A stretch of 64,000 nucleotides of DNA from Paracyclopina nana (taxonomy: Eukaryota > Arthropoda > Copepoda > Cyclopoida > Cyclopettidae): the NCBI GenBank assembly GCA_019096065.1, contig JAGUCH010000002.1, positions 8,568,501 to 8,632,500 on the forward strand. Direction: 5' to 3'. Position 1 is the first letter of the stretch, and each line of letters starts with the position of its first letter. Shown here one piece after another: positions 1 through 64,000 of the stretch. The notes beneath the pieces were generated by a model. The model was given only the letters and a program-made list of their open reading frames with translations, was not told where the DNA came from and did not search any database. The translations under genes were made by a program, and so were the position numbers.

Positions 1-1089
1 TTGGCAGCGCATTGTTATGGGCCGCCAAGAGAGAAGGCAGTGGATCAGATTCTACAATGGGAGCCTTGTGCTGGCGCGTCGGCTCTGTAATTCGTGCTCG
101 CAGCTTCCCTCCTCCACTCTTGTCAATGGTCGCGGAAAAGGATGAGGTTGGTGTAACAGTTGAGGACACCGCTGCAGCGCTCCATGATTGAGCAGCTGCC
201 AACGGTCGTGACGTAGCGGGTTGTGAGAAATTGGCGGTATTAGAGGTTATCCTGGCTGATTTGGAAGCTGTCGAGCGAGGTTGCCTGGGGGAGGCCGACA
301 CGGGCGAAAACACGGTTCGCAAGGGAGGCCCGTTCAGCTGCTGGCTCCCTGGCGGCGATTGGTCAGCTTCAAACCTCACTCCTAAATGTGGCCTACGTCT
401 TTTGAGGCTGGCATGCGACCAGTCCAACTGTTCAGCAATAAGTCTCCGTTTTTCAGCTCTGGGCGGGCTAGCACTCACAGAAGGAATTAGTTTTTGAGCA
501 TCACGCACTGGGGTTGACATTTTCTCGAGAGTGTCAAAAATGAGTCTGGCAGTTGAGCTCATGACTCCGCTTTCGCTGGCAGTAGAGGACGGAGACGGAG
601 AGGCTGCCGGGGATGGCGTGGCAGCTGCAGAGGAGCCTCCTCGTCTTGAAGTCGACTCGTCAAATAGAGGCCTTTGGTGAGGCTTTCTAGAGGCTGCAGC
701 TGCTGCCGCGTACGGGCTAGCAGCCATGAGTCTACTTTTTCGTGCAGAAGACGCTTGTCCGCCGAACATGACTGGACCTGAATGATGAAAAAGGTTACTT
801 TAAAAAAGGCCTGACATAGCATAACAAATGAAGACTTACCTCCGTATGCTTCTTGGGCCCTAACTCGGCCCTTGGAGGCAAAGTTGTTGAGCAACGAATA
901 GTTATGGTTAGAGCCAGTGACGGACATACCATTGATGCTCGTGTTTGTGCTAGAACTTGGAACGGCAGCCCCCATACGAGTGGAACTCCTGCTAGGAGTG
1001 ATAAATGAGGATCTATCCAACGGTGATCCAAATGGAAAGGGCGAATATGGCGATTGCCTATGGGGAGGCGAGGAGCCTTCACCACTCAT
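1..1089 (-). CDS. Nup153: Nucleoporin Nup153, 5' portion (partial, runs off the left edge)
   Basis: Scaffold/basket nucleoporin of the nuclear pore. Two exons are read on the minus strand: 840-1089, then 1-777, joined across a 62-nt intron (donor GGAG|gtaagt, acceptor ttcag|GTCC). The joined frame stays open to position 1. The diagnostic block is STARLIFDTLEKMS followed by TPVRDAQKLIPS (around 470-560). It matches the metazoan Nup153 N-terminal motif, in which 'SSTARRILQSLEKMSSP' is followed by an Asp-Ala-Lys stretch. It is preceded by a YGG/FGG segment with basic SARKSR, as in vertebrate Nup153. The rest is Ser/Pro/Ala-rich, as expected before the zinc fingers and FG repeats, which would lie left of the window. 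The Met at 1089 may be internal: an acceptor (ctgaag|TTC) sits at 1102 in frame, and vertebrate Nup153 has about 200 further N-terminal residues. Family call is fairly sure; the start is uncertain. Confidence 0.72.
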
Positions 1090-1141
1090 GTCGAATTGTG
1101 AACTTCAGAAATAGAGGGAAGCCTCGACTTTGACTGTAACA

Positions 1142-1480
1142 ATGCCCTTGGCGCCACCGATTACCACATGTAGATCTCAACACGTGCCTCTCAAAAGTGA
1201 GGCATTATCTGGTTGTCGGCCCGTCAGTGATGCTGCTTGGGCTATGCAAAACGATTGTGACGCCAGCACTCGAGCTATTCAAACACGGCTAGCTCAAAAG
1301 GTCGCACTTGAAGAACCAGAAAATTCCTCTAGAAAACCTCCAGCAAAAGTTGTTATGGCAATAGACCAATGCCGTGAAGCAGTAGAGAAACAACAAATTA
1401 TGAGACGAACACTTTCGGAAATAGCCAAATTTATTGCAAAACAGCCAAAAGTAAGCGGAAAGTCTTACGTAAACAAATGA
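1142..1480 (+). CDS. Unassigned small protein (112 aa), divergent from Nup153
   Basis: Open frame from an ATG at 1142 to TGA at 1480. The protein is not recognised. It has balanced composition, an amphipathic, probably helical C-terminal half (VVMAIDQCREAVEKQQIMRR, then LSEIAKFIAKQ) and a basic tail. That looks more like real coding sequence than the neighbouring shadow frames. It lies only about 50 bp from the Nup153 exon and on the opposite strand. It is therefore either a divergent neighbour sharing a promoter, or an exon inside a Nup153 intron if Nup153 starts further upstream. A possible splice acceptor (acatgtag) at about 1172 means the true start may differ. No Kozak or poly(A) evidence was found. 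Confidence 0.4.
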   Translation: MPLAPPITTCRSQHVPLKSEALSGCRPVSDAAWAMQNDCDASTRAIQTRLAQKVALEEPENSSRKPPAKVVMAIDQCREAVEKQQIMRRTLSEIAKFIAKQPKVSGKSYVNK

Positions 1481-2343
1481 AATGGTAACGCTTTCATAAA
1501 AAAGCGTGGGCGCGCGCGCGATATTAGGTTGGCAGTGATTTCAGCTTTTTCAAACTTGTCAGCAAAATTGGAAATTGACCTGGAGTTGCTGAAAAGTGAG
1601 AAATTCAGCTCAGTTTGGTTGTTTCCAGGGCAGAAAGGTTAAGAGCGCCCTCTATGGAGGCTAATCTTCTGTCTTTTTGCCGAGGAACCGAGCATGAAAC
1701 ATAAGGGCCGATTTTTTCGCCCAAATGAGTTTCGCGAACTATTTGGAATGAGAAAAACGTTAAATAACACAAGGTGCAAGCAAGTTGAAAAACATCAGAG
1801 CAGTGGAATGATATGCTGAAGACCGGCTGTGAAGTTGATGTTGATCGTATAAGAGCTGAAACCTGGTGCATGGCTCAAAAGGCAGCGAACGGAAAACGAA
1901 GCAGAACTCAATCCGTGCCCGCCACATTATTGACGCGGGCAAGTTGGCGCGGCCGTGGCTGTTAGAATTGGATCGTTCAGGGCATTAGACGCAGAAAGCT
2001 TCCCTGGAGTTGCACCCGCGCCCCTCTGGATGCCCTGTTGACGCGCCGGTCGGTCGTACCAAGGCTCCCCGATGATCAGAAAAGTTTAGTTGAGTCAGCC
2101 ATCTTCAGGTGCACGCAGCCCGACTAACGAACGTCCTCGCTGCAGCTGCTCAGAATGTGATCTGCTCCGATTAAATAACCGACAATATTCGAAGCTCAAC
2201 CACCATCGGATCTTGCCGTTCAACCTTGAAGGAGTTACGTGCCATAACCAAAAGGAAAACGAAGGAGCCGCCTCTCGGCCTCGCCTTTCAAGGAAGGCTG
2301 CTTTCTAGTGTGAACTCGATACTGGCCAGGGTCCCTTTGCATC

Positions 2344-5300
2344 ATGAGCTGGGGCACCGAATTGTGGGTAAGAAATTTTGGTTTTTTTCACTGTCGTCAC
2401 GCCCTACCTCCTTTGCTGTTTCTGCGCGGGTCAAAGTAGGAGTTTAGCTCGAGTGACAAGATAAGAGTTGACATTATTAGTTTAAGAAGAAGCCTCACGT
2501 TTGATGATCCTGTGTCAACATGCGACATGACCTGCTATCTGCTGCTGTTCATATTATTAGCACTTGACATTTCGCGGTCTCGGCCCCACCCAAGTTTTCG
2601 CGGCGTTGCGTAGCAGAAACGGAGCTTTTTTCCTGATAATGCTTGCACTAAAGCAGCTTGCTTCAAGAGCTTCTTCTTCCAAGTTGTGGATGTCTGCCGT
2701 CAAGGTTCATTGGAAAATAACGAGCTGCGTCGCAACATTAGCATTAGCTGTACATGAGGCGAAAATGTCTGCTTCCCAGTTATTTTCATCGGCATCCCCA
2801 AAATGTCACTGCATGCTACGTAGCATTCTGCTAGTCCATCAATGTTTACGACACCCTTGATAGCCTATCTGCTGTTTGTCGAGACGAATCATGACCTTAG
2901 GGCAAAATTTGTTATGAAGGCGAAGAAGCTCAGGTGAAGTCAGCGAACCCCTCCACGAGTTGTTCTTTCTTTCCAGATCGCACGAAAATAAAGTGCTCGT
3001 TTTGCTCCTCAACAAAGACTGCTCGCTGGCAGCAGCAAATGATACCTTCGTCTTCTGGCATATGACGCGAGGAGTCACGCAAGCTTAAAAGCTGCTGTTT
3101 GACCTCGATGATGAACTTTCCTAGCGCTTCGTGAAGCTGTAATTTTTTGGACCTGCTTGCACCGTCATTCCATCTATTTGAGTCATCGTTCTAATTAATT
3201 CGGTCCGTCCTTCCGAGCATCTTTCGAACATGCTCACGTCAGGTGTCACCAGCAGCACAGAACAACTGTGCGTGTTTCTCTGTATCTGTGGTGGGCTCGT
3301 CATTGCTGCTCGAGAAAATGTCCCCATTTTGGAGCGAGATTTTCACTCTTGATAGCTGCCAAGTTGAAATGTTCGCACTGCTGCTACTGCTTCTTCAGAA
3401 GTATGTCTCTGCTGCTATCAGGCTGTCAAATCCACATCATTACGTTGCATTATGTTTCCTTGGCTTCTGCACACCTCAGAATTGGGGAAATTCCCTGATT
3501 TAATGGGCTCATCTCTGGCTCCGTGGTGAATTGTGTTGTGGAAATTAAGGTGATCCATCAACATATTCTGATAAACGTGATAATCGATAGTTTGCGAGAA
3601 ATTTCGGCTATTTATGCAATAATAGGGGTGGTGAAAGTTTTGAGCCCGTTAAAAACTCCTTGCAGTTTCCTGACCGCAAAGAGTTGTTTCCTAAGAAAAA
3701 TGGAGATCAAATGGGAACTCAAATTTCGTGTGCACGGCCGTGGCGTCGTCGTAACTTGCACAATCATTTTGCAATTTCTCTACGTGACTACGGCATGAAT
3801 TTGCATGCCGCAGCTGATGGCAAAGGATCGAGCAAGGGAGGGAGGAAGTAGCTTGTAAAATCCGTAAGCAGTTCCAGGTCATTGAATTTCCACCTTATCA
3901 TCATGAGCTGCTTTTGATTGATTCTGCGGTTCTTTTGTTTCGCACTCCACTTAACATAGCTGAAGCCCTAGTTGAGCAATTTCATCATAGGGCCCCCTTT
4001 TTTCGATCATCATCGCGTCTGGTGGACTCATAGTAGTAATAATGGCCGTCAGACTGAATGACAAATGATTTTTTCCCAATGCACAGCAGATTTTTACTCT
4101 TAGCACCTCGAGGCAATATTTCTAGTACCGCATATCGAACCTCGTAAAAAAAACTACGAACCATTGTCGGCGTTACACCACGTGCATAAGTACGCACGGG
4201 AAAAAATGTTACGCAAGAATTTCGCGTCATCGAACAAGATGAAAAGGGAGGCCCAAGATGAGCGGTCGCGGTACTGCCGAAGATTTAGGACGCCTTCAGG
4301 CGGGAGATCGTTTTTTCCCCCTTAAGTTGGCCTTGTCACGTCGCACACAAGCGCTATGCATCGTAGCTGTGTTTGTGCAATTTGAGGTGGCCGGTTACAA
4401 AGATTATTATTGCACAATAGCCCATACAGTCGTGCCAATTTGTTCCCCTATTGGAGCCCACGCGAGCGAGCTGCTCATTTAATTTAAAGCCTGAAATCGG
4501 CTGCATTTTTACCATAGGCGATATCCTATAGTAGAGGGACCACCATTCTTCACATGCAGTTTTTCCGCTTTCACCACGTGACCGCATATACTAGTGGCAG
4601 TAACCTTGATTCTTCTTTTATTTTTCCGGGAATCCACGTCTTCCACCCTATGCTACATGAATGGAAAAAAAACATGACCAGCCCACCATCATACATAACT
4701 GTATATCCTGCCAATTGTGTGACACCTCGCTTTTTTCGTTTATTTCAGGACCAGTACGACAACATTGCGACCCACACGCAAAAGGGGATCGACTTCCTCG
4801 AAAAATATGGGCATTTTGTGGACCAGCGTTGCAAAATCGAGCAGGAATATGCCACGAAGCTCAGGTACGTATTATTATTATTCGCTACTTTGACGACCCA
4901 TCATCTTGTGGGGGACACTGTAAGAGTTTGCGTGATCAAGTCGGTCGCCCCTGCGTACTAAGCATCGTGTCGCAATCGCAGACGCCAAGCAGCAGCCAAT
5001 TGAGATGCTCATGATCACCACTATTGAGCCTCGCAACCAGAGCCTCGAGGCTAGCAGAGATTGATATGCAGCGTCACTTTCGCGGCCCTCTTTCCCCTGG
5101 CCAAGGCTCAACGCCAAAACGTAAATGGAGGAGACCAGGCCGACACCCAGTGACATTAGAGTCAATATTTTGCAGCAAAAATAGGCGGAACGCCCATTGC
5201 TCAAGTTGCACGAGCGTGTTGCAGTTAGGTTGTCAGAGGCCTGCTCTGTCGTCCAGGCGCACTCGACATCCGACTCGACGACTCGAGGCTGGATTGGTGG

Positions 5301-8300
5301 GAGCTTGGGGAGCCGAGGCGTTGCAAGAGGTAGTGGGATTGCCGAGTCGTCCATATTGGCGTCGTGGCAGGCTCTCTGGACCAGCTTCTTCTTCTGGGAC
5401 CTGATCCGGTGGCTGTCCATCCAGTCGAGGGCCTTTGACTCCCTACTCTCGAGCTGTCTTGGCTCTCATCTGTAATCGTTAAAGGGCATGACAACGCTCG
5501 CGGTTGTGGTAATGTGGGCTAATTGCGTTACCTTGTTGTTGTTGCTCGCCATCATCGTCATCATGAGCGGCTGCTGCTGGTGGTGGGAAAATTTCCAAGT
5601 AGGCCGGAGGAGGCGGTGGATATAGGGCGGCTCTTCTTGTCGATGGGCTCGCATCGTTAGGCACTGAGGCCGTTACCACGTGGGCGTGGCTGGCCTCGCT
5701 ATCAGGAATGATTCGCAGTCGGCCAGTTTTCCAGTCGCAGCAGCACTGCACCGAAATAGCACAGTGAAAGACACAACAGCGGCGGTCAATTCCGGTTCTC
5801 CTTGCCCCGCACACGTTAGAGCAGACTCGAAGGCAGAGCGTGAGCAAGCTAAGTAGGAAAATTGTGAGCAGAATGAGGGCAATCACTCGGCCCAGAGGAT
5901 CAGCGTGTCCCATGGCTGAAAGAGGAGAAATTAGGTTTTTCGTGATGGCACCGCATGAGCTTTTGCTGCCATATACCTCCATAGCTATCGAGCATGCAGA
6001 CATTGTCTCGGCACACCAGATAATCCGACTCGCAGGTGACAGTTTGGTTGCAGAATGTGCACGGTTGGTAGTCGTAGCATTCATCACCCTTCCAAACGTA
6101 GCACCGGGTGCAATTTGTAATCGAGGTCGTGGAAACGTTGCTCGCCGGCTGTTCAGTCGTTATTGCATCCGCACTCACTATTTTTGGGTCATCCTCGACA
6201 GTGCTCACGTTATGCCTGCTCTGGACTGCTAACGGCCGAGCAATCAAGACGGTGGTCAAGAGCAGCCTCCATGTGTGCATATTGGCACGAAAATGGTCCC
6301 CTGCCAAAATCCAGAGCCGTGAATGCAGCCGAAGGAAAGCTCAACGACATCTCCATGGAGACAAGGTCGACAACAAAGACTATTCCGCCCAATCAATAAA
6401 CTAATGAGCTGGGTCTTCTTTTAGACAAAATTGGTCGGTCAAAAAAAGGCTTCTCAAGTGGCCATGTTTTGCTTCGTCATACATGCATGTTGCGACACCG
6501 AAAAATGATCCAAGTCATGATGGATTTTCCCATCATTTGTCGTCGCGTTAGAGAACGTGATTTCGTTAACGATTTTCCGCTCACTCTCTTCGGGGCACTG
6601 ATTGATCATCGTGCCCACATCATATGCTATTTTTTTACACAACCACCGCCTCGTAACGATGATGAATTTTTTCGGCCCATTATGTCTGTTTATCGTTAAA
6701 CTTCCTGTGAACCTTAACCTTTGTGTTGCTGCCTGATGACACTTTCTCCCATCACAGCGTCATTTTGCTGCTACGTTTGTAGTGAGTGTGAGAGCCAAAA
6801 ACGCGTCTTTTGAGATAATTGAGTAGTCGTCGTCTCTTGTGTTGAAATTGTTCGGGCCCGAAAATTCTCTTTTCACTGATCGATTCTAGTGCGACGGAAT
6901 TTCTTCGAGCCCGGGCACCACCAGCACAGGTAGTAGCATCCTCCTATCCAACAAATCTGGAAAAAAGCTCCATCTTTAATCTGATCACAGAGGATTTTTA
7001 TGGCTGGCCTTACGAAGAGAATTGCTCCCACCGCTACGGTGGCTCCAATCCAGCCTGAGTCGAGTTGGGAAGCCAAACAAAGGCCGTCCACACAGATTTG
7101 GCCGACCTCGACACATTTAATGGTTGAATTACATTCTGCTGGAGCAGCAGCAGCAGCCAAATCGTATGTAGCTAAGAAAAGCAGCGTTAAAAAGTGGCAG
7201 CAGCTCCTTGAACATGATTCGGCCAACATATCGAAACGTGCCAGATGGGAAACCATTGATCACTACTACTACTACTTCTACTGAAGGTCCTCACACAGCT
7301 AGATTGCTATCAAATAATCGACATATCGTGTGTTTGTGCGCGCGCGTTTCATTCCAGTTTATAATATCCTTCTTTTATTTTCCAGGAGGCTCGTCAAGGC
7401 TTATTTGCCCAAGAAGAAGGACGAGGAGGACTTCCAGTAAGTTGAAAAGATGTCGTAATCTTATAGCAAACCTGCGGTCGTTTTCGAGCAGTGTGGTAGC
7501 AGCAGATGGAGGCATACTTTTTAGAAAAACGAGAGGGGGCACACTACATCATAATGCTCGCAGCGCTGCACTGGAGGGGCAATTATTCATGTACACAGGA
7601 ACTGAGCTGAAAATTTTGCGGAAAGAAACCAAAGTGTCAACTTTCTCCCGGCCCTCTCAATTATTGCGCCCTTTGGCTGGTTCCAATACGTCAAGTTCCG
7701 TCTTTTTATTTTCCATCGCATTGCGGTAATCCGGAAATTAGCTCCGCCACTGTTCAATATCTGGACCTTGATCGCGTAATTGAGCAAAACGCCCAAATTG
7801 TGAGGCAGTATTTCTCATGATGCTACTCCACCTTGTATGTAGGTCACAGACAAAATTAAGCTACACACACCATGGAAATTGCAGGAGCAGTCACTCATCA
7901 TGTTCCGGCAAAGTTGAGCTTGCACTGCTACAAATGTAAGACCACAGGAGTGGAGTCAAATATTATTGTTATTATTATTCTTGTGGCATTTAAGATATTT
8001 GCACAGACCATAGGCATCATAAAAGATGGCAAATACTCGCAGAGTTTTTCTCCTTAGCTTGCGTACGCTCTGAAAGGATCAGACATTAGGTAAAGGGGGA
8101 ACAGGTACGATCAATTACCAATTCGCCTGACTTCATTGCACACAAAGACTTTTGTTGTCATTGACAAAATCGATTCAATCTGATTTGCAGGCGTACATGT
8201 TCTAGGCAGGATCGAGGGTTGTACTACCATAAAGTAGTTTATGCGTGAATCGCGACTCCTCCAAGGAGTTTTCTTGCCATTATCTCCGAGAGTCCCGCTG

Positions 8301-11300
8301 AGCTTCCGCAGTGGGAGATTTTGATCCCATTTCTGGAATCTGCTGGCTGTGCTGCTGTTATTAATGCAGACTTTTTTGTTCGCATTTGCTCCCATAGAAC
8401 AATGCGCGTGCATGGCCTTGGAGATGGCTGCAAAAAATCTGCTAATCTTTCCGTTTTTGTTCCAGGTTTACCTGCCTACAGGCCTACAAAAATCTCCTCA
8501 ATGAACTGGGTGATCAAGCCGGGCAGCACGAAATGGTTGCCGAAAATTTAAGTACAAGTGTCGTCCAGGAGTTGTCTAGCTTAGTCAAACAATTGAAAGA
8601 TGATCGACGCAAGGTAAAATGAAAAAGTCTGCTCACTTTGTTTTTAAGAGCACTCCCACGTACTCCTTGATGGTCGCGCTTCTTATCGAAACACGTTTTA
8701 TGGCCACCTTCTGCACAGTTTGTAGGTAGAACAATACACCTGGATCTCTAGCATTTTCCACGAGACAGATTTTCGCCCCCTCTTAAAACATTCTACAAAT
8801 GCCATGTGACTTCTTTAGAGCGAACGGTCATTTCGCGGACGTTCTTTTACGTAAAAAGTTCCTAGCAATAATTTAGCGTAATATGTCAACAAAGCTTTTA
8901 ACGAGCGCAGCTTCGCGATAACGTCCTTTAATCTTCGAATTTACGGCCAATGCAGCTAGCTCTCGATTCGAAAACACTTGAGTGCAACTACTGACCAAAT
9001 TATGGGTTTTCTCTTGCAGCACTTGAACGAAGGCGCTCGTATCCAATCTCAACTGCAATCTTCACTTATGCTTCTATCGAAGACAAAGGAAAAGTACGAA
9101 AAGGCGTTCGGGGCCTCGGAAAGAGCCTTGGACGCGTACCAGAAAGCCGATGCTGACCTCAATTTATCTCGGGCCGAGGTCGAAAAGCAAAGGATGAACT
9201 CCACAATCAAATCTCAGCAGTACGACGATTGCAAAAACGAATATGCCAACCAATTGCAAAAGACGAATGAGCTGCAGAACAAGTATTACAACCAGTTGCA
9301 GCCTGATGTTTTCGAGAGCCTCCAGGATTTGGATGAGCGAAGAATCAAGTGCATTAAGAATTTTTTCCTTAAGGCTGTGCAGACGGAAAAAGAAGTATTG
9401 CCGATCATTTCACAATGCCTGGATGGAATGGTGCAGTGTGCGGAGTCTATCGATGAAAAAGAGGTAAAAGAGCTACTTTTCGCCAACTCAAGGATTTCCT
9501 CTTTTTAATGCCGCCCTTTTTCTTCCCTCGCAGGATTCCAGAGTTGTGATTGAAAAGTTCAAGTCAGGATTTTCGCCCCCTAATGACATCCCTTTTGAGG
9601 ATCTGTCCCACGGAGATAATGCGTCTGTGAACGGGTCTATGAGCTCTATGCAACAGTCAATTAACCCCATTCTGGAGAAGAAGACCTCGTTGATCGGAAC
9701 CATTACTGGAGGTCGCATCCGCAAACGATCTGGCCTCCTCGGCCTTTTTTCAAATAGCAAGGTAAAAATGGCAGTAGAGCTGGAGACCGGTAGAGATCTT
9801 TCAATGCGTTATATTATGTTAAACCGCATTATTTTACTCTAGTACTTCATAGTTGGTCTTGAGTTTACTTTGCCTACGAATGCCAGTAGTACTATTACTA
9901 CTACAACGTACTATAATAATTGTTCTCACCAAACCTTTCTTCTTTTCTTTCTCTTCTCTGATGCTCTTGATTCTACTCATCACCTTCACAACCAATTTTT
10001 TCATCATCAATGAACACAAACTACGTGAGTAACACTAATCAAATGTGTTCCTTCTTCTCATTATCGAATGACCTCATATTTCCTTTTAGGGCTCATCTAA
10101 CAACTTGTTTGAAAAAAAGGATGATTTCTCTGAACTACCACCGAACCAAAGGAGGAAAAAGCTGCAGTCTAAGATTGAGGAGATTACCGGAAAGGTAAAC
10201 ACTGCATTAATTGCATATGGGATTTCCAGCATGAAGACAACCTCGCGATGATTACTTTCAGATCTGCCAAGAAACTGCCGCTCGTGACGGTCTTATGAAA
10301 ATGAAGCAGGTTTACGAGTCGAATCCAGCTTTGGGAGATCCCATGTCAATCCAGGGACAGCTGACAGAAAACGGCCATCGTCTTGACAAGCTAAGATCTG
10401 AGCTGAAAAAGTTCCAGGTCAGTGTTTTACAACAACCCTTGGTTAGCAACCATAGGTGACAACCAAAGCAATTAATTAGAGGATGTCTTGCTTATTTCGA
10501 TCTCACATCCATCCTTATGCTCTTCTTGGTACATGGTTAAAGCCACTGGGGGGATACAAATGCAACAGTTGCACGCTCCAGAGTCCGAAAAGGCATGAAA
10601 TCCCCTAAGAGGCAATTTGGCCAGTTTTGTAGTCGTTTTTTATTTGGTGGCTCTCAAACAAGGCTCAAGAGTGGTTGGAATCCTAATTGACTAGTTGGAT
10701 ACTTTTTCAAATTTTTTCGAGTATTCGTTAATTGGACAGCGTCAATTGGCTTCAATTTACGTTCTTTTACATTAGAAGTCAGGTGTATTTTTAATCTTCT
10801 TTTCTTCCGTTTTTGATAGTTATTTGAGCAAGCAATGCCATTAGCTTATGCGTTTATGCATTAGTTCCGTAAGATTGGCTTCAAAGGAAGCTACTCATGT
10901 CATACTATATGCTCAAAAAAAAAATCAAAAAGTCATATAAGGTTTCCTATATGACTCACAAGAATGTATTGTTTCAGGATTTCCTTGATGAATTGGAAGG
11001 GAAAGCCCCGAATTCTCCTGCCGTGAGAAATTCGGCTCACGTCAAAGCTAGTGATGAATCTGACGGTGTTGTTCGGAGCAAAAAGCTATCCACGAGATCC
11101 TCCAAAAGGAGGAGTTCCATGTCGGATGGAGCTGAATCTTTAAGTCGATCAGCATCAGACTCGAGCGTGTCTAATCAGCAGGCCAGAATGAAAGGAGGCG
11201 ACGCCGATGCCACTCCTCTTCATGGGTAAGCATACTATTTCTATGTTTGATGTGCAGACTAAAGTCAAACTTAGCCGTCGTTTTACCACTACTTTCTCTA

Positions 11301-12305
11301 TCCATCTCTCTTTTGTGCTCGCCATGCCAAAGTTCTGAGCCTATCCGAAAAGTCACTTGTCGGATTCTTAGCCCTGTCGCTAAGAAGCCAAGTGAGGATG
11401 GAACGGAGGCTGAAAAAAAGGCGGAGAGGTAAAAAAAAACCACACAAAAAGATTGCTTATTGCACTGCAAGGCATTCACGACTGCTCTCCTCGATGATGA
11501 TCCTCCACGACTTGAGCGTTAATTTTGTTTTTGTTCACTTTTCTAATTCATCGGATGCCTCTGCATGCAGAAGACTCCACAACTTAATTGGAGCCCGCTT
11601 TTAAAAATGCACTTCCACTTTAAATAGTGTTTGCAGAACATCAATAATGCAAGTGCTTTTGACATGACATAAATTGCCTTTATATTGTTGTTGTCCTCCT
11701 TATGTATGCCGTTTTCCTTTGATTGTCAGGGTCACTTAATATGCTCTTCTTTTCCCCCCTCCGCCGCCAAAAAGCCGCTTCACCTTTCAACTTAGATGCA
11801 TCTTGTTTTTTATGATACAATTACGCGTGCCCCGCCAAGTAATTGGGTGATTAATCTTGCAGTTCGTCTCAAAGCCCTGAATCTGGAATCTGTACGTCAT
11901 CCATGAGCATTCCGAGCAGTAGCAGCGGAAGCAATGCAGACAATGGCGGCAAATCAGGCCGAGGAGAAGATGATGACGACGATGACGAAGAGGAGTTTTA
12001 CGACACAGATCCTTTGCCAATAATTGGCAGATGTCGAGCCTTGTACCATTTCGAAGGTAAACATTTGCCACTTAGGCCCAGATTAGTCGAAGGCTCATCT
12101 TTTTTGCTCCCTTTCAGTGACGAGCGAGGGAAGCATAAGAATGGATGAAAATGAGGATCTGTGGGTAATCGAGACCGACCAGGGAGACGGCTGGACGCGA
12201 GTGAGGCGAATCAAGCCGTCGCCCATAGACCCAATGCCAGAAGGCTTTGTGCCCACTTCCTACATTGAAACGACGGAGCTTTTTTCGGCTCCGCACCCTG
12301 TGTGA
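2344..12305 (+). CDS. Cip4: CIP4/Toca-1 family F-BAR adaptor (complete, 12 exons, 665 aa)
   Basis: Membrane-curving adaptor linking phosphoinositides and Cdc42 to WASP/actin during endocytosis. Exons: 2344-2367, 4749-4864, 7386-7436, 8466-8613, 9020-9463, 9534-9761, 10090-10194, 10262-10417, 10978-11225, 11333-11428, 11863-12056, 12118-12305. All have GT-AG borders and the total is 1,998 nt in frame. The first exon encodes just MSWGTELW, the family's invariant N-terminus, then [20 protein letters not shown]. The F-BAR domain spans residues 1 to about 270, with signature [12 protein letters not shown] and [10 protein letters not shown]; the following [15 protein letters not shown] segment is also family-typical. 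An HR1/REM coiled coil (Cdc42 binding) follows at about 370-460. After a Ser-rich linker and acidic run comes a C-terminal SH3, about residues 585-655 ([34 protein letters not shown]). Length fits vertebrate CIP4/FNBP1/FNBP1L (about 550-620) plus insertions. Intron 2 contains two antisense genes. Paralogue assignment is not attempted. Confidence 0.93.
2520..3440 (-). pseudogene. Decayed coding stretch inside Toca-1 intron 1
   Basis: On the minus strand one frame gives long protein-like runs interrupted by stops. One run, about 3255-3385, includes [20 protein letters not shown]. Another, about 2943-3195, includes [20 protein letters not shown] and ends near VEGFADFT. After an apparent frame change a further stretch (LVIFQ, then a stop, then [20 protein letters not shown]) covers about 2580-2760. 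Composition is that of a folded protein rather than random frame, but there are at least four stops and one frame shift. I do not recognise the family. Best reading: a dead gene or transposon-derived ORF. Alternatives are small exons of a real minus gene, or chance. Confidence 0.3.
4878..5420 (-). CDS. Two-TM protein, or 3' exon of the adjacent membrane-protein gene
   Basis: Open frame ending at 4878, only 14 nt beyond Toca-1 exon 2 on the other strand. From the Met at 5420 it reads a basic start ([16 protein letters not shown]), a Pro-rich segment and an Asn/Cys-rich stretch. Two hydrophobic helices follow ([20 protein letters not shown] and [20 protein letters not shown]), then a short polar tail. 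The frame is open further upstream to 5464. If the neighbouring gene uses the donor AACAAG|gtaacg at 5532 and an acceptor gatgag|AGCC at 5464, the phases match exactly and one 424-residue protein results. The weak point is that an earlier AG (ttacag) lies 5 nt upstream of that acceptor and would give a different, Ser/Arg-rich frame ending at 5225. No family recognised. Confidence 0.5.
   Translation of the reverse strand: MDSHRIRSQKKKLVQRACHDANMDDSAIPLPLATPRLPKLPPIQPRVVESDVECAWTTEQASDNLTATRSCNLSNGRSAYFCCKILTLMSLGVGLVSSIYVLALSLGQGKEGRESDAAYQSLLASRLWLRGSIVVIMSISIGCCLASAIATRCLVRRGDRLDHANSYSVPHKMMGRQSSE
5479..6280 (-). CDS. Small type I membrane protein with Cys-rich ectodomain (nested gene A)
   Basis: Two exons on the minus strand: 5977-6280 and 5479-5915 (donor TATGGAG|gtatat, acceptor ctttcag|CCATGG; phases agree). 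The N-terminus [20 protein letters not shown] is a signal peptide; an alternative Met lies at 6307. The ectodomain, about 80 residues, has several N-glycosylation sites and the series C-N-Q-T-V-T-C-x6-C-x4-C. A single TM helix ([19 protein letters not shown]) is followed by a very Cys-rich juxtamembrane segment suited to palmitoylation. The tail carries a PPPPPAY motif that could bind WW domains, and an acidic/Gln run. The frame can read through to a stop at 5479 or splice at 5532 into the 4878-5464 frame. It lies wholly within Toca-1 intron 2, antisense. No named family recognised. Confidence 0.62.
6873..7256 (-). CDS. Small type I membrane protein (nested gene B, paralogue of A)
   Basis: Single-exon frame, 127 aa, or 118 aa from the second Met at 7229. 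The second Met places a hydrophobic signal segment ([17 protein letters not shown]) next to the N-terminus. The short ectodomain reads C-N-S-T-I-K-C-x6-C-x4-C. This is the same spacing and the same glycosylation sequon as in nested gene A about 0.8 kb away (C-N-Q-T-V-T-C-x6-C-x4-C). A hydrophobic helix ([14 protein letters not shown]) follows, then a short tail with [13 protein letters not shown], a likely palmitoylated or membrane-hugging cluster, and a basic end. Same strand and same host intron as gene A, so a tandem duplication is the simplest reading. Function unknown. Confidence 0.58.
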   Translation of the reverse strand: MVSHLARFDMLAESCSRSCCHFLTLLFLATYDLAAAAAPAECNSTIKCVEVGQICVDGLCLASQLDSGWIGATVAVGAILFVRPAIKILCDQIKDGAFFQICWIGGCYYLCWWCPGSKKFRRTRIDQ

Positions 12306-12380
12306 AGAGGCTGCGTGTAGCAGCAGCTCAATTGTTGATTGATTTGTGAGTAGAATGCTACAACCCGGGCAGGATCATTC

Positions 12381-12386
12381 AATAAA
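12381..12386 (+). terminator. Poly(A) signal of Toca-1
   Basis: An AATAAA hexamer sits about 75 nt after the Toca-1 stop codon, in a 3' UTR that would end before the GPCR initiator region. A second AATAAA near 12575 is an alternative. Confidence 0.5.
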
Positions 12387-12821
12387 ATTATAGTGTACAC
12401 TTTCTTCAAAATTATCTCCTCGGTAGTAGAGGCAACATGCAAAGAAAGATTGTCAGCCATCATAAAGAACCTTTACGAGCGTACACGCCAATTACTATCA
12501 TCTCTCCCCTTCTTTGATTTGCAAATAACAAGTGCTATGTTAAAATAGTGTTTCAATCATCATCGATCCTCCAGGAAATAAAGAAAAAACAGCTTTGATG
12601 CACTTTTCTTATCATTTTGTGACAAGGTGCTCCTCCACATGTTGCTCACGAAATAATACCAAAAGGTCTCTTCCGATGATCACTCCAAGACCGATGATAA
12701 CATCGCTCCTTTTCGAGGTCATTGTCGAGCGCAGACGCTGCTCGCGCGAAAAAGCGGCCTCAACTCGCTCAGTCGATCGAGGAGCGCTCGTGACCTCGGA
12801 AGTTTTATAGAAGCTCAGAAA

Positions 12822-15800
12822 ATGCAACAGGCAACTACGATTTCGTCGCTGGCAAGTGCGAACGAGTTGGTGCAATATGCCACCAACACTGTAGCGGACT
12901 CGACTCGTGATGTGTCAGCACACTACGTTGAACAAGCCAAATACCTATCGCAGCTCGAATTTGTGGTACACGGAGTCTGCATCACCTCTGTGGGCCTCGC
13001 TGGCCTTGCCGCCAATGTCGTGTGTCTCCTAGTCCTACGGCAGCCAGCATTAAAATGTGGAAGACAAGTGAGTGATTTTAGCAAAGCTGCCGCAGCACTT
13101 GCAAAACTTCATCAATAATGGAGTTTCCATGTTATCCTCTTGCAAGCGAAATGAATGAATCCTGGAAAAAGAAGCCGCTTTGAGATAGTAGTCACGTCTA
13201 TCGTTTTCTTCTCATTCTCTCTCTCTCTGATATTATTCAGCACATTAGAGCATAGTAACCTTTCTTAGGCTTTCGAGCTCGTTTTTGTTTGGCCCATGTT
13301 GGTAAGGCAAGGCGCAAAAAGTGCTCCCTTGTACTTGACAGAAACTACTGCAGCGCGCGAATTATTCTTTTCGCCCTGCAACCATTGTATAGCTTTCGGC
13401 ACCTGAGCACTGGCACAAGATAATTAGATTAACTTTAACGGTTTGCCCAAAACGAGCAAGCATAACGTGACCAACGGAAGGTGTAGCCCAAAATTGCTGA
13501 ATTGCAAATGAAAAGTGACAGCCCCCCTGAGCATGGGGGAGTAATCAAGTTACTGTAAATCTGCCCAATCATGCAGCGTCTTACCTAACTCGCTAAATGT
13601 CTGAGGGGAGATCATATTTCGGAAAAACTTGTTATGATAGACAGGGGCAAAGGCACTTCTTTTAATCTAGCTGAAGTAGTGGATGTCTATCTTTAAAGAG
13701 CCTGATTTGATGTTGCGACGTGGAAAGGCTTTTTGCTAAGCAAATACCAGCAGAGTGTAAGTAATAGAGCAATTTCGCAAAGTATTACGGCTACTCAGCT
13801 TGCTCATAAAGTTCTTTGAGGCGGATCTGCGAAATTAAGAAATTCCAAGGGCGAAAAGGTGTTCCTATTTTGGGCCCTCAATGTAAGCTCAAATGCTTTG
13901 TGCATATAAAATTGGTATAAGATTCACAATGTCACAACACCATATGCATTGTGAGGCAGAAGTATTTCTACCGCATCATGTGGTATATGCTACTCAAAGC
14001 CAAGCGACAGCCTAATCTGCTCGTATTTCCCCGATTATACAGAGAGGAGACAGAAATGGGCATTTCTTAGTTGTTCTGATATGTTTCGGTAGCACATAGA
14101 GTAATTCTTTGAACATGGTCCACCGAACTAAGTTAACATTCTGTGCGCAGGGCTCTGTCAATGTGATCTTGACCTCGATGGCTGCCATCGACTTTTTGCT
14201 GCTGTTGTGCGCCATCTTGATGTTCGGCCTCCCTGGCATCACTCAGTACTTGACGACTCAATACCAGAACAGCTTCATAAATTCCACGCACAACGTCCTC
14301 AGCTACTTGCTCCCGTGGGTATATTCTGTGGGCATGGTAGCCCAAACAGCCTCGGTTTACCTCACTGTCACGGTCACTATCGAACGCTATTTGGCAGTCT
14401 GCTTCCCATTCATGGCGAGGACATTTTGCACTCGAGGACGAGCCAGAAAAGCTGTCCTCGTTGTCATCTTCTTCTCCCTCTTCTACAACTCCACGCGGTT
14501 CTTTGAATACCGTGCATTATACAAGGTGAGAAGCGTATTATACTAATTTCTAGTCGCAAATCAAAGATGAGGAAAAATATCGAGCCGCGTGAAAGGATAG
14601 AGAGTACATATTGGGATTTTGCTCTTCATTATCTAAAGGATCCAGGGAAAGCCATATTATAATTGTTTATGCCAAGAACCATGGTCGATATTGTGAGCTA
14701 GGCATATCAAAATATGCCATCTGCCACGGATTTTCATAGCTTAATTTTAGAGTTCCGAAACTCAATAAAGCTTTTACGCATTTGTTCTGAAAAGCTTGGA
14801 AAAGTTTAAAATACTTACAAAAGTCTCAGTAAACCATTCATCATTTTCTGCTAGCTTTGATGTGTCCAGCTTTTTTTGCGCTTGGTGGCAAAAAGATGCT
14901 TTAATTTAATTTTCTTCCTTCAGTTGAGCTTTAATCAGCTTTTTTAAAGGCAATGTCACAGAAAAAAGGAACATAATAGCTTGACACGTGTTTCTCATTT
15001 TTGTTCGTCCATCCATCATATTTACCATGCTCCGTGAGCAGCAACGCTTTTTGACATTCTCTAAAGTTACAAAAAAGTATTTGACATTGCTGTCGCGTAT
15101 TCGTAGTGCCGGAAATCTTGCTGTGCTGTGCTCTCACACCACAAATTTTTTTGAAAGGATTTATAGTGCTTTAAACTCACACACAACAGCTTCGAGCAGT
15201 GTTTTCAGCAAATTTTGAAGGAAGCTCTCCGAGTAGATTTGCACATTAGTACATGGCTGAATGGAGGAGAAAGCATCGCGAGACAACAGTAATGCTTCAA
15301 TTTTTCTCCGAGGCTTTCTCACGCGCCAGATGAAGTAGGGTCGTTTTTTTGCGACAAAGAGTTTGATAGAATTTAAATCCCATACGACTTCTCAGCAAAG
15401 TAGTAGTAGATTTATACCCTAGGCCACCGGCAGAAAGTTCCTTCCAGGTGCAGGGATTTACCCAAGAAGCATAATATAATGCCTTTTCGTTTTCAAGCAT
15501 GTGCACCTAACTTGCAAGCATAGCTTGTGTAGTGCATAATCATCTACAGTTGTTCTTAGACTAAGCTACAATTATAATGGAACATCTCGTACACAAGCAG
15601 CTTTAAGAAGGATAATCAACGCAAGCTGGAAGCTAGTTGTTGCGCTAACTATTGACATGCATCCATACGCGAGTAGCGCAAAGAACAACTCTAGTATAAA
15701 TGTATAGCTGTATCAGAGGCTCAAGTGAGATTAGGCCTGCTAATGAAACAACCAGGACAACGAATGAATCGTTGCAGGGGGAACATGGAGAAGTCTGCCT

Positions 15801-18800
15801 CGTGGAGGCCACGCCTTTGAGGCTGGACCCGATTTACGAGAAGGTCTACATCATGGTCATGTACATGCTGGTGATGTATGCCGTGCCATTTCTCCTGCTT
15901 CTCGTGCTGAACATTCGCATCGGCATTGAAATTCGCAGCGCGAGGCTGCGAAGGCATTCTATCATCGCCTGTCGACGCACGAGCAACGGTGTGAAAACTC
16001 CGAATTCGTGCTCGTTTCGCGCACCTTCTCAATCGAACGAGCATCAAAACGCCGGATGTCAGACGGACTCAGCAGGACAACTCCTCAATGGATCAAAGCG
16101 AACGAGGTGCGTAAAAAAGCGGGGAATTTTTCCGCGAAATGCGCACCGATCCGTGAAATGTACTTTCCTGCTTCAGGAATGTTGTTGCATTTATGTGCAT
16201 ACAAATCAATCTTGTGGCAGCTTCGTCAATAATCATGCCTTTTGAACAATACTCTGTTCTATATTATACCGTCTGACCGTTCAAAATTGGACGGTGCGGG
16301 AATCAAAAGTTAGTGTTATGAATTCATGAATTTTGAAGCTTAATGGGTATCGATGGAAAGCTTGAACCTTAGGGCATCTTTTTTGTTTTCTGACAAAATG
16401 AAAAATATTATTATGAATTCCGCGTGACAGCAAAAAATAAATGTCGCATCAGTTTTTTCGCGACAATTTTCAGGGTTGCCTTAGGAAAATTGACTTTTCC
16501 TGGGTTTTTTTCTCTTTAAATTGATTTTTTCTACTTATACAAAAAAGATGGAAAAAGGCTCAATCTTTCCAACGATATCATTTAAAAGTCCTGTATTTCT
16601 TGAATATGTGACGAAAAGTTTAGATTCCCGTACCGTCCAATTTTGAACGGTCAGACTGTATATGTTTGCTGCTGGAGCGCAAACTGCGCTCCTGCACCAA
16701 TCAAAATGCATCGCGTACGTGGGCAAATGCACTTTTTCCCCGTTACTCAAAATCAAGCTGCTGCTGCTGCTGCTGCTGAAGTTGGCAGAGAATTGGCAAA
16801 ATGCGATATCATCTTTGAGCTGCAATTTTTCTATATGATCGGTTGATCCCCGAGCGGCTTATACTGCGTTTTGCCACGAGCTGAAAAAAGTAACGCGGGC
16901 GAAATCTGCTTTCAGAGAAAGATTGGAAGAGAACGAGCAGCAGAATCTGGCCATCATGCTCATGGTTGTCGTAATGATTTTCGTACTCTGCAACGTTTTG
17001 GCAATGGTCTCCAACATCCTGGATGCGCTGCAATTCGATGCCGCGGCCATAACCAAGGTAATGTTATTCTTGTGACATTTGATGATTACTCGGAAGAAAA
17101 AATGCAATTTTTCCTCTGTCCTCCCATCATCACAACGAATCCCACCCTGTCTTATCTTGGAAATACTTAGACTTGTTGTTGTCTTGATTTATGAATTTAT
17201 GCACCACTAGTGCTGCCTTCGGATGAGAAATTCCCCACGAACTGCTGTAACAGTTTTGCACGTAGCCTTAAAGATGGCAAGGAAAAATGTTTTTCGCGAG
17301 TTTACATTAGGGGCAACTTTGGCCTGGAGCTAGCTCGAGCGTGAAAAAGAGATTCGACATCTTCGTCGGTGCAAACTTCGGCTCCTACATTTGGGCCATA
17401 AAATAAATATTTCATACATTACTTCATTGTGTATCATTCTAGTTTTTATGAAGAATGCTAGCTAGTGCAACTCAAAAATGCTGCTGTGATAAATCGTCCA
17501 GTTTGTGAGAAGCTAGGAAAGCCTAGCATGTAACAGTAGCAAAAAAGACAGGGAAAGGGATTCGCATTAATCTACTACTACTACTACCTTCTTCCCCTCT
17601 CAAGGTCGACAATTTTGAAATTCAAAAGCTGGCATGGATGACGAGCTAGTTTTAGGATTACGAAACTCTTTTCTTCGCTCACGAAAAGTTACGTACAGCA
17701 GACAAAATTTAATAAAAACGGAAGGTTAAGTGAACCAAGAGTGCAAAGTTTCATCCTTGCCTGAGGTAGCTTTACTAAGAAGGTACTACAGCAGAAAAGT
17801 CCAGTATTCATAGAGCTTTCTACATCAACTTCCGATTGCACAGCCAAAGAGGAAGAGTCTCAAGGCTCTTCAGTCTGCCTATATTCAAAGATAAAGGACT
17901 CTATGCAAGCACATAAAATTACGCCCTGTCCACTTACCTTCAATTAGCTAATTACAATTGAAAGCGTATGATGACCAGTATTATACGTTAATCCAATTAA
18001 ATGAATCCATTTCCAAGCTATTGCAAAAAAAGGTAGCTATAACGATTTTCTCTTCTTCACAGGTCTCCAATTTATTGGTCACACTTAACTCCTCAGTCAA
18101 CCTGTTTATTTATTGCGGGTTCGGCAAAAAATTCCGCAGAGAGCTCAAGAAACTGTTTCATTTGGTGGACGCAAGCCGTAACGAGGTGAGAAAAACAACG
18201 CAAGCGGTGTAATCAAAAGTCTCTTTTAAAATAGCGGCAAGATTAATGTACTTTTTTTCAAAGTCTAAGTAGCTAGGAATCCGGGGAAAGTTAGGCTAAA
18301 AAAGTAATTGCAAGATCACATGGCATTTCTCGTCACACAATGCGGTGACATATCCCAGCATGAATTGACAACCACTGCGTGACATTCCCCATTGCATTGA
18401 TTAGATGGCACACATATTATTGGCACATATATTTTTAAAGCTTAGCTTTTGATACTCTTCAAAGCGTCCTTTTCAAAGGGTTTGCTATGAAAACAAGATG
18501 AAGAATATATTTCAAGCTTCCTTGCATGAAAAAACTTGGCTTCAAGAAACGAATGGAGTTTGCTACTTGATTAAGGAGGCTGAAAAGTGGGAGGGAAAGA
18601 GTGAAGACAGCCTTAAAAAAGAAAAGCTGATAAGGGCACGCAGCTTTCTCCTACATTACCTACTTGAGTGGTTCGAACTAATTAAAAAGAAGCGACTGCC
18701 TTCCTTGAAAAGTAAGGCCTCAGCTAAAAAATTCGCTTAGCTGTCCCACATCAATCGGAAGACGTTCTTAGCCATAAGAGAACGTGTCTTGGCCTCTCGT

Positions 18801-19507
18801 TTCATGCAGTACACTTTATTCACAAAACACAGCAATTTGTGTAAGCCTTAGGCAACTGATAGCGCGCTCAGCATAGCTTAAATTCTCGACTGATATGCAA
18901 TGCAAAATATCCATCTTAATTAACTTGACATTTCCCATTTAATTATTTGTAGCGGAATGTCACGCGAGCGTCTTTTTCATTTGACAACAATTAACTGCTT
19001 TTGAGTGCAGGAGAAAGCACAATTTGCCACTGTGGCTTAACGCGTCAAGATGCATTAAAGCATTTCCCGGCCATCCGTCGTGATCCACTAACGAGGAACA
19101 GGATATAGTAAATGACGAGCTCCTAGCTCTAGAAATGAATGCACTGTAGCTCTTTTCTGTTCGTCTTTCAGCACAACACCATTTTGAGACGTCACTGGAA
19201 GAGGCCGGGTGAAAACGACAGTATGTTTTGCGGTGCAAACGATAACATCAATAGCAATTGTGGCGGTGGAGTGGCAAACCGAAGAGAGGTGTCGACCTCG
19301 TGTCGAACCACTGCTGGTCAAATTCGCGAGCCAATTTTTGCATCGAGTGGTCATGGCGGCGGCACCACACCAACTCTACTGACCGCAGTGGTGCCACGCA
19401 CCCTAGGCCTGTCAGCCATGTCCTCTAGCATTTCTTTGCACACTGAGAAAACCTCTCCCATCGAGACCGATGTGTGCGTCATTGCCAATCCCATTCAGAA
19501 AAATTGA
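12822..19507 (+). CDS. FMRFaR: FMRFamide-receptor-like class A GPCR (complete, 6 exons, 516 aa)
   Basis: Neuropeptide receptor of the insect FMRFamide-receptor type. Exons: 12822-13067, 14151-14525, 15778-16106, 16916-17057, 18063-18185, 19172-19507; GT-AG borders, 1,551 nt in frame. TM1 is about residues 48-72; exon 2 carries TM2 to TM4. The DRY motif is ERY at residues 160-162 in TIERYLAVCFPFMARTFCT, close to the Drosophila receptor's VERYVAVCHPLKARSLCT. FYNSTRFFEYR at the TM4/ECL2 border is also family-typical. Exon 3 has TM5 (VYIMVMYMLVMYAVPFLLLL) and a Ser/Arg-rich third loop. Exon 4 has TM6 (LAIMLMVVVMIFVLCNVLAM). Exon 5 has TM7, with NLFIY at 377-381 in place of NPxxY. Exon 6 is a long Ser/Thr/Gly-rich tail. 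A TCAGT initiator-like element lies at 12769, 53 bp before the ATG. The ligand is inferred from family only. Confidence 0.86.
16269..16658. mobile_element. Tc1/mariner-type MITE in GPCR intron 3
   Basis: A 390-bp non-coding element. The ends are inverted repeats of about 35-40 bp, each containing GTCTGACCGTTCAAAATTGG, with only a couple of mismatches between arms. Both ends are flanked by TA (16267-16268 and 16659-16660), the target duplicated by Tc1/mariner transposases. The interior is AT-rich and lacks an ORF, so it would need a transposase supplied in trans. It lies between exons 3 and 4 of the receptor. Confidence 0.8.
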
Positions 19508-19594
19508 GCCAAGAACTTTTTAGAAAACGATCTCATTGTACCTTACGAATCATGAGTAGGAGACAAAATATAATCCCATCATCAGAGCGCAGAA

Positions 19595-20606
19595 TTAGTT
19601 TTTCTTTTTCCCAGCTGTCGCCCCCAGAGAAGCCAAATAAGCGCCCAAAGATTTCTGCACAGATTCCTGACACGCACGACTCACAAAGTCGTCCACATCT
19701 TGCCGCCGTCCGGCCTTCAGCCTCTCCATATGGCCTTGGCGCAAGGACAACTTTGTCATGTACCATGCACTGGGCACGCAAGCTGCCATTTCGCTGAGGG
19801 CTCCGATGCATTCGTCAATTGCGGCCTCCTTGGTGTCGGAGACGACATCAATGAGGCCAACTCGGTGGGCCTCGGACACATGGAACAACTTTCCTGTGAG
19901 CAGGGCATGCTCCGCAGTCCTTCGCCCGACAACTGCCATAAATGAGTCGATGAACCAGAACGGCGCGACAAGGCCAAACTTGGCCTCGTTCAATCCAATA
20001 GTGGCCTTGTCGCTCTTGACCATAGCCCGGAAATCGCAGCAAGAAGCGAGGAGAGCACCACCCGCCGGAGCGTGCCCATTTATGGCAACACCTGCGGGCA
20101 CCTGAGAGCGTACGATGTAATCTGCTCAAGGCCCCACATTAAAAAGCCATACCTGCAGGCCATATAATCTCAGCCACAACTCTTGCAACGTGGACCAGAA
20201 TTCGCGTAGCCTGCAACAAAGAAGGAAATGGCCCTTAAATCGTATTATAGCGTGATTGTGCGGGTGAGTGTGCCACATCAGCCAAACAATACACTCGCCT
20301 TTTTTCGTCAGGCTGATACATTTCTTTGAGGTCGAGGCCAGCACAAAAAACTGATTTGAGAGACGATGTGAGCACGATGCCCTTGCAGCTTTTGTCTTTC
20401 TCTGCGCAATCAAGGGCCTCAATTATTTCCCCCATAAACTCGAGCCCGAGGGAATTCACTGGAGCCAGATTAAGGCTGATGACAGAGATTCCAGATTTGT
20501 CTTCTTTTACTGTCTCGACGTTTGATGACAGTTGCCTGAGGGGTGCCAGCTCAAATGGCAGCCTCCTGATTGCTGCCTGGAAGCCTCTACCCAACGTTGT
20601 TATCAT
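19595..20606 (-). CDS. ECI1: Mitochondrial enoyl-CoA delta isomerase 1 (3 exons, 290 aa)
   Basis: Moves cis/trans double bonds from position 3 to 2 of enoyl-CoA during beta-oxidation of unsaturated fatty acids in the mitochondrial matrix. Exons: 20299-20606, 20153-20210, 19595-20101. The N-terminus (MITTLGRGFQAAIRRLPFEL) is a basic, amphipathic mitochondrial presequence. Family motifs appear in order: APVNSLGLEFM; FCAGLDLKEMYQPDEKR (oxyanion-hole region of the crotonase fold); LREFWSTLQELWLRLYG; AINGHAPAGGALLA; IGLNEAKFGLVAPFWF, where Glu of NEAKFG is the expected catalytic Glu; and a C-terminal helical end VQKSLGAYLASL. Exon 1 ends at AAAAAAG|gcgagt, a GC donor. Using the nearby GT instead breaks the frame into the obviously homologous exon 2. 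Convergent with the GPCR, 87 bp apart. Confidence 0.9.
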
Positions 20607-21176
20607 GGCTGCTTATCTCTGTCAACTTCGTGCTCTGGATACTTCAAACTGAATAATGATTGCGAAAACTTGTTTACTTATTGAAAGCGCGGCAAATTCA
20701 AACTGCATAAAGTTTTCATGTCTGAGGTATAAACTTTTCAGCCTTTTACTGCTGGAAAAATCATTTAATACTTAATTAAGCATCTTAGTTATGAACTAAC
20801 TAAGATAAAATCTAAAAAATTCAAGCATCTTGCATCACATAAGGATGTTTCACTTTGCTTCAAGTAGTTTTGCCATATTTTTACATTTTTCAGCTTCACT
20901 TACTAATGAATTCATTTTGCGCATGTTTAAATACATATATTTGAGAAAAGCAAGGTGCAAAGGACTTTTATAAAAATCTATCCACTCGTTTTTATGCGAA
21001 ATTGAAGGTTTACTGAAAGAGATGGTCAATCAAACTCTTTTTTATAGGTAGACGAGACCATACGGAAAAACACCCCTTTTTATAAACGAATTCCGATTTT
21101 TCTAATTTTTTCAGACTGCAATTTCAGAGACAACTAAGTGCAACTCTTACAGAATTTTTAAACATTTTTATGGGGT
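20607..21176. other. AT-rich spacer upstream of ECI1
   Basis: No ORF, RNA gene or strong repeat seen. It presumably holds the ECI1 promoter in its first couple of hundred bases, but no TATA or initiator match convinced me. Confidence 0.4.
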
Positions 21177-22072
21177 CCTACTAAAAGGCACACAATGCCC
21201 ACAATTGGCACACAATGCCCACAACACCCACAAGGCACACAACCGGCACACAATTACTAAAAGGCACACATTTAGTTAAAAAAATAAAAATTAAATGAAT
21301 CCTCAAAGAAAGTTAGAAAGTGGTTGCCTGTTTCTAGCTTAGCAATGTTCCAAATATAAAAGTACCTTCTTAAAAATACAAGGAATCACAACTTAGCTAA
21401 TATTATTTAACATTAGATAATTTGATGCAGCTTCCAAAAATGTAAATACGAATTTTCTGACTTTGCTTTGCACACAATGATGGCACACATTGGAACACAA
21501 TGGCACACAACAGCACACAACGGCACACAATGGACACAATGGAAAGTGGTTGCCTGTTTTTAGCTTAGCTGTGTGCCAAATATGAAATTGGCCTTTAAAA
21601 TTATAAAGAATAATAATTTGGCTCTTATTATTTAACAAAAAATAAAGATAATTTGGGAGAGCTTCCAAAAATGTAAACAGAATAATGTTCGACCTTGCTT
21701 AGCTTTGATGATGCCAAAATTCGGGCAATTACCGCCTAATCCAATGTTATGAACATCCCAAGCACATGATCTAATTTGTTTTTTTGTTTTTTTACTCCAT
21801 GTGTGCCTTTTAGTAATTGTGTGCCATCATGGCACACAATGGCACACAACGGCACACAATGGAAAGTGGTTGCCTGTTTTTGGCTTAGCTGTGTGTCAAA
21901 TATGAAATTAGCCTTTAAAATTAATATTGCCCAAATTTTTGCATTGTCTCAGCAATGCAGAGTCAGTAAATTAAAGTGTTTACATTTGAAAGCAATTTTC
22001 ATGCTGGGTACACAACATTCACACAAATGTCTTTGCAGTAATTGCCCGAATTTTGAAATTATCTCAGCTAAG

Positions 22073-22650
22073 TGGTCACAAAAGTGGTCACAAAAGTGGT
22101 CACAAAAGTGGTCACAAAAGTAGTCACAAAAGTTTTCACAAAAGTGGTCACAAAAGTGGTCACAAAAGTGGTCACAAAAGTGGTCACAAAAGTGGTCACA
22201 AAAGTGGTCACAAAAGTGGTCACAAAAGTGGTCACAAAAGTGGTCACAAAAGTGGTCACAAAAGTGGTCACAAAAGTGGTCACAAAAGTGGTCACAAAAG
22301 TGGTCACAAAAGTGGTCACAAAAGTGGTCACAAAAGTGGTCACAAAAGTGGTCACAAAAGTGGTCACAAAAGTGGTCACAAAAGTGGTCACAAAAGTGGT
22401 CACAAAAGTGGTCACAAAAGTGGTCACAAAAGTGGTCACAAAGTGGTCACAAAAGTGGTCACAAAAGTGGTCACAAAAGTGGTCACAAAAGTGGTCACAA
22501 AAGTGGTCACAAAAGTGGTCACAAAAGTGGTCACAAAAGTGGTCACAAAAGTGGTCACAAAAGTGGTCACAAAAGTGGTCACAAAAGTGGTCACAAAAGT
22601 GGTCATAAAAGTGGTCACAAAAGTGGTCACAAAAGTGGTCACAAAAGTGC
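22073..22650. repeat. 12-bp satellite, about 48 tandem copies
   Basis: Near-perfect array of the unit GTGGTCACAAAA. Only a few variants are seen: agtagtcac and agttttcac near the left end, gtggtcata near the right end, and one copy short by one A at about 22440, which shifts the register by 11 bp. Because 12 is divisible by 3 and no stop arises, several frames stay open on both strands and give artificial SGHK, VVTK, WSQK and TTFV repeats. I do not regard these as genes. Confidence 0.95.
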
Positions 22651-22683
22651 GCTATTAGTTTGCCATCATTGCGTGCCATCATT

Positions 22684-22890
22684 GTTTGCCATTGTGAGCC
22701 ATTGTGAGCCATTGTGTGCAATTGTGTGACTTTGTGTGCCATTGTGTGCCATTGTGTGCCATTGTGTGCCATTGTGTGCCATTGTGTGCCGTTGTGTGCC
22801 ATTGTGTGCTGTTGTGTGCCATTGTGTGCCGTTGTGTGCTGTTGTGTGCTATTGTGTGCCAATGTCTACTATAATTGTGTGCCATTGTGT
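22684..22890. repeat. 10-bp satellite (ATTGTGTGCC), about 20 copies
   Basis: Degenerate array of ATTGTGTGCC with G/C variants (GTTGTGTGCT and similar). Inverted copies of the same decamer occur at 21186-21270 and 21470-21540 in the opposite arm of the foldback element and in its termini, so the array appears to be an amplified terminal motif. Confidence 0.85.
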
Positions 22891-23622
22891 GCTTTGGTCT
22901 GAATTTTGGCATTATCTCAGCTAAGCAAAGTCAGAAAATTATTCAGTTTATATTTTCAGAAGCTGCATCAAATAATCTTTATTTTAGTTAAATAATAAAA
23001 GCCAAATTTTAATTCTTAATTCTATTTTTAAAAGCAATTTTCATGCTGGGCACACAACAAGCACATAAAGGTGGTAGCAGTAATTGCCCGAATTTTTGCA
23101 TTCTCTCAGCAAAGCAAAGTCAGAAAATTAGTCAGTTTACTTTTTTGGAAGCTGCATCAAATTATCTTTATTGTTTGTTAAATAATAAAAGCCAAATTTT
23201 TATTCTTTATGTTTTTAAAAGCAATTTTCATGTTGGCACACAACAAGCACACAAAGGTCTCAGCAGTAATTGCCCAAATTTTGGCATAATCTCAGCAAAG
23301 CAAAGTCAGACAAATATTGTGTTTACATTTTTTAAAGCTGCCTCACATTATCTTTATTTTTTGTTAAATAAGATAAGCCAAATATTAATTCTTTATAATT
23401 TTAAAAGCTACTTTCATATTTGGCACACAGCTAAGCTAAAAATATTGGCTCCTCATTCCAAGAATTTTTGCAACCACTTTCTAGCTTACATGTAAGAATA
23501 ATTCATTTTTTATTTTTTTTTAGGTCAATGTGTGCCTTTTAGTAATTGTGTGCCGGTTGTGTGCCTTGTGGGTGTTTTGGGCATTGTGTTCCAATTGTGG
23601 GCATTGTGTGTGTTTTAGTAGG

Positions 23623-26600
23623 AGCGTTTTTATGTGAATCTCAAACAATTGGTGCAAAGATCGAAAGAATTTTAGGATTAAAGTCAATGTTTAGTTGCTT
23701 TTTACCTATGCTTTAACTTTAAAATTTCTGTATAGCCTTAGAACTTATTTACTACTTGTAACGCGCTGCATGATAATATTAGATGGCTTAGATCTAGATA
23801 ATCTATGTATTCTATATTTGTACCGTTTTCAGTTGATTTTTATCAATCCTCATCTATGTTTGGAGTGTGACTTACCAGTGCTCAAGTGCGGCATAAATAT
23901 AAATGATCATTGGATCAGCCATCTATAATTTGACCAAATATAGATGATTTTAGACATTAACCAAACCCAAGCAAAAATGATGGCTTTTGAAATATTGCTC
24001 TTTATTATACGCGACTCTTTTAAATTCTGTTATAGAGAAATATAATCAGAACAGTCATAATAACTTATCATTTCATGTTTAGGACCATCCAAGATTTACT
24101 TATCAATAAATTGGCAGATTATCTGTTGCAGTAGTTCCAAATATGATGCATTCTGGTAGTACCAGGTAAGATTCCACATTGGATCATTGATGATGGAGGA
24201 TTGTACGTATGTGGATAGACTATAGTGAACCAGACTTGGATCGACAAAATTAATCATCCTTGGATCACCTACAAGAGCAAGGTCTTTGATAAACCAGAAC
24301 TGACTACATTAACAAGCTCTTCCCTAGAGAAGGCTAATAATAAAGCTAGCTTAACCTGGTCACCCAAGCCAACTAGAAAGTCTTGCTCTGTCACCCAAGC
24401 CCAGCTGGGAATGTCCTGGCCACCCAACTTTTGTAGAAAGGATTCCCCAATAGTATCAAGTACATTTTCACAGTAGATCCAAGGACAATGAGTTTTTCTG
24501 CTAGTCTATTGATTTACAGTTTCTTTTAGTAGACCCAGGTCTCAGTCACAGCAGTTGATACAAGTATTGTCCATCTTATCAATCCAAGGACTGTGTGCCA
24601 ATAAAGGGACTTTCTGTTGCAGTCGATCCAGGGACAGTATGTTCTACCCAATCTAAGTACAGCCACAAGACAAATGTGAGTTAGCTCAGAAGGTTAGTCC
24701 AAGTTCATAGAAGGGACAGTCTATTTAACTAAAAAAAATGAATAACAATTGTCTCCAAATTCAATAGCTTTGCTATGCTTTTTGGCTTCCTTACTTCATT
24801 TGAATTGATTTGATAGTCATCAACAGTGATTTTTTAATTGAATTTCTAAAACTGACACAAATGCATGACACAAAGTGGACATTAATGAAAGACTTGAGCT
24901 CAAAAGTCTAGATCATCAAGGTTGATGGAAGATACCATAGATTATTCTAACCATGGAAATACATCCAACAGAATTAGGAGTGGGTCCACAAAAAATGGTG
25001 GCCTCTGGGGCCATTTTGAAACCAATTTTTCAACTTCTCTCTGTTTAACTTATTCTATTCTTATTGCTAGGTGTACCAAGCCTTGTGTAATGTATTTAAG
25101 TGATAGAAATCCAAAACACCATAAATATTTTTTGTTCCATTTTTCAATTTAAGTAATTCTTATTTTATGAAAAAAAATATTTTATGAAGTAAAAATGTCC
25201 CTAAATGCACTAGAAAAGAAAACTGCCCATTTTTTCCACATTCAAGCTTGAATAGCTCAGCAGCTATGGGGTCAGTTCAACCTAGGCTACCTGCCATAAT
25301 GTGTGGCTTGATCAGAGCTTTCCAGAGAGCCAAAGATTTATGCCAAAACCATCGACCGCAAAAAAGTTTTCTTAATAAAAACAGTTTTGAGCATTTTTCT
25401 CTTTCAGCTGACAAACCAATAAGCCTAGTGAAAATAATTTGCTGTCAAAAAACTCCTCATAACCCAGTAGTCAAGTGGTAAAAAAAATTTTTTGATCAGC
25501 CTTGCCTAGCTGGAGCAATTGAATTTTTAATGTTTTCTAAAAAGAGCCAAAAAAACGCCAATTTTCCACCTAGGTCCAAAAATTGGCCTCTAGCTCAGCC
25601 CAGGAGCATTTCTAAGCCCATGTTGCATAATAACTTAATCATCCCACTATATGGGGGTACTATTGGGATAGGTGTCATTTCATTCTAGAATTTTGGCTTA
25701 CCATCTATAATGCCTGGTTCACCTGCATATTATGGCTAATATTTTGGCAAAATATCGGAGAAATCTGAAAACTGTGAGATTTGATTCTGTAGTAGGATGG
25801 CTTTTGTCACCAAAAGGCCGAATCCGAAGAAAAATATAAAATATTATTTTGGAAACACCTGAAATTTGCAAATATCGTAATTCGCGCGATATTTTGTTCT
25901 TAATACCACAGGTGAACCAGGCCTCAATCCTCCAACGCATCATCATTTATTCAGACCCTAATTAAAAAGAAGTACTCTAAGCAATCAATTGTTACACACT
26001 ACAGTTTAGCATCAAATTGTGACTTTAAAAGCTTTATGGCTATAAAAAATGGGCTAATGTCGGTGAGCCAAGTTTGACTATTTTTATATAGAATTTCACA
26101 TCATACTCAGGCAAAACTGACATTTCAGGCAAATTCAAAATAAACCAAATACATTTCATCCACTCTTTGGCAACTTTGATAAAATACATTACTAAGACAA
26201 TAAAATAATTCTGCAGTTAAGATCTTTAAGACACAGCATAGTGTTCCTGTGGGCTACTTAACTCAAAGTTAATTACCACCCACCCCCAAATCTAATTTTT
26301 TCTGTCCTTAAACCAGGATTCTAACAGTGGAAAGGATATAATAATTAGTCGCGACTGCCCACTACATAAAAGGGGTCAAGGGCTTTCAGAAAATATTTGG
26401 GTGGTAAATTAATTTTGTGCAGCCCACCGGACCACTGTGACGGGTGCATCGATCTTAAATTGGTTAGAAAAGTGTAGAAACTCAAAGCTTCGATCGTAGA
26501 AATATTCCGATAACAATTTTAAAAGGCCTAATGACCTCGGCTGGTGAGCCAGGGGTTAAAATTGTCTATCGCTAACAGAATTTCGCATTAAAAAGCTTAT

Positions 26601-26765
26601 ATTAAGGAAAAGAGTCAAAAAGTACCAGGCATGACTTGATGATGTAAGATGGTGTAACAAGGCTTGTAATATGATACCTTAGAAAGATTTGATGGAATCC
26701 GGAAAAAGAGAAGATTTATGACATCCATTTTTAAGCCTCTAACTACATACAAACAGTGTGAGGAC
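23623..26765. other. 3.1-kb AT-rich region without a recognisable gene
   Basis: Several short open frames but none with protein-like composition. About 24100-24700 has weakly repetitive segments around the phrase 'atccaaggac', perhaps an old degenerate tandem repeat. Otherwise I see nothing assignable. The last few hundred bases would be the 3' UTR of TRIT1. Confidence 0.5.
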
Positions 26766-28581
26766 TCATGTTTGCTTGGAAAATGAAACTCGCAACGAAT
26801 ATGCTTTGAGGCTTTCAATCACTTTTTCTGTCGCAGCAGTCTCAGTGTCCGACGTCCATTTGGAAACAAAGTCCAAAACTACCTCGTCTTCATCTTCGGC
26901 CCTAGTCAGTACAGCTTTGATCTCGTGCAGAGGTAAAGCTGTGGCTTCCCGCAAGATCTTCATGGTTGCAGTTAAGTCCTCGCTGCGGCCTCTGAGGCCT
27001 TTTTCTGCCAGATGAATACGCATCCTGAGGGAGGGTTGACTACAATGGCTTTTTAAACTTTTTTTCGCTCTTGACACCAACAGTTTGTGCCTCTTGCTCT
27101 TCATGTGCACATCGAATTGAAGCTTGCCCTTCAAATCGAGAGAGCAGACATCGCATCTGTACATTTTTCGGCTTTCCTCGTAGCCGTAAGCGTCAGTAGT
27201 GGCAGCTAGCGGCTTCTGTTCGAGTCTTTGCAAATCATGGTCGAGATAGGCCTCCACCACTCGAATGGCTGGATTCAGAACTGCCGTTTCCCATTTTGAA
27301 GGATCAGTGGAATCGAATCCATACACGAATGGGCATTCACGATCGGCCGAGCTCCGGAGAAACCTCTGACGGATCCATTTGGTTTGTTTTCGAGCGTATT
27401 GTCGGGTGTGCAGCATCATCTGCTCCTTTCCCCTTTCAAATAGTGCTTCGCCGTCTTTTGATTGCTGCTCTTCACTGTTGAGAACCAGGTAATCATGGAA
27501 CTCCTTGAATCCGATCGATTGGAAAATGCCCACAGTGTAGTCCGCTATCTCATCTCCACGCTTCTTGTTGTAATCCTAAAATCGTTCTATGCACTTTATT
27601 GCCCAAAATAGACTAGAAGAATTACTACCTTGTGAAAATCCTGCAATTCCCTGAGGAGACCATTGGCAATCATTGTATCTACGCGCTTGTCGCATCGTTT
27701 ATCAAGCACTTCTTGGTCGCATTGCACCCAAAGGATGGCTAATTGGTCATGGGGGAACCGTAGAGGGCCTCCTAGAAGACCCCCAGTTCCCGACTCAGGC
27801 CTTTGCTCGCGCAAAATTTCGCTGTGCTTCTTCCCCTCCTTACCAAATACTGCAGCACAACAAAAGCAATTAATAACGGCTCTAAATCCTGATAAGACAT
27901 TAATGCCTTTAATGTGCAACTTACCTTCCAGTGACCGTAGAATTTTACGCCTTTCGTTGGGATGCAGCATAGCAGCTCGCTCAGGGTCGACATCCTTAAG
28001 ACGCTCATAAAGCTGAGCACTAGTCATATCATCGCCGTCGTCATCATCATTGACCACTTTGGCCCTTTTTGAGATTGGCTTCGTCGTGTCAGCGGAGAAG
28101 TCAAGGTTCACCAAAACCTTCCAAAGTAAGCTCTCAATGTAATAGTTAGTTCCTCCGCAAATGACTGGCATCACGTTGCGCCGCAGCATCTCGTCAACGA
28201 TCGGCAAGGCCTAAAGAAAAGGGTGTCGGTTTTTAACAAGGGAATACGTTGCGAGGGAAATGGAGTGGGAAGAGATAAAAAAAAAGTGCATTATGCACAA
28301 CGTCTGGCGGAAAGTGCATTCAGTACCTGATTCCTGAAGTCGACCACCGTGGAACGAAGCAGTGGATCCTGGAAGTCGATTAGGTGGTGCCTGACAAGTT
28401 TCCTCTCGTCTTCAGTCACCTTATTGGTCACTATGTCAAGTCCCCTGTACATTTGCATGGCATCAGCGCTGATTACCTCACCTCCATATTTCTGGGCTAT
28501 TTCCAGGGCTAATTTGGACTTGCCGGATCCGGTGGCCCCAATGACCACAATGATGGGCACTTTGCGTGCAGCCGCGGCCAT
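26766..28581 (-). CDS. TRIT1: tRNA dimethylallyltransferase (TRIT1/MiaA type), 4 exons, 523 aa
   Basis: Transfers an isopentenyl group to N6 of A37 in tRNAs (i6A) in cytosol and mitochondria. Exons: 28327-28581, 27925-28210, 27629-27849, 26766-27575; phases fit. P-loop GATGSGKS at residues 15-22; family motifs SADAMQMYRGLDIVTNKVT and HHLIDF; CGGTNYYIESLLW; LHPNERRKILRSLE; LDKRCDKRVDTMIANGLLRE; GIFQSIGFKEFHDYL; and YARKQTKWIRQRF. A matrin-type C2H2 zinc finger (CDVC...H-x5-H, about residues 395-417), typical of eukaryotic TRIT1, is followed by a roughly 100-residue extension. No clear mitochondrial presequence. It is the last cistron of a same-strand cluster: its ATG (context ATCATGG) lies 5 nt after the stop of the kinase gene. 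Confidence 0.95.
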
Positions 28582-28586
28582 GATGA

Positions 28587-29300
28587 TTAGGATGACAGAT
28601 GTTTGAGCAAACAGTCCAAAATAAGCTTGGCTGCAGTAATAAAGTTAGCTTCGAGAGGCTCCCGACCGTCTATGTAGTGGATGCAGCTTTTCTTCTTAAG
28701 GCTATCTAAATTGGCTTCGTAAGAGGGCCACACAGTAGTAGCAAAATATCCTGGAGGATCTGGAGGATTGTAGGTCCGTTGATTGCGCCTCTCCCAGCAA
28801 CTCGCTTGATCGAGGGTCAAAAATAGCCGCAAATCACAAATACTGAACAAAGCCTCGTTCTCAAAGAGCGTGATGCCTTCAACGAGCAGCAAAAGAGGAG
28901 CCTTTAGACTGACACTTTCGAATAGTTGAGCACCAAAAGGAGAAAGTTCGGCCTTTGAGGTTATGAGGCTTTGAAGGGTTGCTGGCGAGTCAAGAGCTCG
29001 AGCGAGACTTGAAATTTCTGCCCTCTGTTGGTTTGGCTCACTTCTTATCTGGTGGGTGATGAGTTTGGCAGATTCTACTGCCTTTGATAGTTTTTTGTTG
29101 TCAAAGGCTGTCTCCAGTTCCCAGTTGAAGTGGGTAAAGCCAGGAACTTTCACATGACCTGGATAGTCTTCAGGGAAGTAAAAGTCGTCCTGATTGAATT
29201 TCTTCGCGTTGAAACACTGCGACAACAATCGAGTGAGGGTTGTTTTCCCACTACACGTGGCACCGCTTATGCCAATCACCAAAATCTGATTACCAGACAT
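28587..29300 (-). CDS. NMRK1: Nicotinamide riboside kinase (237 aa)
   Basis: Phosphorylates nicotinamide riboside to NMN, a salvage route to NAD+. Single uninterrupted frame. P-loop GATCSGKT at residues 13-20. This is followed by FNQDDFYFPEDY (substrate-binding Asp region of the NRK family), FTHFNWELETAFD, the hydrophobic strand LLLLVEGITLFENEAL, then LRLFLTLDQASCWERRNQRTY and YNPPDPPGYFATTVWPSYE, a near-signature for NRKs. Slightly longer than human NMRK1 (199 aa), with an insertion after the DFYFPED helix region. ATG lies 6 nt after the DPM2 stop; its own stop lies 5 nt before the TRIT1 ATG. Its Kozak context (TCCATG) is weak. Confidence 0.92.
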   Translation of the reverse strand: MSGNQILVIGISGATCSGKTTLTRLLSQCFNAKKFNQDDFYFPEDYPGHVKVPGFTHFNWELETAFDNKKLSKAVESAKLITHQIRSEPNQQRAEISSLARALDSPATLQSLITSKAELSPFGAQLFESVSLKAPLLLLVEGITLFENEALFSICDLRLFLTLDQASCWERRNQRTYNPPDPPGYFATTVWPSYEANLDSLKKKSCIHYIDGREPLEANFITAAKLILDCLLKHLSS

Positions 29301-29306
29301 GGAAAT

Positions 29307-29576
29307 CTATTTCAAACGTCCATTGCTCTCCTCCCGAGCTCTATCAATGTTCACTAGCTGATAAGCTCTAATCAGGAGGAATAGGAAAAGTGAGCTGCCA
29401 ACCACGGAGGGGATGATTAAAGCCACTTCGACCGGAGGAAAAAACCTGGCCACAGCGGCCTTGTGTTCTGCATCCACAAAAGGCAACACAATCACCCACA
29501 GTGTGTAGTACGCAAAAAATAGCGAAGTCACTGATAATACAATCTTCCCTAGAAGGCGGTTCTCGATCCAAATCAT
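29307..29576 (-). CDS. DPM2: Dolichol-phosphate mannosyltransferase subunit 2 (89 aa)
   Basis: Small ER membrane regulatory subunit that stabilises the DPM1/DPM3 complex, which makes Dol-P-Man for N-glycans, GPI anchors and O-mannosylation. Two hydrophobic helices: LGKIVLSVTSLFFAYYTLWV with VLPFVDAEH just after it, matching the family core 'YYTxWVIxLPFxDxxH', and VALIIPSVVGSSLFLFLLIR. A short basic tail follows. Length equals the human protein (84 aa) plus a few residues. Single exon. The ATG follows the stop codon of the upstream AROS gene by 3 nt (TAG ATA ATG), in a different register only by virtue of the stop. Confidence 0.93.
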   Translation of the reverse strand: MIWIENRLLGKIVLSVTSLFFAYYTLWVIVLPFVDAEHKAAVARFFPPVEVALIIPSVVGSSLFLFLLIRAYQLVNIDRAREESNGRLK

Positions 29577-29579
29577 TAT

Positions 29580-30080
29580 CTACTCGTCTTCTCCAAAATC
29601 GGAATGAGCAGCCGTCTTCTTTTTCTTCCCCTTTGGCTTGGCAATCGGCTCCGAATGAGCGAAATATTCCTGGCTGAATTTCTCGAAATCCTGGTCAGAA
29701 AAGGCAGTTGTTTCCTGAGCTGGCTTTGATTTCTTTGCTGGTGGTTTGAGTAGATTTCTCCCCTTGGGCTCGTAATACCTTTTTGAGGACTCAATTTGCT
29801 GAAGAATAGGGTCAGTGGGCAGCCTATTCAAACTGGAGGCTTCGGACAACTTCAACAACTTTTCCACGTTAGCTCGAATTTTCTCTTTCTTTTGTGACTC
29901 TGCACTTTCTTGAGAAGTCTTGAACGCCTTGTTCAACTCCTCGACTGTGGAATTTGGCCTATAACGCTGTTTCGACAGCCTCTTCTTTGAAGATTTTTCT
30001 CCTACTCGGCCTCCGTATCTCTGGTCAAGAGCCTCAAGTTCAGATTTCAACTCCGATCGTAACAGTGCAGACGACATCAT
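29580..30080 (-). CDS. RPS19BP1: RPS19-binding protein 1 / active regulator of SIRT1 (AROS), 166 aa
   Basis: Small nucleolar protein that binds ribosomal protein S19 and, in mammals, the NAD-dependent deacetylase SIRT1. Matches to the family: N-terminal SSALLRSELKSELEAL; a lysine-rich KKRLSKQRYRP; the central VEELNKAFKTSQE and IRANVEKLLKL; and the C-terminal signature FSDQDFEKFSQEYFAHSE (human 'FTEEDFQKFQQEYF'). The tail is Lys-rich then acidic (SDFGEDE). Single exon, tandem Met start at 30080/30077. A short upstream ORF (ATG TTC GCG TTG GGC ATA TGA) lies just 5'. First cistron of the cluster; its promoter would lie in 30081-30550. Confidence 0.85.
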   Translation of the reverse strand: MMSSALLRSELKSELEALDQRYGGRVGEKSSKKRLSKQRYRPNSTVEELNKAFKTSQESAESQKKEKIRANVEKLLKLSEASSLNRLPTDPILQQIESSKRYYEPKGRNLLKPPAKKSKPAQETTAFSDQDFEKFSQEYFAHSEPIAKPKGKKKKTAAHSDFGEDE

Positions 30081-30555
30081 ATGCCCAACGCGAACATGGA
30101 CCCAACCTTGGCGTTTGCTGAAGTTTCGCAGGCGTGTTTTTGTTTACAAATTTTCCGTCAACGCAACGTGATCGTCAAGAGTGAATAAAATAACAACTCC
30201 ATGAATTATTCAGTAAGCTATGCCCTTTTGGATAAATACCTATTGATTTTGCTGCCAACTCTATAACTAGTGAAACTGGTGAAGAAATATCCTTTTCAGA
30301 GCAGTAATGTTATATCCTCCTCTTACGTAAGCACGATCACGCGTAAACACACGCCTTACTTCGAGTATATATAGTTTACATGAAGATGAAAATACACGAT
30401 CATTGTCGATCATTGTCTTATCGCTAGAGGACGATCATTAGCTCTGTTGCTTCCCATATTGGATCACTATCCGTAGTATGCGACTTAGTCGCTTGGACAC
30501 ATCTACGCTCCTTAGCTTGCCCCTGTTGGCACCTGTGGGGGCGCGTACTTTGTCC
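30081..30555. other. Upstream region of the four-gene cluster
   Basis: On the minus strand ctgcgaaacttcag at about 30115-30129 could be a splice or trans-splice acceptor 35-50 nt before the AROS ATG. A TATATATAG motif on the plus strand at about 30366 may belong to a transposon rather than to the cluster. No ORF. Confidence 0.35.
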
Positions 30556-31335
30556 TACAGTCAACCGATCGCACATAAAACTACAAAACAGTGCGCACGT
30601 CAGACTACAAAGATTTTTGGCCTAGAATGTAAACAACCCCAACCGCACATGAATCTACATACAACTATTCGCACATGAACTATAAATTACGGAAACGAAC
30701 ACTAAACTGCGATAAAATGCATTATTGAATTTACCAACAGAATCCACTGTGCGAAATTTTGGCGTTTTTAACTCTCTTAGTTTATTAAGTAATTAGAAGA
30801 ATCTGCTAATTTATTTTGTAATCTCTGATCATTCTATAGCAGTCAATAATATGGGTAAAATTCTGCTTTTTCAATCTATTAGTACATTTTGGACTATTTG
30901 GTTTTTTTGGACTTTTAGGCTTTTTTTGGACTTTTTGGTCTTTTCACTATTTTTAGTTTTTTAATCTTTTAGGACTTTTTGGAATATTTGGACTTTTTGG
31001 AATATTTGGACTTTTTGGAATATTTGGACTTTTTGGAATATTTGGACTTTTTGGAATAATTGTTTGTGCCAAATTGTGGGAATTGTGTGCCTTTTATGAG
31101 GTCCCTTTTTTCAAAAGTGCATTTAGTCAAATGTAGTTTCCTGTGCAAATCATCTGTGTTCCTTTTGCTAACAGCTTTTTATGTAGGTTCATGTGCGTAT
31201 CTGCTAAATGTAGCTTGAGTGCGCTTGGTTCAGTGTAGGTCCATATGCGGTTGGTTTAGTAAAAAAAAGTTTTGTAGATCCATGTGCGCATCCGTTATTT
31301 GTAGTTTTGCGTGCGTTCTGTTTGTAGTTCCTGGT
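30556..31335. mobile_element. Imperfect inverted-repeat element with clustered short repeats
   Basis: The left part (30560-30690) repeats a degenerate unit like 'cgcacatgaatctaca'. The right part (31120-31320) carries several inverted copies like 'tgtaggttcatgtgcg'. Between them lie T-rich DNA and a short 18-bp satellite. No ORF. Architecture resembles the larger foldback element at 21-23.6 kb. Ends and target duplication are not resolved. Confidence 0.45.
30972..31058. repeat. 18-bp tandem repeat, about 5 copies
   Basis: Nearly perfect repeats of GGACTTTTTGGAATATTT, preceded by degenerate 'ttttggactttt' variants from about 30890. Confidence 0.9.
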
Positions 31336-31637
31336 ATAGGCATCCGCACCTGTTTGATATTGTGATTCCTTTACGGATCCGGATCTACCTTATTAGATCG
31401 TCACATTATATCAAGTAATGATATATTTTTTCATCAAAATTACTACTCTGGTCATGCTAACTAAAAGACTGCTGAAGAAAGTTGCAACTGATTCTAGAGA
31501 AAATGAGTGTGAAATGAAGAACTGTCTCCTCAGGGAAACCTGAACAGGTAAGCACAGTTCTCGCCGTGACCGTATAGACAGCAGTATCATAACAAAGACA
31601 CTCCATCTACCGAGTTTTTTGAAGAAACACTTGCGAG

Positions 31638-32276
31638 CAGAGACTTAGATTATAAGAGAAGCGAAGTAAAAATGTAAACATTCCACTTTTCTGCTACACG
31701 TAAATAAGTTATCTTTTTCACTACTTTTATATAACCGTACACTATCAAAAAATGCCACACTCGGCATTTTTTTGGCAATAAAAATCCCATTTAGAGCAAC
31801 GCCGAAATTAGCGCCATATCAGAAAGAGATTAGACATACTAGCTTGGTTTCCCAACAGCCGAGATTTTCCGTCAAATGATGTCAGAGTAACCAGATTCGC
31901 AAGTTTGTTCATATATATCAAAGAATCGACTTTATCTGTGAGTAGTTGGCTATTTCCAGGAATGCTTAGCTGGAAACCATAAAATGGCTGTACCATAAAA
32001 ATGATTCTTAAATGTACTGAAACTTTCCATAAGAACCTTAAAACTGTCAATAATAAAAGTTAGAGGCACTTGGTCAACTTACATTCAAACTATACTTGAC
32101 ATTGATCACAAATGGATCATTTCTGAAATATTTGGGATGAAAAATCAGCCCTAGCCCAAACTCAGGCAGCCAGCGCCAAAAAAGCCATTATTTTCTCTTT
32201 TGGAGCTTCCCAAAAAAGAGGCACCCACCCCCTATGACGTCACATAATTTCGCTTCTCTAGTAATCTAAGTCTCTG
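31638..32276. mobile_element. hAT-type MITE, 639 bp
   Basis: Terminal inverted repeats start CAGAGACTTAGATTA on both ends (about 30 bp, few mismatches). They are flanked by a perfect 8-bp direct duplication CTTGCGAG (31630-31637 and 32277-32284). CAG...CTG ends and an 8-bp duplication are hallmarks of hAT elements. No transposase frame inside. Confidence 0.85.
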
Positions 32277-32284
32277 CTTGCGAG

Positions 32285-33239
32285 CCGAGTTCAAAATCAC
32301 ATTTTGTATTGATGAGTTGAGCCACTTTATTCAGAGGGCAAATAGTTATTGTAAATGGTTACTTTGTTTTTACTAATGCATAGCTTCAGGACTCTAACAT
32401 CTTGATGTTCTATGTTTTTTTGAGTATAATAGATTTAAAATCATTTTATTTTACCGTCATAGAGTAATCCTTTACCAAAATTGATAACTCTTATGTGCTT
32501 GGGTCTTTATTTCGAACTACTTTAGGAGTCGCAAAAACGCGCCAACTCAATTTTTTTGGTCGAGCAGTGTCAGCTGAAAATCACAAATGTTGCCCATAAA
32601 GGCCGCTGGGATCGCCCTACATCAATGTTATTGTTATGATACTTATGTGAATTTACGGACTGTTTTCCGAGGCTCAGAATGGTTTTTCAGCGTACTTGGG
32701 GGACCAAAAAATGGTTCCTTTTTTTCAATTTGTTGACAAGAGGATGCTGCAATGGGAACCCCAAGCCTGACATCGAAAAAGATATACCTATCTTTTTTGG
32801 AAATGCTTGTGTGCCGTAAAATTCTAATTCCTGATAATTAAGTAACTTTTAGGGCCCATACTAAATACTGCCCACAATCGCGCACAATCGCGCAAATGCT
32901 AAATACTGCCCATGGATCAAAACGCGCACAGTCTAAATACTGCCCAGAGATGATAATTGACGGATATGAAATGAAAAAGTGTCAAAAATACTTAAAGTAA
33001 CTCTAATTTAAGGTTTCAACACAAAAAATTGTCAGCTCTATGGGAACAATAAACGCTTGTAGCTTGTTACAGATTTTTTTGCAATTTCGTTATGCTTTTC
33101 AAGATCATCAATTCATAAATCAAATTGAAATTAGAGCATTCAGAATGGTCATTTCTGATCACCATGAACCCATTGCAACTATTTTATGATGAAAAAGTGA
33201 TTGAAACTGAATTTCATAATTTGGATGAAATGGAGAAAT
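32285..33239. other. AT-rich stretch without genes
   Basis: No supported gene. About 32855-32945 has several copies of 'ctaaatactgccca' and 'cgcgcaca', a small degenerate repeat reminiscent of the termini of the 21-kb foldback element. Confidence 0.4.
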
Positions 33240-33730
33240 AAGGGTCACAGTGGCCCACTGTGGCAGTAGTACTTTTTTCCTGCCTAGAGCAGGCTCAGCA
33301 TTCTTGACCCTTTGCTGAGCTCTGCTGAAAATTTGAGGCAGCTGAGTCAATTTTAAGGGCCGATTTCAGGAGTATCTACAAACTACTAAATTCTCCCAAT
33401 GGGCTCAGAGCTGACCAGCATAAAATAGAAACAGAAAAATGTGTCATTTACTCTCTACTGAGACCTGACTCAGCATTCTTGACCCAATGCTGAGTTTTGC
33501 TGAGAATTTGAGGCACCTGAGTCAACTCCAACATGTAGATTGAGTGAGGATCTACAAAATCCGTTTTTTGGCAGCCCTGAAATGCCCACAGTATACAGTA
33601 GTACTTTTTTCAGCTAAGAGCAGACTCAGCATTCTTGACCCTTCGCTGAGATCTGCTGAAAATTTGAGGCAGCTGAGTCAATTTTAAGGGCTGATTTCAG
33701 GAGTATCAACTAACTGCTAACTTCTGCCCA
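33240..33730. repeat. Three tandem copies of a roughly 170-bp repeat
   Basis: The phrase 'gactcagcattcttgaccc...gctgagatctgctgaaaatttgaggcagctgagtcaa' recurs at about 33290, 33470 and 33625 with 80-90% similarity by eye, each followed by 'ggagtatc' or a variant. No ORF. Confidence 0.7.
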
Positions 33731-33753
33731 TGAACTGAGAGTTGACCAGCATT

Positions 33754-33937
33754 AACACTCGTGCCATAACAGCCCTCGCAGGCTCGGGCTAGTAAAGCTG
33801 CACTTGAGTTTTCCCATTTTAAAATCCTTGCTCAACTATTTAATGACCCTACTTTACGTGCCCCAGCTCGAAGTAAATGTAACTCGAGTATAGCTTTACT
33901 AGCCCGAGCCTGCAAGGGCTGTAATTGAACGAGTGTT
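33754..33937. mobile_element. Palindromic 184-bp MITE-like repeat
   Basis: About 50-bp inverted arms: AACACTCG, then CAGCCCTCGCAGGCTCGGGC and TAGTAAAGCT on the left, and the complement on the right with a few mismatches. The loop and the DNA immediately right of the element share a roughly 70-bp segment (ccattttaaaatcc...ccccagctc), so the locus also underwent a local duplication. Confidence 0.65.
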
Positions 33938-33996
33938 TTTCCATTTTAAAATCCAAGGTCAGCTATTTAATGACCCGATTTTACGTGCCCCAGCTC

Positions 33997-34350
33997 AAAA
34001 TATACAATTTTATATTCTGTAATACGATTTATGAGTGTTTTAATGAAGTTACCAGGCTGCCCCATACCCTAGAAAATTCATTCCTTAACTTTTTTTTATT
34101 TCTCTATTTTGCTTAAATTATGGTTAAGTCCTATACATAGCATGCAATTTTCATGATGTTTCCATAGCTCAGTGGTTAGAGTATTGGAAAGCTAATCCAA
34201 CTGTCTAAGGTTCAAACCTAGGATGATCCTCTCTTTTTTCTAACTTCTTTGGAATTTGGATTAGTTCCATGGAATATGAGGGGCATTAAATTACTTAAAA
34301 TCCCTCAAATTTCATTCCAGGGCCATTGAGTATTTAATATCCCCCAAATT
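33997..34350 (+). mobile_element. tRNA-headed SINE-like repeat, copy 1
   Basis: A roughly 350-bp repeat also present at 35316-35800 plus 39501-39541. It contains a tRNA-like segment (34158-34229) with an A box (AGCTCAGTGGTTAGAG) and a B box (GGTTCAAACC). A perfect TTGGA/TCCAA anticodon stem encloses a GCT loop. The T stem does not pair properly, so this is not a working tRNA. The downstream body ends 'tatttaatatcccccaaatt'. Confidence 0.65.
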
Positions 34351-35315
34351 ACGTAAAGCTTGTATTGAGCTTTGAGAAATGCCATGAAGTCCCGCTTGAG
34401 GGCGCTGAAGAGACTCGGACATCTACGAAAGATTTATGTACTGCAGAAAATAGATTTTGACTTATACTATGCTAGTTTAACTTAACAATAGACAAGATTT
34501 TTGCTCAAAAATATTTCTTGACTATTTGTCTAAATGATAAAGAAGGAAATATATCTATTTGCAACTTAAATTAAAAAATAAAGGCAATAAGTCTGAAAAA
34601 TAACTCTGAATTGTGGCGATATTGGCTGCTAATGGGATGATAACACCAAAGCATATCAATACCACAAATTTTCGCGGAAAAACAAATTCTCGGAAGATCT
34701 TGTCTGCGCGAGTACGCACTAAACTTCCTTTTTACTGCCCGAGAGACTAGAGAGCTGCGATTTTCTGGAGCAAGCACATTTGATTGGCAGGTTTTCTTTA
34801 AAAAGTAAAAAACTTTTAGTTTATTTTGATTCCAGCCAAAAAACGCGCCAATATTGTGCTACTACTGCGCACTCTACTGGCGTTCACAACGCCATCTACG
34901 GCAGCTTCGGAACTAATTATTGCTTTGACCAAGCCTTGCGGAATTGCTTAGAAAGAACTGATATAAAAGAGCTGAGTCGGATCGGTTAACTGAATTATAA
35001 CATGAGGAAATCGTATTACAGTATATAAATTACTATAAATCCAATTTTTTAGTACTTCAGTAGGGGGAGCCTGTGGCATATCAGACTAAACGTGAATTTA
35101 CAAAAACGCGTATCAAATTAAGGTGAATCACAAAAATGAGAGTTCCTAAATACAAAATCGCGAATTACAACAAAATGCCTTGTGAGCAGATAGGGCATGG
35201 GTAAAACGTTAAAACAATAAATCGATGAATCGCAAAATATTCGCACCTATGTGTGAATTTTTGCGTGTTATTTTCATGGTCAATTTCTCGTTTTACTTTG
35301 GGGTAGAACGATAAT
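34351..35315. other. AT-rich spacer between SINE copies
   Basis: No gene. A roughly 90-bp segment at 34946-35035 ('gcttagaaagaactg...cagtatataaa') recurs at 39541-39628 right after SINE copy 2. About 35190-35315 is a diverged inverted match to 57605-57760. Confidence 0.45.
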
Positions 35316-35800
35316 AAATATACAATTTTATATTCTGTAATACGATTTTTGAGTGTTTTAATGAAGTTACCGGGCTGCCCAGTGCCCTAGAAAATTCTGC
35401 TCGGTTTTTTGTTGCTATATGAATATCACTGGCTCTCATTAGCTAGCATCCAGTGGGTTGGGAGCAATTAAATAGACTTTTAAAATCCATTTCTTTAGAT
35501 GTGTTCCTATGGCACAATGGTTAGAGTGCTAGGCTCTTGATTCAGCAGTCAAGGGTTCAAACCCCATTCATTCCTTACATTATTTTTTTCTCTTTATCTG
35601 GCTTAAATTATGGTTAAAGTCCTATACATAGCATGCAATTTTCATGATGTTTCCAAAGCTCAGTGGTTAGAGCATTGTAATGCTAATCCAACTGTCTGAG
35701 GTTCAAATCTAGGATGATTCTCTCTTTTTTCCAACTTCTTTGGAATTTGGATTACTTCCATGGAATATGAGGGGCATTAAATTACTTAAAATCCCTCAAA
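35316..35800 (+). mobile_element. tRNA-headed SINE-like repeat, copy 2 (interrupted)
   Basis: Second copy of the 33997-34350 repeat; its tRNA-like head is at 35649-35720. It differs by a 172-bp insertion at 35398-35569 flanked by ATTC. It is cut at 35800, right after CCCTCAAA, by the 3.7-kb element, and resumes at 39501 with TTTCATTCC. Comparison with copy 1 reveals the exact empty site of both insertions. Confidence 0.7.
35503..35574 (+). mobile_element. Second tRNA-like sequence, within the 172-bp insertion
   Basis: tRNA-like: TGGCACAATGG A box, GGGTTCAAACCCC B box with a good T stem, D stem GCAC/GTGC and an anticodon loop CTCTTGA (CTT, Lys-like). The anticodon stem and the acceptor ends pair poorly, so I call it SINE-derived rather than a functional tRNA gene. 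Confidence 0.45.
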
Positions 35801-36191
35801 GGGGACGTTAACTTAAGACCGGAAAATCAAAAAGTGGGATTTGCTCAGGACTGGTTATACTTAGACCAATGAAACTTTGCATACAGATAGGTTATGGGAT
35901 CATAAAAAGCTTTCACAAAAAACTTTTTCAGAATCTATCATAACTTAAGAAAAAAATTAAATCAACATTTCGTGAGTTTTTCTCACTGAACAAGAGATGG
36001 CTGTGCTATGCAGAAACAATACTGCCCTCTATAGCCAGCGCAAGAACTAAAAACCATAACAAAGTAGCTGAGCAACTGCTTGGCCGGGTAGTAAGCAGCA
36101 GCAGCTGTAGTGAAAAAGTGAAATAAGTGAAAATTATTTGGGAAAAATGGATCAGGAATCTCTGCTAATGTACTTGACGAAGACGAGCTAG

Positions 36192-37856
36192 ACGGCCTCA
36201 GAAACGTCAGGGATTGCTGCCAAAGACAAGTACTTGACAAAGACAAGTACATGACAAAGACAAGCTTGACGGACTCAGAAACGCCTGGGATTGCTGCAAA
36301 AGACAAGTACTTGACCAAGACAAGCTAGACTGCTTCGTAACGTCAGTGATCCTTGCTTTAGACAGGTACTTGTCCAAGACAAGCCAAACGGCCTCAGAAA
36401 CGTCAGGGATTGCTGCAAAAGACAAGTACTTGACCAAGACAAGCTAGACTGCTTCGTAAATGTCAGTGATCCCTGCTTAAGACAGGTACCTGTCCAAGAC
36501 AAGCTAAACGGCCTCAGAAACGTCAGGGATTGCTGCCAAAGACAAGTACTTGACCAAGACCAGCTAGACTACTTCGGAAACGTCAGTGATCCCTGCTTAA
36601 GACAGGTACCTGTCCAAGACAAGCTAAACGGCCTCAGAAACGTCAGGGATTGCTGCAAAAGACAAGTACTTGACCAAGACCTGCTAGACTGCTTCGTAAA
36701 CGTCAGTGATCCCTGCTTAAAACAGGTACCTGTCCAAGACAAGCTAAACTGCCTCAGAAACGTCAGGGATTGCTGCCAAAGACAAGTACCAAGACCTGCT
36801 AGACTGCTTCGGAAACGTCAGTGATCCCTGCTTAAAACAGGTACCTGTCCAAGACAAGCTAAACGGCCTCAGAAACGTCAGGGATTGCTGCTAAAGACAA
36901 GTACTTGACCAAGACAAGTACTTGACAAAGACAAGCTTGACTGACTCAGAAACGCCAGGGATTGCTGCAAAAGACAAGTACTTGACCAAGACAAGCTAGA
37001 CTGCTTCGTAACGTCAGTAATCCCTGCTTAAGACAGGTACTTGTCCAAGACAAGCTTTACGGTCTCAGAAACGTCAGGGATTGCTGCCAAAGACAAGTAC
37101 TTGACCAAGACCAGCTAGACTGCTTCGTAACGTCAGTGATCCTTGCTTAAGACAGGTACTTGTCCAAGACAAGCTAAACGGCATCAGAAACGTCAGGGAT
37201 TGCTGCCAATGATAAGTACTTGACCAAGACCAGCTAGACTGCTTCGTAAATGTCAGTGATCCCTGCTTAAGACAGGTACCTGTCCAAGACAAGCTAAACG
37301 GCCTCAGAAACGTCAGGGATTGCTGCCAAAGACAAGTACCAAGACCTGCTAGACTGCTTCGGAAACGTCAGTGATCCCTGCTTAAAACAGGTACCTGTCC
37401 AAGACAAGCTAAACGGCCTCAGAAACGTCAGGGATTGCTGCTAAAGACAAGTACTTGACCAAGACAAGTACTTGACTAAGACAAGCTTGACGGACTCAGA
37501 AACGCCAGGGATTGCTGCAAAAGACAAGTACTTGACCAAGACAAGCTAGACTGCTTCGTAACGTCAGTAATCCCTGCTTAAGACAGGTACTTGTCCAAGA
37601 CAAGCTTGACGGACTCAGAAACGCCAGGGATTGCTGCCAAAGACAAGTACTTGACCAAGACCTGCTAGACTGCTTCGTAAATGTCAGTGATCCCTGCTTG
37701 AGACAGGTACCTGTCCAAGACAAGCTAAACGGACTCAGAAACGTCAGGGATTGCTGCTAAAGACAAGTACTTGACCAAGACCAGCTAGACTGCTTCGTAA
37801 ATGTCAGTGATCCTTGCTCAAGACAGGTACCTGTCCAAGACAAGCTAAACGGCCTT
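36192..37856. repeat. Higher-order minisatellite, about 119-bp unit, about 14 copies
   Basis: Each unit is two related halves of about 60 bp. Half A contains 'cctcagaaacgtcagggattgctg', a 'gacaagtacttgaccaag' block and 'agctaga'. Half B contains 'cttcgtaa(a)cgtcagtgatccctg', a 'gacaggtacctgtccaag' block and 'agctaaa'. The A and B halves share the acgtcag / gacaagctagac skeleton. Some units are shortened (for example 36788 and 37340) or fused. The open frames across it are artefacts of the repeat. Confidence 0.9.
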
Positions 37857-38069
37857 GGGAACATTTAACCATTTCAACACAAAGTAAGCATCATCTTAAC
37901 TAATGCAGATCTTATATTGATTGGTAATATTAAGGTCAAAACTTAAAAAACTTAAAAAACTAGCAACACTTCAAACATTCCAATCTACTCGCAATTAGAA
38001 CAGTATGCTAGACAGTGCTAATTTACTGATTGTATTACTTACTATATGCATGACCAAAACAAGCATTGT

Positions 38070-38625
38070 GCTTGAGTCCACAAGTTCCACATTTTAATCA
38101 AAACTGGCACTAACACTGCTAACCAAGTCCAATTCATTTGCAATTAGAATAAGTTGACCAAGTTTGATGGATAAGGTCTCTAACAAGCAGATTGGCTTCA
38201 AGTTCCACAGAGCTTGACATGGCCACATGGAGAAGCAGACTCAGTTGTTTGCTCTTGGGCAGACACTGTTATGGTTTCTCAGTCCAATCTGTGTCTAGGA
38301 AATACTAACTAACTTAGCTTTGCTTCCGAGAGTCCAAAATGAGACATAGTGCTTGAATCCACAAGTTCCACATTTCAATCAAAAATGGCACTAACACTGC
38401 TAACCAAGTCCAATCCATTTGCAATTAGAATAAGTTGACCAAGTTTGATGGATAAGGTCTCTAACAAGCAGATTGGCTTCAAGTTCCACAGAGCTTGACA
38501 TGGCCACATGGAGAAGCAGACTCAGTTGTTTGCTCTTGGGCAGACACTGTTAAAGTTTTTCAGTCCAATCTGTGTCTAGGAACAACTAACCAACTTAGCT
38601 TTGCTTCCAAGTTTCCAAAATGAGC
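38070..38625. repeat. Tandem duplication of about 281 bp
   Basis: Two adjacent copies starting 'gcttgagtccacaagttcc' (38070) and 'gcttgaatccacaagttcc' (38351), nearly identical through 'cttagctttgcttcc'. Inside the Spy-like element. No ORF. Confidence 0.9.
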
Positions 38626-38686
38626 CATTATAACTTTATCAAGTATTTGGTGAATTCACTATGTACTTTGAGAATTCCATTCACTA

Positions 38687-38971
38687 CCCAACCAGAAATT
38701 CTGAGCCCTCATACGCCAAAAAAACTCTCAGTAAAACTTATACGTTTTATCAACATTGAGTTTTAGTCATTATGTAACATTAACTGCCTTGACACCTAGG
38801 TAAAATCGAAAACACCCATTTTCCTTGTCACATTCGATTTTTTCCAATTTTTTTACTTAGGTGGTATGGAAGTTAATGTTACATAATGACATAAACTCAA
38901 CCTGGGTAAAACGAAGGAGTGCTAACACGTTACAATAACTTTCAGAAAACTTAGGAAAATTTCTGGTTGGG
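38687..38971. mobile_element. 285-bp palindromic MITE with TA duplication
   Basis: Termini CCCAACCAGAAATT and complement, flanked by TA at 38685-38686 and 38972-38973. Inner segments are also complementary ('tgtaacattaac' with 'gttaatgttaca'; 'cctaggtaaa' with 'tttacttagg'), so the whole element can fold into one imperfect hairpin. Nested in the Spy-like element, among short direct repeats of 'ggtgaattcactat'. Confidence 0.75.
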
Positions 38972-39776
38972 TATGCATTTGGTGAATTCACTATTAACTG
39001 CTGAATTTCATTTACTATGCATTTTGGTGAATTAACTATTAATTGGTGAATTCCATTCACTATGTTTTTGGTGAATTCCACTCACTATGTTTTTGGTGAA
39101 TTCCAGGTTTTTATTGCTGCTGTAGTCCTTCTAGTTGACCGGCGCGCTTGAGCAGTGCTCCGAGCGTTTGCGTTCGGCCGTTCGTATTTCTTTGAGAAAT
39201 GTAACAATACTGTCCTGATGACGAGTCCATATAGGGTTTTTCGCTCATGAGTAGTCAAATGAAAGATCATCGAGTGGCGAAGCCACGAGTGATCTGGAAT
39301 TTTCCTAGTATGAGCACTTTAACTTTTTGCTCTTTTTATTCTATACTGTTTGGCTGTAGCATGTGATATTTTTAACTTATGTTCTCTTCAATTCTATTTA
39401 TTTATGATATACATAAAGAACTTAGGTATTTTTCCCTTAAGTCTCAACTTAATAAGAGTCATCTCTCTTTTTGGCCTGAAATCCTTAAGTTAACGTCCCC
39501 TTTCATTCCAGGGCCATTGAGTATTTAATATCCCCCAAATTGCTTAGAAAGAACTGTGATATAAAAGAGCTGAGTCGGATCGGTAAACTGAATTATAACA
39601 CGAGGAAATCGTATTACAGTATATAAAATGATATTTTTCTTATCACAATGCACTTAAAAAGTATGAGCACCCATTTTTTGGACAATTTCTTTAATCATTA
39701 AGACACTACGATTGTCCACAGCTCAGTGCTGCTCCTAAGGAGTTATGCAAAAAAATAGGACAAGGTTAAAGGCTTA

Positions 39777-40515
39777 TGGAAAACCTTCGCAGAATTTTCA
39801 AAAACCACTCTAGTGGCACCGAAAGCTTTTTCAAAATCTTATGGACCATCCTGAGGGGCTACCCCTAGATAGTCACCATGCCAAAGGGTTTTACCCTTGG
39901 GCCCCTGGGAGGGGAGATATTGGCCCTCAAAGTTTTGGGAATTCTTATGAATTAAAACTTTGGGCCCCTCTCACGGCCCTATGAAGCAACTTTTATGCAC
40001 CCATTTTTTGGTCATTGTTGGACCCCCTAAGGGTGTCTTTGGAAATGGGATAAAATTTGTCGCCCTGCATGCCCACTGTGCTCCAAGGGGCAAAATGCAA
40101 ATTTTAGGGGTTAACTTTGGAGCAAAATTAAGGGAACTCCCCCCGGTTGAATTTTGTTCATTTTTTGCACAGAGTCAGTCAAAGATGAGTACTTTCAAAT
40201 AAAAAAATGGTCCATTTTTGTTTGGAGCCAGATACTGTCCATCAAAGTTTTGCTACTTTTTGCCATAATAACTTTGTTTAACAGACTTCAGATTTATGTC
40301 CAAACAATGAAATATTATAATAATAATATGTTGTTAACATTTTTTATTATTGTCATTTTTTGTTTTGGCATCATCTGGGGATACTTCCTTAATAAAAGTT
40401 TTATGATTTTTTGAAAAAATGGTGTTAGTTGCAAAAATTAAGTTTGTATATTAGATAATTCATTTTTCACCTTCAAAAATGAAATTTTATTATAAGTATT
40501 GGTTGTGGCAATCAA
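39777..40515. mobile_element. Left arm of a palindromic element (split by the retrotransposon)
   Basis: About 740 bp that reappear inverted at 56120-56860 with roughly 90% identity by eye, e.g. 'ggggctacccctagatagtc', 'gtgctccaaggggcaaaatg', 'agtcagtcaaagatgagtac'. The BEL/Pao element sits in the loop between the arms. Removing it and one TTTT leaves an element of about 2.3-2.7 kb. No protein recognised; identical short frames in both arms are not taken as genes. Confidence 0.8.
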
Positions 40516-40980
40516 CTTTTATTTTTACAAATTTGAGGTTTGATTGTGTTTTAAGATACTTTTATAGTAAACACAGCCCCATCTCGTAAGGCTATTCTTG
40601 ACGGAACAAAGAGACATTAAATCACGAAATCTGTTCGTCATTACTGCGGTGGCGCTGCTATCACTAAAAGAGGGAACTAAAGAAGAAAGTAATGCAGATA
40701 CTGGAGCTAATGATTTCTAATATCATTCCCTTAGAATTTTTCATTTTAAAATGCTATTTTAGCTTGGTTATGATTATCAATTTATAATATAATCAACTTT
40801 GACTTCAATGACATTGGATTTTCTAGCCCAGGCTTCAAAAACAGAAATGGCGGCTATCAGCATCTTTGCTACTTTTCTCATTTACTCCTTTAAATCCAAA
40901 ATTGCTAATTTTGCTGAAATTGATTTGTTTTGATGTGAGTGCTGCCAGATTGTTTTTACTTCTCAAAAGCTCTCGATTTT

Positions 40981-41594
40981 TGTTGAAGTCCTCTATGCCC
41001 GGTGATGGCCTCGGCGTCCTCGAAGAGAACTATGACAGCCTCAGAGGAAACTTCAAAAGAGAAAGGCCGCTTCCACAGCGAATCCTCCACAACTCCACGA
41101 TGGTTGGTCTGCCAAGGGAGTTCAAAAGGTCCTGGTCCAATCCTCAATGCTCCAGGATGGGAGCAAAAGTATGCAATATGTCCCCTGTAACTTCTTCTTC
41201 TGAGTGTGAGAGACCAATAAAAGAGACAATAGAACAAGATGCTTGTCCTCTACAGCTAGATCATGAAATAAAATGCATACATGAGCCAGATTTCTCCAGC
41301 TAGAGACTAAACCCTGACTTCTATGACTTCCTGACTACCTGGACAGCTTTAGCAGTCCTTGAATGAGCCCTTCTGACTCTACAAAAGACAATAAAGACAA
41401 ACTTGACACTATAACTTGACTAGACTACATAAAATAAACTAAGACTAAAAATTGCACAAAAAATTGACTTCTTATTCAAGCAAACATTATTCTCACACTG
41501 ATACAAAATTCAACTTGGCGCTGAGATGACGAGGCTTCGGCGATGATGGAGGCGACGCAGCTGCGCTGAGGCGCAGCCGTTGCGGCCCGCAACA
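40981..41594 (-). repeat. 3' LTR of the BEL/Pao element
   Basis: 614 bp, same sequence as the 5' LTR as far as I can compare by eye. Short frames within it occur identically in both copies and are not genes. Confidence 0.93.
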
Positions 41595-41606
41595 AAGTCC
41601 CCCCTT
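41595..41606 (-). promoter_or_regulatory. Polypurine tract
   Basis: AAGGGGGGACTT on the element's strand abuts the 3' LTR; expected plus-strand priming site. Confidence 0.8.
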
Positions 41607-41641
41607 GGAGGTCGCGGCCTCGACAAGCCTTTCGGCGCCAG

Positions 41642-44600
41642 TTAGGGCCAAGATGAGGCCATGGGGAGAGAGCGATCCTCCAAGACGTATTCGTCCCTCA
41701 AACCTCGCTCGAAGACCTCGTCCACACGATTATACGGGATCAGGTCGATGCGCCCGTCGGTGTCGTAGCACATCTCGATGTCGAAAGCCCCGAAATATTT
41801 TAAGCCCTTGAGGCTCATCGCCGTTGCGACCGTGGCTTCCTCCACTAGCCTTGCCCACGGGATCATCCCATACTTGGAGTCGAAGTGATGATCAGAATGA
41901 TGCCCGATCTCATCGCAAAAGGCGCAAACCTTGAGCACGCGGCCGCACGCCATAACAGTGTGGCCGTCCTCGTCGCAAGTGGGAAGGGCACAGTGGAGCG
42001 GAGCGGTGCAGGTTGCCTCCAGGTGATCAAGGCTGCCGCACTTAGCGCAGTAGTGTGGGCAGCTTCTTCCAATGGTGCGCTTGATCAAGGCGTAGGCAAG
42101 GTGGCTGAAGTTAGCCCGGTGGGGAGGCTTGCCAAGCAGGCAAGTGAAGGCTTTCGCCAGACGGCTGTCCACGTTGTGGAGGTCAATCCGGTACGGCCTG
42201 CCCATCCTCCAGTACCTGCGCGTCGCTTTCGGGCTGTTGACGCTCATGGCGGAGGCGGCCTCGAGAAACAGGAACTCGGCCTTAATCTGGTCTTCCTCGA
42301 ACATCGTGCCGCCCTTGATCCAGTCGCTCCTATTTAGAGGCTGGAAATCGCGGCCTCCTCGACGCAGTTGTCCCACGCCACCTCTCTCGCGCACTCGGTC
42401 ACACAGCAGATGAGCGTGCCTCCAGACATCGGCTTTGCCAGAGTAGCCATGCCTGACGAGGCCCTTGACCGTGGTGTAAATCACCAAACCGATGGCGGCC
42501 ACGTGCTGCAACCAGAGAAAGTGGTGCATGTCATCCGTCCAGTCACAAGGGTCGCGGGAGAAGTCCATCGTCCTCTTGTTGGCCTCGAAGACTCGTTGGT
42601 CCGGATGAAGGGGCGGGAGCGGTGACAATTTCTTGCCTTTCATCCTCGGGACTCTGTGGAGGCCAATTCGACCTGCCACATACGTCAAGCCGGTGTGAGG
42701 CTGATCCAGCTCTTCCTGGGGGAAGGCCACCAAGGCCAAGACGTTGGCATCCACTCGGCCGCGAACCTTCCAGCCAAGTTGCTCGAAGCGGCACTCGTCC
42801 ATCACGTTGAACCCCACGACCCGAATCTTCTCGTCGGCGAGCATATCCAGGACGACCTGAGGCACTGCCGCCCCAAACTTCCGGCCGTTGCTGCCCTCGC
42901 TCAGTCCGTGGACGACCAGCAAATGGCCCTTGACGCCGAAAGTGACGGCTGTGTAACAGCCTTCGGGTGATTTGCGGCACCCTTTCGGGATCAGGCCTCT
43001 GGCCTCCAAAGCCTCGTAGGTCCACGGCTCAAAGTGGCAAGTCATCACTCCTCCGCCGTCGGCTGCACGGAAAAAGCCGGCCTTTTTCAGCCTGGCTTCC
43101 ACAGACGGCCACTGCGAGTCTCGAGTCAGGTGGAACACCGACTTGCCTCCCCTTGCACGACTATCAAGGGGCCCCTGGCCGAAATCGACGTCCTCCTGGG
43201 CGTCCTCCAAGGCATAGACGTCGTAGCAGTTGCTGCCCCCGTGTCTTCTCTGTATTTCCAAGAGGAACGGCGGCTCCGGCATGTGGGAGAGGCATGCCTC
43301 ACGCGGGCAATCGACCTCGACTTTGCCCTCTAAGTGAGCCTGGGCAGCCATACAAGGAGGGTCGTCCGTAGGTTTCCCCGTGGCCTCGATAGGAATCCAG
43401 AAGGATGCTTGGGGCAGCTCTCCATATTGAGGGTCGACCTCGATGTCGGACGCGAGATGATCGCGGCCTTCGGCATCTCCACCGTGCTTCGCGAAGCTGC
43501 GCCAATAGCGCTCCACGAACTCTGGAACACTGGCCTCGGTGATTTGACCTCCATAACAGGCCAAGATGGAGGCTATTCCGACATCAGTGGTCTCCGATAT
43601 GGCTCCTTTCATCTTGCTTCCATAAAAGGAGCGAGCCAACGACTTCCGAAGCTGCCAGGATTCCCAGGCCGACTGCCTGGCCTCGCCGATCAAGGGCGGG
43701 GGATTGAAGGCCTTTTGGCCACTCCTCCCGGCTACCAACGTTTGTTTGTCGTAGGCGTCATACACGTCAAACAATTTTTCGTGGCAGCACTTCATGACGG
43801 TCTTGGGGGTGTAACCCATGGCCAGCAGGGCCACCCTGGTGGCGTCGTGCTTTTCAGCCACGACGCAAGCGATCGCTCGCTGCTCCTCGGTCCGAAATTC
43901 CTTGACTCCACGAGGCCCATAGTCCATGGAGTGAGCCAGGAAGGACACCTTGGGGTCGGCATAGTGCTCCATGATCACGGGCGCGGTCATGACGCCCAAG
44001 ACTTGGTCCTCGCACAGCATCAGCCTGGCTCCGTGGGCAGCCCGAATGCCGCGAATGGCCTCCTCGATGTCCAGCAGCCTTTCGGCGTAGTGGTTGGGAA
44101 ACTCGCCTGAAATTATGAGGCCAACACGGTCAACTATGACGCTCGATATGCATGAAGATTTTTGACTAGAAACTGAAGCTGTCGACACCCCGACTTCGAC
44201 TGCAGGCCCAGCAGCGGCCTCATTTATGGTAGAGGCCGTAAGGTCTAATCTAGGGGCCTTATGACGATTCTCAGGTAGCGGGGTGGACTGCATTCGTCTT
44301 TTGACAGCGGGCGAGACTTTTCCCCGGGCATTGACATCGCGGGCGGCTGAAGCAGAGGGGCTGAGCGGGTCGTCATCCAGTAGCGCAAAATCAGCCTCGT
44401 CCACGCAAACTCCCTCCCATTCCATGTCATCCCTACTGCCTAATAGCTCAGCTGTCGCGGAGTCATCCTGATCTACTAGGAGAGCTTGACCCTCCAAACT
44501 TGCCCCTTCCTGCCTACCGCTAAAACTATGTTTACCTCGAGATAATGTTTGGCCTCGAAGCAAACTTTCGTCTTTCGACGGCTGGCTGGCTCCAGTGGCA

Positions 44601-45820
44601 TCCAACGGCTCGATGGGCGGCGGCAACCCGCTAGGAGCGTCCGCCATCTCCACGTCGTTCGGCGGTCCTTCAGGCTCTTCTTGGAAGCTGAGGTTGATCA
44701 ACGGAGTATCCGGGTCCCCCATCGCTGGAGACGCGCCAAACCCGACCAAATTTCCCGTCGGGGCGTCGGTGAGAAGGTCGACGACCACTCCGTCGTCCGC
44801 GACCTCGGACACGGCCTCCACGCTGCGGTGGCTCGGAGCATCCACCTCGGCAAGTTGAGCCAACGAGACGTCGGGGTTGTTGGCCGCGCTGCCGGCCTCG
44901 GCCACTTCGACGAACGGGGAGAAGCCCACGATCTTCCTGGTGGTCGCTCCACCCTCCAAATCGATCCTCCTGGCCTCCCAGGCGGCCTCCCGCAAAGTTT
45001 GCGGACCCACCGTTGGCGTTGAAGACCGAACCGCGGATGAGCCGTCGATCGGCGGCTTGGGCGTCGGCGGCCTCGAAGTCAGCGAGGAGCGCAGCACTCC
45101 GCGGAAACTCGGCGGAGGTCCAGGCCCTGGCCTCACCGCAGGTCCAAGGGGGACTCGAGGTGGCGGCGGCGTGGCCGACCTCAAAAAGGTCGACGGCTTG
45201 GGAGGCCTCTCCGGCGACATGGAGCGCGACCTCGGAGGTACGGCTCGAACGCCGATCGGTCCGTACGGCCCCATGATGGCTACGCCCACGGACACATAAG
45301 GTTGCGCCCTTACTGCGCGCGAATCCTCGAGCACGGCGGCCGTGTTCGTCAAGGCAGCCTCCAACCCTAGGACGAGTTCTTCGTCGGTGAGGGAGGACGC
45401 GAGAGCCTTCACAGCGGACATTGCAAAGTTCACAATTACACTTGGTGCAAAATTCACGGTTTCACGCTGATCTCGTATCGATTTCTCGAAAAACTGACTG
45501 AGAATTCTCAGCTTGGAGAACTGCCGGAAAAGGATGCTGAGAGACCGCACTGGTTCAGCTGCCGTCTCTCTTGCCGCTAGGTTGCGGGGAAAAGCCGCGT
45601 TCTTTCCGCAATTTGACGAGTTTTCGTAAAAGCGTAAATAAAAACAACTACGCATCATCAGCTGCCGACTGTTGTGATCGGCCTCTGACCTCGTAAGACT
45701 TCTAAAAATTGTGCCTTTTTCGGCAGGATTACTCGTTGCGAGTAACCAAGTCAACCTTTTTAAAAGAGTGACTTTAGTCAATTTGTTAAAAGTGAGACTC
45801 ACAGTTGGGACAAGGTGCAT
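41642..45820 (-). CDS. BEL/Pao second ORF: zinc-knuckle protein with RNase D-like segment
   Basis: Stop-free frame of 1,392 codons whose first ATG overlaps the end of gag-pol by 22 nt. The first about 133 codons look non-coding and the GC content jumps at Met 45421 (MSAVKALASSLTDEELVLGL), so the real protein may be 1,259 aa. From that Met: Pro/Ser-rich N-terminal third; a globular middle. About residues 800-930 resemble a DEDD 3'-5' exonuclease fold (VVLDMLADEKIRVVGFNVMD, then FEQLGWKVRGRVDANVLAL, then LTYVAGRIGL), but the first DxE motif is not visible. A CCHC knuckle (C-x2-C-x4-H-x4-C) and further Cys/His clusters follow near 1,125-1,180. No signal peptide or transmembrane segment, so it is not an envelope gene. 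Its role is unknown; RNA binding is the safe inference. Confidence 0.8.
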   Translation of the reverse strand: MHLVPTVSLTFNKLTKVTLLKRLTWLLATSNPAEKGTIFRSLTRSEADHNSRQLMMRSCFYLRFYENSSNCGKNAAFPRNLAARETAAEPVRSLSILFRQFSKLRILSQFFEKSIRDQRETVNFAPSVIVNFAMSAVKALASSLTDEELVLGLEAALTNTAAVLEDSRAVRAQPYVSVGVAIMGPYGPIGVRAVPPRSRSMSPERPPKPSTFLRSATPPPPRVPLGPAVRPGPGPPPSFRGVLRSSLTSRPPTPKPPIDGSSAVRSSTPTVGPQTLREAAWEARRIDLEGGATTRKIVGFSPFVEVAEAGSAANNPDVSLAQLAEVDAPSHRSVEAVSEVADDGVVVDLLTDAPTGNLVGFGASPAMGDPDTPLINLSFQEEPEGPPNDVEMADAPSGLPPPIEPLDATGASQPSKDESLLRGQTLSRGKHSFSGRQEGASLEGQALLVDQDDSATAELLGSRDDMEWEGVCVDEADFALLDDDPLSPSASAARDVNARGKVSPAVKRRMQSTPLPENRHKAPRLDLTASTINEAAAGPAVEVGVSTASVSSQKSSCISSVIVDRVGLIISGEFPNHYAERLLDIEEAIRGIRAAHGARLMLCEDQVLGVMTAPVIMEHYADPKVSFLAHSMDYGPRGVKEFRTEEQRAIACVVAEKHDATRVALLAMGYTPKTVMKCCHEKLFDVYDAYDKQTLVAGRSGQKAFNPPPLIGEARQSAWESWQLRKSLARSFYGSKMKGAISETTDVGIASILACYGGQITEASVPEFVERYWRSFAKHGGDAEGRDHLASDIEVDPQYGELPQASFWIPIEATGKPTDDPPCMAAQAHLEGKVEVDCPREACLSHMPEPPFLLEIQRRHGGSNCYDVYALEDAQEDVDFGQGPLDSRARGGKSVFHLTRDSQWPSVEARLKKAGFFRAADGGGVMTCHFEPWTYEALEARGLIPKGCRKSPEGCYTAVTFGVKGHLLVVHGLSEGSNGRKFGAAVPQVVLDMLADEKIRVVGFNVMDECRFEQLGWKVRGRVDANVLALVAFPQEELDQPHTGLTYVAGRIGLHRVPRMKGKKLSPLPPLHPDQRVFEANKRTMDFSRDPCDWTDDMHHFLWLQHVAAIGLVIYTTVKGLVRHGYSGKADVWRHAHLLCDRVRERGGVGQLRRGGRDFQPLNRSDWIKGGTMFEEDQIKAEFLFLEAASAMSVNSPKATRRYWRMGRPYRIDLHNVDSRLAKAFTCLLGKPPHRANFSHLAYALIKRTIGRSCPHYCAKCGSLDHLEATCTAPLHCALPTCDEDGHTVMACGRVLKVCAFCDEIGHHSDHHFDSKYGMIPWARLVEEATVATAMSLKGLKYFGAFDIEMCYDTDGRIDLIPYNRVDEVFERGLRDEYVLEDRSLPMASSWP

Positions 45821-48800
45821 AGCCCCGCGAACACGGTCTCCAGTTTGTCTTCGTGTTCGCCATTTGTACAGGCTCTTGTTTCCTTTTTCTTGACCTTTCC
45901 CTGGATTTTTCTCTTTTCAGAGCTCTCAGTGGCCAGGGAAGTACCACGCGATTTCAGATCCGGCTCCAGCTTGGCGAGATGCAAGGCCAAAGAATCTTGC
46001 GTTTGCAGTTCTTGCTGCAATCGTTCCAGATCAGCCCAACCTTCATCAGACCGCAGTTCTTGAAGCTTAGGAGCTTCCTTCCACCTGTTTCTGGGCCACT
46101 TGATCATCTGGTCCGACTCTCTGAAGACCTCCAAAGGTATTAAATCCTGCGTGGCTCTCTCGTAGATAACAGGCAGTTTTTCTTCCTCTTTAGGTCCTGG
46201 TGGGATCATCTTGACGAAAGCTCGCCTTACTTCGCCATCCTGGTCGGGAACGACCTTTTCTATGATTCCGAGAGGCCAGTAATAGCGCCTTTCGGCCATT
46301 CGTTGGTCGAGCACAGCCACCACGTCCCCCTTTCGGAGGGTTTCTCGATATTGCGTCCACTTAGGCATCTTTTTGAGCTTTGTGATGAGCTCTTCAGCAA
46401 AAAATTCCCACATGCGCTGCAGCACAGCGTCCAATAATGCGTATCTCTTTTCTAGAGTCTGAATGGCTGCCTTGTCAATCACGGGCAAGGCGTCACCGGG
46501 AGGCCCTCGGGTCAGGAAGTGGTTAGGCGTGACAAAGTGCCCGTCCACTTCTCCTATTGGTCGTCCATTGACGAACCCTTCGGCTTTGATCATGATGTAA
46601 CGAAAATCTTCTACAGGAGTGACCTTTCGGTAAAACTCTCTGTAGAAAGCTCGCTTGAAGATCTTAATCCCGGCCTCCGCGAGACCGTTGAAATGCGGGG
46701 CCCAGGGGGGGGATAGAGACCACTCGACGATCCCGATGTGACCTCCAAACTGTCGTACTCGATCCCAGTCAACGGTGAGAAGTCTTTCTTTGAGTTCTGA
46801 GTAGCGTGGATTACTTCGAAGGTCTTCCCGACAGCCGATGAAATTGGACCCGTTGTCTGACCTCAGCGCATAAGGGCAGCCTCTTCGGGATACAAAAAGC
46901 TCAATAGCGCGCATGAGAGATTCGGAAGATATGTCAACCACTTCCTCGCAATGAATGGCCTTGCTGTGAGCGCAGATGAATACGATTACATACATCTTGT
47001 AGCTATCCCGACCAAAAGTGGTGGAGAAGGGCCCACACATATCGACACTGGTATAACGGAAGGGCAAAAACTCTGTGATGGGTATGGCGTGCGGGGGAAG
47101 AAGGCCCATGTGAGGAGGGGCCTGCTTGGCAACCCACCTGACGCACATAGCGCATTCCTTGAGGATGGTCCTAATGACATTCTTGGCGCCAGGTAACCAG
47201 TAATTTTTCTGAGCCTCAGTCAAGTATCGGTTCCGCCCATAGCCGTGCCCGAGTTCCTGATGGACATCTTGCAAGATCAATCTACGAGCATACCCTGGCA
47301 CAATGAGCTGACGCCTTCCAACCCAAACTGCTGTGGTGGCGTCCAATCTTCCCTTGGTGCGGATTTCTCCATTGGCGCCAATGTAAGGATCCAATGGTCC
47401 TAATTTGGAGCCCTTCGGCCACTCTCCACTGGCCAGGAAAGAATCAATCTCAGGGCCGTACGCATTTTGTTGGATCCACAAGACTAACAATTCTTCGACC
47501 CTTTCGAACTCAGTGGTTCCAGCTCGACCTGTTGGAATTTCTTCCCAAGGCTTGTCTTCCTTGAGCTTAAACCTTTCGGCCACACAAAGGGCGCGAACCA
47601 TTCTTTTCCACGAGGAAAAATCCTCCATTTTTACGGGACAAGGGCTCACCCGCGCTTGCGTCCAAGCTTCTACCACGTCAGCGGAAGGCCTCAGATATTC
47701 GGGGATGGTGTACCTGCCGAGTTGCTCGAATGTGGCCAGCATGACTAATTTCTTTACCGCTTTCTTTCCAGCCTTGATGGTGGCGCCTGGTACCTTACGA
47801 AGTTTCATGTACCCATCGATGGCGGCCTTTTCATCGTCTGTCACTGTGGGCACCCATTTTGGCCAATCCTTTTCAGGTCCTCTTAGAAAGGCTGGACCGT
47901 GAAGCCAAGTGTCGCTCGAGGCCAGCTCCTCAATGGACATTCCACGAGTGATATAGTCGGCCACATTGACCCTGCCAGGTACGTGCTTCCACAAGTGCTT
48001 TTGGGTCGAGTCAAAGATTGCTGTGACTCTCCTAGCTACATAGCCTCGCCAGTTTCCTGCAGGCTTGCATATCCAGGTTAGCGCACACTGGGAGTCAGTC
48101 CATAGTGTGACGCTATCCACGTGCTCCAAGGACTTTTCCAAATCAAAGCACAGCTCGGAGCCGAGCACGCATCCATTCAACTCCATTTCTGGCATCGAGC
48201 GAATCTGACGAAGTGATGCCAAGTTCAATCGAGCTGCCATAAGCACGCAGTCGACTCCGCCTCCTGGATAAACTGACCTTATGTATGCTGAGGCTCCCTT
48301 GGCGACCTCGCTGGCATCGGTGAAGATGTGCATTTCTACCCGCTCGGCAAACCTGCATCGGACGGCCCTGGGCAGACGGAACAACTCAATGGCTTTCACC
48401 TGCCTGACGTAATCTCGCCATTCCTTGAGGATCTCTTCCATCTCCGGATGATCCACCATTTCCAGGGCAGTATCCCATTCGATTTCGAACAGCATTTTGA
48501 GCTGCCAAACCCGCTGTATGAGCCTTTTCCCTTTCAGGATGAATGGCGACAGAAGATTCAATGGATCATGCAAACGAGGTACGAATTGTGCCATCATCCT
48601 CATCGTAAGAGGTGCTTGGCACATGAACTCTGCGTCCGGAGGTTGGAACACGATTTGGTCTCCGATGCAGTCGACGTACATCCCCAGTGCTTTGGTGACA
48701 TCGGCGTCCTCCGCTTGAACTTGAAATCCGGGTAAGATTAGATCTTGGTCCACATCAAATAACGCTTCTGGGCAGCTACTGCCCCATTTGCGGAATGGCA

Positions 48801-51800
48801 TCGATCCGGCCTCGCCCACTTCTAGGATCTGCTTAATGGCCTCTTTGGCCTCTCCGGCGTCCTCTACGGATGCAAAAACGTCGTCAACATATAAAAACTT
48901 GTCGAGGATCCGAAAGGCCTGAGGATGCGAGTCCTGAAACTTAGAGATGTGGTGTTTCATCGCAAATGTGGCCATGCAGGGTGCGGAGGCCGTCCCAAAA
49001 ACCACCGAGGTTGCCTCATAATGCACTCCTTGCCAGATGAAGCGGTGGTAAGGTCTGGATGCTGGGTCGAGTTTGAAGCGCAAGAACATTTTCGATATGT
49101 CAGCGACAAGCATGACTGGCTTTTCGCGAGCTCCTACCAGAATTTCAAACACGTTGCGTTGTAGTTTGGGCCCTGGCAATAGAGCATCATTGAGGCTTTT
49201 GCCGTAGTGCTTTCGCGCCCCATCGAACACGACTCTTACTGGCATCGACGGTTTGTCCGGCCTTTCGACCAACAGCCAGTCCAGGTAATTACAATCTTCA
49301 TCTAAGTTATCAACAAGAGGGTCGAGTACTCTTATGAAACCCAACCTAAGCCATTCTAGAATTTCTTCCGTGGCTTTGTTATAGGTCTCCTCATCGTAAA
49401 GAAAAAGCTTCCTCTCCAAGCAGGCAGTCGACTTCAGGACCCTCAACCTGTTGCAGGTGAACCGTGGCTCGCCGTCCTTCCACATTGGGCTCATTTGATA
49501 AGATCTGTCGCTCAGCTGGGTTATAGTATTGACCAAGATATCGAGGGCCTTTTGATCATTTATGCTGAGGGTGGGAGCCTCTTCCACCTGAGGGCGGTCA
49601 AACTCCCACATGGCTTGAAGACTCTCAATAGGCGGACCAGACTTTTGATGACACTGGTCGCACACCATCACTCCCGGTGGTTCCTGGCTTTCCCAGTCTC
49701 GAGTTGACGCCATGGCGGCGAATGCGACGACTTTTTCCTTGCCACTTTGGCCAGCAGTCGGGTCATAATAGGTAAGAACCTTTCCCAGTTCACATTCATA
49801 GACGTAAGGCTCACCGTCCTTGTGATGCAGGACTTTGGTGGGCATGATGAGGTTAAAGCAGTCAAGTCCCAATAAAATGTCTGGGTGCGGGTTTCTGGCA
49901 TACGTCGGCAAGTCAAAATCTTTCAAATTTTTGAATTTTTGCTTTAACTTGTGAATCGGAGGCGTGTTAATCGATGAGGGCAGCTCTGTGAGGGTGTGTA
50001 CTGGTAGGTCATGATGCTTATCTCCCCCCACTGCTTTAACCCTCAGAGTGACCAACCTACTTGGCAAGTTTAGGGTCGTTGCGATCATTTTCAAAGTTTG
50101 ATCATCTTTGGGCCCTTTCAGGCCCAATTTCGTAGCTAGATTATCGGTGACCATTGACAATTGAGCCCCGGTGTCCAGGAAGGCATTCGCTTTTACGAAC
50201 TGCCCCGTTTCAGGGTTCGCAACCATGATAGGAACCACGCAAAAACTTAGCAAGCCTTCTTCTGCCGTTGCGAGGCAGTTGACATTTTCGTGGGGGGTTT
50301 CCAACTTAATGGGGTCGATTTCATCCCAGCCGTCAGGGTCCCTTTCAGGTAATGGCTCTGGTGCCATACACATGGCTTCATTGGGGTCCCCCGTGGCAAC
50401 GTTGGCGACGATTTTTGAGTTTTCAGATGTTAGAGGCTGATCGTATCCTGATCTGCCTCCCCCCTTTGCATTGGTGCTTTGCCCCGTGAAGAGGCTAGTT
50501 GTTGCAACCACTGGCTTTTTGACCATAAGCATCGCCACTCTTTTTTCAAGTTCTTCTAACCTTTCTTTTTGAGGATCTGATTCCTTTTTTGCAGGTTCCT
50601 TGTCTTTGTTCTTGGAGTTCCAGGCGTCATGGAGGAGATAGTGATGAGTTTTTGAGCCGCACTCTTTGCAAGTCCAGTTTTTGCGGCACTCGTATACGTT
50701 GTGTACTCCTCCCAGGCAACGGAAACACGCTTTGAAGTCTCTGGCCTTTTTCAGCCGACCCACCCCGTGCATTGCCAGTAGATGTGGACAATTGTACAGC
50801 ATGTGCTCGTTCGTGTCGCATTCGGGACATTTTGTGAAGTACCTTTGGTCTCCGCGAGCAACTGACATGATTGTGACAACTCCTCCTTCATCAATGACAG
50901 GTAACTCTTCCACTTCAAGTTCGACAGCGTGTATCATTTTAGGTGGTGGAGTTGTTGAGGCGTATGACGGTTGTGGTTGACTTAGCGTCGACTGTGATGC
51001 CATGTGGTTAAATGCGACTGGTTGAGGCCACTGGCGAACATCATTGTGAGGCGGCTCGTCAGGGTAGCGATCCTGATTGTCAGGTAGCGCATTCGACGCT
51101 TGAAAAGCGTGAACGTTTTTTGCTGCTGCCTTTTTTGATCTTTCAGCCCTAGCGGTCTTGCCATAGCCCTGGCATCTTTCGATGCGCTGGTGATGAGCGG
51201 TCCAGTCGCGAAACAACTGGAAGGTCATGTGGGTCCTCTTCTCCGTCATGAGCAATTGGTTCACCATTACCTGGGTCGAAGGGGTAAGTTTGAGACTTCT
51301 AAATATGGTGCTGTCTTGTATGTCGCCGTGGTAGCTTCCGGAGTTCAATAAATGCTTGTGGATGCGATTGATTAACTTTCTAGCATTCATTACATTCTCC
51401 GGATCCGCCATATCAAGAGGAGAGAGTTCAGCGAGCTCCTGCATGAAATAGTCGAACTGCAGCTTGTCATTGCCAAACTCCCTTTCGAGAGACTCCAAGG
51501 CGTCGTAATACCCGTCTTCGTCTTTCGGGAATTCATCGACTAGATCTCCAGCAGGTCCCCCTTGGGTGCTGTCGAGCAGGCGTGCCCACTTCTCGCTGAT
51601 GGACATGGCTGCATCGCCGTGCACGAAAGAGCGGAACCGCTCCTTGAATCGGTAATACTCAGTTGGGTGCCAACCGTCGAATTTGGGTATTTCTACCTGG
51701 GAAAGTTTTAGACTTGATTTCCCATAGTAGTTCCTTGGTTCCCAAGGGATGTATGGCCAGTCCTCTTCCGCGTTGCCCCTGTTCCTAAATTCTGCCTCGG

Positions 51801-54800
51801 CAGGTTCGCCCCACCCGGTTGGGGCTCGAGGCCCTTGAGGCCTCTCGGGACGCCGCGGTGGAGCTCGACTTGGAGGGGGTCCTCGGGGAGGGTACTGCTG
51901 ATACGGATATGGCTGAACGTATTGATGAGTTCTTTGCCCTAGGGGTGGTTGTTGTCCAGCAGAAGGGTGCCCACGAGGATCGCTGCCATAGTCGTAGTTC
52001 CAGGGTTGCCCTTGGTTTTGCACGGCTGTGTGCGCCAGACCCAGCGAAGTCTGCATACCACTTGCAGTGACAAAGGGAAAGACATGAGGTTGTGCCGCGA
52101 CCCATGGAGGCTGACCTGTGTGAGGATCAACTCTCTGGGGTCCGCACTGAGGCTGCGGCTGAAATTGAGAGATGGGCGCATAGCTCTGTTGCGTTGGCCT
52201 GAATTCCGGCGCATCGGTCCTCAAGCTAGTATGCGTGACAATAGGGACTGCATGAGTCCAGGTTGGCAAGATCGTGGTTATTGGTGGCTGTCTTGATTGA
52301 GTGGTCGAGGTAGTAAAGCTTGATGTGCTTGGAGCCTGAATTGTAGGCGGTGGCCTCTGCTGATGCGACATTGGCATTTGAAACTGGTTGTTCCTTAGAG
52401 CAGAGGTCTGCTGTGCTTGCTCGTCAGTTAGCGCAGTTATCCACCCGTCTAGCTCGTTCTGCACATCCAGCGCCCTTCTCATGGTGCCCTCGTCGCACTC
52501 TGGTGGCGTTTCGTTGCATTCGACAATTCTGTCTCGAGCTTCCATGTAGGAGTTAATGATCTGGGTGAAGATCTGACGCTGCCACATAAGTCTTTCCATT
52601 GAAGCCCTTTCGGACAGCAGCAGCTCCACAGCTCGAATCCCGTCCTTTAGTAGATTGAGTTGCTCGGCGTAATGGAGGGCCACTTCCATAAAGTTCCTCC
52701 TAGTAGTGGTGCTGGCCACCGATTGCTGAGTTTCGTTAGAAGGGCCTTGGTGACTCTGTTGAGCCTGGTTGCCAGCGATGTCTTGGAGTTGGGGATTTGT
52801 CGTTTCATTTCTGAGCTGATGATATCTCATGGTTTCCTCTGGCCCTGCGTCTGGGTTCAGCCGTGGCGCTCTGACAGCCCGATGAATGCTCAAGGCACTG
52901 TCAATTTCTCCACTTCTAGCCCTGGGCAACTCGTTTATCCACAGACGAGTGGCGGGGAACATGGACTGCACATGGTCCAGATGGAATATTTCCATAGAGC
53001 TCCTCTTTAACAGCCTGACGCCCTGATTTCCACCTTTGAACTCGACCAAATAATTCCCAGTGAGGTTTCCCTCCTCGTCCCAATCTTGTGGTAGTGGAGT
53101 CCCTACAGTGTAATCGCCGGTCTGTTGTTGGGTTTCCGTAATGTCGGCGATTGACATCCCGTAGTACGTGACGTTGGCATTGGCGGATGCTGCGCTGATT
53201 GGTTGGCCTGTCATTTGCTGCCCTCCCATTGGCTGCTCGGACGCGCCGCCATTGTTGACGGGCGGTTGCGCAGCAGCTCCCGGTTGAGAAACTCTCGCAT
53301 TGTTTGCGTTGGCGGAGGCATTTCGGTCTCGCTCTCGGCTCTGCTGCTTGGCTGCAAACTCGTTCCTGAACTTGATCAAATCTTCGACGGAAAATAAGAG
53401 TTTCTGCACCCCATTGTAGCAGGTGGAGAACGACGATCGCAGTTGAGCCGAAGGTTCCAGTCTTGCTAGAACAACAGTCCTGTCATAGGATTGCCTGAGG
53501 CTGTTCAATTCCTTCAAATGACTCGTCAGGGTGTCCCTCGTGGCTGAGAGCTGCTCAGAGGTGGCTCTTTGTTGGCCTTCTAGCAGGGCTTTCCGCTGCT
53601 GAGTCACGTAGGGTAAGACTTCCTTGAATTTCCTTTGGAGCCTTTCGGTAATGGCAAGAGCCTCGCTTTGTGCGTTGCGCATCCCTTCTAGACCTGTTTG
53701 AGTCAATTTGGCTGAGTGAGGTCTAGACTTGGTCCCCCTTGGAGTGTATTCTCCTCCTCCGCTGGAGGTGGCCGCTCGGTACCTGCCTAGAGGAGCCTTT
53801 TCCTTGGGGTGCTTGATGCCTCGAACCGACGCTGCCTGTCCCTCTTGGCTTTGGTCGCTGGGAAAATTGATTGAGCCAGCCCCACTTCTGGCTCTGTCCC
53901 TGCTACGCTTCCTGCCAGGAGGTTGCAGGGCTGACCCGGCCATGAAGGGCCCACCCGAAGCCATGTCTCGGTCACCAGTTGTCTCATTTGCGGGCGCTTT
54001 TGCAATGGCTCCAGTCGAAGTAGCTCCAGCTGAAGTGGTTCCAGCCGAGCTTTCGCTCCCTGTAGTGGTTGGTGGCACCACTGAAATCATGGCCATAGAC
54101 CGTGGATCGGGAAACGGCGGCGCTAATCCGGATCCTTGCTGAGCCGCGTACTGAGGGTACATTTGAGGATTCATGAACATAGGATTCATCACGGGGTATG
54201 TCTGGCCTCCAGGACCAGGCATCATGTAACCTCCGTAGAACCCAGGGTACTGCAAGTACGGGAATTGCCCTTGAGGTTGCATCGTTTGATGTTGGGTTTG
54301 ACCCGAGAAATTGGCATCGTTTTGCCCTTGAGGCGCAGCAGCAGAGGTGGTGGCCACCTGCATGTCTGTATTACTGGACGAGACTGAAATTCCAGCCGCT
54401 CCAGATGCAGTAATCGGCGCGGAGGTCGTTACCTCCATCTGAGGGGCGGCAGAGGACATGCTTGATGCATCGGCATTTGAAGGGCCAGCTTGTTGAGAAG
54501 AATTAGGGTTTCCCCTCTCTTGGCTGCCTCCAAGGCTAGACAATATGTTTCGAGCTGCTCTCGAATTATCTGGCGTGCGATGCATTTCGTGTTCGAAGCT
54601 TGAAAACCCGTGAAAAGTTGAGGTCTCAGAAACAGCGTACAAGGGATCTCTCGGTGTTTCCACCTCGAGGTAGCCAGAGCTCTGAAGAGAATCAGACGCG
54701 ATTGAAGCCGGCACGGCCGGAACAAGATCTTCTATCGGATCAGGGCCGTGCAATATCGTACGGCGAAACTCTTCTATTTCGTTAATCCACTGGTATGAGT

Positions 54801-55062
54801 CAGTAGATTCGCCGATTTGCGATCTAGCCGAGCGTCTGGACGAATTTCTCGAGGCAGCCGATGATCCGGATGACGAGTCAAAACGGATTATTTCCAATCC
54901 AGTAGCCCTCCTAAGACGTTGAACGTTGATCCTAGCCTGGGTAAGAGGGGATAGTTCCAAATTGGGGAAGCCTGATCCCTGTTCTGGGGCTTGGCCTCGG
55001 ACTCGTCTGCTATACCTCTCGGGAACAGGAGTGGACTCAGAAAACCCGTTAGGGTTGGTCAT
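45799..55062 (-). CDS. gag-pol: BEL/Pao Gag-Pol polyprotein (3,087 aa)
   Basis: One uninterrupted frame beginning 30 nt after the primer site. The first roughly 1,050 residues are a long, Gln/Pro/Ser-rich Gag region. A DUF1759-like Gag core follows at about 1,130-1,300 (EIPKFDGWHPTEYYRFKERF). Zinc knuckles occur at about 1,411-1,470 (CPECDTNEHMLYNC, CFRCLGGVHNVYEC, CKECGSKTHH). The aspartic protease of A17 type has DTGAQLS at about 1,630. Reverse transcriptase has VADISKMFLRF and the YVDD box at about 2,060. RNase H has FTDAS at about 2,249 and LWTDSQCALTWI. Integrase has an HHCC finger from about 2,601 and catalytic Asp, Asp and Glu at about 2,674, 2,736 and 2,796. The C-terminus (RKGDVVAVLDQ...YYWPLGIIEKV) is the BEL-typical DUF5641 region. 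All visible catalytic motifs are intact. Gag is unusually long. Confidence 0.95.
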   Translation of the reverse strand: MTNPNGFSESTPVPERYSRRVRGQAPEQGSGFPNLELSPLTQARINVQRLRRATGLEIIRFDSSSGSSAASRNSSRRSARSQIGESTDSYQWINEIEEFRRTILHGPDPIEDLVPAVPASIASDSLQSSGYLEVETPRDPLYAVSETSTFHGFSSFEHEMHRTPDNSRAARNILSSLGGSQERGNPNSSQQAGPSNADASSMSSAAPQMEVTTSAPITASGAAGISVSSSNTDMQVATTSAAAPQGQNDANFSGQTQHQTMQPQGQFPYLQYPGFYGGYMMPGPGGQTYPVMNPMFMNPQMYPQYAAQQGSGLAPPFPDPRSMAMISVVPPTTTGSESSAGTTSAGATSTGAIAKAPANETTGDRDMASGGPFMAGSALQPPGRKRSRDRARSGAGSINFPSDQSQEGQAASVRGIKHPKEKAPLGRYRAATSSGGGEYTPRGTKSRPHSAKLTQTGLEGMRNAQSEALAITERLQRKFKEVLPYVTQQRKALLEGQQRATSEQLSATRDTLTSHLKELNSLRQSYDRTVVLARLEPSAQLRSSFSTCYNGVQKLLFSVEDLIKFRNEFAAKQQSRERDRNASANANNARVSQPGAAAQPPVNNGGASEQPMGGQQMTGQPISAASANANVTYYGMSIADITETQQQTGDYTVGTPLPQDWDEEGNLTGNYLVEFKGGNQGVRLLKRSSMEIFHLDHVQSMFPATRLWINELPRARSGEIDSALSIHRAVRAPRLNPDAGPEETMRYHQLRNETTNPQLQDIAGNQAQQSHQGPSNETQQSVASTTTRRNFMEVALHYAEQLNLLKDGIRAVELLLSERASMERLMWQRQIFTQIINSYMEARDRIVECNETPPECDEGTMRRALDVQNELDGWITALTDEQAQQTSALRNNQFQMPMSHQQRPPPTIQAPSTSSFTTSTTQSRQPPITTILPTWTHAVPIVTHTSLRTDAPEFRPTQQSYAPISQFQPQPQCGPQRVDPHTGQPPWVAAQPHVFPFVTASGMQTSLGLAHTAVQNQGQPWNYDYGSDPRGHPSAGQQPPLGQRTHQYVQPYPYQQYPPRGPPPSRAPPRRPERPQGPRAPTGWGEPAEAEFRNRGNAEEDWPYIPWEPRNYYGKSSLKLSQVEIPKFDGWHPTEYYRFKERFRSFVHGDAAMSISEKWARLLDSTQGGPAGDLVDEFPKDEDGYYDALESLEREFGNDKLQFDYFMQELAELSPLDMADPENVMNARKLINRIHKHLLNSGSYHGDIQDSTIFRSLKLTPSTQVMVNQLLMTEKRTHMTFQLFRDWTAHHQRIERCQGYGKTARAERSKKAAAKNVHAFQASNALPDNQDRYPDEPPHNDVRQWPQPVAFNHMASQSTLSQPQPSYASTTPPPKMIHAVELEVEELPVIDEGGVVTIMSVARGDQRYFTKCPECDTNEHMLYNCPHLLAMHGVGRLKKARDFKACFRCLGGVHNVYECRKNWTCKECGSKTHHYLLHDAWNSKNKDKEPAKKESDPQKERLEELEKRVAMLMVKKPVVATTSLFTGQSTNAKGGGRSGYDQPLTSENSKIVANVATGDPNEAMCMAPEPLPERDPDGWDEIDPIKLETPHENVNCLATAEEGLLSFCVVPIMVANPETGQFVKANAFLDTGAQLSMVTDNLATKLGLKGPKDDQTLKMIATTLNLPSRLVTLRVKAVGGDKHHDLPVHTLTELPSSINTPPIHKLKQKFKNLKDFDLPTYARNPHPDILLGLDCFNLIMPTKVLHHKDGEPYVYECELGKVLTYYDPTAGQSGKEKVVAFAAMASTRDWESQEPPGVMVCDQCHQKSGPPIESLQAMWEFDRPQVEEAPTLSINDQKALDILVNTITQLSDRSYQMSPMWKDGEPRFTCNRLRVLKSTACLERKLFLYDEETYNKATEEILEWLRLGFIRVLDPLVDNLDEDCNYLDWLLVERPDKPSMPVRVVFDGARKHYGKSLNDALLPGPKLQRNVFEILVGAREKPVMLVADISKMFLRFKLDPASRPYHRFIWQGVHYEATSVVFGTASAPCMATFAMKHHISKFQDSHPQAFRILDKFLYVDDVFASVEDAGEAKEAIKQILEVGEAGSMPFRKWGSSCPEALFDVDQDLILPGFQVQAEDADVTKALGMYVDCIGDQIVFQPPDAEFMCQAPLTMRMMAQFVPRLHDPLNLLSPFILKGKRLIQRVWQLKMLFEIEWDTALEMVDHPEMEEILKEWRDYVRQVKAIELFRLPRAVRCRFAERVEMHIFTDASEVAKGASAYIRSVYPGGGVDCVLMAARLNLASLRQIRSMPEMELNGCVLGSELCFDLEKSLEHVDSVTLWTDSQCALTWICKPAGNWRGYVARRVTAIFDSTQKHLWKHVPGRVNVADYITRGMSIEELASSDTWLHGPAFLRGPEKDWPKWVPTVTDDEKAAIDGYMKLRKVPGATIKAGKKAVKKLVMLATFEQLGRYTIPEYLRPSADVVEAWTQARVSPCPVKMEDFSSWKRMVRALCVAERFKLKEDKPWEEIPTGRAGTTEFERVEELLVLWIQQNAYGPEIDSFLASGEWPKGSKLGPLDPYIGANGEIRTKGRLDATTAVWVGRRQLIVPGYARRLILQDVHQELGHGYGRNRYLTEAQKNYWLPGAKNVIRTILKECAMCVRWVAKQAPPHMGLLPPHAIPITEFLPFRYTSVDMCGPFSTTFGRDSYKMYVIVFICAHSKAIHCEEVVDISSESLMRAIELFVSRRGCPYALRSDNGSNFIGCREDLRSNPRYSELKERLLTVDWDRVRQFGGHIGIVEWSLSPPWAPHFNGLAEAGIKIFKRAFYREFYRKVTPVEDFRYIMIKAEGFVNGRPIGEVDGHFVTPNHFLTRGPPGDALPVIDKAAIQTLEKRYALLDAVLQRMWEFFAEELITKLKKMPKWTQYRETLRKGDVVAVLDQRMAERRYYWPLGIIEKVVPDQDGEVRRAFVKMIPPGPKEEEKLPVIYERATQDLIPLEVFRESDQMIKWPRNRWKEAPKLQELRSDEGWADLERLQQELQTQDSLALHLAKLEPDLKSRGTSLATESSEKRKIQGKVKKKETRACTNGEHEDKLETVFAGLCTLSQL

Positions 55063-55091
55063 GGACTCTTTACAGGATCAGGGGCTCGAAT

Positions 55092-55109
55092 GCCCCACGT
55101 TGGGCGCCA
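55092..55109 (-). promoter_or_regulatory. Primer-binding site for tRNA-Lys
   Basis: On the element's strand TGGCGCCCAACGTGGGGC follows the LTR end by 2 nt. It is complementary to the 3' end of tRNA-Lys(CTT) (acceptor CCA through ACGUUGGGCG), the same primer specificity known for tRNA-Lys1,2-primed retroelements. Confidence 0.88.
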
Positions 55110-55111
55110 CT

Positions 55112-55725
55112 TGTTGAAGTCCTCTATGCCCGGTGATGGCCTCGGCGTCCTCGAAGAGAACTATGACAGCCTCAGAGGAAACTTCAAAAGAGAAAGGCCG
55201 CTTCCACAGCGAATCCTCCACAACTCCACGATGGTTGGTCTGCCAAGGGAGTTCAAAAGGTCCTGGTCCAATCCTCAATGCTCCAGGATGGGAGCAAAAG
55301 TATGCAATATGTCCCCTGTAACTTCTTCTTCTGAGTGTGAGAGACCAATAAAAGAGACAATAGAACAAGATGCTTGTCCTCTACAGCTAGATCATGAAAT
55401 AAAATGCATACATGAGCCAGATTTCTCCAGCTAGAGACTAAACCCTGACTTCTATGACTTCCTGACTACCTGGACAGCTTTAGCAGTCCTTGAATGAGCC
55501 CTTCTGACTCTACAAAAGACAATAAAGACAAACTTGACACTATAACTTGACTAGACTACATAAAATAAACTAAGACTAAAAATTGCACAAAAAATTGACT
55601 TCTTATTCAAGCAAACATTATTCTCACACTGATACAAAATTCAACTTGGCGCTGAGATGACGAGGCTTCGGCGATGATGGAGGCGACGCAGCTGCGCTGA
55701 GGCGCAGCCGTTGCGGCCCGCAACA
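55112..55725 (-). repeat. 5' LTR of the BEL/Pao element
   Basis: 614 bp, TG...CA ends. The outer (U3 start) end contains two hairpin-forming palindromes: TTGCGGGCCGCAA, and GCTGCGC paired with GCGCAGC. The element's transcription would start within it; a TCAGTG motif on the minus strand at about 55620 could serve as initiator. Confidence 0.93.
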
Positions 55726-56119
55726 TTTTGGCGTTTTCTGTTAAACTCTGGCAAAAAATGAAATTGATCATATTGATAAAATTCACAGTGTTCAATATTT
55801 TTTCGTCAGACGGGGTACCACAGTATAGTCCGACAGCTCATAGAAGTGAAGCTCAGCTAGTATGTCACCTTATATTATAGATCATCTTGAGTAAACATAC
55901 ATCAGTGTTGTTTAAACTTATCTATTTGTTAAATGAACTTACATATATTGAGCTAAAAATGAAATTTTATTATAAATATGTGGTATATTCAACAACTTTT
56001 ATTTTTGTCATTATAGTGTTGGATCATTTTTGCGGGTACTTTAACAGTAAATGTATTAGTTTTTATCAAATAACTGCCCCTAAAATTGAGAACACCTAAG
56101 TATGACAATAATAAAAGTT

Positions 56120-56860
56120 GCTCCTTATACCCCATATTTATAATAAAATTTCATTTCCAGTTCATGCATTTTCATCTTATCATTCAGAAACTAAGGTTTT
56201 ATAATTAAACCATTTTTTCCAAAAATCCTAAAATGTTTATTAAAGAAGTACCCCCAGATGCTGCCAAAACAAAAAATGACCATAACAAAAATTGTTCACA
56301 ACATATCGTTATTATAATAAAATTTCATTTTTAGGTCATGAATCTGAAGTCTGTTAAACAAAGTTGTTATGGCAAAAATTAGCAAAACTTTGACGGACAG
56401 TATCTGGCTCCAAACAAAAATGGACCATTTTTTTATTTTTTTATTTGAAAGTACTCATCTTTGACTGACTCTGTGCAAAAAATGAACAAAATTCAACTGG
56501 GGGGAGTTCCCTCAATTTTGCTCCAAAGTTAACCCCTAAAATTTGCATTTTGCCCCTTGGAGCACAGTGGGCATGCAGGGTGACAACTTTTATCCCATTT
56601 CCAAAGACACCCTTAGGGGGTCCAACAATGACCAAAAAATGGGTGCATAAAAGTTGCTTCATAGGGCCGTGAGAGGGGCCCAAAGTTTTACTTCATAAGA
56701 ATTCCCAAAACTTTGAGGGCCAATATCTCCCCTCCCAGGGGCCCAAGGGTGAAACCCTTTGGCATGGTGACTATCTAGGGGTAGCCCCTCAAGATGGTCC
56801 ATAAGATTTTGAAAAAGCTTTTGGTGCCACTAGAGTGGTTATTGAAAATTCTGCGAAGGC
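56120..56860. mobile_element. Right arm of the palindromic element
   Basis: Inverted counterpart of 39777-40515. Small differences, such as an extra 'aaaataaa' near 56436, show the arms have diverged, so this host element is older than the retrotransposon inside it. Confidence 0.8.
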
Positions 56861-58349
56861 TTTCCTTAAAAATAACTTCAGGGCCAAAAATATTTCAGCT
56901 TTTTAACTTCAATAGTTGGAAAGCTAAGGGTTTGTGGCTTTTCAAATTGCTACTGAGTTTGTCTTTATTTCATCTGGTTTCAGAGATACTGAGCAAAACA
57001 ATTAGAGAAGCTTCATAATAAGAGAACGGCGAACACTCATCGCGAGCCTGTCAGTTGACCGCAGAGGGAAAACTTGACGGAATTTTGATCAAAAACTCAC
57101 TCAACCCTTCGCAATTTTAGTGTCAACTGAAAATGATCAATTAAACCCAATCTAAAGCTTCAATTCTAAGCCAATTTCTTTTGTAGTTTTGGTTTACCAA
57201 ATGTAAGATGAACAACTGCACGTAGGTTTTAAAAATATAATAAATGAGGTTTAATGCTGTTTAAAAAGGGCAAATTGTTAATTTTTCCCTTCACTAAATG
57301 CCTTAAAAATATTTGGCTCGCTTCACGATTCCCTTTTGCGAATTTCGAGAACACGGGTACTCTTTCACCTAGCCTATCGTCATATTTAGTACATTTTATC
57401 ACTATAAGGGTCCTAACCTACCATTATGCATTATAGTGCTTTGTTTTATTTTTAAAGTATGCAATAATTGTGCATGTGGAATAGCTTTCCTGTGTTCCAA
57501 GATAGCTCATAACTATTGGCTTTCAGTGCTCTCATGACTAAATACAAAACTTTATATCAGCATGCTTTGCCAGCTATCATCTAGCTAAATAATTTTCTTC
57601 ATAATTCCATTTTATCGTTTTACCCCAAAGTAAAACGAGAAATTGACCACCAAAATAAAGCGCCAAACACACCTAAGCGCGAATATTTATCGTTTTCTCG
57701 ATTTATCTATTTACCCATGCCGGACAAGGAATTAAATTATCTGTATTTTCATGTGTTACTCCAAATTAAAGATACACAAGCTCTTCTGAAGGCCGTGGCT
57801 CATGGAAATTAATGCTTGGAAATGATTGAAAAATGGTGTCCCCATTCCTTCCATATTTAGCTTTGCTAGACTGATTTCTACCTTGCCAAGGCAGACTTAA
57901 GAAAAAAATGGCTTTTTTCACTAATTCGAGGGTCAGACCCTGGGGATTTTTTCACTGTATCTTAAGTCTTTGAATTATACTATTTATAACTTGCTTACAA
58001 TATACCTATTTTTTCAGTTATTGTTTGGGCCAAAAATGGTTCAAAGATACATAGAAAAGATGATCAACTTAGTCATCTAAATATCTAACGCATATAGGTA
58101 TATTTATGCAGAATTCATTTACGGACAGTTTCATATAAAAATGTAAACCAAAATGCCAAAAAATGTCAAAATTTTAGAAGAAGTTATCAGGGCTGATCTT
58201 AGCTATTTAAATATGCTGCATGCTGGCTAACAATTTTTCTGTCTTGTCATTTCTCTAACCATTCCTACATAGTTTTCCCTCTGGCTTGTGCTCTCCGTCT
58301 AGTTTATTTCATTGATTTTGGGGCCATGTAGTAGGATAACATAATTGCA
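56861..58349. other. AT-rich region without a recognisable gene
   Basis: No supported ORF. About 57605-57760 ('cgttttaccccaaagtaaaacgagaaattgac...') is an inverted, diverged copy of about 35190-35315, hinting at an outer pair of repeats around the whole island. Confidence 0.45.
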
Positions 58350-58778
58350 TCAAGATATCGTACATTTCTTGCAGCAAGGGCAGCATTGTATATGCATCTT
58401 TTCTTGGTTTGATTTCTCCGCTCCACCATCGGTTGTGCCTTGATCATCTTGTTGATTTGGCTTTTCTTTGTCAGTTTCGTTTGTCTCTTCTTGTTCTCTC
58501 TGTTCCTTCTTTTCGACAGAGGCAGTAGCCTCCTTTGGCAATTTCGTAGTGGCATCCAACTCAATAATTTTTCTACTTTCTCCTGTGCCTATAACCTTGT
58601 ACGTTCTTGTATGCTCTTCAGTTTTCGATGTTTTTTCAATTTTCTTTGTCACCTTCATAACTTTGGACCACGAAGCATTTCCTGATGCATCTTTCACGTG
58701 CCATTCGGCCTCTTCGTTGTGCTCTTCCTGGTGCTGCTGCTGAAGTTTTTTAGGAATATCACCACATTCAGCCTCCAT
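58350..58778 (-). CDS. Unassigned 142-aa protein, Lys/Glu-rich with Cys tail
   Basis: Single frame starting MEAECGDIPKKLQQQHQEE. Residues about 25-80 look like a small beta-rich unit (WHVKDASGNASWSKVMKV, YKVIGTGESRKIIELDA). Then comes a strongly charged Glu/Lys/Gln/Asp stretch and an end CCPCCKKC, which could bind metal or carry palmitate. No family recognised. Same strand as the methyltransferase upstream: its ATG lies 112 nt after that stop, behind an AATAAA, so the two might be co-transcribed. The region resists being a shadow, because the opposite strand has no better frame. Confidence 0.55.
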   Translation of the reverse strand: MEAECGDIPKKLQQQHQEEHNEEAEWHVKDASGNASWSKVMKVTKKIEKTSKTEEHTRTYKVIGTGESRKIIELDATTKLPKEATASVEKKEQREQEETNETDKEKPNQQDDQGTTDGGAEKSNQEKMHIQCCPCCKKCTIS

Positions 58779-58861
58779 GATGATTGGAAATCAAGGCGTT
58801 GCCCAATGATTCGCGAAGAGTGAGTCAAAAGTGTTTATGGGAAGAAAGCTGCAGTGCGGCT

Positions 58862-58867
58862 TTTATT
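58862..58867 (-). terminator. Poly(A) signal after COMTD1
   Basis: AATAAA on the minus strand 24 nt past the methyltransferase stop codon. Confidence 0.6.
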
Positions 58868-58890
58868 TGCTCTCAAAATACTACAGTAAA

Positions 58891-59685
58891 CTACAACTTA
58901 ACAGCGATCGTGTACCCATCCCCTACATTCATTTGGACGACGTAGGATCTGGAGCTATCTCGAGCAAGCTTCGCGTTCAAGGCCTGCAACGCCCTGGTGT
59001 CTTCGTCGCACGATTCCGGATCATTTAGCACTCTTCCGGACCAAAGCGTGTTATCAAACGCAATGATTCCACCTGGCCTCATCAAACGGTGGCATAATTC
59101 GTAGTAAATGATGTATCCAGTCTTATCCGCATCGATGAATGCAAAGTCAAACGTATTCTCTTGGCCGTCCTCAATTAATGCCTGCAACGTCTCTCCAGCT
59201 GGAGCTATTTTGAGGTCGATTTTCGAGGCCACTCCTGCTTCTGACCAGTACTTCCGTGCGATTGCGGTAAAATCTTCGCTTACATCGCAAGCTATGACTT
59301 TTCCCTCAGTGGGCAGGGCCAAAGCTGCGGCCAGAGACGAAGCCCCCGTAAAGACCCCAACATCAATGACCTTTTTGGCCCCCAAAGCCCTGATGAGGGC
59401 GGCATTGAGGCTGACCACTTCAGGCGCACCCATCATGCCTGATCGCTCGTGGCTAAGCGTTTCTTCTATCAATTTCTTTTGCACTTGATTCATTGGTGTG
59501 GAGTGCTGAACACAATAACTCTTGACAGGGTCTGCTTCACCCCGAAAGCTCTTGGAAACGTTGATTTTACCACATCCATTTTGGGATAATCCGATTTTAT
59601 AGCCCACGTAGAAAAGACCGAGGGCACAAGCGCCTTGATAGGCCAATTTGGGTAAATCAAAGTTTCCTGGGAGGCTCAACTGCAT
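58891..59685 (-). CDS. COMTD1: COMTD1-type SAM-dependent O-methyltransferase (264 aa)
   Basis: Member of the caffeoyl-CoA/catechol O-methyltransferase (Methyltransf_3) family, membrane-anchored like animal COMTD1. Single exon. N-terminal hydrophobic anchor at about residues 14-31 (AYQGACALGLFYVGYKIG). Conserved blocks: a helix with MMGAPEVVSLNAALIRALGA, SAM-binding motif I KVIDVGVFTGASSLAAALAL, VIACDVSEDF, motif FDFAFIDADKTGYIIYYE (metal-binding Asp residues), GGIIAFDNTLWSGRV, and a C-terminal GDGYTIAVKL. Length equals human COMTD1 (262 aa). The substrate is unknown; catalysis on a diphenol is inference from family. Confidence 0.92.
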   Translation of the reverse strand: MQLSLPGNFDLPKLAYQGACALGLFYVGYKIGLSQNGCGKINVSKSFRGEADPVKSYCVQHSTPMNQVQKKLIEETLSHERSGMMGAPEVVSLNAALIRALGAKKVIDVGVFTGASSLAAALALPTEGKVIACDVSEDFTAIARKYWSEAGVASKIDLKIAPAGETLQALIEDGQENTFDFAFIDADKTGYIIYYELCHRLMRPGGIIAFDNTLWSGRVLNDPESCDEDTRALQALNAKLARDSSRSYVVQMNVGDGYTIAVKL

Positions 59686-59699
59686 CTTGATTCAGCTGA

Positions 59700-60360
59700 A
59701 AAGCGGAGAGATGCATGAAATATCGTGCAAGCTGTGCATGGAGAAAAAAAACCTGATTTGGCTGTAATAAATTGCCGATCCTCGTTGGGTCACCCAGAGT
59801 GCTTACATGCATTCAAGCTAAAATATTCATAGCATGCAGTTTTGTGGTGAAAACTTGACAACTGACCTTTCGTGGAGACCCAAACTCATCTTGTAGCTAA
59901 ATGTTAAAATTATGCAAGCAAGCTTTGGTACATAAGATTGATCTTTTATAATCCTTATCATGTTGTGGTATAAATGTCGAGTTGGGAAAAAATGTCATTC
60001 TAAGAACAGCGCGCACTTAAATTCGAAACCGGTATGTACTTTAGTAATTAAATTTGATGGTTTTGCATTTTTAAAAAGGAAATCTAGAGTTTTTGTGCCT
60101 TTTAGTGGTTCCACAATATGTGTCTAGCCGGCATGACATGCTTGTCAAATGATTGACATCAAGACTAAAAAGCGTCTACTCCTTTTTTGCTGATGACCCA
60201 CATGAAAGTCGGTCATGCAGGTAAGCAGAATTTCTACTTGATTTATCTGACAAATGACACTGAAAAACTCCGTTGACAACGAGGAGCCCGCATCTTTTTT
60301 GGGATCGACTTCGCATGGCATTTAGTGTAGTCGAAAAGAGCCCCAGTATTGAAACCTGTC
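59700..60360. other. Intergenic region between COMTD1 and the CAP gene
   Basis: Divergent genes on either side; should contain the COMTD1 promoter. No gene or clear repeat seen. Confidence 0.4.
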
Positions 60361-60374
60361 TTCCCTGATTGATA

Positions 60375-60470
60375 GCCGGTGTCATTTGGTTGCCAAGTTA
60401 AAAGCTGACCTCCTGTTGAACTCTGTGGTCAAGAGAAACTACATTAGCCACTAGGCCACACAAAACGATC
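60375..60470 (-). mobile_element. Possible old tRNA-derived SINE
   Basis: On the minus strand 'TGGCCTAGTGGCTAATG' resembles a Pol III A box and 'GAGTTCAACAGG' 35 nt further a worn B box. Too degenerate for a tRNA gene. Confidence 0.25.
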
Positions 60471-60538
60471 ATCTCCAGCGTGTCGTTTAGCAGTGGAGGA
60501 AACCATAGGTACATGTACTAAAACGCGCGCATCTTCCA

Positions 60539-60575
60539 TATACACTCGAGTCTTCCACAGGCATTCATTCAGTCG
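60539..60575 (+). promoter_or_regulatory. Core promoter (TATA plus TCAGT initiator) of the CAP gene
   Basis: A TATA-like 'catatacac' at 60537-60545 precedes TCAGTCG (A at 60571) by the canonical 32 bp. The resulting 5' UTR would be about 57 nt. TCAGT is the arthropod initiator consensus. Confidence 0.5.
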
Positions 60576-60627
60576 TTGGACCCTTGCCATTGAAACAGGA
60601 GAGGGGATTCCAACTAAAACATACACC

Positions 60628-63383
60628 ATGAGGTTCCGTGTAGCTTTTGGCATCGTATTGGTGGCCTCTCTAGTCCACGTTGAGGTCACTCGAGGCCAGA
60701 GTGACTACTGCTCCATAACCAAGAAGCACACCATGTGCCAAAACCAGGTAGTTTGCTTTGGACACTTTTTAAAGTGTCCCTACTCATATTTGATTTAGGG
60801 TTTTGGAGACAAGTGCGGTCAAGTGTTGGGTAGCGGGACTTCGCAGGCAGACATTGACGAAATCCTTCAGGTGCATAACGAGCTGAGGGCCAAGCTTGCC
60901 AATGGCCTCGAAAAAAGAGGACGACCGGGGCCTCAACCCCCCGCCGCAGACATGGAACAAATGGTAAGCTCTTAGCACCTTTGGTCAAAATGTTTTATGT
61001 GGCCAATTAGAGCCATTCCCGCGGACGATCAATGTTTGCTTTTTTCCCATATGCTTGCGCGTGCATTTTTTCGTTTCCGATATCCCATAGAATGCGTAAC
61101 TTGTTGTCGTATGTAATTAATGATGTGCCTTCCCATGATAATTCGCACCTCCGCATGGATGAGATGTCGCTTTGTACCTTATACTACGCCTATCGCAGCT
61201 CGGCAGTTGAAATAATGCCGTAAATAATGCGAGATGATAATGCGAAATATCAATCATCTCATTATCTCTCCACACAAGTCACGAAGCGTACTTCACTCTA
61301 ACCAAATCTGCCCGAAAAAGGTAGTTTACCCATAAGAGTAGACGCGACGCCTGCACTTTGCAACGTTTTGCAAGTGCTTCTTAATTATGGCGAGCATTAC
61401 GCGCATAGTACTCAGGGTATAACTTTTTTAAGGTGTTCTGCGCTCCCTGAGTGGTCGCGCTAAAATTCGCCCTTTGTTTGCGCCTCGTCGTGGCATTCTC
61501 TTTTTTGTGAGCGATGATGATGTTACAGTTCACATATATGTAGAATATGTACAAAATGAAAAGTGACATGACTTTTAAACGCTTCTTCGTCAAGGTGAAG
61601 ATGCGCTGACTACAGCAAGAGGGCATCTTCTTATCATGCGCGTTGGCATAAAAATGGCTGCTGTAGCTCGAATGTTGATAAGAGTCACGATTCAATAACA
61701 TTCAACCAACCCCTTCGTTATAATTCATTGCAATCTGGCATGCGAGAACTTTTATCACCATCCACTTTTCCACGTATCTGCAGGAATGGGACGAGGAGTT
61801 GGCCAGAGTGGCTCAGCGACATGCGGACCAATGCGTATTTGCACATGACTGCTCCCAATGCAGAAAAGTCTGTGAGTATTTACGGCAATTTTCAGCATTA
61901 ATGCTAAGTAATACGTGCGCGTCTTGCTGCGCAAACACGGCTCTTGACATTTAGCCAGTTGTTTGCATATACTGTCTACGCATGTACCATCATCGTAATG
62001 GCCGACACGCAAAGACGCACTGGCTGAAAATGCAATTACCCTCTCGATAAAAATCGCTTATTGTGCCTTTGACTTTTCTAGCTCGATTCACGGTGGGGCA
62101 AAATCTGTACATCTACAAGCAAAGTAGGAAGAGTGCGGAAACCAGCTGGGAGCGAGCCATCACTGATTGGTACAATGAAGTCGAGCTTTTCGGCAAGGAG
62201 CGCGTCAAGCCTTTCAGGTACTATCACAATCGAATAAACTAATTGCTGATGCCCTTATGTGATTAAAAACTGCCTTCTTCCAGCTTCGGGACAGACATCG
62301 GCCATTACACTGCCATGGTGTGGTCCAACACCAACAAGGTCGGTTGCGGCATCACAGAGTTCGTTGATGGCAAGTGGTTCGCAAAATTGTACACGTGCAA
62401 CTACGCTCCAGCAGGCAACTTTATTGGTGGACAAATGTACGAGGAGGGACGAGCATGCTCAAAATGTCCATCAGGGACGTCTTGCTCCCGCCAATATCCG
62501 GGGTTGTGCGGTAATACTGACGACGCACAACTCAGGCCTTTTGCTAATGATTATCTTTCTCTTGCGACAGCCAATGATGGAGGAGCTGGTGGCGATTTTG
62601 TGTCCAACAACATCATAAGTGCTAAAAAGGTTACCACGACTACAACAACTGCTACGACCACTACAACCAGAAGAACTACTACTACGAGGAGGACAACCAC
62701 AAAACAGCCCACTACTACTACTCCCAAGCCAGTCACTACTGAGGCCACTCTGCAAAGCATTTTCGGAGGCAATAGTAACAGATTTGTGCCCACTACTAGA
62801 GCCACCACAGTTCCAACCACTCCCCTTACCACTACAAGTACTACTACCACTACTGAGGTAGTGCCGTTAAAGAGCAACAATGTCTTGTTCCAATGTGCCT
62901 TCGAGGCTGCCACTAAAGAATGCGAAGTCAAGTTCTCAGGCAAAGATTGGCTCCTTTCTAATGACAACTATTACGAGATCATCCTCGAGAAGAATCAAAG
63001 GAGCGAAATTTTTTTCTCCCAAATGGTGCCACCTCCCCAAGAAGGAGTAGCATGTTTGACCTTCCGTTACAGGAAGTATCTCGACAGTAAGTGCAGTGGA
63101 AAGGTTGCGTGAAGACTCGATTACTTTGTTCCCTTTGATTTCAACCCTTTTAGATGGCGGCAACACTGCCCTACAAGTTCTTGCATGGCCCTATGGAGGC
63201 CGACCTGGCAAGGTCAACGTGATGAGGAGCTCACCAGAGCCTGCCACATGGATCAGAGCACAAGTCACTTTCCGCAAGGTGGACAATTTCTTTGTGGTCC
63301 TTTTCAGAGCAACTGCTACTGACCAAGACAAGCTTTACTTGGCCATCGATGATGTCTCCGTCACTGAGGGCTCTTGCGCATAG
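60628..63383 (+). CDS. Secreted CAP/SCP protein with mucin linker and C-terminal MAM domain (6 exons, 513 aa)
   Basis: Exons 60628-60747, 60799-60963, 61784-61871, 62082-62217, 62284-63086, 63154-63383; 1,542 nt in frame. Signal peptide MRFRVAFGIVLVASLVHVEV. The CAP domain (venom-allergen-5/SCP type), about residues 55-270, has VHNELRAKLANG (CAP first helix), DMEQMEWDEELARVAQRHAD, C-xx-C pairs, RFTVGQNLYIY, GHYTAMVWSNTNKVGCGI (CAP1 signature HYTxMVW) and YTCNYAPAGNFIGGQMYEEG (CAP2). The metal-site His of GHY and Glu are present. A Cys-rich hinge (CSKCPSGTSCSRQYPGLC) follows, then about 100 residues of Thr-rich, mucin-like repeats (about 310-380). The C-terminal about 160 residues read like a MAM domain: F-x-CAFE at the start, CLTFRYRKYLD, W in the middle, LYLAIDDVSVTEGSC at the end. 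Probably extracellular; function not known. Confidence 0.85.
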
Positions 63384-63583
63384 CTCGCACACAAATTTGA
63401 AAAGAAAATATATGCTATAAAAATTTCTGTCTCGTTCTCCATAGCTTCCAAGGTCGTTGTCATCTTAAAGCATTAACGACTGCGAGCTCTTCTTTTATAG
63501 TTTTATGGTGGCCTGTTTTTGTCTATTGTGCAAGTCACATATGTGAGTCGCATCTTTCTCCATATGAGCAACAGTTGGAAACG

Positions 63584-64000
63584 ATGACGACCAAAACTCA
63601 TCTGTTGTATTTAATTCTACTTTTCTGCTCTGTAGCTTTGACAGTGTGCGTGCCCAAGACAATAGGACCCGATTTGGTCGCAAGAGCAAGACTCTTGAGA
63701 GACTTGCCCATTACAAGAACTCTTTCTGGCCAAGCCAGAGTCGCTCCAAAAGCAAGAAATCGAACACACATTGACATGAGCTTGACCATTCGCACCTTGG
63801 ACTTGGATTTTGCCACGGGGACGTTCAAGACATCTGGATGGATGGCGCTCAAATGGAACGATCCTAGATATGCTTGGAATCCAGAGGATTATGAAGGGCT
63901 GACCTCAGTGCCATTGCCGTTTTCGTCAGTGTGGGCTCCTGAGGTCATTCTGCACAATGCTATCGAAGAGAAGTTCATTTATCGACAGGTTGGAGTGGTG
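63584..64000 (+). CDS. Nicotinic acetylcholine receptor subunit, N-terminal part (cut by window end)
   Basis: Cys-loop ligand-gated ion channel subunit. ATG at 63584 gives signal peptide THLLYLILLFCSVALTVC, a basic linker, then the ligand-binding domain: IDMSLTIRTLDLDFATGTF, GWMALKWNDPRYAWNPEDYE, GLTSVPLPFSSVWAPEVILH and NAIEEKFIY. W-M-x-L-K-W-N-D-P and S-x-V-W-x-P-E are nAChR hallmarks. The window ends before the Cys loop, so alpha versus non-alpha cannot be told. The linker before the first beta strand is longer and more basic than usual. A short upstream ORF (ATG at 63563, ending in the TGA that overlaps this ATG) may dampen translation. Confidence 0.85.
   Translation, partial: MTTKTHLLYLILLFCSVALTVCVPKTIGPDLVARARLLRDLPITRTLSGQARVAPKARNRTHIDMSLTIRTLDLDFATGTFKTSGWMALKWNDPRYAWNPEDYEGLTSVPLPFSSVWAPEVILHNAIEEKFIYRQVGVV

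Follow-up and report, generated by a model that had tools for sequence, protein, structure and literature searches.

Four abutting genes with few internal start codons, probably read from one message by leaky scanning, in an animal genome

The four-gene locus

We identified on the minus strand of the window (the whole 64,000-nucleotide stretch of DNA that was analysed) four intact, co-oriented and mutually unrelated genes in the order AROS, DPM2, NMRK1 and TRIT1:

29580 to 30080, minus strand: AROS (RPS19BP1) homologue, first cistron, 166 aa in a single ORF (Pfam AROS, 3.6e-9)
29577 to 29579, minus strand: AROS/DPM2 gap, 3 nt (ATA), after a TAG stop
29307 to 29576, minus strand: DPM2 homologue, second cistron, 89 aa in a single ORF (Pfam DPM2, 1.8e-15)
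29301 to 29306, minus strand: DPM2/NMRK1 gap, 6 nt (ATTTCC), after a TAG stop
28587 to 29300, minus strand: NMRK1 homologue, third cistron, 237 aa in a single ORF (PDB nicotinamide riboside kinase 1, 5.7e-20)
28582 to 28586, minus strand: NMRK1/TRIT1 gap, 5 nt (TCATC), after a TAA stop
26766 to 28581, minus strand: TRIT1 homologue, fourth cistron, 519 aa (IPPT matched in pieces, plus a zinc finger)
28581-28327, 28210-27925, 27849-27629 and 27575-26766, minus strand: TRIT1 exons, which splice into an uninterrupted 519-aa protein
28326-28211, 27924-27850 and 27628-27576, minus strand: the three GT-AG introns of TRIT1

The first-pass annotation had described four complete, co-oriented genes separated by 3, 6 and 5 nt, and the coordinates, ORFs and Pfam and PDB matches confirmed this arrangement. 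It had also noted that the gaps are devoid of AG and that only the first two follow TAG stops, which is what the letters read. Six-frame searches of the 92-Mb genome, with the best candidates scored, placed each of the four genes at one location. In the PDB, a human AROS chain was matched weakly and no relative of DPM2 was found by sequence at E values up to 1. The NMRK1 protein is 40% identical to its homologue in Tigriopus californicus, the closest named relative among nine homologues retrieved, which suggests a copepod or an allied crustacean as the source. No Rfam family matched the window at the gathering threshold and, among viral contigs, none of the five stretches that matched a pattern encodes a relative of the NMRK1 homologue P0001.

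To gauge packing of this kind, we sampled the window together with 20 stretches, each of 10 kb, in the first third of its contig. Of the same-strand ORF pairs in this sample, 13 scored as coding-like and were spaced by -8 to 40 nt; the AROS-TRIT1 cluster contributed three of them. The upstream members of the other ten carry 4-43 internal ATGs. By eye, these ten pairs resemble ORFs of mobile elements or zinc-finger arrays, or short weak ORFs. A chance origin for three successive single-digit gaps between four conserved same-strand genes is not tenable.

Contig sizes suggest that part of the arrangement is shared with two other sources. For the best NMRK1 and the best DPM2 homologue alike, the longest contig listed measures 5,554 bases, and for each member of a second such pair, both from the source 'ncbi', it measures 4,595 bases; the equal sizes suggest DPM2-NMRK1 linkage. 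The contigs of the six AROS homologues match neither 5,554 nor 4,595 bases and show no linkage of AROS.

Start codons are scarce ahead of the last cistron

AROS, DPM2 and NMRK1 together contain 3 internal ATGs in 1,482 nt, against 31 expected from control genes. AROS opens with a doubled start (ATGATG), the second codon of which is the sole internal methionine of the three proteins, and is otherwise free of ATG in every frame. DPM2 has no internal methionine and two out-of-frame ATGs; NMRK1 has no internal methionine and one. The ATG and methionine content of TRIT1, the last cistron, is normal. Among the 64 trinucleotides, ATG is the most depleted between 30074 and 28582, with 5 occurrences (the DPM2 and NMRK1 starts included) against 18.4 expected from dinucleotide frequencies.

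Coding-like stretches, with tandem repeats excluded, provided a second comparison. None of 1,501 overlapping windows of AROS size, from 60 stretches, was free of ATG, and none of 1,123 overlapping windows of NMRK1 size, from 40 stretches, had one ATG or fewer; among windows of DPM2 size, 230 of 2,067 were as poor in ATG as DPM2. This control replaced an earlier one in which 5% of AROS-sized and 6% of NMRK1-sized windows had appeared equally poor; those figures were distorted by L006 and L007, whose tandem repeats are free of ATG yet obtain a coding score. Start codons are thus depleted ahead of the last ORF in the three cistrons jointly, and in AROS and NMRK1 against coding windows, but not in DPM2 alone.

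Synonymous shuffling, which fixes the protein and its codon counts, predicted 7.7 out-of-frame ATGs for the three cistrons, where 3 are present (p about 0.01), whereas the TRIT1 pieces lay above expectation. By gene, p was 0.03 for AROS and 0.06 for NMRK1, and DPM2 had 2 against 1.8 expected. Out-of-frame ATG ranked as the third most depleted trinucleotide in this test, behind TAA and ACC. The three ATGs that are left, whose ORFs were read by eye, are these:

29417 to 29473, minus strand: ATG within DPM2, out of frame, at the head of an 18-codon ORF
29312 to 29323, minus strand: out-of-frame ATG near the end of DPM2 (G at -3, G at +4), opening a 3-codon ORF with its stop 11 nt before the NMRK1 start
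29150 to 29155, minus strand: the only out-of-frame ATG of NMRK1, followed by an immediate stop (ATGTGA)

Human AROS is not known to have an internal methionine. The methionine poverty of AROS and DPM2 may have protein reasons, because internal methionines are absent from six of six AROS and 14 of 19 DPM2 homologues. For NMRK1, five of nine homologues (P0001-P0005) have none or one and the other four, T. californicus included, have 2-4.

Start contexts were graded from the letters at -3 and +4 rather than from a consensus derived for this genome. By this measure the first ATG of AROS (C at -3) and the start of NMRK1 (T at -3) are weak and that of TRIT1 (A at -3, G at +4) is strong; the DPM2 start and the second AROS ATG carry A at -3, so that the contexts are mixed.

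Tight gene pairs elsewhere in the genome

Similar junctions recur in this genome. MOCS2A and MOCS2B are separated by 6 nt without an AG, and MOCS2A has no internal methionine and keeps three out-of-frame ATGs. In Drosophila, Mocs2/CG42503 is cited for the high conservation of its polycistronic arrangement (PMC4528330), and MOCS2A-MOCS2B serves here as a positive control from the same genome. Further tight pairs are LSM2-DIM1 (gap of 21 nt), TIM9-TIM22 (16 nt; TIM9 retains three in-frame ATGs) and a 79-aa ORF with TIM10 (9 nt). The small-gene survey covered 17 loci (10 of 17 LSM matches, all 6 Tim matches and 1 CHCH match), which comprised three clear tight pairs, one ambiguous case, eight single-gene controls (L031, L033-L036, L039, L044 and L046) and five dropped because their start or single-exon structure was unclear (L032, L038, L042, L043 and L045). 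The ambiguous case, an SNRPF-like gene (L030) with 1 internal ATG in 240 nt, adjoins an ORF through TAAATG and was assigned to neither group, because an AATAAA and an acceptor ahead of the next gene permit its reading as a spliced-leader (SL) operon. We take this neighbor to be TP53RK-like. Snapin, dicistronic in flies, had no tight coding neighbor that we could find here. Other close gene neighbors are also present in the genome.

Upstream cistrons of tight pairs (n = 7) had 0-1.10 ATG per 100 nt and controls (n = 13) 1.16-3.16, ranges that do not overlap and are set apart by a thin margin; in this table the 79-aa ORF was taken as 240 nt (true length 237), TRIT1 exon 3 was left uncounted, and control ORFs were delimited by their first ATG and the stop that follows it, which may include intron read-through (L031) or an extra upstream start (L036). 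With the AROS-TRIT1 locus removed, the upstream cistrons had 8 ATGs against 22.6 expected (Poisson 0.0004), a probability that, like the others of this comparison, takes genes as independent; the tight pairs had been chosen by their gaps.

A polycistronic message and its alternatives

The first-pass annotation had offered two alternatives, a polycistronic mRNA translated by termination-reinitiation and trans-splicing that cuts into the coding regions upstream. Its polycistronic half is favored by our analyses; pure reinitiation is not, because it should ignore internal ATGs, and their loss points instead to scanning through the upstream cistrons. The best reading of the sequence, to which we give a probability of about two in three, is that ribosomes translate a single polycistronic mRNA by leaky scanning, possibly with some aid from reinitiation. 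One transcript would carry all four cistrons. Small ribosomal subunits would scan it from the cap, a fraction would initiate at AROS, and the remainder would bypass its weak first start and proceed from one start to the next until the strong start of TRIT1. Since scanning subunits must cross the upstream coding sequences, selection would purge ATG from them, methionine codons included. The few out-of-frame ATGs left over open very short ORFs. The single-digit distances between stops and starts may contribute some reinitiation. A candidate for a single poly(A) signal lies beyond the last cistron:

26715 to 26720, minus strand: CATAAA, about 45 nt past the TRIT1 stop

None of the eight poly(A) hexamers tried, other variants being possible, occurs from the AROS start to intron 2 of TRIT1, where ATTAAA is found at 27913. 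Several observations count against the scanning message, among them the undepleted DPM2, the mixed start contexts, the ATGs kept by TIM9 and MOCS2A, the lack of a tight Snapin neighbor and the acceptor-like sites described below. The ATG at 29323 stands in a strong context directly ahead of NMRK1. The TRIT1 introns lie far 3' of three stop codons, a position that would invite nonsense-mediated decay if decay is splice-dependent here.

The best-placed alternative, which we nevertheless consider improbable, is an SL operon with acceptors within upstream coding sequence, in which a spliced leader would cut the precursor into single mRNAs; the upstream gene would lose its 3' end, and alternative processing would yield one mRNA or the other. 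SL trans-splicing has been demonstrated in calanoid copepods, the same source leaving its presence in cyclopoid and harpacticoid copepods undecided (PMC4664967), and one NMRK1 relative, that of T. californicus, is from a copepod. Acceptor-like sequences are indeed present, one 67 nt ahead of the NMRK1 start (score 3.6) and one ahead of TRIT1:

28631 to 28650, minus strand: acceptor-like AGCTAACTTTATTACTGCAG within NMRK1, 49 nt ahead of the TRIT1 start (score 4.1)

Their scores are comparable to those of intron acceptors in TRIT1 and TIM22 (3.4, 4.6, -3.4 and 6.1), and only 2.1% (TRIT1) and 3.5% (NMRK1) of coding positions have an equally good acceptor within 70 nt. Elsewhere, TIM22 has an AATAAA at its stop and then a strong acceptor (7.6) directly before the next gene, as in an SL operon. 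Against this, acceptors 49 and 67 nt upstream would truncate the preceding protein, and DPM2 has a weak candidate only (0.1 at 14 nt). When the 25 nt ahead of the start were scored at each of the seven tight junctions, fractions of 0.08-1.00 of coding positions matched the best acceptor, and none stood clearly above this background, which includes the AROS-TRIT1 locus. The start taken for the gene after DIM1 was one base off. The hexamer search returned none of the poly(A) signals that an SL operon would be expected to have for each upstream gene, and the three 5S rRNA stretches examined, a weak test, held no SL RNA. Nor would this model explain the loss of ATG, because each mRNA would begin after its own acceptor. 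SL trans-splicing is thus less likely than a polycistronic scanning message, because the three gaps contain no acceptor and all candidates are confined to upstream coding sequence.

Next in order, and also improbable, is a polycistronic mRNA on which termination-reinitiation or an internal entry site brings ribosomes to the downstream cistrons and leaky scanning plays a minor part. Single-digit gaps at all three junctions suit reinitiation, which the 1-, 3- and 18-codon ORFs of the leftover ATGs would allow, and most fly dicistronic pairs do not, in the FlyBase account, appear to satisfy the requirements of scanning (PMC4528330). Strict termination-reinitiation gives no reason, however, for the scarcity of ATG in the seven upstream cistrons examined, as translating ribosomes should mask internal ATGs, and a review cites a prediction by which reinitiation is blocked after upstream ORFs of more than 55 codons (PMC4705651). 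The least credible account is that of four separate genes whose ends overlap, with promoters in upstream coding sequence and poly(A) sites in the downstream gene: other close neighbors exist in the genome and fly polycistronic loci often yield monocistronic transcripts as well (PMC4528330), but the hexamer search came up empty, a scarcity of ATG limited to upstream cistrons would be without cause, and the several long repeat arrays in the window would make any compaction local.

Known systems and significance

The polycistronic scanning message that we favor has precedents. In the dicistronic stoned and Snapin transcripts of Drosophila, likewise an arthropod case, the upstream cistron is short of internal AUG, as in the present locus, and has a diverged start context; leaky scanning, which we propose here from sequence, is reportedly required there for expression of the downstream cistron (Wall, Phillips and Kelly, 2005, as cited in PMC11892635). 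Those transcripts have two cistrons rather than four, and their genes differ. Bicistronic genes of green algae also lose ATG ahead of the last ORF, with short spacing and conserved order resembling the present locus; their median observed/expected ratios are 0.43-0.49, and ours is 0.27 by a different (dinucleotide) estimate (Duenas et al.; PMC11291117/PMC11892635). The algal messages have two ORFs and were mutated in vivo, whereas the evidence here is sequence from four. Because it has four serial full-length conserved cistrons and recurs in the genome, the arrangement would be a strong variant of these precedents.

Polycistronic loci in FlyBase, which rest on transcripts, have two or more same-strand ORFs for separate conserved proteins at short stop-to-start distances, -34 to 319 nt in the exclusive polycistronics (Crosby et al., 2015; PMC4528330); the four ORFs here, known from their sequence, likewise encode separate conserved proteins on one strand, and their distances of 3, 6 and 5 nt fall within this range. 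A four-gene set had been called unusual for an arthropod at first pass, a claim softened by the Drosophila annotation, which counts 159 dicistronic, 7 tricistronic and 2 tetracistronic sets (PMC4528330). The FlyBase account counts the tetracistronic sets without naming their genes, and the likeness is one of cistron number. The SL operons of nematodes, Ciona and Oikopleura also place unrelated co-oriented genes in tight rows, many of those in Ciona without an intercistronic region (PMC7986045), but here the gaps are acceptor-free and stop and start codons lie 3-6 nt apart. The same paper, from 2021, describes operons and polycistronic mRNAs as unreported in copepods or amphipods (PMC7986045). 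Our literature search, which covered few subscription journals, found no prior report of such a locus among the matches listed.

Animal messages are taught as encoding one protein each. If the proposed reading is true, an animal uses scanning on the scale of a bacterial operon, with four full-length conserved proteins per message, and a mechanism of translation is able to shape the amino-acid composition of enzymes. With the ATG signature, a whole genome could be screened for such loci at little cost. More tentatively, and with rather less confidence than for the locus itself, polycistronic messages might be an ordinary route of expression for small conserved genes in this genome, with at least several percent of all genes in abutting sets of two to four that are read by scanning. 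Selection might then have thinned ATG and methionine in all proteins but the last, and functional partners may be paired in this way, as in TIM9/TIM22, LSM2/DIM1 and MOCS2A/MOCS2B.

Organization of the AROS-DPM2-NMRK1-TRIT1 cluster

The first-pass annotation described four unrelated, co-oriented animal genes in a row with single-digit gaps that lacked AG, and the coordinates and Pfam or PDB matches agree with this arrangement (window positions):

30080-29580, minus strand, AROS (Pfam AROS, 3.6e-9)
29576-29307, minus strand, DPM2 (Pfam DPM2, 1.8e-15)
29300-28587, minus strand, NMRK1 (PDB nicotinamide riboside kinase 1, 5.7e-20)
28581-26766, minus strand, TRIT1 (Pfam IPPT)

The gaps measure 3, 6 and 5 nt, and inspection of the three sequences found AG in none of them. 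TRIT1 contains three introns and yields a spliced product of 519 aa without a stop. Because six-frame searches of the 92-Mb, 10-contig genome, with the best candidates scored, placed each gene at one site, all four functions most likely depend on this locus in Paracyclopina nana. About 800 bp before the AROS start there is an 18-bp tandem repeat (window 30876-31055), and long tandem arrays occupy 36170-37855 (60/120-bp units) and 22070-22649 (48 copies of a 12-bp unit). A retroelement-like insertion at 40956-55465 has, on the minus strand, two very long open stretches of 1,424 and 3,092 codons; they lie between end segments that share their first 70 residues in translation.

ATG scarcity in the upstream cistrons

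ATG is nearly absent from the sense strand between AROS and TRIT1. AROS has none in any frame beyond its doubled start, and DPM2 and NMRK1 have two and one, respectively, beyond theirs, all out of frame; except for the second residue of AROS, the three proteins contain no internal Met. Across these cistrons ATG was the most depleted trinucleotide (5 seen, two of them starts, vs 18.4 expected). With proteins and codon counts kept fixed, the three together had 3 out-of-frame ATGs against 7.7 expected (p about 0.01), and ATG was the third most depleted out-of-frame trinucleotide, behind TAA and ACC. The same test gave 0 vs 2.1 expected for AROS, 1 vs 3.8 for NMRK1 and a value above expectation for TRIT1; DPM2 had 2 vs 1.8 expected and, therefore, is not depleted by itself. 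The coding background combined the window with 20 stretches of 10 kb taken from the first third of its contig, with tandem repeats and the cluster locus removed and mobile-element frames included. None of 1,501 overlapping AROS-sized coding-like windows (60 stretches) was ATG-free and none of 1,123 overlapping NMRK1-sized windows (40 stretches) had one ATG or fewer, whereas 230 of 2,067 DPM2-sized windows were as ATG-poor as DPM2. The antisense strand of the locus was ordinary (15 ATGs).

Protein searches returned 9 NMRK1, 19 DPM2 and 6 AROS homologues. Internal Met numbered 0-1 in NMRK1 homologues P0001-P0005 and 2-4 in P0006 (Tigriopus californicus) to P0009. Because the AROS (6/6) and DPM2 (14/19) homologues are mostly Met-free internally, the amino-acid signal is weak for both. 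The best homologue of NMRK1 and that of DPM2 had the same longest contig listed (5,554 bases), as did another such pair, each from source 'ncbi' (4,595 bases). The equal values point indirectly to linkage of DPM2 with NMRK1 in two further organisms, whose proteins are 37-74% identical to those here; none of the six AROS homologues had a longest contig of either length.

Tight gene pairs elsewhere in the genome

As a positive control we chose MOCS2, for which PMC4528330 cites a conserved polycistronic organization in flies. On contig 4, only 6 nt separate MOCS2A (ThiS, 5.4e-14) from MOCS2B (MoaE, 2.2e-34); MOCS2A has no internal Met, yet carries 3 out-of-frame ATGs. Sampling 17 further small-gene loci by family (10/17 LSM matches, 6/6 Tim and 1/1 CHCH) revealed three additional tight pairs: LSM2 and DIM1 (8.6e-67), 21 nt apart on the minus strand of locus L037; TIM9 and TIM22, with 16 nt between them; and a TIM10-like gene that begins 9 nt after a 79-aa ORF of two exons. 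The Tim17 family match of TIM22 (1.2e-6) fell slightly short of the curated cut-off. Families are from searches where given; the member names LSM2, TIM, SNRPF, NDOR1 and TP53RK are presumed assignments made from the sequences.

The LSM2-like protein and DIM1 are both splicing factors, and a third co-oriented ORF lies ~100 nt past the DIM1 stop; its acceptor is modest (1.6). At L030, another small-gene locus, the minus strand carries a SNRPF-like gene. Its stop abuts the start codon (TAAATG) of a candidate spliced ORF of 35 aa, followed 3 nt later by a TP53RK-like gene; a poly(A) signal plus acceptor is the alternative there.

In all frames, ATG density was 0-1.10 per 100 nt in seven upstream cistrons and 1.16-3.16 in 13 controls (five last cistrons and eight single small genes), without overlap though by a narrow margin (one-sided Mann-Whitney, 1.8e-4; 0.0019 without the cluster locus). 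From the controls, 31.2 ATGs were expected in the window cluster (3 seen) and 22.6 in the other four upstream cistrons (8 seen). Snapin, dicistronic in flies (as cited in PMC11892635), had no tight coding neighbour at its P. nana locus.

Proposed leaky scanning and the rival spliced-leader trans-splicing

A polycistronic mRNA translated by termination-reinitiation was one of the two earlier proposals; as to route, the ATG scarcity favours scanning, to which the short gaps may add some reinitiation. This scarcity points to leaky scanning, in which subunits scan through the upstream cistrons, because ribosomes finishing those cistrons would hide internal ATGs and leave little reason for their removal. 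Subunits would cross AROS, DPM2 and NMRK1 to reach the TRIT1 start, and could resume after the short ORFs of 18, 3 and 1 codons that, as read from the sequence, the three leftover ATGs open. Start contexts match in part: weak at the first AROS ATG (C at -3) and NMRK1 (T at -3) and strong at TRIT1 (A-3, G+4), but the DPM2 start and AROS's second ATG have A at -3. Of eight poly(A) hexamers tried, none occurs between the AROS start and TRIT1 intron 2, and CATAAA lies ~45 nt downstream of the TRIT1 stop.

We took spliced-leader (SL) trans-splicing as the main rival because it is known from calanoid copepods (PMC4664967). Here, acceptors would lie inside upstream coding sequence, and this reading stays alive because two of the three cluster junctions have acceptor-like sites there within 70 nt: one scoring 4.1, 49 nt before TRIT1 (matched by 2.1% of coding positions), and one scoring 3.6, 67 nt before NMRK1 (3.5%). 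However, within 25 nt of the start, no acceptor clearly exceeded coding background at the seven tight junctions (fractions 0.08-1.00). The gene after TIM22, on the other hand, has a very strong acceptor (7.6; the share of coding positions reaching this score rounds to 0.00), and AATAAA stands where TIM22 ends. Both SL-type and tight junctions may, thus, coexist in this genome, with the cluster belonging to the tight kind. The TIM locus (L041:1474-2700, contig 7) runs from TIM9 through 16 nt to TIM22, AATAAA, the strong acceptor and a third co-oriented gene, which we take to be NDOR1-like, and resembles a tight bicistron within an SL-type operon. The genome also holds 5S rRNA arrays (contig 1, 913544-939931); in one 1.1-kb stretch read, the ~470-bp unit included a second, lower-scoring 5S copy (97.6 vs 111 bits).

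Relation to known polycistronic systems

The nearest known kinds are the polycistronic loci of Drosophila (PMC4528330), the AUG-poor first cistrons of Drosophila stoned and Snapin (as cited in PMC11892635) and green-algal bicistrons, with a median observed/expected ATG of 0.43-0.49 before ORF 2 (PMC11291117). A polycistronic metazoan mRNA with leaky scanning (Kanamori et al., 2010) is cited in PMC4705651. By its sequence features, we infer that the cluster works like these systems and belongs to their class. The metazoan message is reportedly tricistronic and from an insect. Unlike the known systems, the P. nana cluster has four full-length conserved cistrons in series and single-digit gaps throughout, and this type of organization seems common in its genome.
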